Shown here: positions 1 to 64,000 of the stretch, in pieces | Layout: each line of letters starts with the position of its first letter | Numbering within the stretch: the stretch's first letter is position 1 | Assembly (NCBI RefSeq): GCF_022458985.1 | Contig: NC_061779.1 | Coordinates: 18,397,001-18,461,000 of the forward strand | Source of the DNA: Mugil cephalus | Lineage: Eukaryota > Chordata > Actinopteri > Mugiliformes > Mugilidae | Length of the DNA stretch: 64,000 bases | Direction: 5' to 3' | Program-made: the position numbers and the translations under genes | Notes under the pieces: generated by a model | What the model was told of the DNA's origin: nothing | Seen by the model: only the letters and a program-made list of their open reading frames with translations | The model's database searches: none

Positions 1-628
1 AGGGTCCATCCAGCTAGCTGTGCCGTCCCAGCTGAGGCTGTGCGAGATGCCTGCTGGCCCTGCCAGCCCACCAATGTGGTTAACACTGTTGGAGGATGAG
101 GAGGATGAAGAAGAGGAGGAATTTGGAAGGCCCCCGAAGTTGATATTGATGTTGGGCAGTAGAGCTCTCAGGCCATCCTGCCACTCTTTCACATTTAAGC
201 CGTCTATAGAGCCACTGTTTTCTGCAGGAGAGGAGAGGAGAGGGATGTTTTAGACTGTGAGGTGTCTTCATCACAGACTAGTGGCTAAATGCAGAACTGC
301 ATCTACCAGAATATTTAGTTTTCTCTCTGTATAATCAATAAAAGCTAATTAAGTATGCAACTCGGCAGGTACATATGCTGTAATATCAAATAACTTCATT
401 ATGTAGCACATGTAGTTTGTGTTTTAACATGCGCCACTTCTGTGGGACGCAGAAAGGTGCCACAGTGACCCAGGTGTCGGGTACCTGAGATGGGGATCCC
501 TCCCAGCCCTGTGTTGTGCTGAGGGGGCAGATTCAGGTCCAGGATATTATGTGAGGCAGCACTGGCTGAGTGGTTCAGTTGTGTGAGGTTTCGTGTGGCG
601 ACGCCCATCCACAGTTGTCTGGAGGCCG

Positions 629-662
<34 letters not shown>

Positions 663-3600
663 ACTGGCCTGACTGTTGTGACTGCCGGGGAAACTGAAGG
701 AGCTGTAGATTGCTCTGTGGTGGATCTGGGGGAGGCGTGGCAGGCCGCTGGGGAAGTGGTGGGAGGCGCTGGGGTTGGGGTTAGAAGACGGCAGACCTGG
801 ACCGTGGTTGCTGCCCTGGGTGAGGGGCCCTGGGGACAAGGGGCTCTGATCCTGCACCGACAACTCTTTCTCTATGAGGTCGGCCAAAGCCTTGCGGGTG
901 ACGTCAAAGGGATCGAAGCCCAGGTCGTCATCCTGCTGTTTGCTGGATGAGCCGAAGCCAAAGGCCGCCTGCCAGTCTGTGGAAGAGGACACTGGTATTG
1001 TGTCTGTGAGGAGAGAAAACAAGGGATAAGTTATGGGACCCCCCCAAGAGAGAGATGAGATCATACACACTTAACATTTATGAATTATGAATAAAATAAA
1101 ATGTGTATAAAATAAAAGAATGAATAAAAAATGTTTACATGAAGTCTCCATGGTACCTGATGTGAAGAGGCTCTGTGGTTCGGGGGTCATGGGCCAGTCT
1201 GAACTGCCGCGAGGGGAACTGGGGAAGGGGGGCAGGCCAGCGGGGAGGGGGTTAGGGTGTCTGAAGTTACTGTTGTCTGAAAAGAGTGACTGAGACTCGG
1301 CTGCTGCACCCTCGAAGGGCGAGCGAGCCGTGAGGTCTGACATGCTGATGGGCACCACCAGGCTGGGCTTAGTTAAACCCGGGGGAGGGGAGGGGGAGTC
1401 ACTGGTGGGTATCTACAAAACGAGAGAGGAATAAATGTCCGTGAGATTGTCCTTCTCAAAGCTCTGAAATTCATCCTAAACTTGTGTTTAACCAATATAA
1501 CATCAGCATCAGTATGAACAACATACACATTGGTTCAGTTAATTTTACCTGTTGTAAAGTCTCTCCATTCACCAAACCAATTGACTCTGGAGGTTTGTCA
1601 CTGGGACTACAAACAGAAAACATACTTACAGATTAACAAAAAATACACACTTTCATTTGTGAACATTGGGATCTGACCTGAGGACGGCTCTGCGTTACCT
1701 GTTACTGTCACAGTTGGAGGAGAAGGGGGACAAGGCAGAACGCTGGCTAGTACCCAGCTCTGTTTCTAGCCCATCTGAAGTGATAACTTCTTGGTCTAGA
1801 TAGTCTAACAGAGGAGGAGACTTGCGGTCTTCTGAAAGCCCATTGGCCAGTTTGTTATGCCCCGACAGCGTTGGCCACCCATCTTTACCATTGCTATTGG
1901 TGGTTCTGTTAAATTAAGCAAATGGTGAGAAATTAAGCACAATTCATTTCACTGTGGAAGCAAAAGACAAACAAAAGAAAAGAAAAGAGAAGAAGAACAA
2001 ATAAAAACCAACCTCTGCGTGGAGTTGGATTTACTCTTTGACTTCTCTGTCCCACATGCTGGAGGTTGTAGAAAGCTAGGATTAATTTTATAGAGGTCTT
2101 GGAGGAGTTTCTGCTCATACTCTTGATGTTTCCCCGCCTAAAAAAAACACAAACAAAAAACCCCAACATGAGTCAACATGAAGCGTTCAATAAAAGTGAA
2201 ATCACCTTCCAAAAAGAGAAAACTTTACCTGCATCTCCTCCTTAGTAAAGCTAGCTGCTTCATCCCCCAACTCATGTAGATACATACAATCAGGTTTGGG
2301 ACACTGCATACTTTTGAGGAAGTAACTGCAGTACTTCGTTGTGCCTAAAGACGCCTGGAAGAGAGAGAGACAAGAATATAAACTGAATCTAGTTCAATAG
2401 AATTTGTGTTAATATATTAGTTTTCTTCAAAAAAGAAAAACACAGTTTGTACATAAGTTAAATCCAACTTTATGGCTGCTGTTAACTTCCTACCTTGAGT
2501 GTTCTGCCATCAACGACCACATTGTTCACACACTGTATTGCTCTTAGAGCATCTTCAGAACGGATGTAAGTGACATAAGCACTGGCACTAGGTCCCTGAA
2601 AAACAAACAAACAAACACAAAAAAACATTAAAGTAAACATACAAGAGCTACTGTGGCTATTGTGAATCTGTGTGTGTGAGTTCTCTCATTCATTAAACTA
2701 CTCTACCACAAATCTATCTATAAAACATGGCTCATCAGTTACAAATAAATAATAAGAACAAAGTCTACTAATGTTCATAAATTAATTCACTTCTCTCACC
2801 TGTGAACCTGCATAAGATGTGCTATTGTTAATGACCACTTTATGGATTTTCCCAAACCTCCCAAAATACTCTGGTCGTTTTAGGACCTGTAGGTAAAAGG
2901 CAAAAAGACAACACGTGTCAATGATACAACAACGAGTAGAGTAAACCTTCACAGTACCTGTGGATGTTAACCATGTCCAAGAAAAATGTAGCAGCTAGTC
3001 CCATATTCATAAACTACAATGCAAGTTCCAACACTCCACTGTCACAGGTAGCTTGTTAGTGGTGACACTGGACTCACCTCCGGGTCGGCGAGTCGCTGCG
3101 AGAGCCCCACCACAAACACCAGGTTTCTCTGGACCACTCTGACACTGGCCAGATGCTTGCGGTTTTCTGTCACCTTCTGCTTTTTCTCATTCTGTTTTTG
3201 CTTCTTTTCATTCTTTATCCTCTGGATTTCCTCCTGTGACAGAGGCTTGTACACAGCAGGGTCCTCTGGGTACGGCTACACAACAACACAAAGAGTTCAG
3301 ATTCAAACTGAGACATTCACCATTGCAAAAATATCAAATTATTGTTAATGGCCTCATGAAGGCTGATCAACACTGATCGCATCACGTGCCAATCCTCTGA
3401 GACTGCAAATGAGCAAATTCTCCTCATATTTTAGCGTTTGGACAAACACCGCCATCAACTTAAGTTTGCCAACAACAGAAAAAAACCCATCCTCCTGTTC
3501 TGATAAGTTTTTAGGTAATGCACCAAATGGCATCATGTCCGAACCTTTCTGCAGGCGGGGCAGAGGCCATTCTCATCTGTGCGGATGCGGTGCCAACAGA

Positions 3601-3718
3601 ATCGGCAGATCTGGTAGCCACAGGTGCAGGGAAAGAAGTTGACGTCATCTATCTCCAGTGGCTCCATGCACAGAGGGCACTCCATGGGGTCGTCCTTCAT
3701 TTCAGGGCTGTTGGACAT
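1..3718 (-). CDS. cnot4: CCR4-NOT transcription complex subunit 4 (E3 ubiquitin ligase), C-terminus cut by window edge
   Basis: RING-type ubiquitin ligase associated with the CCR4-NOT deadenylase, acting in mRNA and ribosome quality control. Coding exons on the minus strand: 3545-3718 (ATG at 3718), 3078-3275, 2800-2886, 2494-2595, 2229-2354, 2013-2137, 1699-1905, 1549-1606, 1157-1412, 485-1003 and 1-221 (continues left). Phases agree throughout. Exon 1 encodes a C4C4 RING starting MECPLCMEPLEIDD (about residues 12-58). Exons 2-4 hold a charged coiled linker and the RRM (LVFVVGLSQRLADPE onwards, to about residue 187). Exon 5 has the C3H1 zinc finger (CSYFLK..MQCPKPDCMYLH). The tail is Ser/Pro-rich, contains 11 consecutive Gln and ends in the LDLNLPPQHNTGLGG block. 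The last exon (KEWQDGLRALLPNININFGG) matches the longer vertebrate isoform. The first donor is AAG|gttcgg, a weak but valid GT. Identification is very secure; the a/b teleost paralogue is not resolved. Confidence 0.96.
630..662 (-). repeat. cnot4: Pure CAG tract coding for Gln11 in cnot4
   Basis: Eleven uninterrupted CTG units on the plus strand are CAG codons in the cnot4 reading frame, giving eleven Gln between SQAS and TASRQ. An uninterrupted triplet tract of this kind is likely to vary in length between individuals. Confidence 0.9.
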
Positions 3719-4099
3719 CCTATGGCGCGGCGAGGGTGAGTATTGAAGCTGGTCACAGAGCACAGGGCTACGAAAACATACAGAAAGCTAAATGTAAGTG
3801 CACCATCCAGACACGGCTGAAAATGAGCAACTGCACAAGAAAACGTTGTCTCTGTTGAAGCTTGAAGCAAACGACACAAACACTGTGATTGACTGCACGA
3901 CTGCAACATCAGACAGTGAACTCACCACAGTACATTTATACAAAGTTTCAACAGCTTGTTAATAGAGGAAACGCTTATTATGTCGACCTTGCATTGCAAT
4001 ACAACACATCTTGCTTGAATGATGGGTATAACGATCAATTGATAAGACTTTTTGTTTATCCTGAGTCAATGTTGTGGTCGTTCTCGAGACTGTAGTGTG

Positions 4100-5525
4100 T
4101 GGTGCAGTTTAATTATACTGAGCTGCATGCAAAGCTGTTTCTAATATTGTCTAGACCATCGAAGGTAGATAAAATGTCAGAAACTGCTCTCAGCACATTA
4201 TGAAGCTGAAGGAAACGACTGTCCAATCATTAACCAGGCAGTATTTTACAACATACTGGGCAAAGCATATTTCAAATCAGCTGTAAACATTCACTGGTGC
4301 TGACACTCTTAAATGAGCATATTTGGGGGTTTTGTCCTACGTATCGTCAAACTAGCTGGACAACTGAAGCCACCTGACCATGGCACCTTGGCCCTCAGGA
4401 AACTGTGATCGGTCCCACTATCAAATATGACCACAAAACGGACTTGATAAACCATTTTAACCTTCACGGAGGGAGGCTTTGCTGTGGGACTTTTTTCAGC
4501 TAATGGGAGACAAATGACTGTACTTCATTAGAAAAACCCTAAAAAACAGAACTAATGACAACCAAGTGATAATGCGGATGTGGTATCTGCCTTAGGTTGA
4601 CGGGACTTCACACGTCATGGTGGACGTTAGAAGGAAATACAACAAAGTGCGTTTATTTACAAAATGATACGCCTGTTTAGCTGTTAAACACCAGCCTGGT
4701 TTCTACGTGACAACACCGCTGCCAGTAGGCGAGCTAGGAGGCGAGACCAAATTGATAAAAAGCCCACGGACCGGACCAGAATTAGACGAAACCCCACGGC
4801 TTTAAACGCTTGACAGTATTTCTCTAATAAAGCGACATGTACAGCTGTGTCACCGCTCCACAGCTTCACTCGCAGACGTCGGCGATGAAGTCGTCTGCGA
4901 AGCCTGAACACCCTGTTAGCCAGTAGCTGGTAACTTTAGCTGGCTCTGTCTCCTGGATCATACGTTATGACAGATGTTATTTGGCTAACGTTGGGCTAAG
5001 CTACCATTAGCACCGATCTGGTAAAAGAAGCCGGTCTGACGGATGACAAGTATTCGGGAGTAACTGTGAACATAATCACATGAACAAAACGTAGGCGACG
5101 AAACATTTAGTCAATACTGACGTTCACGGTTTCAAAAATAAAACCTATGACATAACGTAGCGAGTTCTCCCACATAGAAAGTGACAGCTCTCCTTAGCTT
5201 GCATGCTACATTATCACCAGAACACACACACACACGAACGAACACGAACACACACATACACACACACACACACCGGGGTCTGGAGCCGAGCTTAGGACGA
5301 GGCCTACACGGGCTAACACTGAGCTGGGGGAGAGTAGTTGGCACTATAAACAAATGACACTGCTCTAACGACGTTCACATTAACTGGACAGTGATTCAAA
5401 AGCCTCCAGAAAACTCTACAGTCGGTCAATAACGCCGTAAGCGACGCGGCTGTCTTTTATTTATTGGTATAGGATGGATCCCGGCTAACTCAGCTAGCAG
5501 CTTGGCTAACGTTAGCGTTACTTAC
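4100..5525 (-). other. cnot4 first intron, no further gene seen
   Basis: Lies between the 5' UTR exon and the ATG exon. It contains a short imperfect CA-rich tract (about 5222-5272) and otherwise unremarkable sequence. The open frames here are short and show no recognisable domain. Confidence 0.5.
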
Positions 5526-5620
5526 CCCCTGTCCGTATTTAGCTTAGAATTCCACTCCAAGGGAGTCACACCAAATTGGGCGGGGACTGCGAGCCAATGT
5601 ATCTGAAATGTCCAAATTTC
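5526..5620 (-). promoter_or_regulatory. cnot4: cnot4 promoter and 5' UTR exon
   Basis: Read on the minus strand, a CCAAT-type motif (ATTGGC, about 5593-5598) and a GC box (CCCCGCCC, 5579-5586) precede a probable non-coding exon whose donor GG|GTAAGT lies at 5526/5525. The next exon would start just before the ATG at 3718, leaving a roughly 1.8-kb first intron. The transcription start is not determined. The GC-box, TATA-less layout fits a housekeeping gene. Confidence 0.55.
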
Positions 5621-5639
5621 TACAAACGTTCACTTAAGA

Positions 5640-6700
5640 TAACAGCAGCTGTGTTGTTCTGTTGTAATTAAAAGGCTATTAAGATGTTTTGCCCCTTTCT
5701 TTTCTTGGTATTGTGGAGACAATTTACGCTCAAACCACCATCTTAGCTAGCATTATAGTTGGGAGGAGGGAATGGGGCAAGTATTCCGCACCACTGAGTC
5801 TGCGCAGAAGAACAGATGCCTTGTGGGAGATGGTGTTTGAAACTTTCATTCGCCTTTACGCCTCTAGTCTTCTGTCAGGTGATTATTAGCTATTTTCTCT
5901 GCTATATTTATCATTGGTTATTTTGTCATTATTGAATTTAAATCATTGTTCTTTTTAAATTATTCATGTATTTTTATTTAAGCGTTCAACAATGTAGAAA
6001 GTACTTCAAATGAACTTTAAATGAACATATTAGTGCCTTCAAATAATTATCCAATAATTTATTATTAATTACATCTATCCAACTGTACATCCTTCTGTTG
6101 GGCATCGTGAGTGATTAAGAATCATTGTGTTTTTGATAACTTACTCTGCCCTTCTACACTGTGAGCAGGGGTACCACGGTGGTACAGTATGGACAAATTA
6201 AAGAGTGTCTCCGCAGCCACTTTTTTTTTTTTTTTTTCACATTGGAAAAGGGGAGGCCAATTAAATAGAAACACTAATACAAATGTGTGTTAGGCTAGAT
6301 TTAAATAAAGATGGAAGAAGTTGTTGGTTGCCATCTGCAATATCACCACTAGATATCACTGTGAAGTCCTGTGAACTGGTCCTTTAAATACAGTACATCT
6401 CTTCTCATAATAAGAAATCACCGCAGTGCCTTAGAATTTGTAATTTTACTTTCTTTATTTACAAGGATTTGAGTTACTATGTCAAATAACATTCAAGACA
6501 AGGCCACTTTGTGTATTTCGCCAAGAAATCAATTGCTATAGAATAATATAAAACATCAAATAAAATTGGATTTAATGGGATTGTGAAATATGTCATAACT
6601 TTAAGTTTCATTTATTTAGACAAAATATTACACAGGATCAAATCACAAATGTCAAATCTGAAAATCATCAAATAGTTGAAAGTCAAACAAAAGGCAAATA
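5640..6700. other. Intergenic spacer between cnot4 and the pseudouridine gene
   Basis: AT-rich sequence with a poly-T run near 6222-6238. A minus-strand polyadenylation hexamer (TTTATT on plus, 6611-6616) lies about 95 bp past the stop codon of the gene to the right and is its likely poly(A) signal. No gene seen. Confidence 0.5.
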
Positions 6701-6708
6701 TTTAAATT

Positions 6709-9700
6709 TCATTCTATCCACATAAAGCGTGGTCTGGGCCAGGTCTGAGTCTGGATTTTGTGGGGATCCACAGAGTCTAAAGTCAGTGTTGGGGAAATAG
6801 GATGTGGCGATGCCAGAGACGTCTTCGCAGCTAAGAGTCCCATTCGAACGCAGCTGTCCGTGTCTTTCCCCTGGAGAATCCCTGCCATTAAGGCACCTGC
6901 AAGACTGCAACCAGAACGGGGATGTGTCTTTAGTTTGAATGTTTACATGTGATTTTGTGAGTGAAAAAAAATGCCAGAAAGAGGGACTGAAAGAGGTCAT
7001 GGAAAATGAAATGCGGATTAAACTACAACAGAGGAAGTTTGGAAAAAGTAATTAAAATAAGGATCAGGAAGAGAAAGTAGGTCAAGTAAACTTTCAGCAC
7101 CTATCTCCTGCTCCTGACACATTCATTGTCTCCTCTGGAGTTACAGCCAGCGCTGGGTAGTGTAGAGCACAAAGCTGTCTCTTCTGCGAACGGAGGTAAA
7201 AACACGTCCTTTATTATGGTCAAAGACAACACCGTCATTATCAGTCTACACAAACAGAGTCCTCACCTTCTTTTGTTTTCTTGGCTGCAGGCTGACTGTG
7301 CCTGCGTCGTGCTCGCCGCACAGCAACACACCGTCAGCGCCAAGAGTCACCACCAGGCAATGAAGATGCTCCAGGAGGGGGCGTGAGAGAGTCACAGCAA
7401 CGCGCAGCATCTCATCAAGAGTGCTTGGCAGCACTGCCACAAAATTAACCACATCCTCAGCTGCCATCACAGCCTTGCAATCTTGCAACAATTGTGGGTG
7501 CGAATGTGTCTTTGACAAGATGACAAAGTAAAAAGAAGTCCTTTGGGATAAATATATCTCTATCTATTAACTACTCGTGAAGGAGTTTACCTTCAGGTGT
7601 CTTGATGCCCAGCGTTTTATTCATAGTGCACAACTCTGCCAGGTTTGGGGATGAATAGGATAGAGACTTCCAGGCGTCTGACAAGAAAGGCTTACCTACC
7701 TTTTCTACACTCGTCGGTTCATACCACACTGTGACACACATATACAGCAATGCATTAACATCAACGATCAATGCAGTCCCTCCACATTATTTACAGACCG
7801 TCTCCCCATGCTTTACCATTTACGTTGTGGTTTTTGGCAACAGAACAAACATAGTTGATGGTGGAGACGGGGATGTTTCCATCGAGACACACGAGAGTGG
7901 CGGATGAGAGCTGCTTCTCAAACTGTGACACCTAGAAACAGACATTTAAAGGGGGAACGGGCAAGTAGTGAGTTAAGTTCATTTCATAGCAGCTTTCACA
8001 AAGGCTCTTCACAGGTCGACTAAAAAATCAAACCGCAAAATAGAACAAGAAATTCAGGAACTTGTAGAGGAAACATAAAGAAATATAAAACATTTTCCTT
8101 TTATTTCTGTAAAATAACTACGGTTATTTGAATTCAGTGTGTGCACGTGCATCACATACAGTTTGTATAATTACCCTTATTCCTATAAAGGTTGTAGCAT
8201 TGAAGTATGGAGTGACTAATTGTTTGAACTCCATGTAACGTAAAAATACTGGAGTAATACATTTTATGTTACATTACACAGTAGGTTTTTATTATTATAT
8301 ATGGGAGCTGCTGATCTGGTTGTCTGACCTAATGGGTCTTTTTTCAATTAATATCATTGCCTGAAACCTGAGCTTCTGTGTTTGTGTATACCAATTAAAT
8401 CCAGCATATGAACTGTAGATGTAGCCACTAACAATGGAGAGTTCTACATGCTCAGTTAATTCTGAGTTACCACGACATCATGAACTGCATTTGGGTTTAA
8501 TAAGGTAAAAACTGTGAGGATTTTAACTTCACACAGTGAATGCGTTATGAGTTCTGAGAAATAAATCGGGGACTTTTCTGGCTACCAATGCATTTCTATC
8601 AGTAGCGCTCACGTAATGCTCCGTGATGTGACGATGAATGTCCATGTCCCCCAGTCCGAGGCTCAGTTCTCCGCTCTCAGTGATAACAGCACAGTAGGTG
8701 GCTGTGCTTTGATCCTCTAGTCTGGCCACAGCACTTGTGTTCTTGCAAAATTATACAAAAAAAAAAGAGTTCCTTCATGTTTATGTAACACGAGTTTGAG
8801 CCTGATCATTAATAACCTGCTGTTTATGTCCACATACCATATGTTTACAGTAGTTCAACACTGCATCGCTGTTTGTATCAGTTCCAACAGCTGAGATGAA
8901 CAGAGGCGTCTGTCGTAATCTACTCAGAGAGTCTTGGAGGAAAGCACCCAACATTGTTGATGAGAGGCCACCAGCTAAAAAGCAACTAACCACTGATAAA
9001 AAACATGTGCACGAACAGAGTCAGATTAACAAAACCAACCAGCGATGTTCCGTCCCACACCACCGAAGGACTGACAGACACTTCCTGGGTTGGTATGTCC
9101 AAACTGAAAGAGACCACAAATATTATCAGGAGTCAGGCGGGTTCATCTGTTCTGCAGTGCTGTGAAGAAATGTGCGTCGTAAGTGAAACTCACGTGGAGC
9201 GTTTTTGTTTTTCCTTTGGCGATAAAATCAACATTTGTTCCTCCCACAACGATCTGCAGAAGAATATCTTATGTCTTATGAGATCTTCTGTTTAAATATT
9301 TGACTTTGACTGTTTCGGTATTTCATAAAAAAAAAAAAAACCCATATGTGTTAGTACTCACAATATCTGGTTGTGAGTCCGCTGAGAGTTTTCCAGGAGG
9401 ATGAGATCTGCTTTTTAATATTCTCTCATTCTTCTGCTTTGACAGTGCACAGGCAATCTGACTGCCAACTTTAGCGTTGTTGTGAATGAGAGCAATGTCT
9501 TGAAGCAAGTTAAGGGCAGTGGAGTTGTAACATATCGTTAGTATGAAGTCATTTTATGACATAATGTTCCAATAACGATAAAAATACAGTTGTGCTTCCT
9601 AAAAAAACATGTTTTTTCTCGTTTCCCAAAAATGTTCAAATATGACTTAGGTAATAATGCCATGAGTCTAACAATATTGTAGGCTGGTGTACTGGTATTG

Positions 9701-12112
9701 ATATATAGGCCTATAAATATTCTTTGTTCCTTTTCACTTTCTTTCCCCAGACCAGTTGATATGATCATGTTCACTGGGCAATTTCTCATTTTATCAAAGG
9801 ATACTGGCCTGGAGGGACTTTCCTTGAGTCAGCTCATTGACCTTCTGAAGAATGAATGGTGTCACATCTCTTCCTGTGACACCTTTATCACTGGGGAAAT
9901 CAAAACAAGAACAGAAAGAAAGTGATGAACAGATGTCCAGACCAGACCAAAATCAAACAAGAGCGGGCACGTTCAGGACGGTTCTTATTGCTTTTTTCTT
10001 TGTACTACAAAAAGCTTTTCACCAAATAAAAAAAAAAGACAAAAAAAGACAGACATTTTCCTCTGATGTCATTGCTCTCAAATCAAAATGTGCTTATTCA
10101 GAAAACAACAGATCATGCACTTGAATTAAATCACATAGTACCATGAATGAAGAGTTTCTGTACCTCGCCTCTGTCACTGCCGCCTGTATGGCTTCCTCTA
10201 TCTGCCGACCTGCTGCTGCTTGCTCCTCAGGGATGGGCACTGCTAACAGGACACCACTTTGAAGACCAAGGGTCAAAGTACTCTCTGAATTACAAAAAAA
10301 ACAACAACACACATGGCTTAATTCAAAAATAAAAAACACGAAACAGATGTACAATGGAAATCAAGACTTTGACACGTTCTTCAGTCTGAGCTTGGCAAAA
10401 GTCAACGGTGTTTGGTCGTGAGTCTTGGCCTCTGAGTGTGAAGAAGCCACCGCTCAGGATACACAGCTGTGATGTACCAATTAGTTTTGCGGCTTCTTCG
10501 GGGTCGCAGACGTTGTACGCAGAAGCGAATCCACTTTGGGGAGAGAAGAAAGCTGGAAAATTCTTGGACGCTCCATACGTGGCTACACAGACACCTTGTG
10601 TCTCCTGTTTACAGACAGAAAGGATAATCACCTGTAGGGTACGTTTGGAACAACGGAAACAGAATTTGTAGGTCATTAGGATAAAAGAAACAGGAAAATA
10701 CAAAATACTGGAATCTGTATTTTATATAGATATGTGATAGGAGAGTAAATACATCCTTCTATCAGCATGTCAACCATTATGATGCAAAGACTGCTGATAC
10801 ATGTTTTAAATGCCATTTCACCGTATCACCAATTGTGAATATTTTATGAGAAATTGTGTATATTTTCTTACAAGGAACTCCAGGGTGCGACCTATGTCTA
10901 GAATAGACTTGACCCCAGCAGAAACCACAGCGATGGGAGTCCTGCCGAGCTCTGTCAGATCTGCGCTGATGTCCAGACCTGCAGGGATGACCATTGAATC
11001 AACTCTAACATGGAGGTGGCAAGCCTTTGTGTAGCTAGAGTTTTAATGTGATTACAACTTATTTGTAATAACAATTCTTTAGTAATATCTTGATAGTTAT
11101 GTGCACTTCTGTGTTGTACATACGTCAACCTCATTTTTGTTAATGAGGTTGATGTATGTATGGTTGGTGGATGGAGGTTTCTTCCTTTATAATCGGATCC
11201 AACTTACATTTAATTGCTGATGACGGATTGACTCCCTCCAAGCAGGGCTATTTATTAAAGGAAATAAAAACAATCCAATCCCTGTTGAGAGATCAATAGA
11301 TGAGGATGAGCTCACTGTTCTCTCCGTCTCTGTGAACTCCTCCAATGCCTCCCGTGACAAAGACAGGGATCCCAGCTCTGTGTGCTGCGATCATAGTTCC
11401 CGACACCGTTGTTCCTCCAGAGAGGCCCTGAGATAACGCACACACATACAGTACACGACTGCTCTTAAAACACCGCGATGACTAAAACAGATGCGGGTAA
11501 TTAAAGCGGAAGTGATCCCAGATTGTTTTGCTGCCGTCTCACTTTGCTGATGACATAGGGCAGGTCGCGTCGTGACACCTTCAGGGAGCTCTTGCACTGG
11601 GCAAGGTGGTCCAGCTCCTCTGGTGACAGCCCAACGCGGACTTCACCATCTATCACGCCGACCGTGGCTGGAGTGGCTCCCTCAGCTCGCACGATGGCCT
11701 CCACCTCCTTTGCCGTACTGTGTGAGTACATTAATGAAGTTCATTATCAGCTGTTAATGCAAATATTACCTTCTGGTATCAGACTGAGTTGACGTTTGAA
11801 GGTCGTCCATGGCACCTCAGGTTGTGTGGATAGGGCATGCCATGTGTGATTATAGTGCTCTCGAGTGCAACCACTGGTTTGTTTTCTGCCAAGGCCTGCG
11901 ACACAGATGGGTGAACTCTGAAGAGACCATCTGAGAGAGAAGAAGTAACAGTCCTTGCTATTATCATCAGTCTGTTTTGAACTGTGTGTGCATTATTCGT
12001 ATTGTTAGAAACATAATATGAGAATAGAGATACCTTTTCTACATAAAGTCCTCTGGTAAGTTGTGACTCCTCTTCTCAGGATGAGTGCAGAGGCTCTTTT
12101 CAGTGTGATCAT
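6709..12112 (-). CDS. Bifunctional pseudouridine-5'-phosphate glycosidase / PfkB-family (pseudouridine) kinase
   Basis: Predicted to degrade pseudouridine: the kinase half phosphorylates it and the glycosidase half splits pseudouridine 5'-phosphate into uracil and ribose 5-phosphate. Eighteen exons: 12034-12112, 11816-11930, 11543-11717, 11316-11427, 10872-10978, 10478-10604, 10164-10284, 9805-9890, 9362-9498, 9194-9253, 9040-9103, 8838-8974, 8613-8741, 7817-7931, 7591-7728, 7267-7481, 7101-7183 and 6709-6904. They total 2196 nt (731 aa) with every phase matching. Residues 1-26 are basic and lack acids, like a mitochondrial presequence. PsuG landmarks: [11 protein letters not shown] (E50) and AGVKSILD (K184, the position of the Schiff-base lysine in bacterial PsuG). 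PfkB landmarks: GGVGRNIA (387-394) and NVSGAGDS (catalytic-base position D666). The same fusion is known in other eukaryotes; mammals appear to lack it (from memory). Catalytic motifs look intact. Confidence 0.93.
11118..11159. repeat. Short inverted repeat (hairpin) in an intron
   Basis: ACATACGTCAACCTCATT, a 6-nt spacer, then AATGAGGTTGATGTATGT: an 18-bp stem with one mismatch. It sits in intron 4 of the pseudouridine gene. No flanking duplication or hairpin precursor signature was identified, so its nature is open. Confidence 0.75.
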
Positions 12113-12128
12113 TCTTTTTTCGGGCGAC

Positions 12129-12773
12129 TCTGATAACATGAAGATGTTCAGTGAGAATAAAGCGCTGCTGGCTGAGCCCCCTCTTTCAATCAACCTGAGT
12201 GAATCAATAGTTTTTATCTGGCGCCGCCTGATGCTACTATATCAATCACAGTGGTGCCTGCTCCAGGAGGCTCAGAATGATGCGGAAAGTTATTTGCAAA
12301 ACTACCTCGTAACTTGTTCAAATGACATTATAATAGTAAATTCAAAACAAAAAAGTGACATAAAAAGGGGGGGAGGCATTGAGAGAGAAATTACTAGTTG
12401 CTAGTAAACTACAGTTCAGTCTATGCTTAAGAGTAAACCTGAAAAATAACAAACAAGAGCTGTCGCCTTTCCATTTAATCATTACAGCCTCACGGCATAA
12501 AATTGAAATACGGACATCACGTCAGCTCAGGCGTCTCCGGTCTTCAAAATAAAATGCAAACACAAATGCTCATGAGTATTATTTTCTTGATGTTGTCACA
12601 ACAAACATATTTATTTGGTTGAAAAGATTTGGGGTGAAAGTGCTCCTAACTTCAATACCTCACAAACGAAACTAAAAGAAAACAGAATTAAAAACAATGA
12701 GCGACTTTACCTCATATAGGTTCTCAAGCAGTGCACTTTCTGCTTCTACAAGGCGCAACTCCCATTCAGCCAT
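12129..12773 (-). promoter_or_regulatory. Candidate upstream exon and 27-codon uORF ahead of the pseudouridine gene
   Basis: On the minus strand an ATG in strong context (ACAATGG) at 12773 opens 21 codons (MAEWELRLVEAES...) up to a donor GAG|GTAAAG at 12711. An acceptor (ttatcag) ends at 12130. If the two are joined, the frame runs six more codons and stops at a TGA (12111-12109) that overlaps the main ATG (12112-12110) as ATGA. The donor, acceptor and frame are read directly; splicing and function are inference. The upstream exon could instead belong to an unrelated transcript. Confidence 0.35.
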
Positions 12774-13023
12774 TGTAAGGATTTTCTTTGCCCCACTTAG
12801 TTGGGTCAAATTCCCACCACCCTCTCCCCCTTTTGAGGCCGCTCTCGCACACTGACACCCCAAATTCCAGGGGAGGGGACTCGTATTTGTCTCCAGCTCC
12901 ACTGCATTAATGCGCTAAAGGCTGTTAGCTGACATGTATTACACTTTCAGTAATGAATTTGTTTTAACAATAAGCAAAACATTTTAGGCAGCCGTGTGCA
13001 ACTCAGTACAAATCTGTCTTTCA

Positions 13024-13790
13024 TCTATAACGGACCTGGGCATTTCACGGCCCGCGGGCCGCATACGGCCCTTTGGGCATTCCCGTCCGCCCGCGGTACG
13101 TCAGTCATGAGCACAGATGAACTGTGCATGCAATACGACTGTGTTGCTTTTATTTTGAGCCATGATGTGTTGTTTACGTCATGGCACTATTAGTTCGTCA
13201 GGGTATAACTAACTTTGTTTTTACCAACAAATTCCTCCAAACAACTCTCTCTTCCTGGTGCTCCGCGATCCTTGCTCTTCAACCTGCAGCCGACAGCAGC
13301 GGTGCGTCATCATTACTGTAATGGCAGCATTTTTTTTCTAGAAAGCGCAACTTGGATATTGTCCATCGGGGATTACGGTAATTCAAATACAGCAAGCTTC
13401 TCTTTGTGGGCAGACGGACATTCAGGTTTTAAAGGGTTAAACATTTATTGAGATTTATTGAGATACAGAAAATAATTCATGTAGCTATATGATCCACCGA
13501 AGTTTTCCAAAAAGGACAAAGTTTCCAACATTATATCCAAAACTACAGATCGATTGTGTTTCATTTTCCTCTTCAACCTACACCAAAACTCTATTTACAG
13601 AATATTCTTATGTTTCTGATTACCAGTAGCAGCTTATCAACATATATAATTTACTGCTTTTTACAATGGGAAAAAAATAATATTGAGCAGAATAACGTTC
13701 AAGTTATCGTTTGGTTTGGCCCTCCAACACAGTTCAGATTTTTCATGCGGCCCCCTGTAAAAAATGAATTGCCCAGCCCTGATCTATAAT
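13024..13790. mobile_element. Non-autonomous hAT-like DNA transposon
   Basis: About 750 bp (13032-13782) flanked by 8-bp near-identical duplications, TCTATAAC and TCTATAAT, the target-site length of hAT elements. The right end, read inward on the minus strand, begins CAGGGCTGGGCAATTCATTT and the left end has the related ACCTGGGCATTTCACGG, so the terminal repeats are decayed. The left side carries the GC-rich GGCCCGCGGGCCGCATACGG block and the right side GCGGCCCCCTG, typical of hAT ends in vertebrates. No transposase frame remains. Confidence 0.75.
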
Positions 13791-13799
13791 CAAAATAAC

Positions 13800-14340
13800 C
13801 AAAATCCCAGCGAGAATTAGACATATACGGCATCAATATAAACACATGCATACAATTAGAACAGAATAATCTGAAAACATTTCCAAAACAAAGACAATTA
13901 GAAAGAACATCTGTAGTATATCACCATAAACACACTACACTAAATCACATTATATCATATTTGTCCATGATTTTACTAAATAAAAGCATTTTATATTTGG
14001 TCAGTTCTTTATAAAAAGCAGCAGCTCCACAGACCGTTTTTGTGCTTACCTTCTCTGAAACAAAAATCCTACAAACTTTGCCCAGAAGGCTGAACTTTGA
14101 CCCGAGCACTGTTTACACAGGCCACAAGCATCAACCACAGATCTCTGGACTTCTTTGTAATTGTCTCAGGGAAAAAGCAAAGGATGATGTGGCAAAAGAG
14201 CAAAAACACTGCAGAACAAAACTTAAGACACGTATTTGGGTGCAAAATGTCCACATATTGTGGATATCAGCTTTATGTTTGCGTGTGGATGGACATGTTT
14301 CTCTGTCTTTTCTGTCTCTCTCCTACATAACCAATGCTAG
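13800..14340. other. Spacer downstream of the il17ra-like gene
   Basis: Lies past the 3' end of the minus-strand receptor gene and probably holds its 3' UTR. AT-rich, with no recognised repeat and no conserved frame. Confidence 0.4.
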
Positions 14341-14346
14341 GTTGAA

Positions 14347-17300
14347 CTAATAATATTCTGTTAAACCCGCTCTCTCGATAAGAGGTTTGAACACGGTTGT
14401 GGAGCATATGTGAAGCTTTTCAGCCATGTAAAGGTTTGTTTTGTTTATGGTGACTTCTCTTTCTTGCTTCTTCACATGACCAACGACTTCTGAGTCAAGC
14501 CCAGAGTACGTGATTGTGTTGGTGATGGCTTTTGGGTATGGATACATTTCATCTGAAGTCTCCTCAAGCTCCAACTCGGAGCTTTCCAGTAATTCCTCTT
14601 CAAACCACCGTGGATGCTCCAGCTGATAATCACGGAAAGCCTCTATAGCATCGTGCAGGGCTCTGCCCGAGGGACACTGGTGGTATTTGTCCTCTAAAAG
14701 CCCTTCGATCTGCTTCACTCTGCCTGGTTCCTGCTTTTCCGTGTCCAGGATTCTGAAAAAGACCTCCTCGAACTGTTTCATCAGCTTATATCGTACCGTG
14801 ATGTTGAAAGGTGAAGGGATGTCCTCCTCAGAACAAACATCGTCGAAGTAAGCCACGATGTACTTTTTAAATGATGCAGACCGGATAAAATGTGGGACCA
14901 TGAGGCTTAGGGACGGGGTGAGCATGTCGCCTACAGGTGAAAGGGCGTCCTCTTTCAGGAAAATCGGCCTGTCGCTGCACATGGCTCTCCATTTGGCTTG
15001 CACTCCCCGTGAGCACAGGATTAGTATCTTATCTGACGAGTTCTCTATTTGCTCTTTGTGCCAGTCCAGCCACTGGATGCCTCCTAGCACCGCCAGCCGG
15101 GTGGAGTCCAGCAGATCCAGGACCACTTCAGTACCACACTTGGTTGCCAGGAAGGCACAAAGCTTGAGAACAATGTCTTTGTATAAAGGATGGTCGAGGG
15201 AGTAGATGATGAGGACGCGTCTCCTCTCTTGGACCTGGAACACCTCTGGTTGTTCCTTGGCAGCAGGTGAAGATGTGTCCAGCGGATCTGGGAAATAAAT
15301 CTATAATTATTAATCAAGTCGAGCTGCGTGTTATAGTCAATAAAGTCAATTCTTAAGAAGACTAACCTTTGTGATATGTGCTCCACATGAAATACACAAG
15401 ACAACCACCGATGGCAAGCATTCCCATAACGACCTTTATAACCCAAGTCCGTGGATAATCTGAAAAATAGGACACGCACAATACAACTGAATAAACATAT
15501 TACTCTTTAAGTTTAAAGGTAATACAACACTTAAGCCTATTTAGTTTAAAGATCTTCAGCCCAAATATACTGACAACCGCTAATTTATGTTTTGCCATGT
15601 GATTATTAAGAAGTTGTACTTACTAAAGCAGTACATAACTCTTTTCCTGACGCTCCCACAGTCATTTTTGCATCGTATAAAAAATGGCTTGATCTTTGAA
15701 ACAAGCGGAGAAAGATGAGATCTTGACCTTTTACCACAAAAAGGAAGATTACTTTGATGCATTTAAAAAAAACTCCAACTCACCATTATAAGTGTTTCAC
15801 ACTGTGGGAGCTGCCATAATTCAAACTCCAATGTGACGTTCAGCGATGTTCTGTTTTCCTGTTTGTTTCATGAAACAAAAACAGCCACGGTTACTTCTGT
15901 CATCATCGACACGGTGAAAAGCTGCTGCGACGGGTGTAATTACCTTTGAGACATTCTTTGAGTAAAGGACGCCATTGTTCATGATGGAAACTTGGTATCT
16001 CTCTGAATACTGTGCTGTCTCAAAATCCACAACAATGGACACTTTAGATTTGTCGTCAGCCAACACAGCGGCAGACATGTTGGGATCCCACAGGCTTCCT
16101 GAAATCGTCAAAACATAATTGTCCCATTTCTGGATTTTGCTCAATTAAATCTCAAGAGAAGCAAAGAATGTACGTTACCATTTTCCAGGCACATTTGCGC
16201 CATTTGAATTCTTCTGTCAAAACATCCTGACCGTGATGGCAAAGATTAAAAAAAAAATAAGATGATTAGAACATTTTAAGACTCAAGTCTCAACATGCTT
16301 TAACAGATTTGGATCTAACTCACCAGGGACGGTAATTTGCTTTCTAATTCTGTTATCTCCAAACTCAGGTTCTGGCAAATTAACAACTGACACCATGTAA
16401 GTATGCCCAGGCTCCACCACAACTTCATCCAAGGAAAATGTCCACTAATAAAGAAAAACCAAGATGACTAAACATTTTATATATATGCTGTGTGAACTAG
16501 TTAGCACTTAAATCGCAGATGTAAACAAGTGACTTACCCTGTTAGAGTTTGGATTTTGCATTCGTGGAAAACTGCAAGAATACTGAAACTGCACACACAG
16601 ACTTTGATTCGCACTTTCATCCACAATACGTATCTCTGATGCATCAAGGGAACGGATGGACGCTGTGGGCAGACAGAAAAACACATATTTTAGAAGATTG
16701 GCATCTCTAACGCTTTGTGCATAATTGACACATTTCTATTCAAACTTGGATGCACCATTTTGGTAACAAAACTGGAGATTTTAACATTACTCACCATCAG
16801 ATCTTATGTGCCATCCCACATTCACAACAGGAAGGAGACCTTGTTTGTCCACACCGACACTCTCAGGACCCCAGTCTGGGCCGGTTGGAGAAAGTACATT
16901 GCTTGCAACTATGCGTTCGTCCGAGCAGTTGACTGACATTTAAGAAAAGTCTTTCACATTATTATATTTCAAAAACATTTCATAAGTAAAATGAATCATA
17001 AGTAATAACGTGCAGCAAAGGAATCCACTCTTGCAGTAATTTTCTTGATTGTACTTTTTATTCTGCTACATTTATCTGGCTTAATAGCTGCATTTCAAGT
17101 AAAACAATATACAGTATATATAAATAATACATAGTATGATGTGTTATTATAGGTTAAGAATTTATTAAGTCCCTGGGAAAATTCCAAATCTAGCCAGCAA
17201 TTAAAATTTGCCACTTTACCAGCTGCAGCATTGTAGTGACATTATTAACTCAAATGATTTGAGATACTTACGAATTTTGCAGTGGGGAAGACCCTGGAAA

Positions 17301-17487
17301 ACCACGACAAAATACATTAAGTTCACACTGTGAATCCCCATCAACTAACTTGGCGCCTGTATATAGAGATATGAAATAATTAAAACCTCACCGGTTGCAG
17401 GCAGTCCTTGCGGTTGTCAAGAATCCTAAGAGGGGATGTTGTGTGTCCAGCAATCAAGCAAAGGCAGAAAATAGAGAAAGCAATCAT
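14347..17487 (-). CDS. il17ra: Interleukin-17 receptor A-like, short cytoplasmic tail
   Basis: Single-pass receptor for IL-17 family cytokines, signalling through a SEFIR domain. Eleven exons: 17392-17487, 17272-17293, 16795-16932, 16538-16662, 16324-16444, 16179-16226, 15944-16098, 15784-15858, 15624-15693, 15367-15459 and 14347-15287. They total 1884 nt (627 aa) with all phases consistent. Signal peptide MIAFSIFCLCLIAG, then two extracellular FnIII-like domains with landmarks alignable to mammalian IL17RA (NCSDERIV, VGWHIRSD, SGSLWDPN, IKPFFIRCKNDC). Transmembrane helix about 290-309 (VIKVVMGMLAIGGCLVYFMW). SEFIR starts at RRVLIIYSLDHPLY (about 337) and includes GTEVVLDLLD and KILILCSRG. 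The C-terminal extension after SEFIR (AFRDYQLEHPRWFEEE) is kept, but the protein ends about 60-70 residues later; human IL17RA is 866 aa. Exon 2 is only 22 nt. A teleost il17ra paralogue is the best call; which one is not resolved. Confidence 0.9.
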
Positions 17488-17499
17488 TCTGTTATGAGG

Positions 17500-20090
17500 T
17501 CATGGATCTTCTCAATAAAAACAAGAGTCAAATGAACAGTAATGGACTCATTCTGGAGAGTTCAAAGCGCAGAGAAAGATCAGTGTGACACGATTTCAGC
17601 AAATTCGTTTCCTTTTTTATCAGGCGCTGACATCTGAACACACAGGAAGGAGGCGTTCATCAAAGGTGGTTTGAACTTTCACACATAATGGAAGACACTG
17701 TATAGGCTGCAACACATCATGATCTGTATTGCTGGTTTTATACATGACTGGGACAATGAAGACACAGAAATGTCCTGACTGCAGTCAGTGTGTAGACATA
17801 TATTCTGTTTCACTCTACAGTGTACAGTGACGACATGAACTGAAAACATTCGTCACTAGGGGGCAGCAATGGTCAAAGAATCATCTTTAAACAGTGGAAA
17901 TGGGTTTACCATTAAATACTGTCCAGACAGTTCATCCCGTTACAAAAAGGGAGTTCAGCATTATAACGAAAACAAAGTGCACACATGACAGATGACATGA
18001 CAGACAGGTGGTTGGGATTTGTTAGAGAGAAAGGCGCATAATGTTGGCAGTTACGGTTAATTTGCATGACTTTCCACATCCTGTATCAGCCCCAGACACA
18101 TGTACAAAAACACACTTTGAACAGAACAGAATCTGAGTTCAGAGGATCACCATGCAAAGCCAAAAGACAGCCAGGAACTTTAAGAACCAAACCCACGGCT
18201 ACCCACCCATGTTAATCCCTGTTGCATTGTCTCCTACTGGACACTGAGCACAACTGTATCAGTTTACATAACACTAAAACCAACAAAGAGACAGGTAGTC
18301 ATATGCCAACGAAATCTGACAGGAATAGACTGCAGAGATTGTGTCTGACCTCCCCTCTGCGTGAGAGTGGTGTCATGGCAGTTATGATTCAGAGGCCCGA
18401 GTGGCTCCTCGATCCAGATTTAAAAATACACTTTCATTCAGTGCTGAGGCTCTCGGTTGTGACGTGACAATGGCTGTCTTTAGGATCCTAACAACAGGAT
18501 CGATGCCAGTACTCATACTGTAGAGAAAATACATTCTCAATGAAGCATTTATCACAAACACCATAATAATAGTGTAATTAAGCTGTAATGAGATATAACT
18601 GTTTGTGTGTAACTCCATTTAAATATAATGCTCATAAATGTATCTGCTCATGATTTGTGGAAGCAAATTACTGTAAACACTGTCACATGTGAAGCTATTT
18701 GTCACTAAGCATTTGATTATTAAATATACAGAGTTACAGATACTTTAAGAAACAAACACACCAAACCGACATTGAAAAACAGCAGTGAAGGTCAGCTGTG
18801 TCTGGGCCAAAAACTTGCACTTGAACCCACTGCAAAGACTATAGCCAATAGTCCCATTGGCACACACAGTACGTTCTGTGCCTGTGTGGCAGATAACCAG
18901 AAGAGCTACTCTAAGTTGGGAGGCTAGGAAGCTAGAAAGAGCCACAAACATTGTACAGAAACGGTCTCCCTTGAATCACGCTCATCACTTGGTTTACAGT
19001 CTATTAATTCTAGATGATCTGACGTTAATATTACATACATACATGGGAAAAAAACCTTATGTGTGACCTTTAAACTTTGTTATTTTGTTTGCTACTTTGT
19101 GCCAATTTGATATGCTGACTGCCAACATAGCTGACTGGAGCCGTGTACACTCCCCCAAACCCTGTCACCAGAAAATAGTCGACTGTCGGCTTGGTGTTTC
19201 ACAACCATGATAGTTGCATTTACTAGTTACTAGTACATATTATATATATTATAGTTGTTACTCTGTAACTGCATTACAATGTTTCATAATGTCATAAACC
19301 ATGCATTAAAATGACCAGTGTGGAGGAACCTACAGTGACTTCAATATAAAAGTTCAGGATCATTTATAGAGACAGTTTATGGTTTGTCTGCTCTAGGTTT
19401 ACGTAGAAACACAGATGACTCCACGGAGGAGGACCTGCGCCCTGTGCTGACATTAAGTGCTCATTCTAACCCAGAAGAAACATGATTTGTAGTTATAGAT
19501 GGTTATGATGCAAATTACAGTAGGTTTGGTTGATATAGAATTTCACCTTATATCAAACTAGGGTTGCATTAAACTCCATAATTACACTTTTAACTGTTAA
19601 ACAGTCCTCGTCATACGAAGGGCAGTTACCAGCATGAATGTGTCAACTTGACATGACTTTCTGTACAGAAATGCATTTCCACGCATGCTGCTGACTTTGG
19701 TGAGCCTCTGATATTTAACCCATTGTTGTCCACGCTGATGTCAGTCTGCTAGCGACCACATTTAGATCAAAAACATACCATGTGCATTACAACATCCAGT
19801 TTTAGAGAGAATAAAACTACATTCTCAACACAAACTTCAGCCTGTCAACGTGGGTTATTGAGCTAAAAACACTAAAAGTCACCTTTAAAACAACAGGACT
19901 TTGATGCTATCTGCCAGCACCCACACAATAGCAGACATGTAAAAAGCACAGCGTCTGTCATCTGCAGAGAGAACAGATCAGCTGTCAGTTAGGAGCGGGA
20001 CATGTGAGGTGTGGTCTTGCGCAATGCAATCACATGAAAAAATGGGTCACCGGTTGAGGGCAATCAAAAAGGAATTGTCCATTATGATGT
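17500..20090. other. Intergenic spacer between il17ra-like and the troponin array
   Basis: Holds the upstream region of the minus-strand il17ra-like gene and the sequence leading to the first troponin promoter. Open frames are short and unconvincing. No transposon was recognised by eye. Confidence 0.4.
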
Positions 20091-20115
20091 AGCAATTGTC
20101 AGGTGGACAGTGAGA

Positions 20116-20235
20116 CTATTTTAGTGAGCCATTCACATGATACTTTGAATACATATATCTTTCAATATTAACCATAAAGCGCTTTTCCTGTTCCTCACCC
20201 ATCGCTGCCCCATCTAATCTCCTCTCATCTTCGAG
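20116..20235 (+). promoter_or_regulatory. tnni2 copy 1 promoter and 5' UTR exon
   Basis: CTATTTTAGTGAGCCATTCA followed by CATG (20116-20139) lies about 36 bp ahead of a TATA-like CATATATCT (20152-20160). A pyrimidine-rich 5' UTR exon ends at donor TCGAG|gtaag (20235). The block occurs at the same relative place in all four copies. The A/T core resembles, but does not exactly match, a MEF2 site, and CACATG is an E-box-type hexamer. Confidence 0.65.
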
Positions 20236-21639
20236 GTAAGTTTAACACTATCATCAATATGCTCTGTTAAATGACAACGGGATTATTTAACGTGACATTA
20301 CAAGGTTAAGGCATTTAGTGGATCCCTTTCTCCTGCTGCGACAACAGCTCAGGAATCTAAGTACCTGTGTTTAACAGCGGTCGAGTCGAGTTCGTCTTTG
20401 ACACAGACGCTGCAGCCGGTATTTATGCGAGGGAATCCTAACAATGTGGTTACTTTTGTCGCGGCCTTAAAGCAACTTTGTGAACATGGCAGTCTGGCAA
20501 AACTTCCCGGACACTTCAAGCGTCTTGATTATCTGTAGTTACTCTAAGTGATAAAATGTAATCTGAGGTTTTAACTGCCTGCTGTGGTGGCTCAGGTAAC
20601 AGTACGCCTGACCTATCTGTGTATCTTTGGGATCAAAAAGCTGATGTGATAAGTGATGACTGTCTGCTCGTATGAACTGGCGACCTGCTGGGTGGAGGGC
20701 TGCTTTGCTTATTTGCTTTGACTTTTGCCCTCTGTCAGCGTGGCTTAATTTAAATAGTGGTAAGAAGCACACGAGTGTTTTGTTCTCCTCTGGCAGCTTC
20801 ATCTGTTTGTTAACGCAGAGCACCCGGAATAATGTAGCAGTGTAGTCTCAGGGCTTCAAAGCAAATGATATAAAGACACAAACAGGGAGACATGGAAGAC
20901 AGATTTAATATAGCAAATCTACTCATCGTGAAGTCCCGTTCATTTTCATTTCAGTCGGCTAACTTTATGTGTGGATGATAGAATTCAGTTAAAAAGGAAA
21001 GGAAATGAGCAACGATAGGAATCCTACAGGATCTGGATTTAGAGTTGTGTGTGTGTTTTTTTAATGCATGCAGCGTCTCCAAATTTCTTTTCCTTTCTTG
21101 GTTACCAAAGCTTTGTGTGGCTTGGCTCTCTCATGCATTATCAAGGCCACAGCAGCTGCACGGGGGCAATGTGGCCAAATATAGCCGTGCACCAGGCTCC
21201 GTGTCAGTCCTTTTTAACAACAGACAAAATACCTGGAAGAAAACCGAAATGTATCCGAAAGCCCCTATCATGCTAAATAAGTCTATTTACAAGGAACTAA
21301 CTAGATTCATCAGTCATATTAACTGCAGAGAATGACTGCGCAGAAACAAATTGCTGTTATATATTACAACCAATCTATTAATACTTTATATGTCAGAAAT
21401 ATAGTTAACATGACTTCAGGTTATCGTTCAGACGTTCCAAACCCCACAACATGACGTTAACACTCAGATATGACAAAGAAAAGTAGCAAATCCTCCACAT
21501 TTTTCAGACAAAAATTTGCAATATTAGCTTGAATATTAGTTTATAGTAAGCTTAGTATTCTGTGTGATGCAGGATGTGTTATGAGACAAACTTGAATAAC
21601 AAAATGTTCCTTATTCCAAAGGTACTACAAGCTGCAGTC

Positions 21640-22834
21640 ATGTCTGAGGGGTGAGTACTTAGCCTCATAAAGTATTTTAAATATTAAAAAGTACCAAAAA
21701 GACAAAAAAGGAGGAGCCACTGAATGTACATTTGACAGCGTCCATCTTTTCACTTGTTTTTGAAGCCTTTTCAGTTCCGTCCCATTGAACCCTAATTAAC
21801 AGAAAATATTGTTTTGTTGCTCTGCTTTATTTTACATGACGATGAAGACCGGTGAGTCGAAGCTTTGTGACATATTCACATTTCAAATGTCATTTATTAC
21901 CTACACTTAGATCAGTATAAAAATGTAATTTTGTAAAAAAATCTGCTTTTTTTTTGTCACAGAGAAAACCAAAATATTCAGCAACACGCCGGCTGCTTCT
22001 GAAGGTAGGTCGCAAGCTCACATACGATCCGCATGTAGTCCGAAACAATCCTGTGCTTCGGTGTTTATCGGGGGCTTCATTAAGGCCTTACTACTTTTCA
22101 GTCCAAACTGCTGAAGAAAGCAGCGTCTATGCTGGTTGCCGAGATTGAGGCCAAAAAACATGAGAAAGAAAGAGTCGTGAGCGAAAGCTTTCCTCCGCTG
22201 AAGTTATCGGGTCTGTCAGTCCAGGAGCTCCAGGTACCGTCACACCAAACCACGCTGATTCATTAACTGTTATGTGAAATCATTTTGACCACGTTCTTTC
22301 TGTACATTTCAGGACCTTTGCAAAGAACTACATCGCAAGATTGATGTTGTTGATGAAGCGCGTTATGATATGGAGGTCAAAGTGGCCAAAAATCAGAAAG
22401 AGGTAAAAAAGAAAAAAAAAAGAAAGAAACTTGATAGAGTTACTGACCTGTCAGGAGCTTGTCTTCAACACGTGATTTTTGTGGAACAGATCGAGACTCT
22501 GAATCTGAAGATCAATGAGCTGAAGGGAGTGAAGAGGCCTAACTTGAAGAGGGTGAAGAAATCAGCAGACGACATGCTGGGTGCATACACCGACACCTCC
22601 AAACTCATGAAGGCTGATTTCAAGGCCAACCTGAAGACAGTGAAGAAAGATGAGGAAAAGGTAAAATTGTCAAATGCCCGCACGTACAGAAAACACATTA
22701 TAAAGTAGTTACTAAACGGTGCAATGTACTTCATGTTTTTATTACAGAGGGAAGAAGTAACAGACTGGCGTAAGAACGTGGAGGCCATGTCTGGCATGGA
22801 GGGCAGGAAGAAGCTGTTTAATGCTGGACAATAA
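21640..22834 (+). CDS. tnni2: Troponin I, fast skeletal type, tandem copy 1 (divergent switch region)
   Basis: Inhibitory subunit of the sarcomeric troponin complex; it binds actin and troponin C. Coding exons: 21640-21650, 21831-21865 region (4-nt microexon ACCG before gtgagt), 21963-22004, 22102-22233, 22313-22402, 22490-22660 and 22748-22834. They give 178 aa with all phases matching. The N-terminus is MSEGPRKPKYSATRRLLLK. The TnC/TnT-binding helices include KLLKKAASML and LCKELHRKIDVVDE. The inhibitory/switch exon reads [20 protein letters not shown] and then LGAYTDTSKLMKADF. It is one codon shorter than in the other copies and lacks their LGALLG(A/S)K run. The last exon ([20 protein letters not shown]) is almost identical to copy 2. 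Probable poly(A) hexamer ATTAAA at 22889. Which numbered zebrafish tnni2 paralogue it matches is not known. Confidence 0.93.
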
Positions 22835-23377
22835 GAAAATGTTCACATGTTCACTTGAAGCAAGGTTTAACGTTGTTTTATTTTTTAAATTAAATCCCTT
22901 TGTTTAACATGTTTCAGAATTATTAAATTTAAGAAGGTTTCCATTTCAGGTGGGAATTAAACTGAGATTAAACTCTTTACTATACTTATCATGACCTAAT
23001 CGAAACTTGTATGTAAAAAATACTACTGCACTGTATAAAATACTGTATTCTTTACTTGTTGAAGTTGTGCTAAAGAGAGTGCTGATAAGCTTCGTGCCTT
23101 TGCAGTATCTGTATTACACAGATGATGGCACTGTCCTACTGTATGTAATACATGTGATGCTGATTAAACAACTATGGCCATATTTCTGATTTGTCTGCTT
23201 TTAAAACATATTCCCACGTTTAATATATAACTCTGATCTTCTTCCAGTGACCCTGTAGTGAAAACTAATGATGATAACTCTCATTGTTTAGTATTCTGTT
23301 AAAGGTGGTACCAGGCGATGCCATGTACAAGTGTTATACAGTGATATACAATACACTGGCTGTCAGTACAGAGGAGG

Positions 23378-23499
23378 CTATTTTAGTTGGCCACTCACAG
23401 AAGGCAAAAAGCACACATAAAATGTGACATGAGTTTTCTTCTTGTCATTTAAAGACAGAGACTGATCACATCAGCTGGGTTTTTCTGCAGAGATAAAAG
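23378..23499 (+). promoter_or_regulatory. tnni2 copy 2 promoter and 5' UTR exon
   Basis: CTATTTTAGTTGGCCACTCA (23378-23397) is the second instance of the array's promoter block, with ACATAAAA about 39 bp downstream. A probable 5' UTR exon ends at AAAAG|gtatgt (23499). The E-box-like CATG of copies 1 and 4 is replaced by CAGA here. Confidence 0.6.
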
Positions 23500-24208
23500 G
23501 TATGTGTCGGTTTAAGGATATTTCATGGACATGGTCTTCCACCAACTGCATTGATGTGATGTAATTAAACGAGTGTCTTATTAGATTCTGACACATGCAC
23601 CGCCAAAGGAAAAGAGAAAGCATTTTTTTAGTGTGTATAAATACTATACTATTATATATTTTAGAGAAGCTAGAATGTATAATAAATACTACATATATTG
23701 TAGATTGAGAATAGAGAATGAATATAATCTGAGAATTGATGTACATGTTTGAACCAGTTCAAATTATTTTAAAGTGCCCTTCAGCCAGTCACTATCCGAG
23801 TAGTAACTACTGCATATACATTTTCCACTATCTTAACAAGTGCCGTGTTCTATCATATATCTTCATCTTATTCTGCAATAACTAATGACGAGTTTGCTTC
23901 TGGTTTGGCTGTCTTAAAAGTGGATTAACTCCCATTAAGATCAAAAAAGGAAACATGATCCAAAGTATGTGTAGCACTCAAGCAGACAGTGCTGCTAATT
24001 TAAAAGGCTTATTGGCGGTATGTTACCGTTCCAAGGTCTGCATGACTCAAACTTGGCTCTGTCATCAAGAAGTGAATAAACACTATGCTTGAAGTGAAGA
24101 GCTGAGTGTCTATACTGCATCTTGTAATGATTTTACTGCTTCTAGTAGTAATGCACTTTTCTGATTTAAGAATAAACGAGTCCATTTTTTTACAGACAAA
24201 AAACAACA

Positions 24209-25685
24209 ATGTCGGAAGCGTAAGTGATTTTTTTTTTTTTCAAATTATCTTAATTGATATTTTTATAATCAGAAAAATTCCTCAGATATTTAATATGTCA
24301 GCACTAATTTTAATTTTATTTCTCCTCCTTTTCCATGTCAAATTAACCACCACAGGCCGGTAAGCTATTCGTATAATTCATTTACAACAGCTCACCTAAA
24401 AAGCAATTCTTTTTCACATGTTTGCACTCCAACTCATGTATGTATACTGTTTATTTGCAGAGAAAATCAAAGATCTCTGCATCTCGCAGACTGGCTCTCA
24501 AGGTACTGTCGCCTTTGGCTTCACGACAGCTGATAAGATTGAAATTACAAAACCGCCAGTGTGAGAAATTTCATCATTTCTTTTGTCATTCAGACCAAGC
24601 TGCTTAAAATAGCAGCTGGGATGTTGGAGAAAGAGAAAGAGGAAAAGAGGCTGGAGAAAGAAACTACTCTGGGGGAAAGAGTCCCTCCACTTCAGCTGTC
24701 TGGTTTGTCCCTGCAGGACATTCAGGTATGTGCAAGTCACTGCATGAAATGTTCCACACATATATATACATACGTACCCATCTACTGCACGTATACGCAA
24801 TAAATGTCCTGCATACATGGTACTGACGTACAGCAGGTGCATTCGAGGATAAGTGTCTCGACTACAAGGTCCTCATACCCTTGCTTTGTAAAGCCGGTAT
24901 CATTCTCTTTGTTTCTGCAGACTCTGTGCAAAGAGCTGCACCATAAGATTGATGTGGCAGATGAAGAGCGCTATGACATTGAAGCGAAGGTGATCAAAAA
25001 CGACAAGGAGGTGCGTAGCCATTCATATTTTTGAGTTACATGTGGATGTGTTGATTTTTATGAATGTCTTGATTTAGCACGAGCTGTTCTTACTGGACGC
25101 AAAAAGCAGCAAACGTAGAAGAATAAAGATGCTCTGCCATCAACATTTAGGATTACTCTGTGTGGTTTTAGTTATTTAACAACAGTTTTTAGCCGACTGA
25201 ACTTGATTATTTTAAATTGGTGGCCAGCCTAAACCTAATCATCCATTTTTTTTTATTGTTTCCTTCAGATTGAAAACCTGTCCGCAAAGATCTTTGAGCT
25301 GAAGGGGAAGATGAAGAGACCTGCTCTCAAGAGGGTGAAGATCTCAGCCGACGCCATGCTTGGAGCTCTGTTGGGCGCTAAGGTCAAAGAGTCTGTGGAC
25401 TTCAAGGCCAACCTGAAGACTGTGAAGAAAGAGGATGAGAAGGTGAGTGTTCAACTATGGAGGTAGACAGATTTATTTTTAATGAGTTGGTTTACAGCTT
25501 GACTCTTTATTTGATTTGAATTATGGTACAGTACTGTATGTGGGTGATATGTTGGTGTTATTTTGAAATTAATGAGTATTTTTCTACCCTATGAACAGAA
25601 AGAGGAAGTGACTGACTGGCGTAAGAACGTGGAGGCCATGTCTGGTATGGAGGGCAGGAAGAAGCTGTTTAATGCTGGACAGTAG
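24209..25685 (+). CDS. tnni2: Troponin I, fast skeletal type, tandem copy 2
   Basis: Same role and exon plan as the neighbouring copies. Coding exons: 24209-24219, 24356-24359 (4-nt microexon GCCG), 24461-24502, 24594-24725, 24921-25010, 25269-25442 and 25599-25685. They give 179 aa. The start [19 protein letters not shown] is followed by the amphipathic TnC/TnT-binding segment, [20 protein letters not shown], then a canonical inhibitory peptide ([18 protein letters not shown]) and switch helix ([15 protein letters not shown]). It ends [23 protein letters not shown]. Poly(A) signal AATAAA at 25936-25941. Intron 5 is 258 bp. It looks fully functional. Confidence 0.95.
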
Positions 25686-25949
25686 ATTCATATTTCCGGA
25701 CACTTTTAAGTCTGAATGCTGTTTTAGAGGGGAGGAGAGTGAAGAGGAAAAGAGGTAACGTCACCGCACACAATTACGAAGCACGATCTCTATGTTGGAG
25801 AGTGTGAGGGTGTGGGTACGGACTTACCAAAATACAACATGCAAACATAAGTTGGCAGGAATGTGATTATATATTTTGCATTAAAGTTACACTGTGTTTT
25901 ATGCTGTTGGCACAATGTCTGAAAAACACCTTGTTAATAAAAACGTCTG

Positions 25950-27330
25950 ACTGACACTCTCACTGCTTTTTTTCATTTTCCATACTCACTTTATGACCCG
26001 AGTCACTCCTTGACATTAGCCTGGGAGCACAAAAATAAACCAGATGGTAGAAAAGGTTCCAGCACTTGTCAGCAACAACAGCTGAGAACAAAGTTATCAA
26101 ATCATCTTTTCAAATCAAAGCGCATGTAACATGAAACCCAACGTGGAAACTGGGCTCCAAAAGGCTTTCACTTAAAGCAATGTGGGAGCAGTCAGAGTGT
26201 CAGTCGCCACGATCACTACTGGTGACAAGGTCAGATATCAGAGCAAATTCATATAAAACCGTTTTCATATTTTGGACAGCTTTTGTACTGTGAGAAGAAT
26301 GTAATTATCTCGCAAGACAACTACGGTATAGCTACAGCAATTATAGGGAAAACCTCGTGATTGTGGAAAATACGTTAATGGTGCGGGGAGAGATTATAAT
26401 AACACTTAATAAGGTGTTAAATAGTTGTGACGTGCGCAAACTCCAGACTGCTGCTTATAACTTTGATTTGTCCTATCTATCAGCCAAAATTCTACACCCA
26501 TAGTTTCCACCTTGTTGCATCTAGGACGCACAACGTCCTGCATTGGAAGTGAATGTAGGAAGAAAGGTCATCATGAGTGACACCATGGGCAATAAGACTC
26601 ATTTTATACTACCGAGTGAAAGTCTCTTATGCGCATCCTAAAATAATACTTGACCTGTGAGCCCCTTTTCTTCACTATTCTATTCTTGTTGATTGTTTTC
26701 TGCCTAGCTGTCCTTATGTGAGTTCATGAGTATCAGCCATTTGACTATCGGTTACCACACGGGCTGACATCTGGTAGCCCCGATACACACCTGTCCTTGT
26801 TTCTCCACTCCCCTAAGTAAAACCGGACTAACCTTTAACTTTGTTCTTATTTCCAATGTGGCCCTGCGACAATAGTCTGTCATCACACACATGTAGAGGA
26901 ATAGAGATGTACATACAGCTAAGATAGTATATGCTGAATATTGTACTTTTAGTGGTCGACTTACAGTCACGAAAACTAGGGACGGGTGTGGGAATCGGAA
27001 CTAAAAACCTCCATAACCTAGAGACATTATTAGATGTTGACAGATAAAAGTATATATATAGATGGCACATGTTTGTTGGTCTCCTTAGCGTCTTGCTCCA
27101 AACTTTGGCGAGCAGGCTGTGGTCAAATGTGAACAATGACCGATGGCGGGGGTTCAGCCACCTCTTTAAAGTCTCACTGTTACTTCCACTAACAGGTGTT
27201 ACAGAAACCTTGTAAGACGCCCAAATCACCAAACCTATAAATGAAGTTTTATTACCGCTTCTCCTCTTCGAATATTGTGGCGATGCTATGCGCAATTGTA
27301 AATGTCACAGCTGGCGGAGAGTGGACAGAA
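25950..27330. other. Spacer between troponin copies 2 and 3
   Basis: About 1.4 kb with no recognisable gene. A 155-codon minus-strand open frame near 26.8-27.3 kb has no recognisable domain and was not called. Confidence 0.4.
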
Positions 27331-27345
27331 CCAGTGGCACAGTGA

Positions 27346-27477
27346 CTATTTTAGTGAGGCATTCACGTTTAGCAAGGGCACCATAAATCTGATTGATTTT
27401 TCTCCACAGTCTTTCAGAAAGCTGACGGTGCCACTCCTCACACACGCAGGTTTGAAGTTGGTCTCAAGGAACAGCAG
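27346..27477 (+). promoter_or_regulatory. tnni2 copy 3 promoter and 5' UTR exon
   Basis: CTATTTTAGTGAGGCATTCA (27346-27365) is followed about 36 bp later by CATAAAT. Two donors are possible for the 5' UTR exon: CGCAG|gtttga (27449) and CAGCAG|gtacgg (27477), the second nearer to consensus. The coding exon begins more than 1 kb downstream. Confidence 0.6.
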
Positions 27478-28199
27478 GTACGGATATCCTGATATTCTGA
27501 TAGATATTTGGTTTGGACTGACTTATTCTGATGCTTAATTCTGCTTTATTAGTTTTTTTTATTATGTTTAGGAAAACAAATCTTAACAATTAACTACTAA
27601 TATCTCAGATTCACATTAGTGCCTTGTTTTTCCTTTGTTTGCTTTACTGGGATATTGTCATTGCTTAACATTAGCAGCAAGTTGAACGTTGCCATCTTAC
27701 ATGCCTGCAAATTATCTGCTCATTCACCTTTTTTCATCACCTATGCAGAAACTCTCATCAGTTATTTTAACACATGCACGTCCTCGGCTCTTTGAAACAT
27801 GACACATACGAAATGTTTTGAAAGTAATTTGTCTTCTTAGTACTTGAGAAAGATTTACCATGCATTTAATGGAATTTTGACTTAATATGCATTTGAAATT
27901 GTAATGTATTTTTATATCATATCTGTATTATTCTTTGATTATATATATAACTTATAAGGACGACTGAAATAACAAGCAAGCAAAGTACAATAACGAAAAC
28001 AAAATGCTAATTATGACAGAACCACAAACTTTTAACCTTTAGACATTTTAGTCAAACAAAAAATAAACCTAGCGAGCTTTAATGGACAACTGAATGTTTT
28101 GGGTAGCTAAGATATTTTGGCCCGTCGAGTAGAGAGACGATCAGTCATCAGCATGCTGCTCAAGCGAACAGGTGTTAAAGGAGCAGGGAAATTAGCGTG

Positions 28200-28450
28200 C
28201 ATGTTGCGTCAAATGATCGACCATTGGGGAGCTGTGGATGGAGACACAACCAAAGGGTCCCAGGTTTGCCTCCCAACGTGTCCATGACCGTGGTGCCAGC
28301 ATCCAAACCCCAAATTGCTCCCCGGGTGCAGTCCCTAGAGACTGCAGCCCACTGCTCCCACAGAACACACTACTGTGTGAACGAATGGATGGGTCAGACA
28401 GCAGGAACAAACTTCCCCATTGAGGGATAATTGAGGGTTACAATTATTAT
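28200..28450. mobile_element. Degenerate fish SINE-like repeat
   Basis: Contains CCCCAAATTGCTCCCCGGG, CAGCCCACTGCTCC and GAATGGATGGGTCA in the order found in a common fish interspersed repeat, ending in a TTATTATAATTATT-type tail. A B-box-like GGTTTGCCTCCC suggests a tRNA-derived head. It lies in the 5' UTR intron of troponin copy 3. The family name is not assigned. Confidence 0.5.
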
Positions 28451-28502
28451 AATTATTAACGGATCTTTCTTTTGGATTCTAGTGCGGGATTTTAAGACAA
28501 CC

Positions 28503-28864
28503 ATGGCTGATGGGTAAGTATTATCACTTTTGGTTTAATTTTAATGTGTTCGTTACAAAGCATCAGAAAATATACTGTAAAACTATGTGTTGAGATTCAA
28601 TTAGTAAAAATGTATTTTCTCCTTTTTATTAATGCTCCAACAGACCTGTGAGTATTTAACATACATTTATCAATATGTTTAACAACTGTTGTTTCAAACC
28701 TTGTATTAATCTGTTTATGCACTGTCACATATATATATTAAGAATATTAAATGTGTTCATTGTATGTTAATTTATAGAAAAAATCCAAGATCTCCTCCTC
28801 TCGGAGGCTGGGGCTCAAAGTAAGTTTTTCATAAGTTAGAAGACAGCATAAATTGATGTGTAAA

Positions 28865-28938
<74 letters not shown>

Positions 28939-31900
28939 ACGGCCTTTTAATAGTGACACATGCTTGTATAAATTTGCTTTAAATCTATTGCCATCTATGT
29001 GACCCTTTTCCCCTCTAGATTAGACTCTTGGCAGTCGCTGCTCAGATGCTGCAGGAGGAAACTGAGCAGAAGATAAAGGAAAGAGAAGCTGCTCTGGCAG
29101 AAAGAGTTCCTCCTCTAAATATGTCTGGTTTGTCTTTGAAGGAGCTGCAGGTATTTTACTTCAAATTGTTTTTTGCTTGTTTTTTTTTTGTTTGTTTGTT
29201 TTTTTATCTTTCTCTCTCACAGCTCTTTCTGTTTGGATCAGTACATTATTCCAATACCACTAGAGGGTGTCTTATTTGCAGGACCTATGCAGAGATCTGC
29301 ACCAGAAGATTGATGTTGTGGATGACGAGCGTTATGATATCGGCCTCAAAGTTACCAAAAATGACAAGGAGGTGAGCTGCTCAAAAATAACTTAAAATAT
29401 ATGTACATGTAAATATTTGTTACTGCATCTGCCTGGGAAAACAGGGTCAAAAGAAAATGAAAACAATACATGAATACATACTGCCCCCATGTGGCAGGAT
29501 ATAACCACATAGTAAGATATCAGAATCGGGCAGAGGGACTGTTTTTCTTGTAATTTCAAGTTGTTGTTCTCATTTATTCAATGAAAAATTGTATTGAGAT
29601 CAGGATCTCATTGGCAAGAGAGACCGGGACACAAAAATACACAGCTCATTGATTGACTTTAGTCAACAATCACGCACACCGACCTACTGGGAACAGCTTA
29701 ATATTAACTATATGAAACAATAAGTCCAATATTGACTCTATTTTTCCTCTGACTTTGAGAACATTTCTGACTGCATCAGCTGACAACGCCCCTTTGTCAT
29801 AGTGATTTAAACAAAGAGCTGAAACTCATCACTAAGCTCTGTGTAGCTGAGGGGAGCAACACATTCAGTCAATAATTCTCTGTAACTACGAGCAAGGCCA
29901 CAATATTTTCATACTTTCATTTGATTAACTGTCGTTGTAAAACATCAGTTATGGCTGCTTTAAATATATACTCTGACTTTGTCATGTAACGAAATAGAGA
30001 CAGAACACTTGGAGTAAATTAAAAAGTTGACTGTGAGTAAACAACCTGCTCTAACTCACATTCTCTGTATGAGTTATTGAACAGGGCTAAACCAAGATGC
30101 CACACAATGCTAAATTATTGACAGCATAGTTGTTTGGTGCCAAATAATTATTGCACATATTTAATGAAAAACAAAATCCCAGACGATGACATTTATATTC
30201 CGTATTAGGGCTAGACAAATAATACCACGGATTGGTATTGGCTATATACCAAAAATGGGGCGCTGCGCAATCATGAGGTTCACTACCAATAAAACTGACA
30301 AGACTTCCTAACCACTGATTAATCCGTGAAAGTAGCAATTAAACTTGTTTTCTCTGCATATTTTATTTATGCAACTCTGGTAATTAAAGTAAATACACTA
30401 ATATGTGCTTATTATTTGTGATCAATATTTGTTTTGTAGTACTAGTACTGTAGGGTTTCAGTCTTCAATGTCCATTTAACTGCCCTTTCCAGAGCCTTTA
30501 TATTTATGAGGATCTGAGTAAACTGACTCCTAATTAAAGTTGTGTTTTATATACACTGCTATTTCAAAGTTCAATGGTGTAAGCACGAGTACACAGTAAC
30601 TTCAAATTTAGTATGTGAGATTCCAACAATTTTAAAAACACAAATTTTCTCTATCTCCTGACATTACGGACCTCCTTCCTAACTGTATTGGCCTTGATTC
30701 GTTTTTTAAAATTTTATATAATAATGTAATTGACTGACCTCATAATCCAAACAATCATTTGAACTTTAAATGATTCAAGTAGAGACTCACAAGTAGAGAT
30801 ACTAATAAATCCCATGTTTATAAAAACCCATGACACCTCCCATGTTTATAAAACCCAATATAGGGAAAATGACGTGTGAACTGGTGAGGGTCAGTATATT
30901 AAGTGTTAATCACCTGATTTGATCACCTTTACACGCATACGGACTTAAGTGACATCCCATTCTTAATCCATAGGGTTTAATATGACGTCGACCCACCCTT
31001 TGCAGCTATAACAGCTTCAACTCTTCTGGGAAGGCTGTCCACAAGGTTTAGGAGTGTGTTTATGGGAATAATTGGCCATTCTTCCAGAAGAACATTTGTG
31101 AGTTCAGACACTGATGTTGGACGAGAAGTTCCTGGCTGGCAGTCTTCATCTAATTTATCCCAAAGGTGTTCTTTAGGTTTGATGTCAGTTCATGTGCAGG
31201 CCAAGTCAAGTTCTTCAACGCCAAAGTGCCTCACACAGATTCAGCCATGACACTCCCAGATGGAGGAACTTGATTCGTCACTCCATAGAACGTCTCCACT
31301 GCTCTAGGGTCCAGTGGCAGCGTGCTTTACACCACTGCTTCCGACACTTTGCATTTCACTTGGTGATGTTTGGCTTGGATGCAGCTGCTCGGACAGGGAA
31401 ACCCATCCCATGAAGCTCTCTACACTAATCTGAAGGCCACATGAAGTTTGGAGGTCTGTAGTGACTGACTACAGAAAGTTGGTAACCTCTGTGCACTATG
31501 CTCCTCAGCATTCGCCGACGCCGCTCTGTCACTTTTACGTGGCCATGACACTTCGTGGCTGAGTTGCTGTCGTTCCAAGTCGCTTCAACTTTGTTATATT
31601 ACCGCTGACTGTGGAATACTTAGTGAGGAAATTTCACAAATGGATTTGTTGCACAGGTGGCAATGGCATCCTATTACAGTGCCACGATGGAATTCACTGG
31701 GCTCCTGAGAGCGACACATTCTTTCACAAATGTTTGTAGAAGCAGTCTGCATACCTAGGTGCTTGATTATATACACCTGTGGCCATATAAGTGAACACTG
31801 TAATACTTCTGAGCTTTCTTAAGCATTGTATTCATGTTAAATAATAGCTGTGAGGCTAAACTACCCTTATATGTCCAACTGACTTACCAAGGCACTCCGT

Positions 31901-32283
31901 TCTTTCACTTCCCCCTGTCCAGATTGAGAACATGAACCTGAAGATCATAGAGATTCAGAGTAAGTTCAAGAAGCCGACCCTGAAGAGAGTGAAGATCTCA
32001 GCTGAGGCCATGCTGAGCGTTCTGCTGGGCTCCAAGCATAAAGAGTCCATCGACTTCAAGGCCAACCTCAAAACGGTCAAAAAGGAGGAAGAAAAGGTAA
32101 AGCTATAGTTTTCTTTTGCAGGCTCATACACCTTCAAGTAGCGATTATTTTTGTCCACTTCAATATTTTATCAATGACGTACTATTTCTATAACAGAAGG
32201 AGGAGGTCACTGACTGGCGTAAGAACGTGGAGTCCATGTCTGGTATGGAGGGCAGGAAGAAGCTGTTTGACACCTCCAAATGA
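28503..32283 (+). CDS. tnni2: Troponin I, fast skeletal type, tandem copy 3
   Basis: Coding exons: 28503-28513, 28644-28647 (4-nt microexon ACCT), 28778-28819, 29019-29150, 29282-29371, 31923-32096 and 32197-32283. They give 179 aa, all phases consistent. N-terminus [19 protein letters not shown]. The inhibitory/switch region is the most distinct of the intact copies: [20 protein letters not shown], then [16 protein letters not shown]. The FKKP and SKHK features recall mammalian TNNI2. The C-terminus is DTSK rather than NAGQ. Intron 5 has grown to 2551 bp (87-258 bp in the other copies) and contains a decayed Tc1-like transposon. Splice sites flanking it are intact, so the gene is probably active. 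Confidence 0.95.
28865..28938. repeat. (ATCT)n microsatellite
   Basis: About 18 perfect tetranucleotide units in intron 3 of troponin copy 3, about 80 bp before exon 4. Long and uninterrupted, so probably polymorphic. Confidence 0.97.
30897..31812 (-). mobile_element. Decayed Tc1/mariner-like transposon
   Basis: Sequence of about 0.9 kb resembling the common fish Tc1-like element in reverse orientation. Recognisable blocks run from CACCTTTACACGCATACGGA on the left to ATACACCTGTGGCCAT on the right. The minus strand retains pieces of the transposase N-terminal helix-turn-helix ([17 protein letters not shown]) and parts of its catalytic region. It is shorter than a full element and lacks an intact transposase frame, with an internal deletion near 31.23 kb. 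It lies in intron 5 of troponin copy 3 in antisense orientation. Confidence 0.85.
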
Positions 32284-32649
32284 AGAAATTACTTCACTTT
32301 CAAATCAGTTCTTGCCATTGCTTACTTTCTCACCTAAATTATATGGATTTATGAATTGAAAGTCAATCTTGGAAAGCCATCCTTCACTGAAAGAAGACAG
32401 GTGTTGGGATTCCGGCGTATCTTAACTTATTTATTAAACATTTGGTGTGTGGATGAGTACGTTTGCAGCACTTCCCCTCTGCAGCCTTGTGATGGCAGCA
32501 TCATTCTTTCAAGGCGTCTCAATATACTGAGACGCAACAATACAGTGTGTTGACTGTAGAGAAATATTGTTAGTCATAAACAACTGCTTGTTAGTCATCT
32601 CTTGCGATAAACTGCCCATTATTTCCAAGCCATTAAAATGTATTGGTTA

Positions 32650-32950
32650 TTAAAGGTATTTCTAAAAATGAAACGTTACGACTTCTGTCTTTGTTTAAGT
32701 TATTGTTACATTCACATTTGGTTTAGGTTTTTCATTAACTCTCAACATCATTATCACTTTGGGCTGCATTTGGGGTCAGCTTTAATTCAGCTCATAATGA
32801 AACCTTAATAACAGTCTGAAGTTCTTTACCCTCTCCTGCTTAGGAGGCAAACAGAGGAGCTAAGAAAATGTCACAGGTGGACAGTCCCCAGTAAGAACTT
32901 TCACACCTCATACGCGAGGCATATGAGAGATGCAGTGCAAGAATGGAAAG
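32650..32950. other. Spacer between troponin copies 3 and 4
   Basis: The shortest spacer in the array, about 0.3 kb between the likely 3' end of copy 3 and the promoter block of copy 4. Contains CAGGTGGACAG (about 32875), also present just upstream of the copy 1 block. Confidence 0.5.
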
Positions 32951-32960
32951 GACAGACGGG

Positions 32961-33044
32961 CTATTTTAGTGAGCCACTCACATGGGCGCTAGAATCTATA
33001 TATCTACCCTCTTTCTTCCCTTCTTGTCTCAGAAAAAGACGCCT
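32961..33044 (+). promoter_or_regulatory. tnni2 copy 4 promoter and 5' UTR exon
   Basis: CTATTTTAGTGAGCCACTCA followed by CATG (32961-32984), a TATA-like TATATATCT about 36 bp later (near 32997), a pyrimidine-rich leader and donor GCCT|gtgagt (33044). Best-preserved match to the copy 1 promoter. Confidence 0.65.
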
Positions 33045-33625
33045 GTGAGTATTTGTCAGTTACCGTATAAGGTAAGGATTTTATTTTGAAACTACAGATC
33101 ATGTAGAGATGATCTTATTGCAATATACTTTGATTGAAAATTGTGTTTCCACTGATACACATACTTCAGTTTAATTTTATATTGATGATAGTTTAACTTA
33201 CTAAAACCGTGCATCATATTCATTTTAACAGGGGCTCATAATAAGTGAGTTTTTTCTTACCAGGTCTGAGATTTGCTTCTGATCTCCCACAGATGTCTTA
33301 GCTGAAGTTATAAATAACCCAAAAGACTCTGTATTTGATTTATGAGCTTTACCCCAACAAACGCTACTCCCTTTAGATTACATGTGTATTTTTTTCACTG
33401 ATTACTTGTCAGGAAATTATAACTATTGTTGTCCTTGTTTTATGGAGTATTTCTTTTATTAGAGATTTGACCTTCAGACAGTGCCATGCATAGAGTGAAC
33501 GCCGCTATAACATCTTAGCAACAATGTTAAATAGCTGAAAGGTTTACGACTTCTTTGTATCCTTCGGTGAAAATACATATTTTTATATTACCAGATTCAA
33601 CAAGGTCGTACACAAAACCGCAATC

Positions 33626-35565
33626 ATGTCTCAAGGGTAAGTAACCATTAGTTTCATTACACTACACTTCATATTTATTGTGCGAGATTCAAAAAAACGT
33701 TAAAATCTTTTCTCTATCTTTTTGCACCATGAATCTCCTAACTGTACAGGCCTCCGGTGAGTTGAGTTTTTATTTATTCATCATTTTTTAATGTTGATTT
33801 CTGGACTTATGGAATCATTTATGGGACTGATGCTGATATTCTGACTCCTCATGTTATGTCCATGAAATGTAAAACTACAAGAGAGACCTTGTTTAACACC
33901 CTGAACTAAAAATATATTTTAGTTAGAGATTTTATTTAGTTAAACATCATAAAATTCAAAGCATCGCTGTGTTTATACTGGACTACTTCTACATAGATGA
34001 TTGTAAAATCTTACTAACCCTTGAAAAATTGGATGCATACTTGAGAGAAACCTGAATAAACTAACCTGCACACTCTCGTCCTTTCCAGAAAGCCAAGCCA
34101 AAGATCTCTGCATCTCGCAGACTGTTCTTGAAGGTACAGATGCAAAAACTGAGATTTATACTCCTCAAGTGCCGTAAACCATTAAATGTCAGGATTAATA
34201 AAGTGTCCTTCTGCATTTGCACCAGACAAAACTGCTCAAGAAGGCCATGACCATGCTGGATAATGAAAAGGAATTCAGACAAGATGAACGACAGAGGATT
34301 CTTGGCGAGAAAGTGCCAGTCCTCCAGCTTTCAGGCATGTCTGTGCAGGATCTACAGGTACATTTATCACTAAGAACATAATTAATCCATTCGAGGGGGA
34401 TTTGGGTTATGACTTAAGCTATTGTAAAATAAGAAAGGGTTAAGTTGAGTGGTATCCCTTCTTCCCACCTAAAGTACTTCAAATGACACTTGCTAATTTG
34501 TTTGGGTTTATTTACAGAGGTTTTAAAAGAAAATAATGTCAATGAAAACTATCTGCAGCCCTAACATTAGTGTATTGAGTAGAATAAAACTGAAAACTTA
34601 CATAGAATCACATAGACTTAGACAGACTTTAATGATCTGCAAGGGAAATTAATTGATCATAGCAACTTAATTGGCACAAAAAGATGAGCTGTTATACAGC
34701 TGGATAGAATATGGAATAAAAGTTCTGTAGTGTTCACTATGGCAGCGGAGCTGAATCATTCTGCTGGGCAATGAGCTCCTCTGACCCTCTAATGTTTGGT
34801 GTAGTGGATGGGATGGATTGTCCATAATGGAGAGCAGTAGCATAACAAATCACTGCACTAACATTACAGTTAGTCCAATAACTGGCGCTCTAACAAGTTT
34901 GATACATTTAAGGTTTGCTTTCCGCAGAATATTTGCAAGGAGCTACACCATAAAATTGACGTGGTTGATGAAGAGCGGTATGATATTGCTTCTAAGGTGA
35001 CAAAAAATGAGCGCGAGGTAAGACATGCTTGTAGAAACTTTCTACATGAAATCATGCATGCAATATTCACGAAAAACAAAACTTTAGAGCAGGGTACTGA
35101 ACGGGTTTCTTGACTGTGTTCGAAACAGATACAGGACTTGTCTCAAAAGATCTTTGAGTTGAAAGGCAAGATGAAGAGACCAAACCTGAAGAGGGTGAGG
35201 GTGTCTGCTGATGCCATGCTGGGAGCTCTGCTGGGCTCTAAAGTCAAAGAGTCTGTGGACTTCAAGGCCAACCTGAAGACTGTGAAGAAAGAGGAGGAGA
35301 AGGTAAGGTGTAGGCCAACGCTTAGATGTGTGCACAACTGTGTGAAACCCGAGTGCATACTGCAAAACTTATGATTCCTAAATCTATTTCATGTGGACAA
35401 GTGTATATGATCCCCAACTTACCTCACTACTTTAATCAGAGTGAAATGATTCAAATCTTCTCTACTATCACCCAACAGAAAGAGGAAGTGACCGACTGGC
35501 GTAAGAACGTGGACGCCATGTCTGGAATGGAAGGCAGAAAGAAGTTGTTTAACTCTGGGCAGTAG
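33626..35565 (+). CDS. tnni2: Troponin I, fast skeletal type, tandem copy 4
   Basis: Coding exons: 33626-33636, 33750-33756 (7-nt microexon GCCTCCG), 34089-34133, 34226-34357, 34928-35017, 35129-35302 and 35479-35565. They give 181 aa. The microexon and exon 3 each carry one extra codon, so the frame is kept: [20 protein letters not shown]. Canonical inhibitory ([18 protein letters not shown]) and switch ([15 protein letters not shown]) peptides follow, ending [23 protein letters not shown]. The TnC/TnT-binding exon has [20 protein letters not shown]. It is the last copy, with no fifth promoter block or exon seen to its right. Probably functional. Confidence 0.95.
34615..34860. mobile_element. 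Fish interspersed repeat fragment (unclassified)
   Basis: GACTTTAATGATCTGCAAGG, GAATCATTCTGCTGGGCAAT and GGATTGTCCATAATGG occur in the same order as in a very common fish repeat, probably the untranslated part of a non-LTR element. It lies in intron 4 of troponin copy 4. Family assignment is from memory only. Confidence 0.5.
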
Positions 35566-35599
35566 ATTTGACGTGGATATCTCTGCAAAGGTGTTTGCT

Positions 35600-37250
35600 G
35601 CTCTAAAAACGGGAGGAACCATGCTCACTTTACAACACCAGTGAACATTAAGACCAGTTAAAGTGCTAACTTAAACTATTAAATTTAAATGCAGACTGAC
35701 TGTATAATATTTAATGAAAAAATAACATATTAGAACGCGATATTGTGTTTTTAGCTTTTAGCATCCTATATATGCATGAATGTAGCCATCTGCATTATTA
35801 CAGTGATGTCACTTTGCTTTCTGACATCTTTCAAACAAGAACTCGTCATTATACACAGGAAGTGCAGGTGGACATATGACAGTGAATCTTAATTTGTCTC
35901 ATTTCCATTTTTCCTCTATAACCTATAGAGGTATTATTATACCAGATTATTAACGACAAAGAGTGCACATTCCAGGGGCAGCTAATGATGGAGTTAAATG
36001 TTCAAGGGACAGATAATTTGGTTTTAAACAAAGACATCATCAGTGAATCAGCATCAGCTTTATCCAGCCAGGTGTGCAAGGAATGTGACTCCTGTTACAT
36101 GCTGCTCTCAGTGTAGTTGAATAGGATATAGGTGAGAAAATTATAAAAAAAGAAGAACAACGGGTATATATACAGATGGTATGGACAGGACTTATATACA
36201 AGGTTATATAAGTCTGTGTGTAGATGTGAGCTTGATACAGAATATATATAAGTATATATCTACATGTACATGTAGCAATACTTACAGTAAGAAGTATTTG
36301 TGCATTTGCAATAAGTTAAAAGGAACAATAAGAGCACGAGATAAGCATGTGAGTTATGTGATAGAGGGAGACTGTCTGTATGACTCTTAGCTCTGTAGTG
36401 CTCTGTAGTGCTTATCACAGAGGAATAATGGGAACAGGTTATGTTCGGGGTGTGACGAATATGCAGCAATGTTTCCTGCCTGTTTGTTGACCGGATGGAG
36501 GGAAGACTGGCACAAAAGTTTATTTCTGCAGTCCTACAGTTTCTTGGTGTCTGTTCTTGTCCTTTTTGATGGCAGATCAAAACCAGGCAGTGATGGTTGT
36601 GCAGAGAACATTATTTGCACATCATCATCGAATACATTGCATTGCAATAAATAATAAAATGGAAATGACATTGTTCAGAGTCCTGTTGCTTTCCTTACGG
36701 CACATGAGTCACGCTGCAGTCATAATTTGAGGTTTGTTGGATTCATATCAGTGTTATATTGGACCCAATTTTGTGAATGCATAACAACATCTATGATTTA
36801 GCAATATGACTTACCTACTGACTAGAAGAATCAAAATGAGACAAGTAAAAACATTTTTTTTTCTCCATCAGTAAAAATCACAATGTATGTTCAAATATCA
36901 TATTTATATTTTTGATCTTAAATAACTGTTATCCTGCCATGTTTGAAAAGCAGAGTTGCCTTTCAGCTAAGTTTACGGTTTGGCAAAATATCAAGGTAGG
37001 ATGTGACAAAATAATATAATAATTCAATAATGCTACTATCATCTGCGTTGACAACCACTCTAGTTAAGATGCGGTTTTGTTCAACTTTTGGGTCTCTTGG
37101 TCATATTTGCACTTTACTAGTAATGTTCCAAAACACTTACAAACGAATATAAACTGTATACTCGTTCTGCACGTAAATAAAGTTGTCTAAATAGCCTGTA
37201 CTTTTCCTTCAAACACCATAAATCCTCTGCAAAGTGTACCCATACGTACA
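35600..37250. other. Spacer between the troponin array and bpgm
   Basis: Apart from the possible repeat at 36.05-36.59 kb this is AT-rich sequence with no recognisable gene. Contains the 3' UTR of troponin copy 4. Confidence 0.4.
36045..36590. mobile_element. Possible fish interspersed repeat (unclassified)
   Basis: TTTATCCAGCCAGGTGTGCAAGG, GTAGTGCTCTGTAGTGC, GGAACAGGTTATG and ATGTTTCCTGCCTGTTTG fall in the order of a dispersed element frequent in fish genomes. No protein frame remains. It lies between the troponin array and bpgm. Confidence 0.4.
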
Positions 37251-37374
37251 GTTATCTAGTCGTGGCTGTACCTCTCTCTCAACGATCTCTCCTCCACTTC
37301 CTCCTGACGGTTGCTGCTATTCCTAATATGGACATAACATTGAGTTAAGGTACCGCCCACATGGCATATTGGGC

Positions 37375-37507
37375 TTTCTGATTGGACAATAGGAGTCAAA
37401 GCCGGTTTTCTGATTGGACAACGGCAGTGTCAATCATCAACATGGAACGCGGCTGTACTGTCAACATTAACGACAGCTACATTTAGCTGGACTTATAAAC
37501 CACAAGG
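37375..37507 (+). promoter_or_regulatory. bpgm: bpgm promoter and 5' UTR exon
   Basis: Two copies of CTGATTGGACAA (an inverted CCAAT box plus flank) start near 37378 and 37410. A probable 5' UTR exon ends at CACAAGG|gtaagg (37507). The next exon begins after gtgtgcag at 38009 and carries the ATG, giving a first intron of about 0.5 kb. Confidence 0.6.
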
Positions 37508-38031
37508 GTAAGGAGGTATTTTTTTTTTTTTTAATATCTTGGTCATTTTGGGATGAGGTTGTTTCGTTCGTGCCTGGGGCTCTGTTTTATATATTTCTCC
37601 CGTGTTCATCTCGGTCCGAGCGGCTGCAATGCACGCAGCATTAAGCATTAGTCGGTTAGTTTACCCATCCTTTCATGTTAGCTAAAACGCTTTCTAGCAG
37701 CATCCACTAAACAGTCAGCATACACAATTAGCCATCCTTGCCTGTTGTTTTGTGTCTGGCCTGGGAAGAAATGGTTAGTCAGTGTAATGGCTTTAGATAA
37801 CCGCCTTCAGCACGTCACATTTTTAAACATAACCTCTAACCTTTTGGTGGCCCTGCCTCCATAGAGTCCCTGCTCCTGATCTCAGATCACAGTTCACCTG
37901 GGAATAAGGCAGGCTGTACACTGTATGCTGGAGGTTCGTGGCATTTGCTCAAATTCATGTATGTATTTCCACTTTTGCTGTCACTAAATACATGATTAAA
38001 TGTGTGCAGATTTCTGCTGCTAGCCCTCCGG

Positions 38032-39228
38032 ATGTCCAAGTACAAACTCTTTCTGCTGAGGCATGGAGAGGGGGCCTGGAACAAAGAGAACCGTTTCTGC
38101 AGCTGGGTCGACCAGAAGCTCAGCGAAGATGGCGTGAAGGAGGCCCAGGACTGCGGCCGGCTCCTGAAGGAGCAAGGCTACAAGTTTGACTTGGTGTTCA
38201 CCTCCATACTCAGCCGCTCCATCCAGACCGCATGGCTGGTGCTGGAGGCCATGGGTCAGGAGTGGGTCCCTGTTGTCAAGTCATGGAGGCTCAACGAACG
38301 GCACTATGGTTCCCTGATTGGACTCAACCGGGCAGAGATGGCTTTACAGCACGGAGAGGAAAAGGTGAAATTGTGGAGAAGGAGCTATGACATCACTCCA
38401 CCCCCGATCGAAGAATCCCACCCGTACTTCCTGGAAATCTACAGTGACCGCAGATATGCGACTTGTGACATACCAAAGGAGAGTCTTCCCCGAGCTGAGA
38501 GTCTGAAGGAGGTGCTGGACAGGCTGTTGCCTTACTGGGACAGCACTGTTGTCCCAGAGATAAAGAAAGGCAGGACTGTGCTTATTTCTGCTCATGGAAA
38601 CAGCTGCAGGGCCCTGCTGAAACACCTGGAAGGTATGCTACAGAACAGCACTATTGTAAACAGTGCTCTCAGAGCTTTTGTGTTCGTGGGGTGAATACAT
38701 TCAGTAGAAATCAGCTTCTGCTTTTGAACACTGCTGGCTTCCGTTTCTCGTCGTTGTATTAGGAAGGACTATTTCAGTTCCTGAAATGGAAGGTTGAACT
38801 TGTGTAAAAAGGCCAGTGAGTTTATGTTACATGGCCGTGGCAATGAAACCCGCGCTGACCTTTTAACACACTTGTCCAGAGGGCTCCATGTGCCACGGGC
38901 CACTCAAAACTTAACACATTTACTGCTACTATAGATTAGACTCTTATCTTGCACATACTAGAACAATCTGCCATTACTGCATTCCTGAATCTATTGTCAT
39001 TACATTGCTCTTATGCAATTGAATTTAACTCTGCAATTTTTTTTTCCCACAGGTATATCAGATAATGATATCGCCAACGTGACTTTGCCTACAGGCGTGC
39101 CTGTGCTGCTGGAGCTCGATGAAAACCTCAAGCCTGTGAAACCTCGAAAGCTGTTGGGAGACCAGGCAAAGATTGAGGCAGCCATTAAAAAGGTGGAGGA
39201 CCAGGGAAAAGCTAAGCCGTCAACTTGA
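38032..39228 (+). CDS. bpgm: Bisphosphoglycerate mutase
   Basis: Cytosolic enzyme of the Rapoport-Luebering shunt; it makes 2,3-bisphosphoglycerate, the modulator of haemoglobin oxygen affinity, and has minor mutase and phosphatase activity. Two coding exons, 38032-38632 and 39053-39228, total 777 nt (258 aa; human 259). Starts [20 protein letters not shown] with the phosphohistidine His11 in RHGE. It also has [39 protein letters not shown] and the second catalytic His in [17 protein letters not shown]. The Gly after RH in RHGEGAWN marks BPGM rather than PGAM1/2 (which have RHGESxWN). The start is set by homology. Followed by cald1 on the same strand. Confidence 0.97.
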
Positions 39229-40540
39229 ATGCACTGAAAAAGACTGGACGACTTAGCAGACAGTAGCCCTGTTCTCGTTGCCTGTGTGCACTTTTTATGA
39301 GATAGGGTGGAAGCCAAACCTTTTAACAGGCTCGAATAAGTCATTAAATAACACCAGACAATAACAATAACAGAAGGTTAGATTTAAGGGATGGATCTAA
39401 GTCTTACAGGGAAGTTACTTTAATGTGTCATTGTAGGCCTGACTTGGGATGTGTGTGGTGCAGGTCAGATTGGTTCCTCTGGGCCAGGATAAAGTTATTG
39501 GATAAATCAGCACTGTTTTGTCGTACCTGTTTTGTCTACGCAATGAGGAAGCATTTGTTCTATATCTGTCCCTATTGTGTGCTTGTATGGTGACTCTAAA
39601 GTGGTTATTAATTTATTTACCTACTTAGATACAGGTTTAATCGTGTAAGGAAGCTGAGACATATGTTTCTGTTACATTTCGCTTTTTTTTGCATTTTATA
39701 CACGTGCCTTTGGTATTAATTCAGCTACTTTTAAAGAGCTCAGTATCAAACTGTTGTTTTATTTAACAATGCAGGCACTCAGTCGACAAGTCTAACCTCA
39801 TAAAAAATGATAGCCAGGCTGTTCCCTCTTGAATGGGGTCATTATGAGCCACAGAAATGCTGCAAATACGAGTTAGTCATGTTTTAAAAGGACCACTCAG
39901 TAAGAAGGGAAGGGCAGCTGAATCTGTTTATCTGCTTGGCTTACACAGTGCATTAACACAGAAAAAAGAATAAGTTGAATTAAAAACACTGGATACGTTG
40001 GTAAAATAACTGCTTCATGCTTTGCACTTTTTAGAGGGTATCCATAGGGAATTATGAAAAATATAACACCCTTGTTAATTAACTGCAACAACTGTGAATG
40101 GTAGATATCGATATTTTATACAAATAGCATTTAATTGTCGAATACAAGCACGATTTTGTTGTTCAGTTTTAGATCTAATTTATTGTCGCACATGTGACAT
40201 TTGTTGTTGTTTATTTAATGTTAATAACATGGGGAAAGTGTTACAGACTGTGCGCACATTATTTTGTATGGCACCTTATTTGTAAGTGTATGTTTTTACT
40301 TTTTGTGGCTACTTTGTTGTATTGTGTCTCTGGTGTGTACATTGTTTGTGCCCCCCGTTTTGTCTGTTTTGTCACAGTACTTCTGTACACTGGTCAACAG
40401 GAGTGAGCTGGAGTAGTAACAGCTGTTACTAAAGGGTAGAAAGCACTGATAGGTTTGAAGTTTTGTAATGTAATGTTTTTCCTGTTGTTCTCACCATAAC
40501 ATTTGAGAGTTTGTATTATCAAAATAAATGCAAATTCAAA
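39229..40540 (+). other. bpgm: bpgm 3' UTR
   Basis: AT-rich sequence without coding potential after the stop. The first clear poly(A) hexamer is AATAAA near 40523 (AAAATAAATGCAAATTC), suggesting a 3' UTR of about 1.3 kb. Confidence 0.55.
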
Positions 40541-41299
40541 GTGTCCTACAGATTATTATTTCTGCCTTACAGTTCATTTTAACCTGTTTTATCCGATAGT
40601 TCATCACATGACAACGGGAGTAGCGACGCAGACGTCACGGTGTAATTAACTTAAACTGTAAATTTTGTGATGGAGCAATAGAAACATATTAGAAAACAAA
40701 CAATCGTCCTGGTTTGGGAAGTGCAGACATTCTTGCAATTTGCATTCTGGTCACAGTGAGCCCACTGGAAACAATTAATGGCTGAGTCTGTTTAGCTACC
40801 ACAGATGGATCCAGAGGAGTGGCTCCTTTCGTTTCTCAACCGTTTCTGTTATTTGGCCAAACCAGCGAGGCTGAGTCAAGTAGAAACCCTCCAACTGAGT
40901 GGAAATGCTCTTAAATGGTCTCAGTGATAAACATGAAGATTCCTATCTGTGTGCCAGCTGTGGCAACTTGATCAATTACAGAAAATGTAATACAAACAGC
41001 AATCAAGGGGTACAAGGTCATGGTCGTAGTCAAGTATTAGAGAAACCACCCTGAATTTAGCTCGCAATCTCATAGAGATTACCATTTTTGTTAACTGCCT
41101 CCTTTAAAGTGCATGTTGTAACCGGACGTCAACCTACTGATATCACTAACAGTTAAAGTTAAATAAATAAATTAATTGTGTATAGGAGGAAAAAGCTACA
41201 TAACAACTTGAATACATCCCTGAAGTTAAATTACGCAGGCCCTGTGTGAAAATCACTGAGCTACAGCTTGAGCAGGCGGAGCCGCAGGCTCCATGCCGT

Positions 41300-41370
41300 C
41301 CTTATAAGCCTCCGGCTGCTCTTCATCTGCTGACTTCTAGCAGGAACAGCCACTCTGGTCTGCAGGCCTG
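41300..41370 (+). promoter_or_regulatory. cald1: Candidate upstream promoter and first exon of cald1
   Basis: CCTTATAAGC (41300-41309) differs by one base from a CArG box, CC(A/T)6GG, and could also serve as a TATA box. It is followed by about 60 bp ending in the good donor GGCCTG|gtgagt (41370). Position, strand and donor fit a non-coding first exon of cald1 about 8.9 kb ahead of its ATG exon. Linkage to cald1 is inference. Confidence 0.4.
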
Positions 41371-44300
41371 GTGAGTTTGACAATTATAATGTGTGATGAA
41401 GTGCTACAACTTAGCCAGTGCAGATTGAAGGGGATAGCCGTTTCTTGTAAATGAGGGATTAGTAATCAGAGTTCACCTGTTCTCAGGCGCTAATGACTTC
41501 TGTATTGTGTTCCCATACATCATCTGGTGCGATGTCAAGGCAGGTGTGGAGCTCACTGAATAGACCAGCCGGTTTAGGTCGAGAAACTCTATGGGGAACA
41601 AATGCTTTAAATGGCTGACTATTCATAACATTTATTTTTTGACAGAAATTAGGTCAGATGTATTGATAATTTACTCCTCTGCTTCTTGGGACAAGAATGT
41701 GATTAAATCTCCATGCACCTGGCTAAAAGTAGACATTACATGTTTGAAACTATGATAACAATAATAATGCATTGGTTTTATATTGTGCTTTTCCATTTTT
41801 TAGATGCTCAAAGTGCTTACTTTAGAAGTGAATCATTCAGAAATTTACCACCACAATAGATGTAAGAGAAGTGTTGCGTTTCTGTCAAGACATCAGAGAT
41901 GCCATGAAATGGGTAGATGATGTCAAAAATATAATTCACAGGTTACCTTAGCTGCTAATACGTATAGCCAGCATTTTCTTTTGATGGTTTTCATACTATA
42001 AGGGAAATTTGACTGAATTGTGCATGAAATTAATGACTGAAAGTGGATAAATTGTTGCTGAACTTAATGTTATGTAATAAGATCATTAAAATAACAGGTT
42101 GCACCAGTGTTCAGATACCATGAGCTGCATCAAGACTGCACACCTAACATTAAGAAGGTGGGGCCTCCACAGGTCTGACAGGGAGTAACAGAGAACAGCT
42201 GAATGCCTGGATGCCCCTACGTGAAGTATTTGTAAACCAAAACATGTGCTTTTTGGTTGCACAGTGCGCTCAATCCCTCGAATCTGTTTCGACTTCTGCC
42301 CCGTCCAACACAGAAGTCAAAACTTTCATTTGTTTTTAGTCTCACCCACTCATACATTGAGCAGATGTCTGGCTGTGGACGCGATGTTTGCTGTGCTGCA
42401 CATGCCAAGTCAGACTCTTATTCCTTAGATGGTGGTGAAGATAAAAGCTTCAACCACATGGGGTTGCAGTGTGTGCTCTTACGAGTGGAAATGTGTTTAG
42501 ATTCCCGGAGGATCCTGTCTCCCCTCCCTTGATTGCTGAAATCAGGGTGGCTTTGTGTCATAAAAGTGAAAACAGCTGTGTATTTATGAAGTGTTACAGT
42601 TTTTTTTATAACACATTTGACCACATGATTGGCGAACACAGTCTCTGAACAATAACACAAAGAACAAGAGTTGTATTTAATGACATGTTTAGCTGTGGAT
42701 GACTTATGTTCCCTGTGTAAAAAAAAAAAGCTGCATCACATTAGCTGATCCAACCTCTGCCGTCTGCCTGGTGTCAGTGAAAAAGTAGAGAGCACAGACA
42801 GATGAGTTTTTAAACTGCACGGGGTTAAAAGTAGTAAAAAAGTTGTGAATCAAATCTGCCAAATGAGAAAGTGATACGTGAAGGGGGGAGGGGGAGTCTG
42901 CTGCTGATGTTTTTGTCTGCGGACAAATGTGTCTTTGTGCCTTAAATGTGGTGTGATTTGACAGAGGGGAAGGTTGTGAGAGTCTCTACTTGTGCAGGTG
43001 GGACTCTCTTAATGGTAGAGGAAATGGCTTTCCACATGGGCAAATTACAGGAGGGGGTCGAGGTGAGCGTTAGTGGCTCTGGCGTTAATGGAGTCAATTG
43101 TCAGCAATCGGCTTGCCTTACAGTAGATGAAGGAGAAATTTCATTCCTCACATCAGCGTTGCAATGGTTTAGAGGCAGGATTTATTTTAAACGCGCAACT
43201 CTTGCCATTTCAGTGCCGAAAGAGTCTAAATATTAAATCCTAAAATGCATTTTCAATAACAGTGACAAGCATCTTTCCAGTTGTAATTTTTTCCTCCCAG
43301 CAGGATTGTGGGAAGCTGTTTCACAGTGATCACAATGGAAATAAAGTTATTCTTGGGTTGCCACTTTGTGTAGTGCAGGTATTCCCTAAAGTAAACTTTC
43401 CCCTCTGTCCGTGGCTTTGCACCTCGCCAAGCTGGGACGCTACAACTAATGCTGCCTGTGTACTTCCTTAAAAGGAGGCCGACTACACCATCTGAGCTGA
43501 TGGGACGCGGACCGGGGAGCACGTAGCTGCATCTATTTCCATTAAGTCCCCAGCTGAGGGAGGAAATGTAGCTTGGCTTTGTATTCGAATTAGCCGGGCA
43601 GATTTCTGGTTGCCGTCTATGATCAACCAGGCTCTGAGGTGTTTTATCGGCCGGCAAACATCAATTTCCACATGTGAGCTGGTTATGGCGTTGCGTCCTC
43701 TCTCTTGTTAAAACAAAGTACTGAGTGGAGAGCTGAATGGTGCCAGGGACTTTATACAGAGAGGATGAGACACTTTACTTCTCCAGCCGATGGTTATCGG
43801 CCCCAAAACAACACGCACTCCTTTTCGACCTGACTGCACACAAACATTTCAGTAAGCAACAGAAAAGGTCACTGCCACAGCATATTGTGACTTGTAAACT
43901 GGGTGGAATTTGTGTCCTGGTCGTGGAGTTTTTCATGTGTGACCATGTTTGGACATGAGGAGTAAGCAGCTGTGGCTTCTTGATTGATTGCAAGCGCCTC
44001 TCTGGCATCTGTTTATCTATAAGTGCGTTGAAGCTCTTTCTTTATCCTTTAACGAGAACCTTGACTGATTATGGTCCTAGGAACTACATACTCTATATGT
44101 TTTGCATATTTAACTGACGTTGCTATTGGTGCAGGATCTCTTTTAATCCCTCAGAATGCAATATTAACAACAAGCCAGTCTTTTGAACTTTAGATGAAGC
44201 AGATATTCACGTGCAGGACTTAGCACGGCCCTGATGCTGTCAGAAGGCTGCTTACTGTTGTACAGTATTTATAACCGATAGTTATATTCCAACAGCAACA

Positions 44301-45212
44301 ACTTGATTGCTGTGTTTACTGTAATTTGTCTTGGTAATGATCATAAAGAAGCGCAAACCATGCGAAAACCGCTTCTATTTGTTGCACCCACATGTTGTAC
44401 AGTATTTATTACTACTAATATCCAGCTGTCAGCATGTCTTCTATGATCATTTCCTGACTAAAGATGTGAGGTCTGCCAAGGCTCGCCAAACCAAATGTTA
44501 ATCATGCATTAGAAACACTCTTGAACAGAACAGAACGCCTTTCTCTGCCTCCTTTTGATGTCTGATTAATACATTTGCCGACACTGTGTTAAGGCACTAT
44601 CATCAAGCCAGTAATTACAAAGCCAGACAATACACAAATAACACATGGTGCGTACACAAAGCTGGGATGAATAGGGACACAAAGCGGATGTTATGTATGT
44701 TATTATAGGGCTTAAACTGAAAACTTTTAACTTTTACATTGCTTACTAAGCACTAATGTCTTATAAGACTTATAACATCCAGTGGACCACTTGATGGGTT
44801 CTCAGGCGAGTTCTAGTTGGCTTTTGAAGCAAATGTTTCAAATGTGAGCATTTTAACTGCTTTTGATTTCTTAAATTTATGTTTGCTCAGGACTTTATCC
44901 ATTAATCAGACTCAACTTGAAGCATATTAAACCTCAGTATAATAAAAGGCATTCTTCATCAATCCATGCCTTCACTGCTCCACAAACACTGTGCTGCCTG
45001 CATTGGAACTGCATCAATATATTCAGTCATTTCTGTCACAAGCAGACTCCTATAACCTTATTTTACCTTCCCGAATTCTTTTATTCTACGGTACTTTTCA
45101 CATGTGAGCATTTTAGTGAACATTTTATTTTTGATTCTGAAAGTGCAACAAGTGCGATAGCCTTTGCGGAAGAGACTTTGCATGTCTATTCAAGAGCTTG
45201 TGGCAACTATTG

Positions 45213-45484
45213 CAAAAAAAAAAAAAAAAAAAAAAGTTCTCTCTGTGGCTTTTCTCTTCCGTTTTCGGTACTTCCGTTTCCTCCCACCTCCAAAGACATG
45301 CTCGTTGGCCTAATTGGTGATTCTAAATTTGGTGACTCTAAATTGGCCCTAGGTGTGAGTGTGAGAGCGAATGTTTTTTTGTCTATGTGTTAGGCTCCAG
45401 CAAAGACCCAAAGTGAGGATAAGTGTTAGTAGAAGATGAGATGAGATGAGATGAGATGAGATGAGATGAGATGAGATGAGATGA
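45213..45484. mobile_element. Fish repeat tail with A22 tract and (AGATG)10 microsatellite
   Basis: TTTCCTCCCACCTCCAAAGACATG, CTAATTGGTGA, GGTGACTCTAAATTGGCC and GGCTCCAGC follow the order of a widespread fish interspersed repeat, with the usual middle part missing. It starts after a 22-nt A run (45214-45235) and ends in about ten AGATG units (45434-45483). Confidence 0.55.
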
Positions 45485-45589
45485 TAATAAATTAAGTGAT
45501 TAACAGATTACCAGAAATGATTACCACGGACTTCCATTTCTTCTTTGACGATTTTCGCGCATTTGTGGAAGGCGTGGTTAGGGCCTCCT

Positions 45590-45790
45590 GTTTCACCTAG
45601 CAACGACAACTACTATTTTCTTATTGGCTGATTGGCCGCTGATATTTTCTGATTGGTCGCTCATTGAAGCAGAGCAGCCTGCCTCCGCCTCATCTATTCA
45701 TAGATTACTAATCTCTTTTAAAGTCTGTGTGCGGCGAGTTTTATCATTTTTCGGCGTGATAAATGTGTGGCGTGTGAACTTATGGTAACC
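45590..45790. promoter_or_regulatory. Cluster of three inverted CCAAT boxes
   Basis: CTTATTGGCTGATTGGCC and TTTTCTGATTGGTCGC place three ATTGG motifs within about 40 bp. The TTTCTGATTGG unit is also used twice in the bpgm promoter. No exon or donor was identified nearby. It could be an orphan or cald1-internal promoter, or the end of an unrecognised repeat. Confidence 0.3.
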
Positions 45791-47009
45791 TATGGTATGG
45801 TGGGTTAGAAAGAGACATATTTTTTGGACATATTTTGTCTAGCCAGAGAAGACTTCCAGACTTTATGCTAAGCTAATTGCTTCCTCTTTTATTATCGACA
45901 CATACAATTGTGGCATTTTCTCACTGAACTCAGACAAAGACAGTAATTAATCATGTTTCCCAAAATGTTACAGTATATTGCTTATTTCATTTAGATTTTT
46001 AAAAGAGTGCAAGAAGGGCTATTGCTTGCATGTTTCATATTCATGCTAGCTGCATGTCAGTAACTTCCCTGGTTGCAGTATGTACTTCAGACCATTGCTT
46101 CAGACCAGCAGAAAGACAGTCAGTGCTGCTATCTTCATGTTGATTGTTGAAGACTTTAGTAATTTATGAGCTTTATCTGTTGAATGTGTAGTTTAATGCT
46201 GCGTGAACATGGAGAAATACATAGGCTATATAGAGAAAGATGTCCTGCAGATCATGAAATAAAATCAGTTGTTAATAACTCTATGTGCTCTAATGTAGTT
46301 TAAGACTTTAACTTTACCCCTTACCCCACAAAATTAAAATGTCATGATGATCAATGCTCCCATCACCTGTCTAGTAATTGAGTGGACAGTTGTTATGGGT
46401 TCATGTTGGTACCTGTACTCGGGGTGTGAGCATATACATGTGTCCACAAAGCAGGCAAAAAACAGAAAACAATCATCTCTCGCTTCTGGGAACTTTTCTA
46501 ACTTTAGAAATGCAGACATTTGCCAGCTTTACTGGACTCTGGCCAGTTCAAACAGGGCTGGATCGCCACTTGGACATATCAGTCTTTGTCTGGTGCTCCG
46601 TGGACTCCATAATGTTATAGCTCCTGGCTCAGAAACACAGACCAGCCTTTGTCACCCCTACACCTTAAGTGGTCCCAAGCCAGGAATGATGGATAGCAGC
46701 TTGTCTCGTTTCACTGTAACAGGAGTTAAGTCAGTGAAGCTGTAATGACTCCTTGAAAGTAGAACTTAATTTTAAATGTAATTATTTTATAAAATGTCAA
46801 AACAGTTTGAAACTAAACACTAGATATTGGGAGAGAATAGAAAAGAAAATAACTGTTGTAATTCTTCCAGAGTTGTATCAATGACTTCACTGTCAGGTAA
46901 CAGTCGGACGGTGGTTTGGTCCATCCTCTGATCTGTCTCTTACTCTTCAAGCTTAGATTTCTGGGATGTATTTTCATACACACAGCATAACTGGCATAAC
47001 ATAGCATCA

Positions 47010-47090
47010 TGGTATCGTATCGAAATCATATCAAAATTTTATCGAAATCGTATCGTATCGTATCGTATTGTATTGAAACGTATCATATTA
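47010..47090. repeat. Degenerate TATCG/GTATC pentamer repeat
   Basis: About 80 bp of ATCGAAATCGTATCGTATCG-type sequence in the presumed cald1 first intron; imperfect tandem pentamers. Confidence 0.85.
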
Positions 47091-49981
47091 AATTAAAACA
47101 GTTAACTTTAATGTTAATGGAGTAACACCTGCTAATAACTGCAGTTACTTGTGTTACTAGTACGTCCCCTCATTTATCATTGAATGTGATAAATGGTGTT
47201 GTTTATATTTTATCAAAGACCTCTGACACCTATTGTTTTAAGAATTATTTAATGATAACTTCAGGACATGTTTCTGGACCATCATTATTGTTTATACTGA
47301 ACATTAGCTAACCACCACTCCAAACCTAAAAAAATGTTTGGTCTAGAAGTTACGTTGCAATCGGTCACTTTCCAGTTTTCCATAGCAGCAAAGTGTAAAG
47401 GAGCGTCATCCTTTTCCTGGGAAGCTCTCAGCTTTCGTGTTAGAGATGTAGGCTACTTTTGGCACATTCTGTTTGTAAATTGTAGTGACTTTATATGGTA
47501 TTCGTCATTGTGAAAACTAAACTCTTACATGCTCGTGTCCCATTATGATCCACGGTTCACTGTAGGTGGGCTCCTCTGAAGACCTGAAGATTCACAGATC
47601 AAGACATGATACCTGTGTGTATCGGCAGAGTTATACCTTTATACCCTAACATACCAATTAAACTGAAGAAAATACACACGGGTGTGTGATATAAACAGAA
47701 CAAAATGTGATGTCACCCAGACTCTCAGCATTCACTGGTATGTTGTTACGGAGATGACGGACATTTGATCAGTATCAGTTTCTGTCTTCATCAGTCTCAA
47801 ATGTCAAAGGAATGTGAATGAGTGTGTGTGTGCGTGTGTGTTGTGTGGGCCAGTCAGAGACCAATCTAAATTAAGACTGTGTTCCTTCACGTGTATTTAA
47901 TCAGCGTCATCCAACCACTAATCATTGATAAGTTGCTGTAAAGTGTTGAGTGCCTGATCTTTGATTTTTGAGTTTCCCGGACTGTGAATAACCAGCCTTG
48001 TACTTATCAGTAATTTGAAAAGAAAACATTTAAAGCATTACCATTTCTGGTTCTGAAATGTCTTGGCATTATAAAGCTTTGTTTTCCGACAGCTTAATGT
48101 TTGTGCTTTTTTTCAGTCTTGGTGTTCATATTACCAAGATACAGCTGACTTGCTCTTTGCCATGATAATTCAGTGTTAACAGTGGGTGGGGTCGGACATC
48201 TGGGGCCTTTTCTTTTTTCATAATGGGGAAATCTTAAAACATTTGAAACAACATGTAAAGATCACGCAGCTATCTTTGAAGAAGTGAACATCTTTACTTT
48301 TACAAAACTGGAGGTAAATGCGGATACATGATTAAAAAAAAATGTGAACCTTATATTACTCGCAATCCAAAATTGATATACTCCCAAAGTATAATCATTG
48401 CTCATACCCAGGAAACTCAGAGTGAAAAATGAATCGATTGGATATATTTGTATCAGCTTTAATGAGCAAAATTGCCAGACCTTTTTTTTTTTCTTCAGTG
48501 ATTCTCTTCCTCCTCTGAGTGGGGGCAGAGTCACTAACATTTCTGAAATCCCATTTCAGAGTTCCTCTCCACTCACACTGTAGCTCATTGTGTCTGTTGG
48601 CTGCAGTTACTGCCAGACTTTCTTTCAGACTTCAGGTGGTCGAAATGTGAGTGATGGCAGCTGCTCATTGTGCAGCTGGTGAGTGTTGCCTGTCAGAAGA
48701 AAAAGTTAATTTGATGAAAGCTTTTATTGGCAGCGGTTTGGAGTTGACTGTCGGTGCTAAAGATGTTAACACAATGTGAATCGGTTGTAAGGCTGATTCA
48801 TCATTTAAGTGACTGATTTTGTTTTAGACCAAAGAAAAATACCGTTGCATGTAACTTTACACCCCTTTCTTGTTGTGTATCTGCCTGAGGGAGTTTTGAA
48901 GTTACTGACTTGGCACTGTGTTTTTACTGTATTACATAAGAGACTCAGCTTTGGAAAATTACTTCCTACCATTAGAGGCCAAAATACAGATTTATTTTTA
49001 CTTTATTAGAAGCCTTGGGGTTCAATTGATTGCTATAAATGTATTTTGGATTGTAGATTATATATTTTGGCAAACTCATACCAGAATGATCATTTGATCT
49101 ATGCAGAAGCTAAATTTTGAATCTCTATCATGTCGATGCCGTGGAGGATTCAGGACATGAGGAAGTAATTCTTCCCCATGTCTGTATAACAAAGTACAGT
49201 AATTATCAGACAAACTCAGCTCAACAGACATTTCACTCTTGTTTTCTTTATTATTATTATTAGCTCACATGAATACAAATGATATGTGAGCAAACATTTT
49301 TGTATTACACTTATTATTGCTAATAAGTTGAATTTTGTTTTTGTAAAATGGTAAAATGGCTTGTTTTTTAGTTCAATACTCATCCAAAGTCCTGTCAGAC
49401 TGACCCCTGCAATGTCTCTTTCTTTAGTAAAGTTTGCATCTTAGGATCTTTGCTTGGAGCAAAGGCTGCACTCCCATGTCGCTTAATCGGTTAATTTCAT
49501 TTGGCTGACGACTGCGCATCAGCCCCATAAATAAAATGACCTAAAATTGAGCAGGAGGATGGAGAGACAAACAGAGGAGGAGATAAGCTTGGTAGGTCAG
49601 GCTGGTTTAAAAACTGACAAAAATAAAATCTGGCAAAAGCTTCAGTCAGTCAGACACACTAAAGTAAGCAGGATTATACAAACCGAGTTATAGAAGGTCT
49701 GAAGTCAGAGATCAGGGAGGGGAAAGTACGAAGGAGAGCAGGAGTCAGGCTGAGGAGGAGGAGGAGGAGGAGGGAGGCTGAGAGACAAAAAGAGGAGAGG
49801 CAGGCTTTGCCTTTTCTGGTAGTTAAAGTCGCTGAAAGAACAAGCAGGAATTCTTGGTGCTGCAGAAGGGCTGAGATATAAACCAGACTGTAGACGCTAA
49901 TGTATGACAGGAGGGGAGACACTGTTGCCCATGGACTAAACTTCAGCTGCTGCTAAGGTATTGTAAACCAACAGGCACTGC

Positions 49982-49984
<3 letters not shown>

Positions 49985-50021
<37 letters not shown>

Positions 50022-50043
50022 ATATATATATATATATATATAT
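49985..50043. repeat. T31 tract followed by (TA)n
   Basis: Thirty-one consecutive T and then an AT-dinucleotide run of about 20 bp. Such tracts are prone to length variation and sequencing error. Confidence 0.9.
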
Positions 50044-50288
50044 GTCATGATGTTGTCTTGGGTGGTCCCCTAAACTGTGATGTGCTTTGACATATTTTAC
50101 AGCTTATGAGTTGCTTTGTATTTATTTATTTATTTTTTTCCATGAGTGAGTGAGTGTTTGTAATAAAACTGACAAAGGCGTTGAGTTAGAGTTTGCTCTC
50201 AGACATAAGAAATAACAGTTCTGTAAACACTGCCTGACGCCGCACTTGCCTCTTTCAGTGAGAACGTGAGGAGAATCTTTTGGGCATC

Positions 50289-53200
50289 ATGGACGACGAC
50301 TTTGAACGCCGCATGGAGCTGAGGAGGCAGAGGAGAGAGCAGATGCGCAACGAATCTGAAAAGTGAGTAGAAAAAAATATGTAAACACACGTGCACATGT
50401 CCAGGCCCACAGATTCAACCACGGGGGAAATTCAGTCCAGAAAAAGGTGGAAGTCTTACAAGCGCTATAAAAGGGAAGAGGACCTATTATCTTAAATCAG
50501 GGTCTCATTAGTTTTATTAGTGTTTGACTTCTCGACTCATCATTTATAAACCAAACTGGATACGTTTATATTTGATTTATATTGGGTCAACATCTCCCAA
50601 CTTTTATAAACCACGTGTGCAGTTGTTGCCAAAGTTGTCAGACAGCAGCTGATTCCACAGCTCACAGATCCAAGGATGAAGTGTAGCGTGTAGATTTATT
50701 AAACTGATTTAGCTGAGGACAAATTTTTGCTATAGTGTGAATTATGAAATATTTTAGTGCTCTCTGAGACTTCTCTTCTGTTCTGTCTGTCTACTAATGA
50801 TCCATTAGGGAAGGTTTTATGATAGGTCCTTGTGTATACATACCCTACATGATATATGCGGTTTATTATGAGGGCGTTGTGTGTCTCCACATGGAGCAGC
50901 GCAGTGAAGCAGAGCTTGAATGGTGCCCTGGTGATGATGACCCAATGATTAATGTCCCACACTGGCCTTTTCACTCATTAGGGACTCAGTCAGGTGCTGA
51001 TGTTTGGATTTATCTTGGCCTCTCCGTTGTCTCCCTTTCTTAATTTCTCTTTGTGTCCAAACGTGAAGCGAAGTAGCAGGCTAAATCTGGACTAAATCTC
51101 ATAATATGGTGAGAAAAGGGAAAATGATCCACAGTGATGCAGTTCTTTATATCCAAACAATTCAGTGTCAGTGGACACAGAGATAGAAAAATGGACTTGT
51201 CTGACTGAGAAAGGCCAGAGCAGACTCTACCTGCTAAAATCACTTAGTTCCTTTGGAGTGCAGGGATCACTCATGGGGCCCTTCTATGACTCTGTGGTTG
51301 CGTCAGCTGTAAACTACACAGTGGTCTGCTGGAGCAGCAGCATCTCATCGGCACGACACGAAAAGATAAACAAGGTCAACAAGGTCTGCTCTGGTTTGGG
51401 ATGCCCTTTTGAGCCTGTGGAGTGAGGTTGTGGGTGATCCGAAGATGGAAGCAAAGCTGTCATCACTCCATGACATCCCCCCCAGTGTTTTAGCAGCACT
51501 GGGCAGCGCCTTCAGCAGCCGAATGCTTCACCCACACAGTGTGAAGGAACGTTACCGCAGGTCCTGCTGCTGTGAGGGTGAACAACTAAGCCTGCTCTCA
51601 GTAGACCACAAACATGGAACTTCTATTTTATTTCAGTTTTCATTTTTTTTTTTTTTGTATTTATTTACTGTTTGCACTGTTCTTTAAAGTGTGATGCAGC
51701 AACACTGCAAAACCCCCAACTGTGGGAAAAATAAAGGATTGTTTTTATCTTATGCTGCCTCAAAGCAAAGCTGGAAGGAAGTCCACTGGGCTTGTTGGAG
51801 CTTTCTTGAGGACAATTTGCCGTCAACCAAGTGACGTCTTCAATTCTAAAGAGTTCAGGTTTTTATTTGGAACTTGGAAACCCCAGACAAGATCAATTGC
51901 CTTCCTTTTAGTATTGTTTCCGCAATATTATGACCTGGAAGACTGGGATTATCTTCCCAGACAACAATGAAATTACAATTTGTTACAGTGGAAATGTAAA
52001 GTAGTGAAGTAAATGTTATTTCTACATGACTAAGAAGTTTATTAATATCCTTAATATCTCCCGGTAGAATAGAAATAAATAGAAATAAAATGATTCGTCG
52101 CTGCAAAGATCCATTCCGTCATTTGCCCTCATTGTTTTCTTCCACTTCAGAAGCCCTGTATCATTGCTGATGGACTCCTGCCGTTGAGTGCGTTCCTTGC
52201 AATTTTCTCACAGTCTTGCAGCCAGCCCTGCCAGCCATGCCAACCCAGCCTGCCCTGCCTTCTCTGCCTCTCACTGCCCCACAGCCTCCTCTCAGAATGC
52301 TGCAGACGCTGGAATGTTTTCATTTTTATTTCAGCACATGATAGCCTCCTCTGAAACCTTTCGACTCCCTTTGATTGGAGTTTTCCATCTTGCTCAGTGC
52401 AGCCAAGCATCACTCATCATGCTTCCCTCAATTTAACGTGTTTCACATCCCCTATGTTGGTTGTCTGAAAATGGAACTGTAACCTTTTGGTAGCGCCCAA
52501 TCAGCAGGCTTCTAGCGTTGGGTGGAGTTGTATCTAATCAGATTACGTCCTTAATAATTTCTTGGGGTGGCCTGTGCCATTTGGAGGAACATTGGCCTGC
52601 GGGTTGTTGGACTTCTGCCTCGTTTCGGTTGTTGTTTCTGTTTTAAAGACAGAAGGGATTCTTGTGGTTGCCATCCACCTCTGCTTCTCACAACATCTGT
52701 AAATCATTGTGCTGTGAATTCAGGAAGAGCAGAAGGATGTAATACCAGCGTGCGATCCATGGGCCATTTCAAGCCTTCTCCTCGCCTCATAAAGCCTGGT
52801 AATGCATGGAAAGATTCTCCCAGGCATGCTCAAGAAACTCACATGAACATGTTTTCACAGTTGGATGTAGTTCAACGACATTATTGAGTGAGATGGAGAT
52901 GACGAAGGGGAAAGAAAGATTTATTGATGATTTTGTCCTTTATCTCTTTGTCTTCCTCTGTGCTTCCCTCTCTTTCCACCACACTCTCTGTTTCAATATC
53001 CTTGTTGCAGATTTACGTGCCAACAGGGGCATTCATCCTGACATCTGAATGTGGAGTCTGTGTTTATAATTATTTTTAGTCCGTTTTCCCACAGTTACTG
53101 CATGTCCCTCATCCGACATGCCTTTTGTGGTCAGCTGGAGATGGCTTTTTTTGAATAGCTCCCAACCTGGGGGGTCAGAGTCCCTCAAGTGGTTCCAGAA

Positions 53201-56200
53201 CATTTAACACACCACCAGATATGTTATTTTTTGAATAACGTATCTGGATTTTTGTATTTGCATCATGTTCGTTTTATATGAGGAAAACAGTCCTTCAGCT
53301 CTAAGCCAGAGCAAAAATATGCGCTTGTGCTGATCACAAACCATATCCACACTAATGTAGCCTTCAGTTGGAACTTGGAAGCTTGTGGCTGCGACATGAG
53401 AAGTCACGAACACAAAAATGCTTGGCGTTCCAATGGTAACATCAATGGTAAATCTTATTGGACACTGGCTACTAGGCAACTATGGATCCAAGCGACAGAT
53501 GCTAACAGTTTATCAAGCTAATGACAGGTAGGTATAGCGGGTTGTCCACTAGCCAAAGAGTTAGCGGTTCCATCCCTGAAGTGTCTTTGAGCAAGACACT
53601 GAACTCCCAGTGGTTTGTGAATGTGTGTGTGCTCCTATTGAATACCAATAGGTAGAAAGGCGCTATACGAAAACAAGGCCATTTACCATTTACCGAAGTC
53701 TTGAAAGGATGAGGCTGTTGGGAACGTCAACACATGTAAACACAATTCACTTATATCTAATTTTTGAACGCAAACGTTCTTAAAACTTTTCTCTTCACAT
53801 GGTAGTAAATATCTCAAGAGGAGCCAATCATGTCATTAATTTGAATTTCTATACTTTGTACGCAATTTGGTAAACATGAGCCCTAGAATCCGGCAAACAC
53901 AAGTACACTTAACTTTTTAAGATAGCTAAACGCTTAACACTATCACACATTTCATGGCAAAAATTTCATGCACTCGCTGAAACACAGTTATATGATAAAG
54001 CCATATGACTGAAAACAAAGCTTGCTTTACAGTATATTCAGTTTGCATCACCATTTTCAGTTTGAAAATGGGGTTTTAAGAATAGGTGACTTCACTTGGA
54101 ATAATCTGTTTTCCTTGTTTTCTGAAATGTACCAGTCAGTATTAAGTAATCCAGAAGTTTACATTTAATCGTCATCGTCATTAGATCATAGAGCAATTCC
54201 AGACTTTTTAAATGAGTGTCCCATTTTAGGGTTAAATAGAGGAAAGATTTGTTAACGAACGTACTGTGTCTTTACACGTACTGTTGATCCATATTTGTCC
54301 TGTGTCAGGGCGGGTTACACCAATGTGGATGACAATGATGATGAGGAAGCTAGGAAGAAAAGGAGGCAAGCAAGGGAGGAGAGGAAGAAGATGAGATGCT
54401 TAGAGGAGATACTTCCCACTGGTGGTTTTGGTATTTAGTGTGGTAAGAATAGACCAGAGAAGAAGGTTTGAGGACCTAAGGTCTTTGTTAATTATAGTAA
54501 GTATTTACCTGATTCACACACAGCTGTCTGCCTCATGTAAACGACAGATGAAGACTGTATTATTATACTGTATTATGGTTATTGACTGGTGACTGAAAGT
54601 AAACCATGCTCGCAGTGAAGTCTGCAGTTACATTAACAATATTAATACTGTTTAGATGGATTACACCACTCACCCACTGAGTGCTTTTTGGACTCCGCTG
54701 AGTGAGGAACGAGGGTTATTGTGTATTATGTAACACGCAAATTACAGCTTATTTAATCGCATCCATGAAGAGAAACAGCTTTGGGGGAAAAACGCAGGGG
54801 CCCATTTTAATGGTCCCGTCAAGCTTTGACATTCAGAAACTGCCCCCTGAGGTTTTGCGGTTCACGTACTGATATTTTCTCTGGTGAGCCCCAACAGAAA
54901 GATCCACTCAGGATCCCTCACGCGTGATCACACAAAAGTATTTTATCGCAGTCGGGGTTTGCAGGTTTGAGTTTGGTTGGGCTCAACTTTTCTTGCATGA
55001 TGAATGAATGGATTTCACTTTCTTTCAGCACGGACTCCTCCGGGCTCGGCGGCGGAGGATCAGAGGACGACCAGGCCCTGCTGGAGCGCCTGGCCAAGAG
55101 GGAGGAGCGCAGGCAGAGGAGGATGAAGGAGGCCTTGGAGAGGCAGAGGGAGCTCGACCCCACGATCGGCACCGCCAACGGCACGGACAGCGCGCTGGAG
55201 GAGCAGTCCTCCACCAGCAGACAGCGACGTAAGGACGACGAGGAAGAGGCAAAGAGTGAGGAGAAATCTGCACCGGAGGAGGTGACACACACTGATACTA
55301 ACTCCTGGAGGAAAGAGGAGGAAGACAAGAGGGAGGATGTGAATGTAAAGATGTGTTTCGTGGTTGTTGTTTTGTTTTGTTTTTTAATGTGGAAGCACGC
55401 ACAATTAGTGGTTTAAGATTCGGATGTTGTTGTGTTTTTTACATGTATCAGGAATCTGTTGAAGAATCCAAACCACCAGCCACAACAAACGAGGTACAGT
55501 TTCTTCATTTTGTGCAATTTTGACGACGTGTGTGCATGAAGACCCCAAATTTCATAAATATAACTTTATAATGTTGTAGGAGGTTGAGGAGAAATCTGAA
55601 GAAGCTGAGGTGGAGGCTGAGCAGCCCAGCGAAGCGAAGGAAGATGCCGAAGAGGAGGCTGCACCGGCTGCTGACAACGAGGAAGAGGAAAGGAGGAAGA
55701 AGGAAGAGGAGGAGGAAAAGCAGAGGATAGCGGAGGAGGAGAGGCAAAAACGAGAAGCCGAGGAAAAACTCAAGAAGGAGGAGGAAGAAAGGCAACAGAG
55801 GGAGGAGGAGGAAAGGAGGAAGAGGGAAGAAGAGGAGAAGCAACGAAGAGAAATGGAAGAGAGGCTCAAACAAGAGGAGGAGGAAAAGCAGAAGGAGAAT
55901 GAGGAAAAAACGAAACAAGAACAGGAGGAACAGCAGAAAAAGGAGATGGAGGAGAGGATGAAGAAGGAGGAGGAGGAGAAACGGCAAAAGGAGGCGGAGG
56001 AGAAGAAGAAGCAAGAGGAGGAGGAGAAGCGGAGGAAAGAAATGGAAGAAAAGAAGAAAAAGGAAGAGGAGGAGAAGCAGAAGAAGAAGGAGCTGGAAGA
56101 GAAGAAGAAGAAGGAGGAGGAGGAGAGGCGGAAAAAGGAGGCGGAAGAAAAGAAGAAGGAGGAGGAGGAGAAGCGGAAAAGGGAGGCTGAGGAGAAGAAG

Positions 56201-59200
56201 AAGAAAGAGGAGGAGGACAAGCGCAAAAAGCAAGAGCTGGAGGAAAAGAAGAAGAAAGAGGAGGTACTGATGTTATTAGTGGCTCTTATTCACACAGACA
56301 CTTCAAAAAGCCTGAATGAAGGATTAGTATTAATGAAGCAGACATTTTAATGGAGCACAGATACTTATTACTTGAGATTAAATGACATGGTGGCACGTTT
56401 GATCCATCTCTCTGCAGATATTTGCAGTATGACATGGTTTTGTGGTATGGGGACAGAGCACAGTGCAGTCACACTGTCTTCACTTCACATCTGCCTCGCA
56501 TTCACTGCAGCCCTTTGACTCCACCATTGTTTGGTGGCTGCTGTCTTTATTATTTCATCAATCATATCTCTTTCTCTTTGTATCCTGTCTGTGTGAAGGA
56601 GGAGAAGCAAAAGAAATCCGGACTTAAGGAGAAGGTAAAACCAAACCGACTGTCATTCAGAATACTTTACGTGTCTAATATGCCTCTAACATGTTTGACG
56701 TAACTGGATCTTGTATTCCCTCCTTTTGGAAGAATGAACCAGCCAAACAGAACGGAGCACTGGAGAACAAATTTAAGAAAGCAGAGAAGACAACGAGGTA
56801 AATCTATTCAGACTTCTTCTTGTTCATCTCCTTCCTTACATGTAGTCGTACTGGACAGTGTGGAAATATTACGAGAAGAGGCAAATTTCTCACACACATT
56901 ACAAAAGAAAAAAGAAAGTGTGATAGTTCACATGCGATCAGTATATTCGGGCATGTGAGTCCAGTGACTGTGTTGTCGAGCAGGGACGCGGCTCCATCCT
57001 CCAAGGAGGAGGCCGAGCGAAAGGAGGCCGAGCGCAAGCTGCTGGAGCTGCAGCAGCGACGGAACAACGTGGACAATGTGGAGATCGAGAAGATGAAGCA
57101 GAAGCAGCAGGAGTCAGAGGCCGAGCTGGAGGAGCTGAAGAGGAAGAGAGAGGAGAGGAGGAAGATCCTGGAGGAGGAGGAGAGGCAGAGGAAGCAGGCG
57201 CTGGAGGACAAGAAGGCCAAGGAGCAGGTGAGGACATCCTTTACGCCGAGAAATCTGATTCCTTCTTCTCCCGGTGCTTTGGTTTGATTCGGTCATTTAT
57301 CATGAATCGCGGCACAGATGGCACATTTCTGACAGCATGTTGCGTTGTTTTGCAACAGGAGGAGAGAAGGAGGATGAAGGAGGAGATTGAGAAAAGGAGG
57401 GCGGAGGCTGCAGAGAAGAAAAAACAGATGGGGGAGGCTCCGAAACCTGCCTTTACTATCAGTCCCAAAGGCTCTTCTAAGGTGAGTTTTGGAGGCTCAG
57501 ATAGATTCAAGTTCTCCAGGAAAAAAAAAACAAAAAAAACAAGAAAACTACGACTACAAAGAAATTAAAGGTTAAGTTTTTTATTGGCTTTAGCATGTTG
57601 GCAAACAGTCTTTGTTTTATTTAGCCATTTATTGCCAGCGCAATAATAAAAAAAAAAAAATTATCCAGAGTAGAAGTAGTTTGTGATATCATTTGTAATG
57701 AAGATTGATACTCTGGTCAGAAATGATTTAAATCTACAGTCAGTTAGGTTAGCTTAGCTTAGCTTAAAGATGGAAGAACACCCACCAGCAACCATGAAGA
57801 CTTTATTCCAGCATCTCCGTTGCTCCTTGAGTCTTGTCATCACTGTGATGTTGTGGAGACTCAAGGAAGTTATTGCTCCTGATTATGTCCTGCACATCCG
57901 TAACACGGCATCTTGTCATGACATTACATCGTGGACAAACATATTAATGAGTGTGCTTTAGAGGGCGGTAGGTGGATTTTGTTTAAACTTCTGTTTCCAT
58001 TCATTGCGGCAAGATAAGCTAAAAGCAGCTTCACATTCACCAAAAAGATAAGAGATTGATATATATTTTCTCATTAGTTACAGGGTGGTGATTGAGTTTT
58101 TGTGTTTGTCATTCCAAGTTGAACGGCCTGTCCTCGTTTCCCTATATGGTCATCTGTGTTTCCTGGCTGCTGTGGTTGTTTTGCTATTTCAATTTCTGCC
58201 TTTAATTCCTTCCGACATTAAGTATATATTATTAGTTGACAAGAATAAAAAAAGAAAGTCACGTAAGCGGTCGTCGTTAGTGAAATATGACAAGCGAATC
58301 TGTGGAAAAATGCTGAGAATTGTTTGCAAGTACATGGATGGTATAACTCACTTTGAACAGCGGTGCGTGTGTGTGTGTATGTGTGTGTGTCTGAGCTGTG
58401 TCTGTGTGTGTCTGTGTGTGTCCTGGCTCTCAGACAGCCAGTCTCTCCAGTCCAATCACTCAGGCACCAACCAACACAGTGTCCAAGCACAGAGAGACCT
58501 TCCCAGGGACAGACTGGTCCGCCTCTCAGCGAGGTCACCGTAGAGACAAGAGGGGAGGCCAGGACAACGTGACCGTCTCAAAATGTATTAATGTCTGAAT
58601 GGTTTCTAATTGTTTTGTACAGATCGGTGAGAAGGCAACGTTCCTCAGCAAATCTGCCCAGAAAAGGTGAGCTATGAAGACTTTTACTAGTCTAGTCTAA
58701 GAAAAAATAATAATTGAATGAAACTATGTTTGGTGGCCTTTCTGATGCCTGGCATGTTGTTGGTCCATACAGCACCGTAGGCAGAGTGGCACACACTCCA
58801 ATTGTCTCCAAGATTGGCAACAGACTGGAACAGTATACTTCTGCCCTCCAGGTGAAACTCTAAAACATTATTCATTACATTACATAGCATCATTAACTGT
58901 CCACTGCAGAGGTTCATTTAAGAGGTAGTTTATTTTAGTTAAAGTAGCAATGCAACAATGGAAGATTGTCAACTCTATGTAAAGATCCTGGGTTTAAAAT
59001 TTTACTAATACGAGGAAGAAACATTTGCAAGAAAGTACTCTCCATATGCAAAAAAAAAAAACTTATATTTATATAAAAATATATTTAAACTATATAGTAT
59101 GACATTATGCATTAGGACTATGCACAGGACTATTATGCATTAAGAAGCATGTTACAGCTGTAGCTAGGATACAGGAGGACAATAGGCATTTTTTAAAATA

Positions 59201-60977
59201 TATTTTTTATATTTATAACATATATATATATATATTTTTTTTTTATTTTATTTTTATTTTTTAATAAACATCTTCATATCTTTTTCTTTTTACTATAGGT
59301 TCCCAAGAGTGTTTTTTATATAATTATTATTTTTTTTTATGATAAAGTCTAAGAAAGACTAAACTACCTAAAATGTAGTCCTGCTCCATTCAAAGGATCA
59401 CAAGACAAATATACGTATCATCTGTGGTAATTTATTGGACAGTAAAAGTTTGCAGAGAGTGCGAAACATAATCCACATTTGCCACTGAAATGCAAAGTAA
59501 ACGTAAAGTATGAAATAGCATAAGATGGAACCGATCAATCAAAGCACAAATGTTCTAAAGTATAAGACTTGAGTAAATATACTTTCCACCCCGATCCTCC
59601 CAGCAGCAGTGCTGTATTTGTCCATGTAAAAGCAGTTTAATCCATCCTTCCTCTCCACAGGGAGCCAAAGAAGTAAAACCCCCCAAGTCTCCGGTGCCAG
59701 ATATTCCCACAGGAGGAACACGCAGCATCAAAAGCATGTGGGAGAAAGGCACCATCCCCAGCTCCTCTGAAAGTCCAGCTCCTGCAAGCAAGGTGGAAAA
59801 AAAAAAAAAAAAGTAGAGGGGCGGACAGGGTTGCTGATGTGTAGAGCGTTTAAGCATTTAAGTGTTTGTTTTTATCCCCCCCTAGGATTTGTCTAGCATT
59901 AAAGGAGGGGTGACTGGCCGTGTCAACAGTTGGATGGCAAAGCCTGCGGAAGCGGAGAAGACGGCAGCATCTGCACCTGCAGCGGCAGCTTCACCGGCAC
60001 CAGCAGCAGCAAAGCCGGCAGTAAGGCCCCGATAAATCCTTCTCTCGATCACGCACCCACACACTATTGTAAAAGGGACGCCAGTGCTACTTCAGCAGAG
60101 TAATCCCTTGATATTCAGCACACGTTAATGTCCTGATTTACACATCAACATGCCAGCCTTTTGTTGGCTGCAGCCTATAGGTCCCAGCTCCAGCGGGTGG
60201 ACAACGCTGCCGTCTGGAGTCTAGTGACACCACATGGACAGTTTACTTAACACCATCCGATCCTCCGACACGCCTTCTCTGTTTTATTCTATGCCAACGT
60301 TTTTGATGCACGTGTTTTAGTTGTGGTAAATCAAAGCACAGAAGAAGAATTAGCAAACGACAGTCCAGCGGTTTGGTGACAGGTGGCTGAATGCCAACAT
60401 GCCTTCTCGCTCGGCCGTCTCTTCCACCCTCCAAACATCAATCGCTTTTTCTCCTGTGAGCGTTTCACAGTTATGTCGCAGCCCATGAACACCGCTGTAC
60501 TTTAAAACGGGCCGCTTATGTCGGTTTGAGTTTGCTTCCCGTTGCTCTGCATCGCCGATCTCCTTCAGGCAACTTTAAAGGTCAAATGCAGAGACATGAA
60601 ATCCGGCGTCACAGCGGCGACAAAACAACTGAGCAACAGGAAACTTAATTGGTGCGCTGCCGTTTAATTTGATTTATTTATAACCAGGTGGACCTGATAA
60701 ATGAATTGGGTCACTTGTAACAGGGTCCTTGGTGGACATTGTGTCCTTTGTCTTGCAGTAGGACACGAGCTGCTAATCCCACCAGCTCGTCTGGAGACAC
60801 AACACTATGTCCCCATGCAGTAGCGTTTCTGGATGACGCGCAACATTGTTCTGAGGCAAGATTTATGAGCGAGATATCTTCAGTGTCAAATGTCTTGGCC
60901 AGAGAAGTCGCGGTGGTAACCTTGCTGTAACTTTTGCGGTAACACTTCCCCCTGATGGGTGGAAGCTGCACAGCGAC

Positions 60978-61054
<77 letters not shown>

Positions 61055-63423
61055 CTGTATTTCTGTACTTTCTCTTGTATATTCTCTAAATATTTCTGCC
61101 TTTCTGTCCCCCCGCGCTCTTCTCCTCAGCTACGCTCACTCAAACTTTTCCTGCTGTTTTCTGTCTACTCTTCAAACCAGTGAAGGTACCACTTTTCACA
61201 CTTTCACCTTCAACTCTCACTACCAATAATCAGAAGCATAATAAACATGTTATAGGATCATTTGTATCCTATGTTGGAAAAGAATCCAGTGCATTTACAC
61301 CAGTAGTGTGCTGTTACCACTGCTGTCAAGAGGAATATTGTCATTTTCTCTACCATAGTTGCATTAAAATGAGGCATAACTAAACAAATATCATGAAAAA
61401 AACAATATAATACCACGTTCTCAAAGATTACCAAAAATCCATTTCAAAGACACAGCGTCTGCTTCAGATACATTTCCACCAAGGAGACATTCCTCCCCAC
61501 ACGTTACACAATTTATAGACTACTTGGTGGACATGCTGTCCTTTGGGACATTAGCTGCCCAGTGTTTGAGAATATTAAATTGTTCTCCCTTCACACCCCA
61601 TTAATCATCACTGATATGTGTGTGACTACAAGCATTTAAAGGGAGAGGAGAACCTTATACCAATACTTTAGTTGTACCTTAGTAAACTGCGTGAGACTAA
61701 CATGGCCGTGGGGTCTTATCTGTGACAGGATGCAAAACCAGCTGATACCGGCAACAAGCGCGGCATGTGGGAGGCCAAGAAGGGCTCTGCACCTGCCAAG
61801 GTAACGCACATCCTTGTCCTGTAAAGGGCGACTGTCTTTTTCTTTTGTTTTTTAAATTTTTTATAATGACATGGTCTGTTTGTTTGTTCCATTCAGTCAA
61901 CCTAATAGATGAGTAAAAGAGGTAATTTGTCAAACTGCTATATGGCAACAACACTCAATGCTCCCCCCGCCAGGCATGATGCGACAAATTTGTGAAGTTC
62001 AACACTTGTGCTGTGTCAATGTGCATAAACTTGGAATGGTTTTTAAGTTGTTTTGATTAAGGGTCTATATGAAAGTGATTAAGTGGTGTGGGGGTCAGTA
62101 AAGGCGGTAAGTATTTTGCCTTAGCTGGTTGTCTTTTAGTCAGTGGTTGTCGATTTTTACATACTGTATATAAAAGATGGACATAGCCACTTAATCTGAG
62201 AAGTGAAGACAATGAGAAATGTCTTATGTACAGTTTAACCCCCTGAGACCTTACGTCCTCATATGAGGACATTAAGTTTTAGGTTTTATTGCTGCTTATT
62301 CTATTTCTATGCTTCATTTAAACTCCACTGGTTAGTGGACACTTTAGCCATCTAGTGGTAGAAAAGGGATATGACACGCAAATTTAACAAATTTTATCAA
62401 TGCCGACGAGCTACAACCTCGCTAACTAGCAAGTACTCGTTTGAGGACATTGGGACTTCATTGTTTGCAATTCTGTATAAACAGTTTTATATTTTGTCAC
62501 ATATTGGTGACTTTATTATAATATAAATAGTGAAATAATCCCAGTGTCCACATACGAGGACATCGTTTTTTCACTGTAGCTATGTCCGTCTCTTACATAC
62601 TGTATAGTCTATGTTTTTTTTTGTGAAACATTTTATGCAGAACACCACCACATTAGTTTTCATACAGTCCCTAACTCATGTTGGTAGAAATATGAAGTAT
62701 CTTACATGTCAAACGTCTGAGCTGCCGGAGCAGAAATGGAAACGTTAATCTTGACGTGACGAAGGACATGGCTGCCTTAAGTGTGGCACACCCAGAGAGA
62801 CGCATCACATAAAACATGTACTATCATCAATATGACTTTGAGGACATAAATAGGATTCTCACTACAAAATATTTTTGCCTTATTTGAATGTGAGCTGTGC
62901 GCTATTATAAAACATTTTGGCTGCGCCGTGCACAGCTTCTATGAGTCAGATGGTAGCAGGACTGCAGCGGGTGCATGCGCTTGAGCTCGAGTGCCGTGTT
63001 TGGTGTATTTTCTTCAGTCAGAAGTGCTTTGAAAAGCAAAGAAGGTGTCGCCTCGATCTAGGGTTTCAATTCTCTTATGTATCAACAGCAGATAAACAAT
63101 ATTTTGGATGTCAACACATTGTATAATACCGTACGTCTTGCTTTCAGAATCTGAGCACATTTTCTGTTTAGTATATTATCAACCCATCAAATGAGGCTTT
63201 TTCCCTACTTTACTTTTAATGTATCTACAGTCAGAACGCAACTTTTGAGTTCATTTTTAGAATTAATTCATTCAGTCAGGAGGTGTACACAGAAACAAGG
63301 AATACGACAAGACCTTGCACAACTGACTTAATTAGTTTTTCTTTTCCTGTTCCTGTTTTTTAATTTATTTTCCGTCATTGTTTCAGGTGGCAGTTGGAGG
63401 CAAGAACAAGTTTGTCACTAATG
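50289..63423 (+). CDS. cald1: Caldesmon 1 (actin/tropomyosin/calmodulin-binding), 3' end beyond window
   Basis: Thin-filament regulator that binds actin, tropomyosin, myosin and Ca-calmodulin. ATG exon 50289-50362 (MDDDFERRMELRRQRREQM). Then 54309-about 54421 (YTNVDDNDDEEARKKRRQ), 55029-55344 (ALLERLAKREERRQRRMKEA), 55452-55493, 55580-56263 (228-codon E/K/R-rich region), 56599-56634, 56733-56797, 56984-57227 (MKQKQQESEAELEELKRKRE), 57359-57481 (EEIEKRRAEAAEKKKQM), 58623-58666, 58773-58851 (VSKIGNRLEQYTSALQ), 59661-59792 (RSIKSMWEKG), 59886-60020 (GRVNSWMAKP), 61729-61800 (NKRGMWEAKK) and 63387-63423 (phase 1, continues). Phases agree except at the exon 2/3 junction. The blocks match caldesmon's N-terminal myosin-binding and C-terminal actin/calmodulin-binding regions. 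Located directly after bpgm, as in human 7q33. Confidence 0.93.
51149..51740 (+). mobile_element. 3' fragment of a non-LTR retrotransposon (LINE)
   Basis: The plus strand encodes the end of a reverse transcriptase reading KGQSRLYLLKSLSSFGVQGS, then FYDSVVASAVNYTVVCW and, after a frame change, SLHDIPPSVLAALGSAFSSR and KERYRRSCC. This order is characteristic of the RT C-terminus of jockey/L2/Rex-like fish LINEs. A short A/T-rich 3' end with AATAAAGG follows. It is 5'-truncated and frameshifted near 51.41 kb. Confidence 0.8.
53530..53696. mobile_element. tRNA-derived SINE-like repeat
   Basis: GTTAGCGGTTCCATCCC resembles a B box. It is followed by GTCTTTGAGCAAGACACTGAA, TGTGAATGTGTGTGTG, AGGCGCTATACGAA and CCATTTACCATTTACC, a block order common in fish interspersed repeats. 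The usual middle part is shortened. Confidence 0.6.
55580..56263 (+). repeat. cald1: Purine-rich exon encoding a repetitive charged helix
   Basis: The coding strand of this cald1 exon is almost entirely A and G for over 500 bp. After an acidic lead-in it encodes units of roughly 15-17 residues built on E(A/M/L)EEKKKKEEEEKRKK, repeated irregularly. The pattern predicts a stable single alpha-helix with i to i+4 Glu-Lys pairs, like the smooth-muscle-specific central region of h-caldesmon. The reverse strand is accordingly rich in Leu/Phe/Ser codons and open, which is an artefact. Confidence 0.85.
57490..58620 (+). other. cald1: cald1 intron with GT-rich stretch
   Basis: About 1.1 kb between the KKQMGEAPKP exon and the next one. 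Contains a short imperfect GT-rich segment (58360-58425). No additional exon seen. Confidence 0.5.
58852..59660 (+). other. cald1: cald1 AT-rich intron
   Basis: About 0.8 kb, very AT-rich around 59.04-59.34 kb with a short (TA)n run near 59220. No exon seen. Confidence 0.5.
60021..61728 (+). other. cald1: cald1 intron with long (GT)n
   Basis: About 1.7 kb without coding potential. The only clear feature is the dinucleotide repeat near 61.0 kb. Confidence 0.5.
60981..61052. repeat. (GT)36 microsatellite
   Basis: Thirty-six perfect GT dinucleotides, expected to be highly polymorphic. The Val/Cys-rich open frames across it are artefacts. Confidence 0.98.
61801..63386 (+). other. cald1: cald1 intron with possible MITE
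   Basis: About 1.6 kb. Around 62.24-62.58 kb the motif GTCCTCATATGAGGACAT and the related TCCACATACGAGGACAT sit about 290 bp apart, separated by AT-rich sequence, which suggests a small non-autonomous element. Ends and duplications were not resolved. Confidence 0.35.
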
Positions 63424-64000
63424 GTAGGTTTCTAGAGTGACTATAAACCGCAGTTTAATATATCTAAGAGAATTTATTCAAGAGGTTCTTTAATCAAGTG
63501 TCTCCGTTTTATTGTATCTGACCGCTGCATTTATGGATGGATGATGAAGATAATGGATGACACTACTACTACTACTAATAATAGTAATAATATGCTGTGT
63601 AATGTACATTTTCCTCTATGTTTTAAGATCACTTAACTTTTAAACGTTTAAAACGTTTAAACCCATTGTCATGTACATTAGATACAGCCTGCTGCTTGTT
63701 AGCATTATATAAAGACAGAAAAAGTTAGCTCTGACCAGAGGGGACAAACTGGCCCATCAGCATGTCTAAAGCTTGATTCATATCTTGACTAGAGTTAAAT
63801 CTGTACAAAATGCAAAAATAACAGTGGGAGGTTTCACTGAGGTTAAATGTTTGAGTCAGTTCTTGGCTGTGATGTACAGACATCATCAGAAATAGACAGC
63901 TGAGAAAAGAAGTAAAGGGCAAGTGACAAAGCACATTTCCTGAAATGTCTGAGCTGTGAACTACAAATATGTACATGCTACATGTTAAACCGGGGTTTAT

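Follow-up and report, generated by a model that had tools for sequence, protein, structure and literature searches.

Probable four- and seven-nucleotide coding exons in tandem troponin I genes of Mugil cephalus, with a one-nucleotide candidate in a paralogue

The window, the whole stretch of 64,000 nt of Mugil cephalus DNA analysed here, contains four neighbouring troponin I genes on the + strand, in each of which a coding exon of 4 or 7 nt appears to lie between an 11-nt coding part of the ATG exon and exon 3. In copy 1 the ATG exon (21640..21650, ATGTCTGAGGG) is followed by the micro-exon ACCG (21848..21851; weak acceptor, strong donor GTGAGT), by a 42-nt exon 3 with a tandem acceptor AG/AG (21963..22004) and by exons 4–7 (22102..22834; 132, 90, 171 and 87 nt). 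Copy 2 has its ATG exon at 24209..24219, micro-exon GCCG at 24356..24359 (donor GTAAGC), a 42-nt exon 3 that also carries AG/AG at 24461..24502, and exons 4–7 at 24594..25685 (132, 90, 174 and 87 nt, as in copies 3 and 4). The corresponding features of copy 3 are 28503..28513, 28644..28647 (ACCT, donor GTGAGT), 28778..28819 (42 nt) and 29019..32283, the last including one intron of 2551 nt, while those of copy 4 are 33626..33636, 33750..33756 (GCCTCCG, 7 nt, donor GTGAGT), 34089..34133 (45 nt, one codon longer) and 34226..35565. A preliminary description had placed micro-exons at these sites between AG and GT(A/G)AG; all four were found there, that of copy 1 now being fixed at 21848–21851, and each occurs once with its flanks. 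The observation is confirmed as real. With the micro-exon included the frame is open from ATG to stop in every copy (178, 179, 179 and 181 aa), which bears out the described exon sizes and their multiple-of-three arithmetic (11+4, 11+7). In every copy the micro-exon, 1 mod 3 in length, links an ATG exon of phase 2 to a third exon of phase 0, and it contributes a proline codon right after codon 4, the ATG exons encoding MSEG, MSEA, MADG and MSQG.

The assignment to troponin I agrees with matches to PF00992, a family that takes in troponin T as well as troponin I: copies 2, 3 and 4 exceed its cut-off as proteins (160–166 bits), and copy 1 does so exon by exon only, in the genome search. The protein of copy 2 also aligns over nearly its full length to solved troponin I chains. 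An ORF at 37996–38694 beside the genes matches bisphosphoglycerate mutase (BPGM) with 365 bits, the next best kind being phosphoglycerate mutase 1 with 269 bits; a caldesmon match near 57.4 kb reaches 35.9 bits, under the 50-bit cut-off, and a troponin-family match at C10:18465590, beyond the window, fits TNNT4. According to the main text of Joyce et al. 2022 (PMC9825255), in which the word 'exon' is absent, BPGM and CALD1 adjoin the TNNI4 locus of fishes and amphibians. The copies here lie beside BPGM and the putative CALD1 and TNNT4, and the synteny with BPGM and caldesmon points to the four copies being TNNI4-type. In a tree of sequences from this genome only, they make up a single clade, separate from the remaining troponin I genes.

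If the micro-exon is skipped and the normal exon-3 acceptor is used, all four copies are frameshifted, with stops at codons 17, 24, 37 and 18. In-frame read-through of the first donor is ruled out by a stop at codon 5 in every copy. The earlier claim that the frame is kept only by the micro-exon is nevertheless too strong: in copies 1 and 2 the second AG at exon 3 offers an acceptor 2 nt downstream, so that skipping combined with this acceptor keeps the frame (MSEGKPKYSATRR...). 'Only' is weakened further by frame-keeping AGs within exon 3 at +29 (copies 2 and 3) and +32 (copy 4), which would remove most of that exon, and by a 58-nt in-frame exon in copy 2. It is conceivable that copies 1 and 2, the two copies with this option, skip the micro-exon wholly or often and use the second AG, yielding an in-frame protein two residues shorter, much as the exon 3 of fast-type genes begins on the third codon base. 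We regard this as highly unlikely: the second AG scores below the first (4.7 vs 13.8 in copy 1, -2.3 vs 10.3 in copy 2), copies 3 and 4 lack a near equivalent, and a proline codon and a GTRAG donor that served no purpose would scarcely have been kept in copies 1 and 2.

Every AG...GT pair that leaves both introns at least 60 nt long was ranked with a splice-site weight matrix, for which 20 further junctions of these genes were used. The micro-exon pair ranks first in copy 2 (of 10), copy 3 (of 29) and copy 4 (of 71); in copy 1 it comes 15th of 72, and third among the eight open in-frame pairs. The copy 1 acceptor scores -3.4, against 5.9 to 13.8 across the 20 training acceptors; higher-scoring pairs with the same donor break the frame or meet a stop, while two other in-frame pairs score slightly above ACCG. 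The copy 1 call thus rests on frame, donor, proline codon and the 43-nt AG-free stretch that precedes the micro-exon. Among dinucleotide shuffles, an equal or better frame-compatible micro-exon of at most 12 nt arose in 675, 148, 22 and 79 of 2000 (copies 1–4), falling to 5, 1, 0 and 4 of 2000 when GTRAG and a proline at codon 5 were required, the proline condition being post hoc. Taken with the ranks, these results make each copy modest evidence by itself, copy 1 not significant alone, and the four together strong. The possibility that exon 3 is reached from a different, longer exon or a different start codon, the 4–7-nt sites being chance, draws on the existence of further open frame-compatible pairs (8, 2, 2 and 5 in copies 1–4, the micro-exon included), on the rank of copy 1 and on the 58-nt exon of copy 2, which uses the same donor and scores 4.5 vs 5.8 for GCCG. 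It is nevertheless extremely unlikely in our view, as the alternatives score lower in copies 2–4 and none common to the copies was noticed, the ATG exon encodes MSEG, MSEA, MADG or MSQG in all four, and the design recurs, with strong sites, in two TNNI1-like genes.

Synonymous divergence (NG86) between the copies exceeds 1 in all six pairs, with YN00 giving no usable estimate for four of the six, dN is 0.15–0.29, and no alignment between their introns is better than E 0.07. Saturated synonymous sites and unalignable introns make the common exon design informative, and against this background the micro-exon site is a preserved island. The claim that the four copies independently support the call needs correcting: they diverged independently, but as tandem paralogues their origins are not independent. 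The copies also share an upstream motif on the + strand, CTATTTTAGTGAGCCATTCAC in copy 1 (20116..20136) with variants in copy 2 (23378..23398), copy 3 (27346..27366) and copy 4 (32961..32981), which we take to be MEF2-like. Copy 1 might be on the way to loss of its micro-exon or to decay of the whole gene, given its weak micro-exon acceptor, the longest end branch in the own-genome tree and the divergence of its inhibitory and switch region; this is distinctly unlikely, since its frame is open across all seven exons and its dN is well under dS against every other copy.

What the sequence shows, namely position, phase, the need for the frame, a proline codon, donors of the GTRAG type and paralogues elsewhere in the genome that are built alike, suggests that the four tandem TNNI4-type troponin I genes have real coding micro-exons whose inclusion is probably constitutive, a reading to which we give a probability of about 0.76. 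We propose that the micro-exon, too small for its own definition, would be recognised together with the small upstream exon as an exon-intron-exon unit (a predicted upstream exon of 24–42 nt, an intron of 113–197 nt and the micro-exon), the short inner intron being removed after the unit is recognised. That exons this small evade ordinary exon definition, as the preliminary description held, agrees with the troponin I mini-exon of Sterner and Berget 1993, as described in an excerpt of PMC1831480, which names a limit of 300 nt for the chicken unit. On predicted upstream acceptors, which are weak in copies 1 (1.5) and 3 (3.9), the spans are 230, 164, 165 and 162 nt in copies 1–4, below about 300 nt in every case; the median of the 24 introns of these genes is 130 nt, so short spans are not peculiar to the micro-exon. 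The micro-exon would be retained because its loss shifts the frame, its residues mattering little. Such a frame lock may change size by steps of three (GCCG vs GCCTCCG), or may be lost if the exon-3 acceptor shifts to match, a route suggested by the fast-type genes.

Skipping with the normal acceptor, which leads to a stop by codon 17–37 in all four copies, could also serve as a regulated switch, in which mRNA decay after the frameshift adjusts the level of each copy to the type of muscle. In brain, muscle and heart, inclusion of micro-exons is promoted by RBFOX (PMC4317164), and tnni4a expression is reduced in zebrafish hearts without two Rbfox genes, in a passage of PMC9534849 that is silent on tnni4a splicing. 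We consider such a switch unlikely: none of the four window micro-exons has a TGCATG within 250 nt, their donors are strong, and the tnni4a loss could be indirect. GGG is absent from seven of the eight introns flanking them, and counts of TGCATG, GGG, TCTC, TGC and YGCY revealed no common intronic signal. With TGCATG missing and GGG mostly so, nothing in these sequences points to regulated inclusion, although the tnni4a drop could reflect regulation of the micro-exon after all.

Elsewhere in the genome, two TNNI1-like genes (on C1 and C4) have a 14-nt ATG exon and, at the same place, a 7-nt micro-exon, GCAAGAG and ACTGGAG respectively, with strong splice sites; shuffles reached the micro-exon score in 10 and 6 of 2000. 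A micro-exon at this place in two paralogues makes the design unsurprising for troponin I. In all seven fast-type genes found, an ATG exon of 8 or 11 nt connects directly with exon 3 (joins read by eye), and because that exon 3 begins on the third codon base a micro-exon is unnecessary. A TNNI5-like gene on C22 does not fit the frame-lock design: there an ATG exon of 21 nt leads into exon 3 without loss of frame, and the frame would be broken by a strong 5-nt site pair that lies between the two. An intronless PF00992 match, also on C22, was considered as a troponin I retrocopy and rejected, its best match being cardiac troponin T at 272 bits; it is a troponin T and uninformative on troponin I splicing.

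A second TNNI5-like gene, on C10 (L020), has a candidate exon consisting of the single A at L020:6079, preceded by CATCACAG and followed by GTAAGT. In this model, from two-exon chains of sites scoring at least 3, the one-base exon is followed by a 27-nt exon, yielding MSSEFTPTKVDGKPKCKISASRK, with predicted junctions ATGTCTTCTGA+A+TTTACACC... or ATGTCTTCTGA+A+CCAAAATGC...; the runner-up single solution is TAACATT, an exon of 7 nt whose donor is GTACTA (11.8 vs 13.6). The micro-exon may be a frame lock that drifts through 7, 4 and 1 nt, always 1 mod 3 behind a phase-2 ATG exon, with a true one-nucleotide exon in L020, a tentative reading to which we give somewhat less than even odds. A UGCAUG site 14 nt downstream could let RBFOX hold the one-base exon. 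If true, L020 would be a vertebrate muscle gene with a nuclear exon of one nucleotide. One genome offers a natural series on the minimal spliceable exon, in which sizes of 7, 4 and perhaps 1 nt and absence all occur and the constraint on frame is clear for each member. For teleost troponin I, N-termini annotated automatically may be wrong.

The N-terminal micro-exon is a known oddity of the troponin I family and 4-nt exons are expected there; what is new is that one genome holds several sizes side by side, together with a candidate exon of one nucleotide in a TNNI5-like paralogue. The chicken mini-exon studied by Sterner and Berget in 1993 is said to be 7 nt long, in a fast-type gene and at the N-terminal micro-exon place, whereas in the window three TNNI4 copies have an exon of 4 nt and the fourth has one of 7 nt. 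The smallest exon of human slow TNNI1, from work by Corin and colleagues in 1994, is reportedly 4 bp, with size and phase as in the window copies, but this is a different paralogue class, and the TNNI1-like genes of this fish carry 7 nt. The second exon of human TNNI3 is 13 nt, and this gene has an extra 84-nt exon for its N-terminal extension that the window copies lack. A variant table in PMC4815569 places TNNI3 exon boundaries at c.24/25, c.108/109 and c.150/151, giving a 42-nt exon equal to exon 3 of the window copies; boundaries at c.11/c.12 were not found in the literature searched, nor did any text among the matches listed give 4-bp or 7-nt troponin I exon sizes. The chicken mini-exon, as excerpted in PMC1831480, belongs to the same family and to a short exon-intron-exon unit like those of the window. 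The literature searched, in the portions available, contained no one-nucleotide exon in a vertebrate nuclear gene, which is weak evidence of absence. Excerpted accounts describe single-nucleotide exons in Arabidopsis APC11 (PMC4674806), Fusarium CYP621A (PMC12940212) and placozoan mitochondrial cox1 (PMC5436844). None of these is a vertebrate nuclear gene, but each has a one-base, frame-keeping exon like the candidate predicted from sequence in L020.

Four troponin I genes, all on the forward strand, lie between 21.6 and 35.6 kb of the window (C10:18397001–18461000), in an assembly of 24 contigs and 635 Mb; when the proteins of all four were run by tblastn against the whole window (E up to 0.001), nothing matched outside these genes. 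Spliced gene models contain coding exons of 11, 4, 42, 132, 90, 171 or 174 and 87 nt in copies 1–3, and of 11, 7, 45, 132, 90, 174 and 87 nt in copy 4, with an uninterrupted frame from ATG to stop in all four. The second exons are ACCG (21848–21851), GCCG (24356–24359), ACCT (28644–28647) and GCCTCCG (33750–33756) in copies 1–4 respectively, and on sequence grounds we give a rough probability of 0.76 that these are genuine, probably constitutive coding micro-exons of four tandem TNNI4-type genes. The proteins of copies 2–4 match Pfam Troponin with 160–166 bits, while copy 1 was matched per exon in the genome search. Exon 6 of copy 1 (window 22490–22660) has one codon fewer and its inhibitory and switch region differs from that of the other three, perhaps changing a regulatory property.

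The preliminary description held that the frame is kept only by the micro-exon. With the normal exon 3 acceptor this is borne out in all copies: skipping leads to a stop at codon 17, 24, 37 and 18 in copies 1–4, read-through of the first donor to a stop at codon 5 in all four, and inclusion of the 4- or 7-nt exon puts each copy back in frame and supplies a proline codon every time (MSEGP, MSEAP, MADGP, MSQGP). It fails for copies 1 and 2: their exon 3 starts AG/AG, and use of the second AG drops two bases and also gives an in-frame product (one being MSEGKPKYSATRR). Since the second AG scores below the first and is the poorer site, an isoform of this kind lacking the micro-exon would be expected to be minor at most.

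Splice sites were scored with a weight matrix trained on 20 other junctions of these four genes. The micro-exon ranks first among AG...GT pairs in copies 2 (of 10), 3 (of 29) and 4 (of 71); for copy 1 its rank is 15 among 72 pairs, and its acceptor scores -3.4. Dinucleotide shuffles contained an equal or better frame-compatible micro-exon of ≤ 12 nt in 675, 148, 22 and 79 of 2000 cases for copies 1–4 (790, 227, 23 and 108 with the limit raised to 16 nt), and one that also had GTRAG and proline at codon 5 in 5, 1, 0 and 4 of 2000. That the sites are due to chance, another exon or start being joined to exon 3, we consider very improbable; it is made slightly more likely by copy 2, in which an in-frame exon of 58 nt shares the donor and scores 4.5 against 5.8 for the micro-exon. 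Given its weak acceptor, low rank and frequent shuffles, the copy 1 call depends on its reading frame, donor site and proline codon, and on 43 nt free of AG that come after CTAATTAAC, a putative branch point, and its AG. Because dS is > 1 in all six copy pairs (NG86; values of 2 and 4 denote saturation, and YN00 gave no estimate in four pairs) and comparison of the introns gave no alignment better than E 0.07, the place, phase and NCC core of the micro-exon are preserved against a randomised background. The encoded residues precede the first troponin C-binding helix and are probably disordered, therefore a frame lock, in which the micro-exon is kept since its loss shifts the frame and its residues matter little, fits better than a functional peptide.

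A 7-nt troponin I mini-exon, reportedly described by Sterner and Berget in 1993, is said to depend on its upstream exon. The micro-exons of copies 1–4 would have the geometry needed for recognition with the upstream exon as one exon-intron-exon unit, with predicted upstream exons of 29, 24, 31 and 42 nt, intervening introns of 197, 136, 130 and 113 nt, and spans of 230, 164, 165 and 162 nt. These short spans are permissive, not specific, because the median of all 24 introns of the four genes is 130 nt. Downstream units measure 157, 147 and 176 nt in copies 1–3 and 384 nt in copy 4, thus the upstream unit alone is shared by every copy. No TGCATG (RBFOX site) occurs within 250 nt of the four micro-exons, and constitutive inclusion may be inferred from their sequence. 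That absence argues against a regulated on-off switch, an unlikely alternative that nevertheless gains slightly from the diminished tnni4a expression in zebrafish hearts without two Rbfox genes (PMC9534849), a result that counts against constitutive inclusion.

The TNNI4 label is the sole class label resting on synteny: BPGM adjoins the cluster (ATG at 38032; 365 bits for bisphosphoglycerate mutase versus 269 for phosphoglycerate mutase 1), a caldesmon match near 57.4 kb falls under the curated cut-off, and a troponin-family match 4.6 kb beyond the window fits TNNT4. Joyce et al. (PMC9825255) place BPGM and CALD1 next to TNNI4. Domain matches upstream of the cluster, all on the minus strand, are a RING_4 zinc finger (3533–3787) in a gene we take to be CNOT4-like, Indigoidine_A pieces (10.3–12.1 kb) and a SEFIR-domain gene (14347–15300). 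A motif of 21 bp lies 5' of each copy, as CTATTTTAGTGAGCCATTCAC or variants of it (20116, 23378, 27346 and 32961), and a pattern drawn up post hoc from these four occurrences has no fifth on either strand of the window. Common to all copies although their introns no longer align, and resembling a MEF2 site with a neighbour, it is likely a shared muscle promoter element. Published work records 14 zebrafish TNNI genes with two series of tandem duplications (Joyce et al., PMC9825255), tnni4a as one of the genes marking the ventricle in the zebrafish heart (a signature gene, PMC11170199) and 'troponin i4b, tandem duplicate 1' in a transcriptome table for the sole (PMC6754371).

The genome contains at least eight non-fast troponin I genes, including the window copies, and at least seven of fast type, lower bounds as the search scores best candidates only; the labels TNNI1, TNNI5 and fast are our reading of the sequence and an own-genome tree. 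In that tree of 11 rows, which took in three of the seven fast genes, the window copies form one clade (98/98), separate from a C1–C4 pair (99/97), a C22–C10 pair (100/99) and the fast genes (100/99). The TNNI1-like genes on contigs C1 (L016) and C4 (L019) each have a 14-nt ATG exon and a 7-nt micro-exon. This is GCAAGAG in L016, where 10 of 2000 shuffles attain its score, and ACTGGAG in L019, where 6 of 2000 do. L017, a TNNI5-like gene on C22, speaks against a tidy micro-exon story across paralogues: its 21-nt ATG exon (MNPKGDK) joins exon 3 directly in frame. Between the two lies the strongest short site pair listed, the 5-nt CTGCA (L017:4045–4049, minus strand, C22 near 7.79 Mb; 11.3 + 8.3), whose inclusion would break the frame; a remnant, a decoy or a misread start are candidates. 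L017 and the TNNI5-like L020 (C10 near 13.1 Mb) are under constraint (dN 0.12, dS 1.79, 148 codons).

L020 has an 11-nt ATG exon, ATGTCTTCTGA, and a 42-nt exon 3, and its frame requires 1 mod 3 nt between them. Among 16 single solutions the best is a candidate one-nucleotide exon, A at L020:6079 (CATCACAG/A/GTAAGT, score 13.6), the runner-up being a 7-nt exon (11.8); the best two-exon chain adds an in-frame 27-nt exon (6191–6217), giving MSSEFTPTKVDGKPKCKISASRKLSLK. An equally good single solution of ≤ 16 nt arose in 91 of 2000 L020 shuffles, and the background of site pairs scoring ≥ 13 is 0.46 per kb (all lengths 0–16). TGCATG lies 14 nt 3' of this base, the only occurrence in the downstream 250 nt of eight micro-exon candidates (in L017 there is a TGCATG on the upstream side, at 140 nt); at a window frequency of 0.33 per kb, it is suggestive only as an RBFOX signal.

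The fast-type genes have ATG exons of 8 nt (six) or 11 nt (one), and exon 3 starts on the third codon base in all seven found (joins judged by eye). Six form a second tandem cluster, located on the chromosome that also carries the window copies (C10:25380867–25426176, L010–L015), in which no micro-exon is needed. A shift to the second AG is a possible path to micro-exon loss in troponin I genes, and from their sequence the fast-type genes look like its end point. A troponin T gene of cardiac-like sequence that has no introns and an open frame of 316 aa (L001:1141–2091, C22 near 4.16 Mb) is likely a retrogene.

Troponin I exons of 4 or 7 nt are a known kind, with examples in TNNI1 of humans and fast troponin I of birds. 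The literature searched, which covered few subscription journals and in part only, contained neither a size comparison of the troponin I micro-exon across the paralogues of one genome nor a vertebrate nuclear gene with an exon of a single nucleotide. As of 2015 the smallest constitutive exon known was given as 6 nt (PMC4674806), a figure that either overlooks the troponin I micro-exon or counts tested cases only. The exon boundaries of human TNNI3 (PMC4815569) include a 42-nt next exon with the same length and phase as exon 3 of the window copies.
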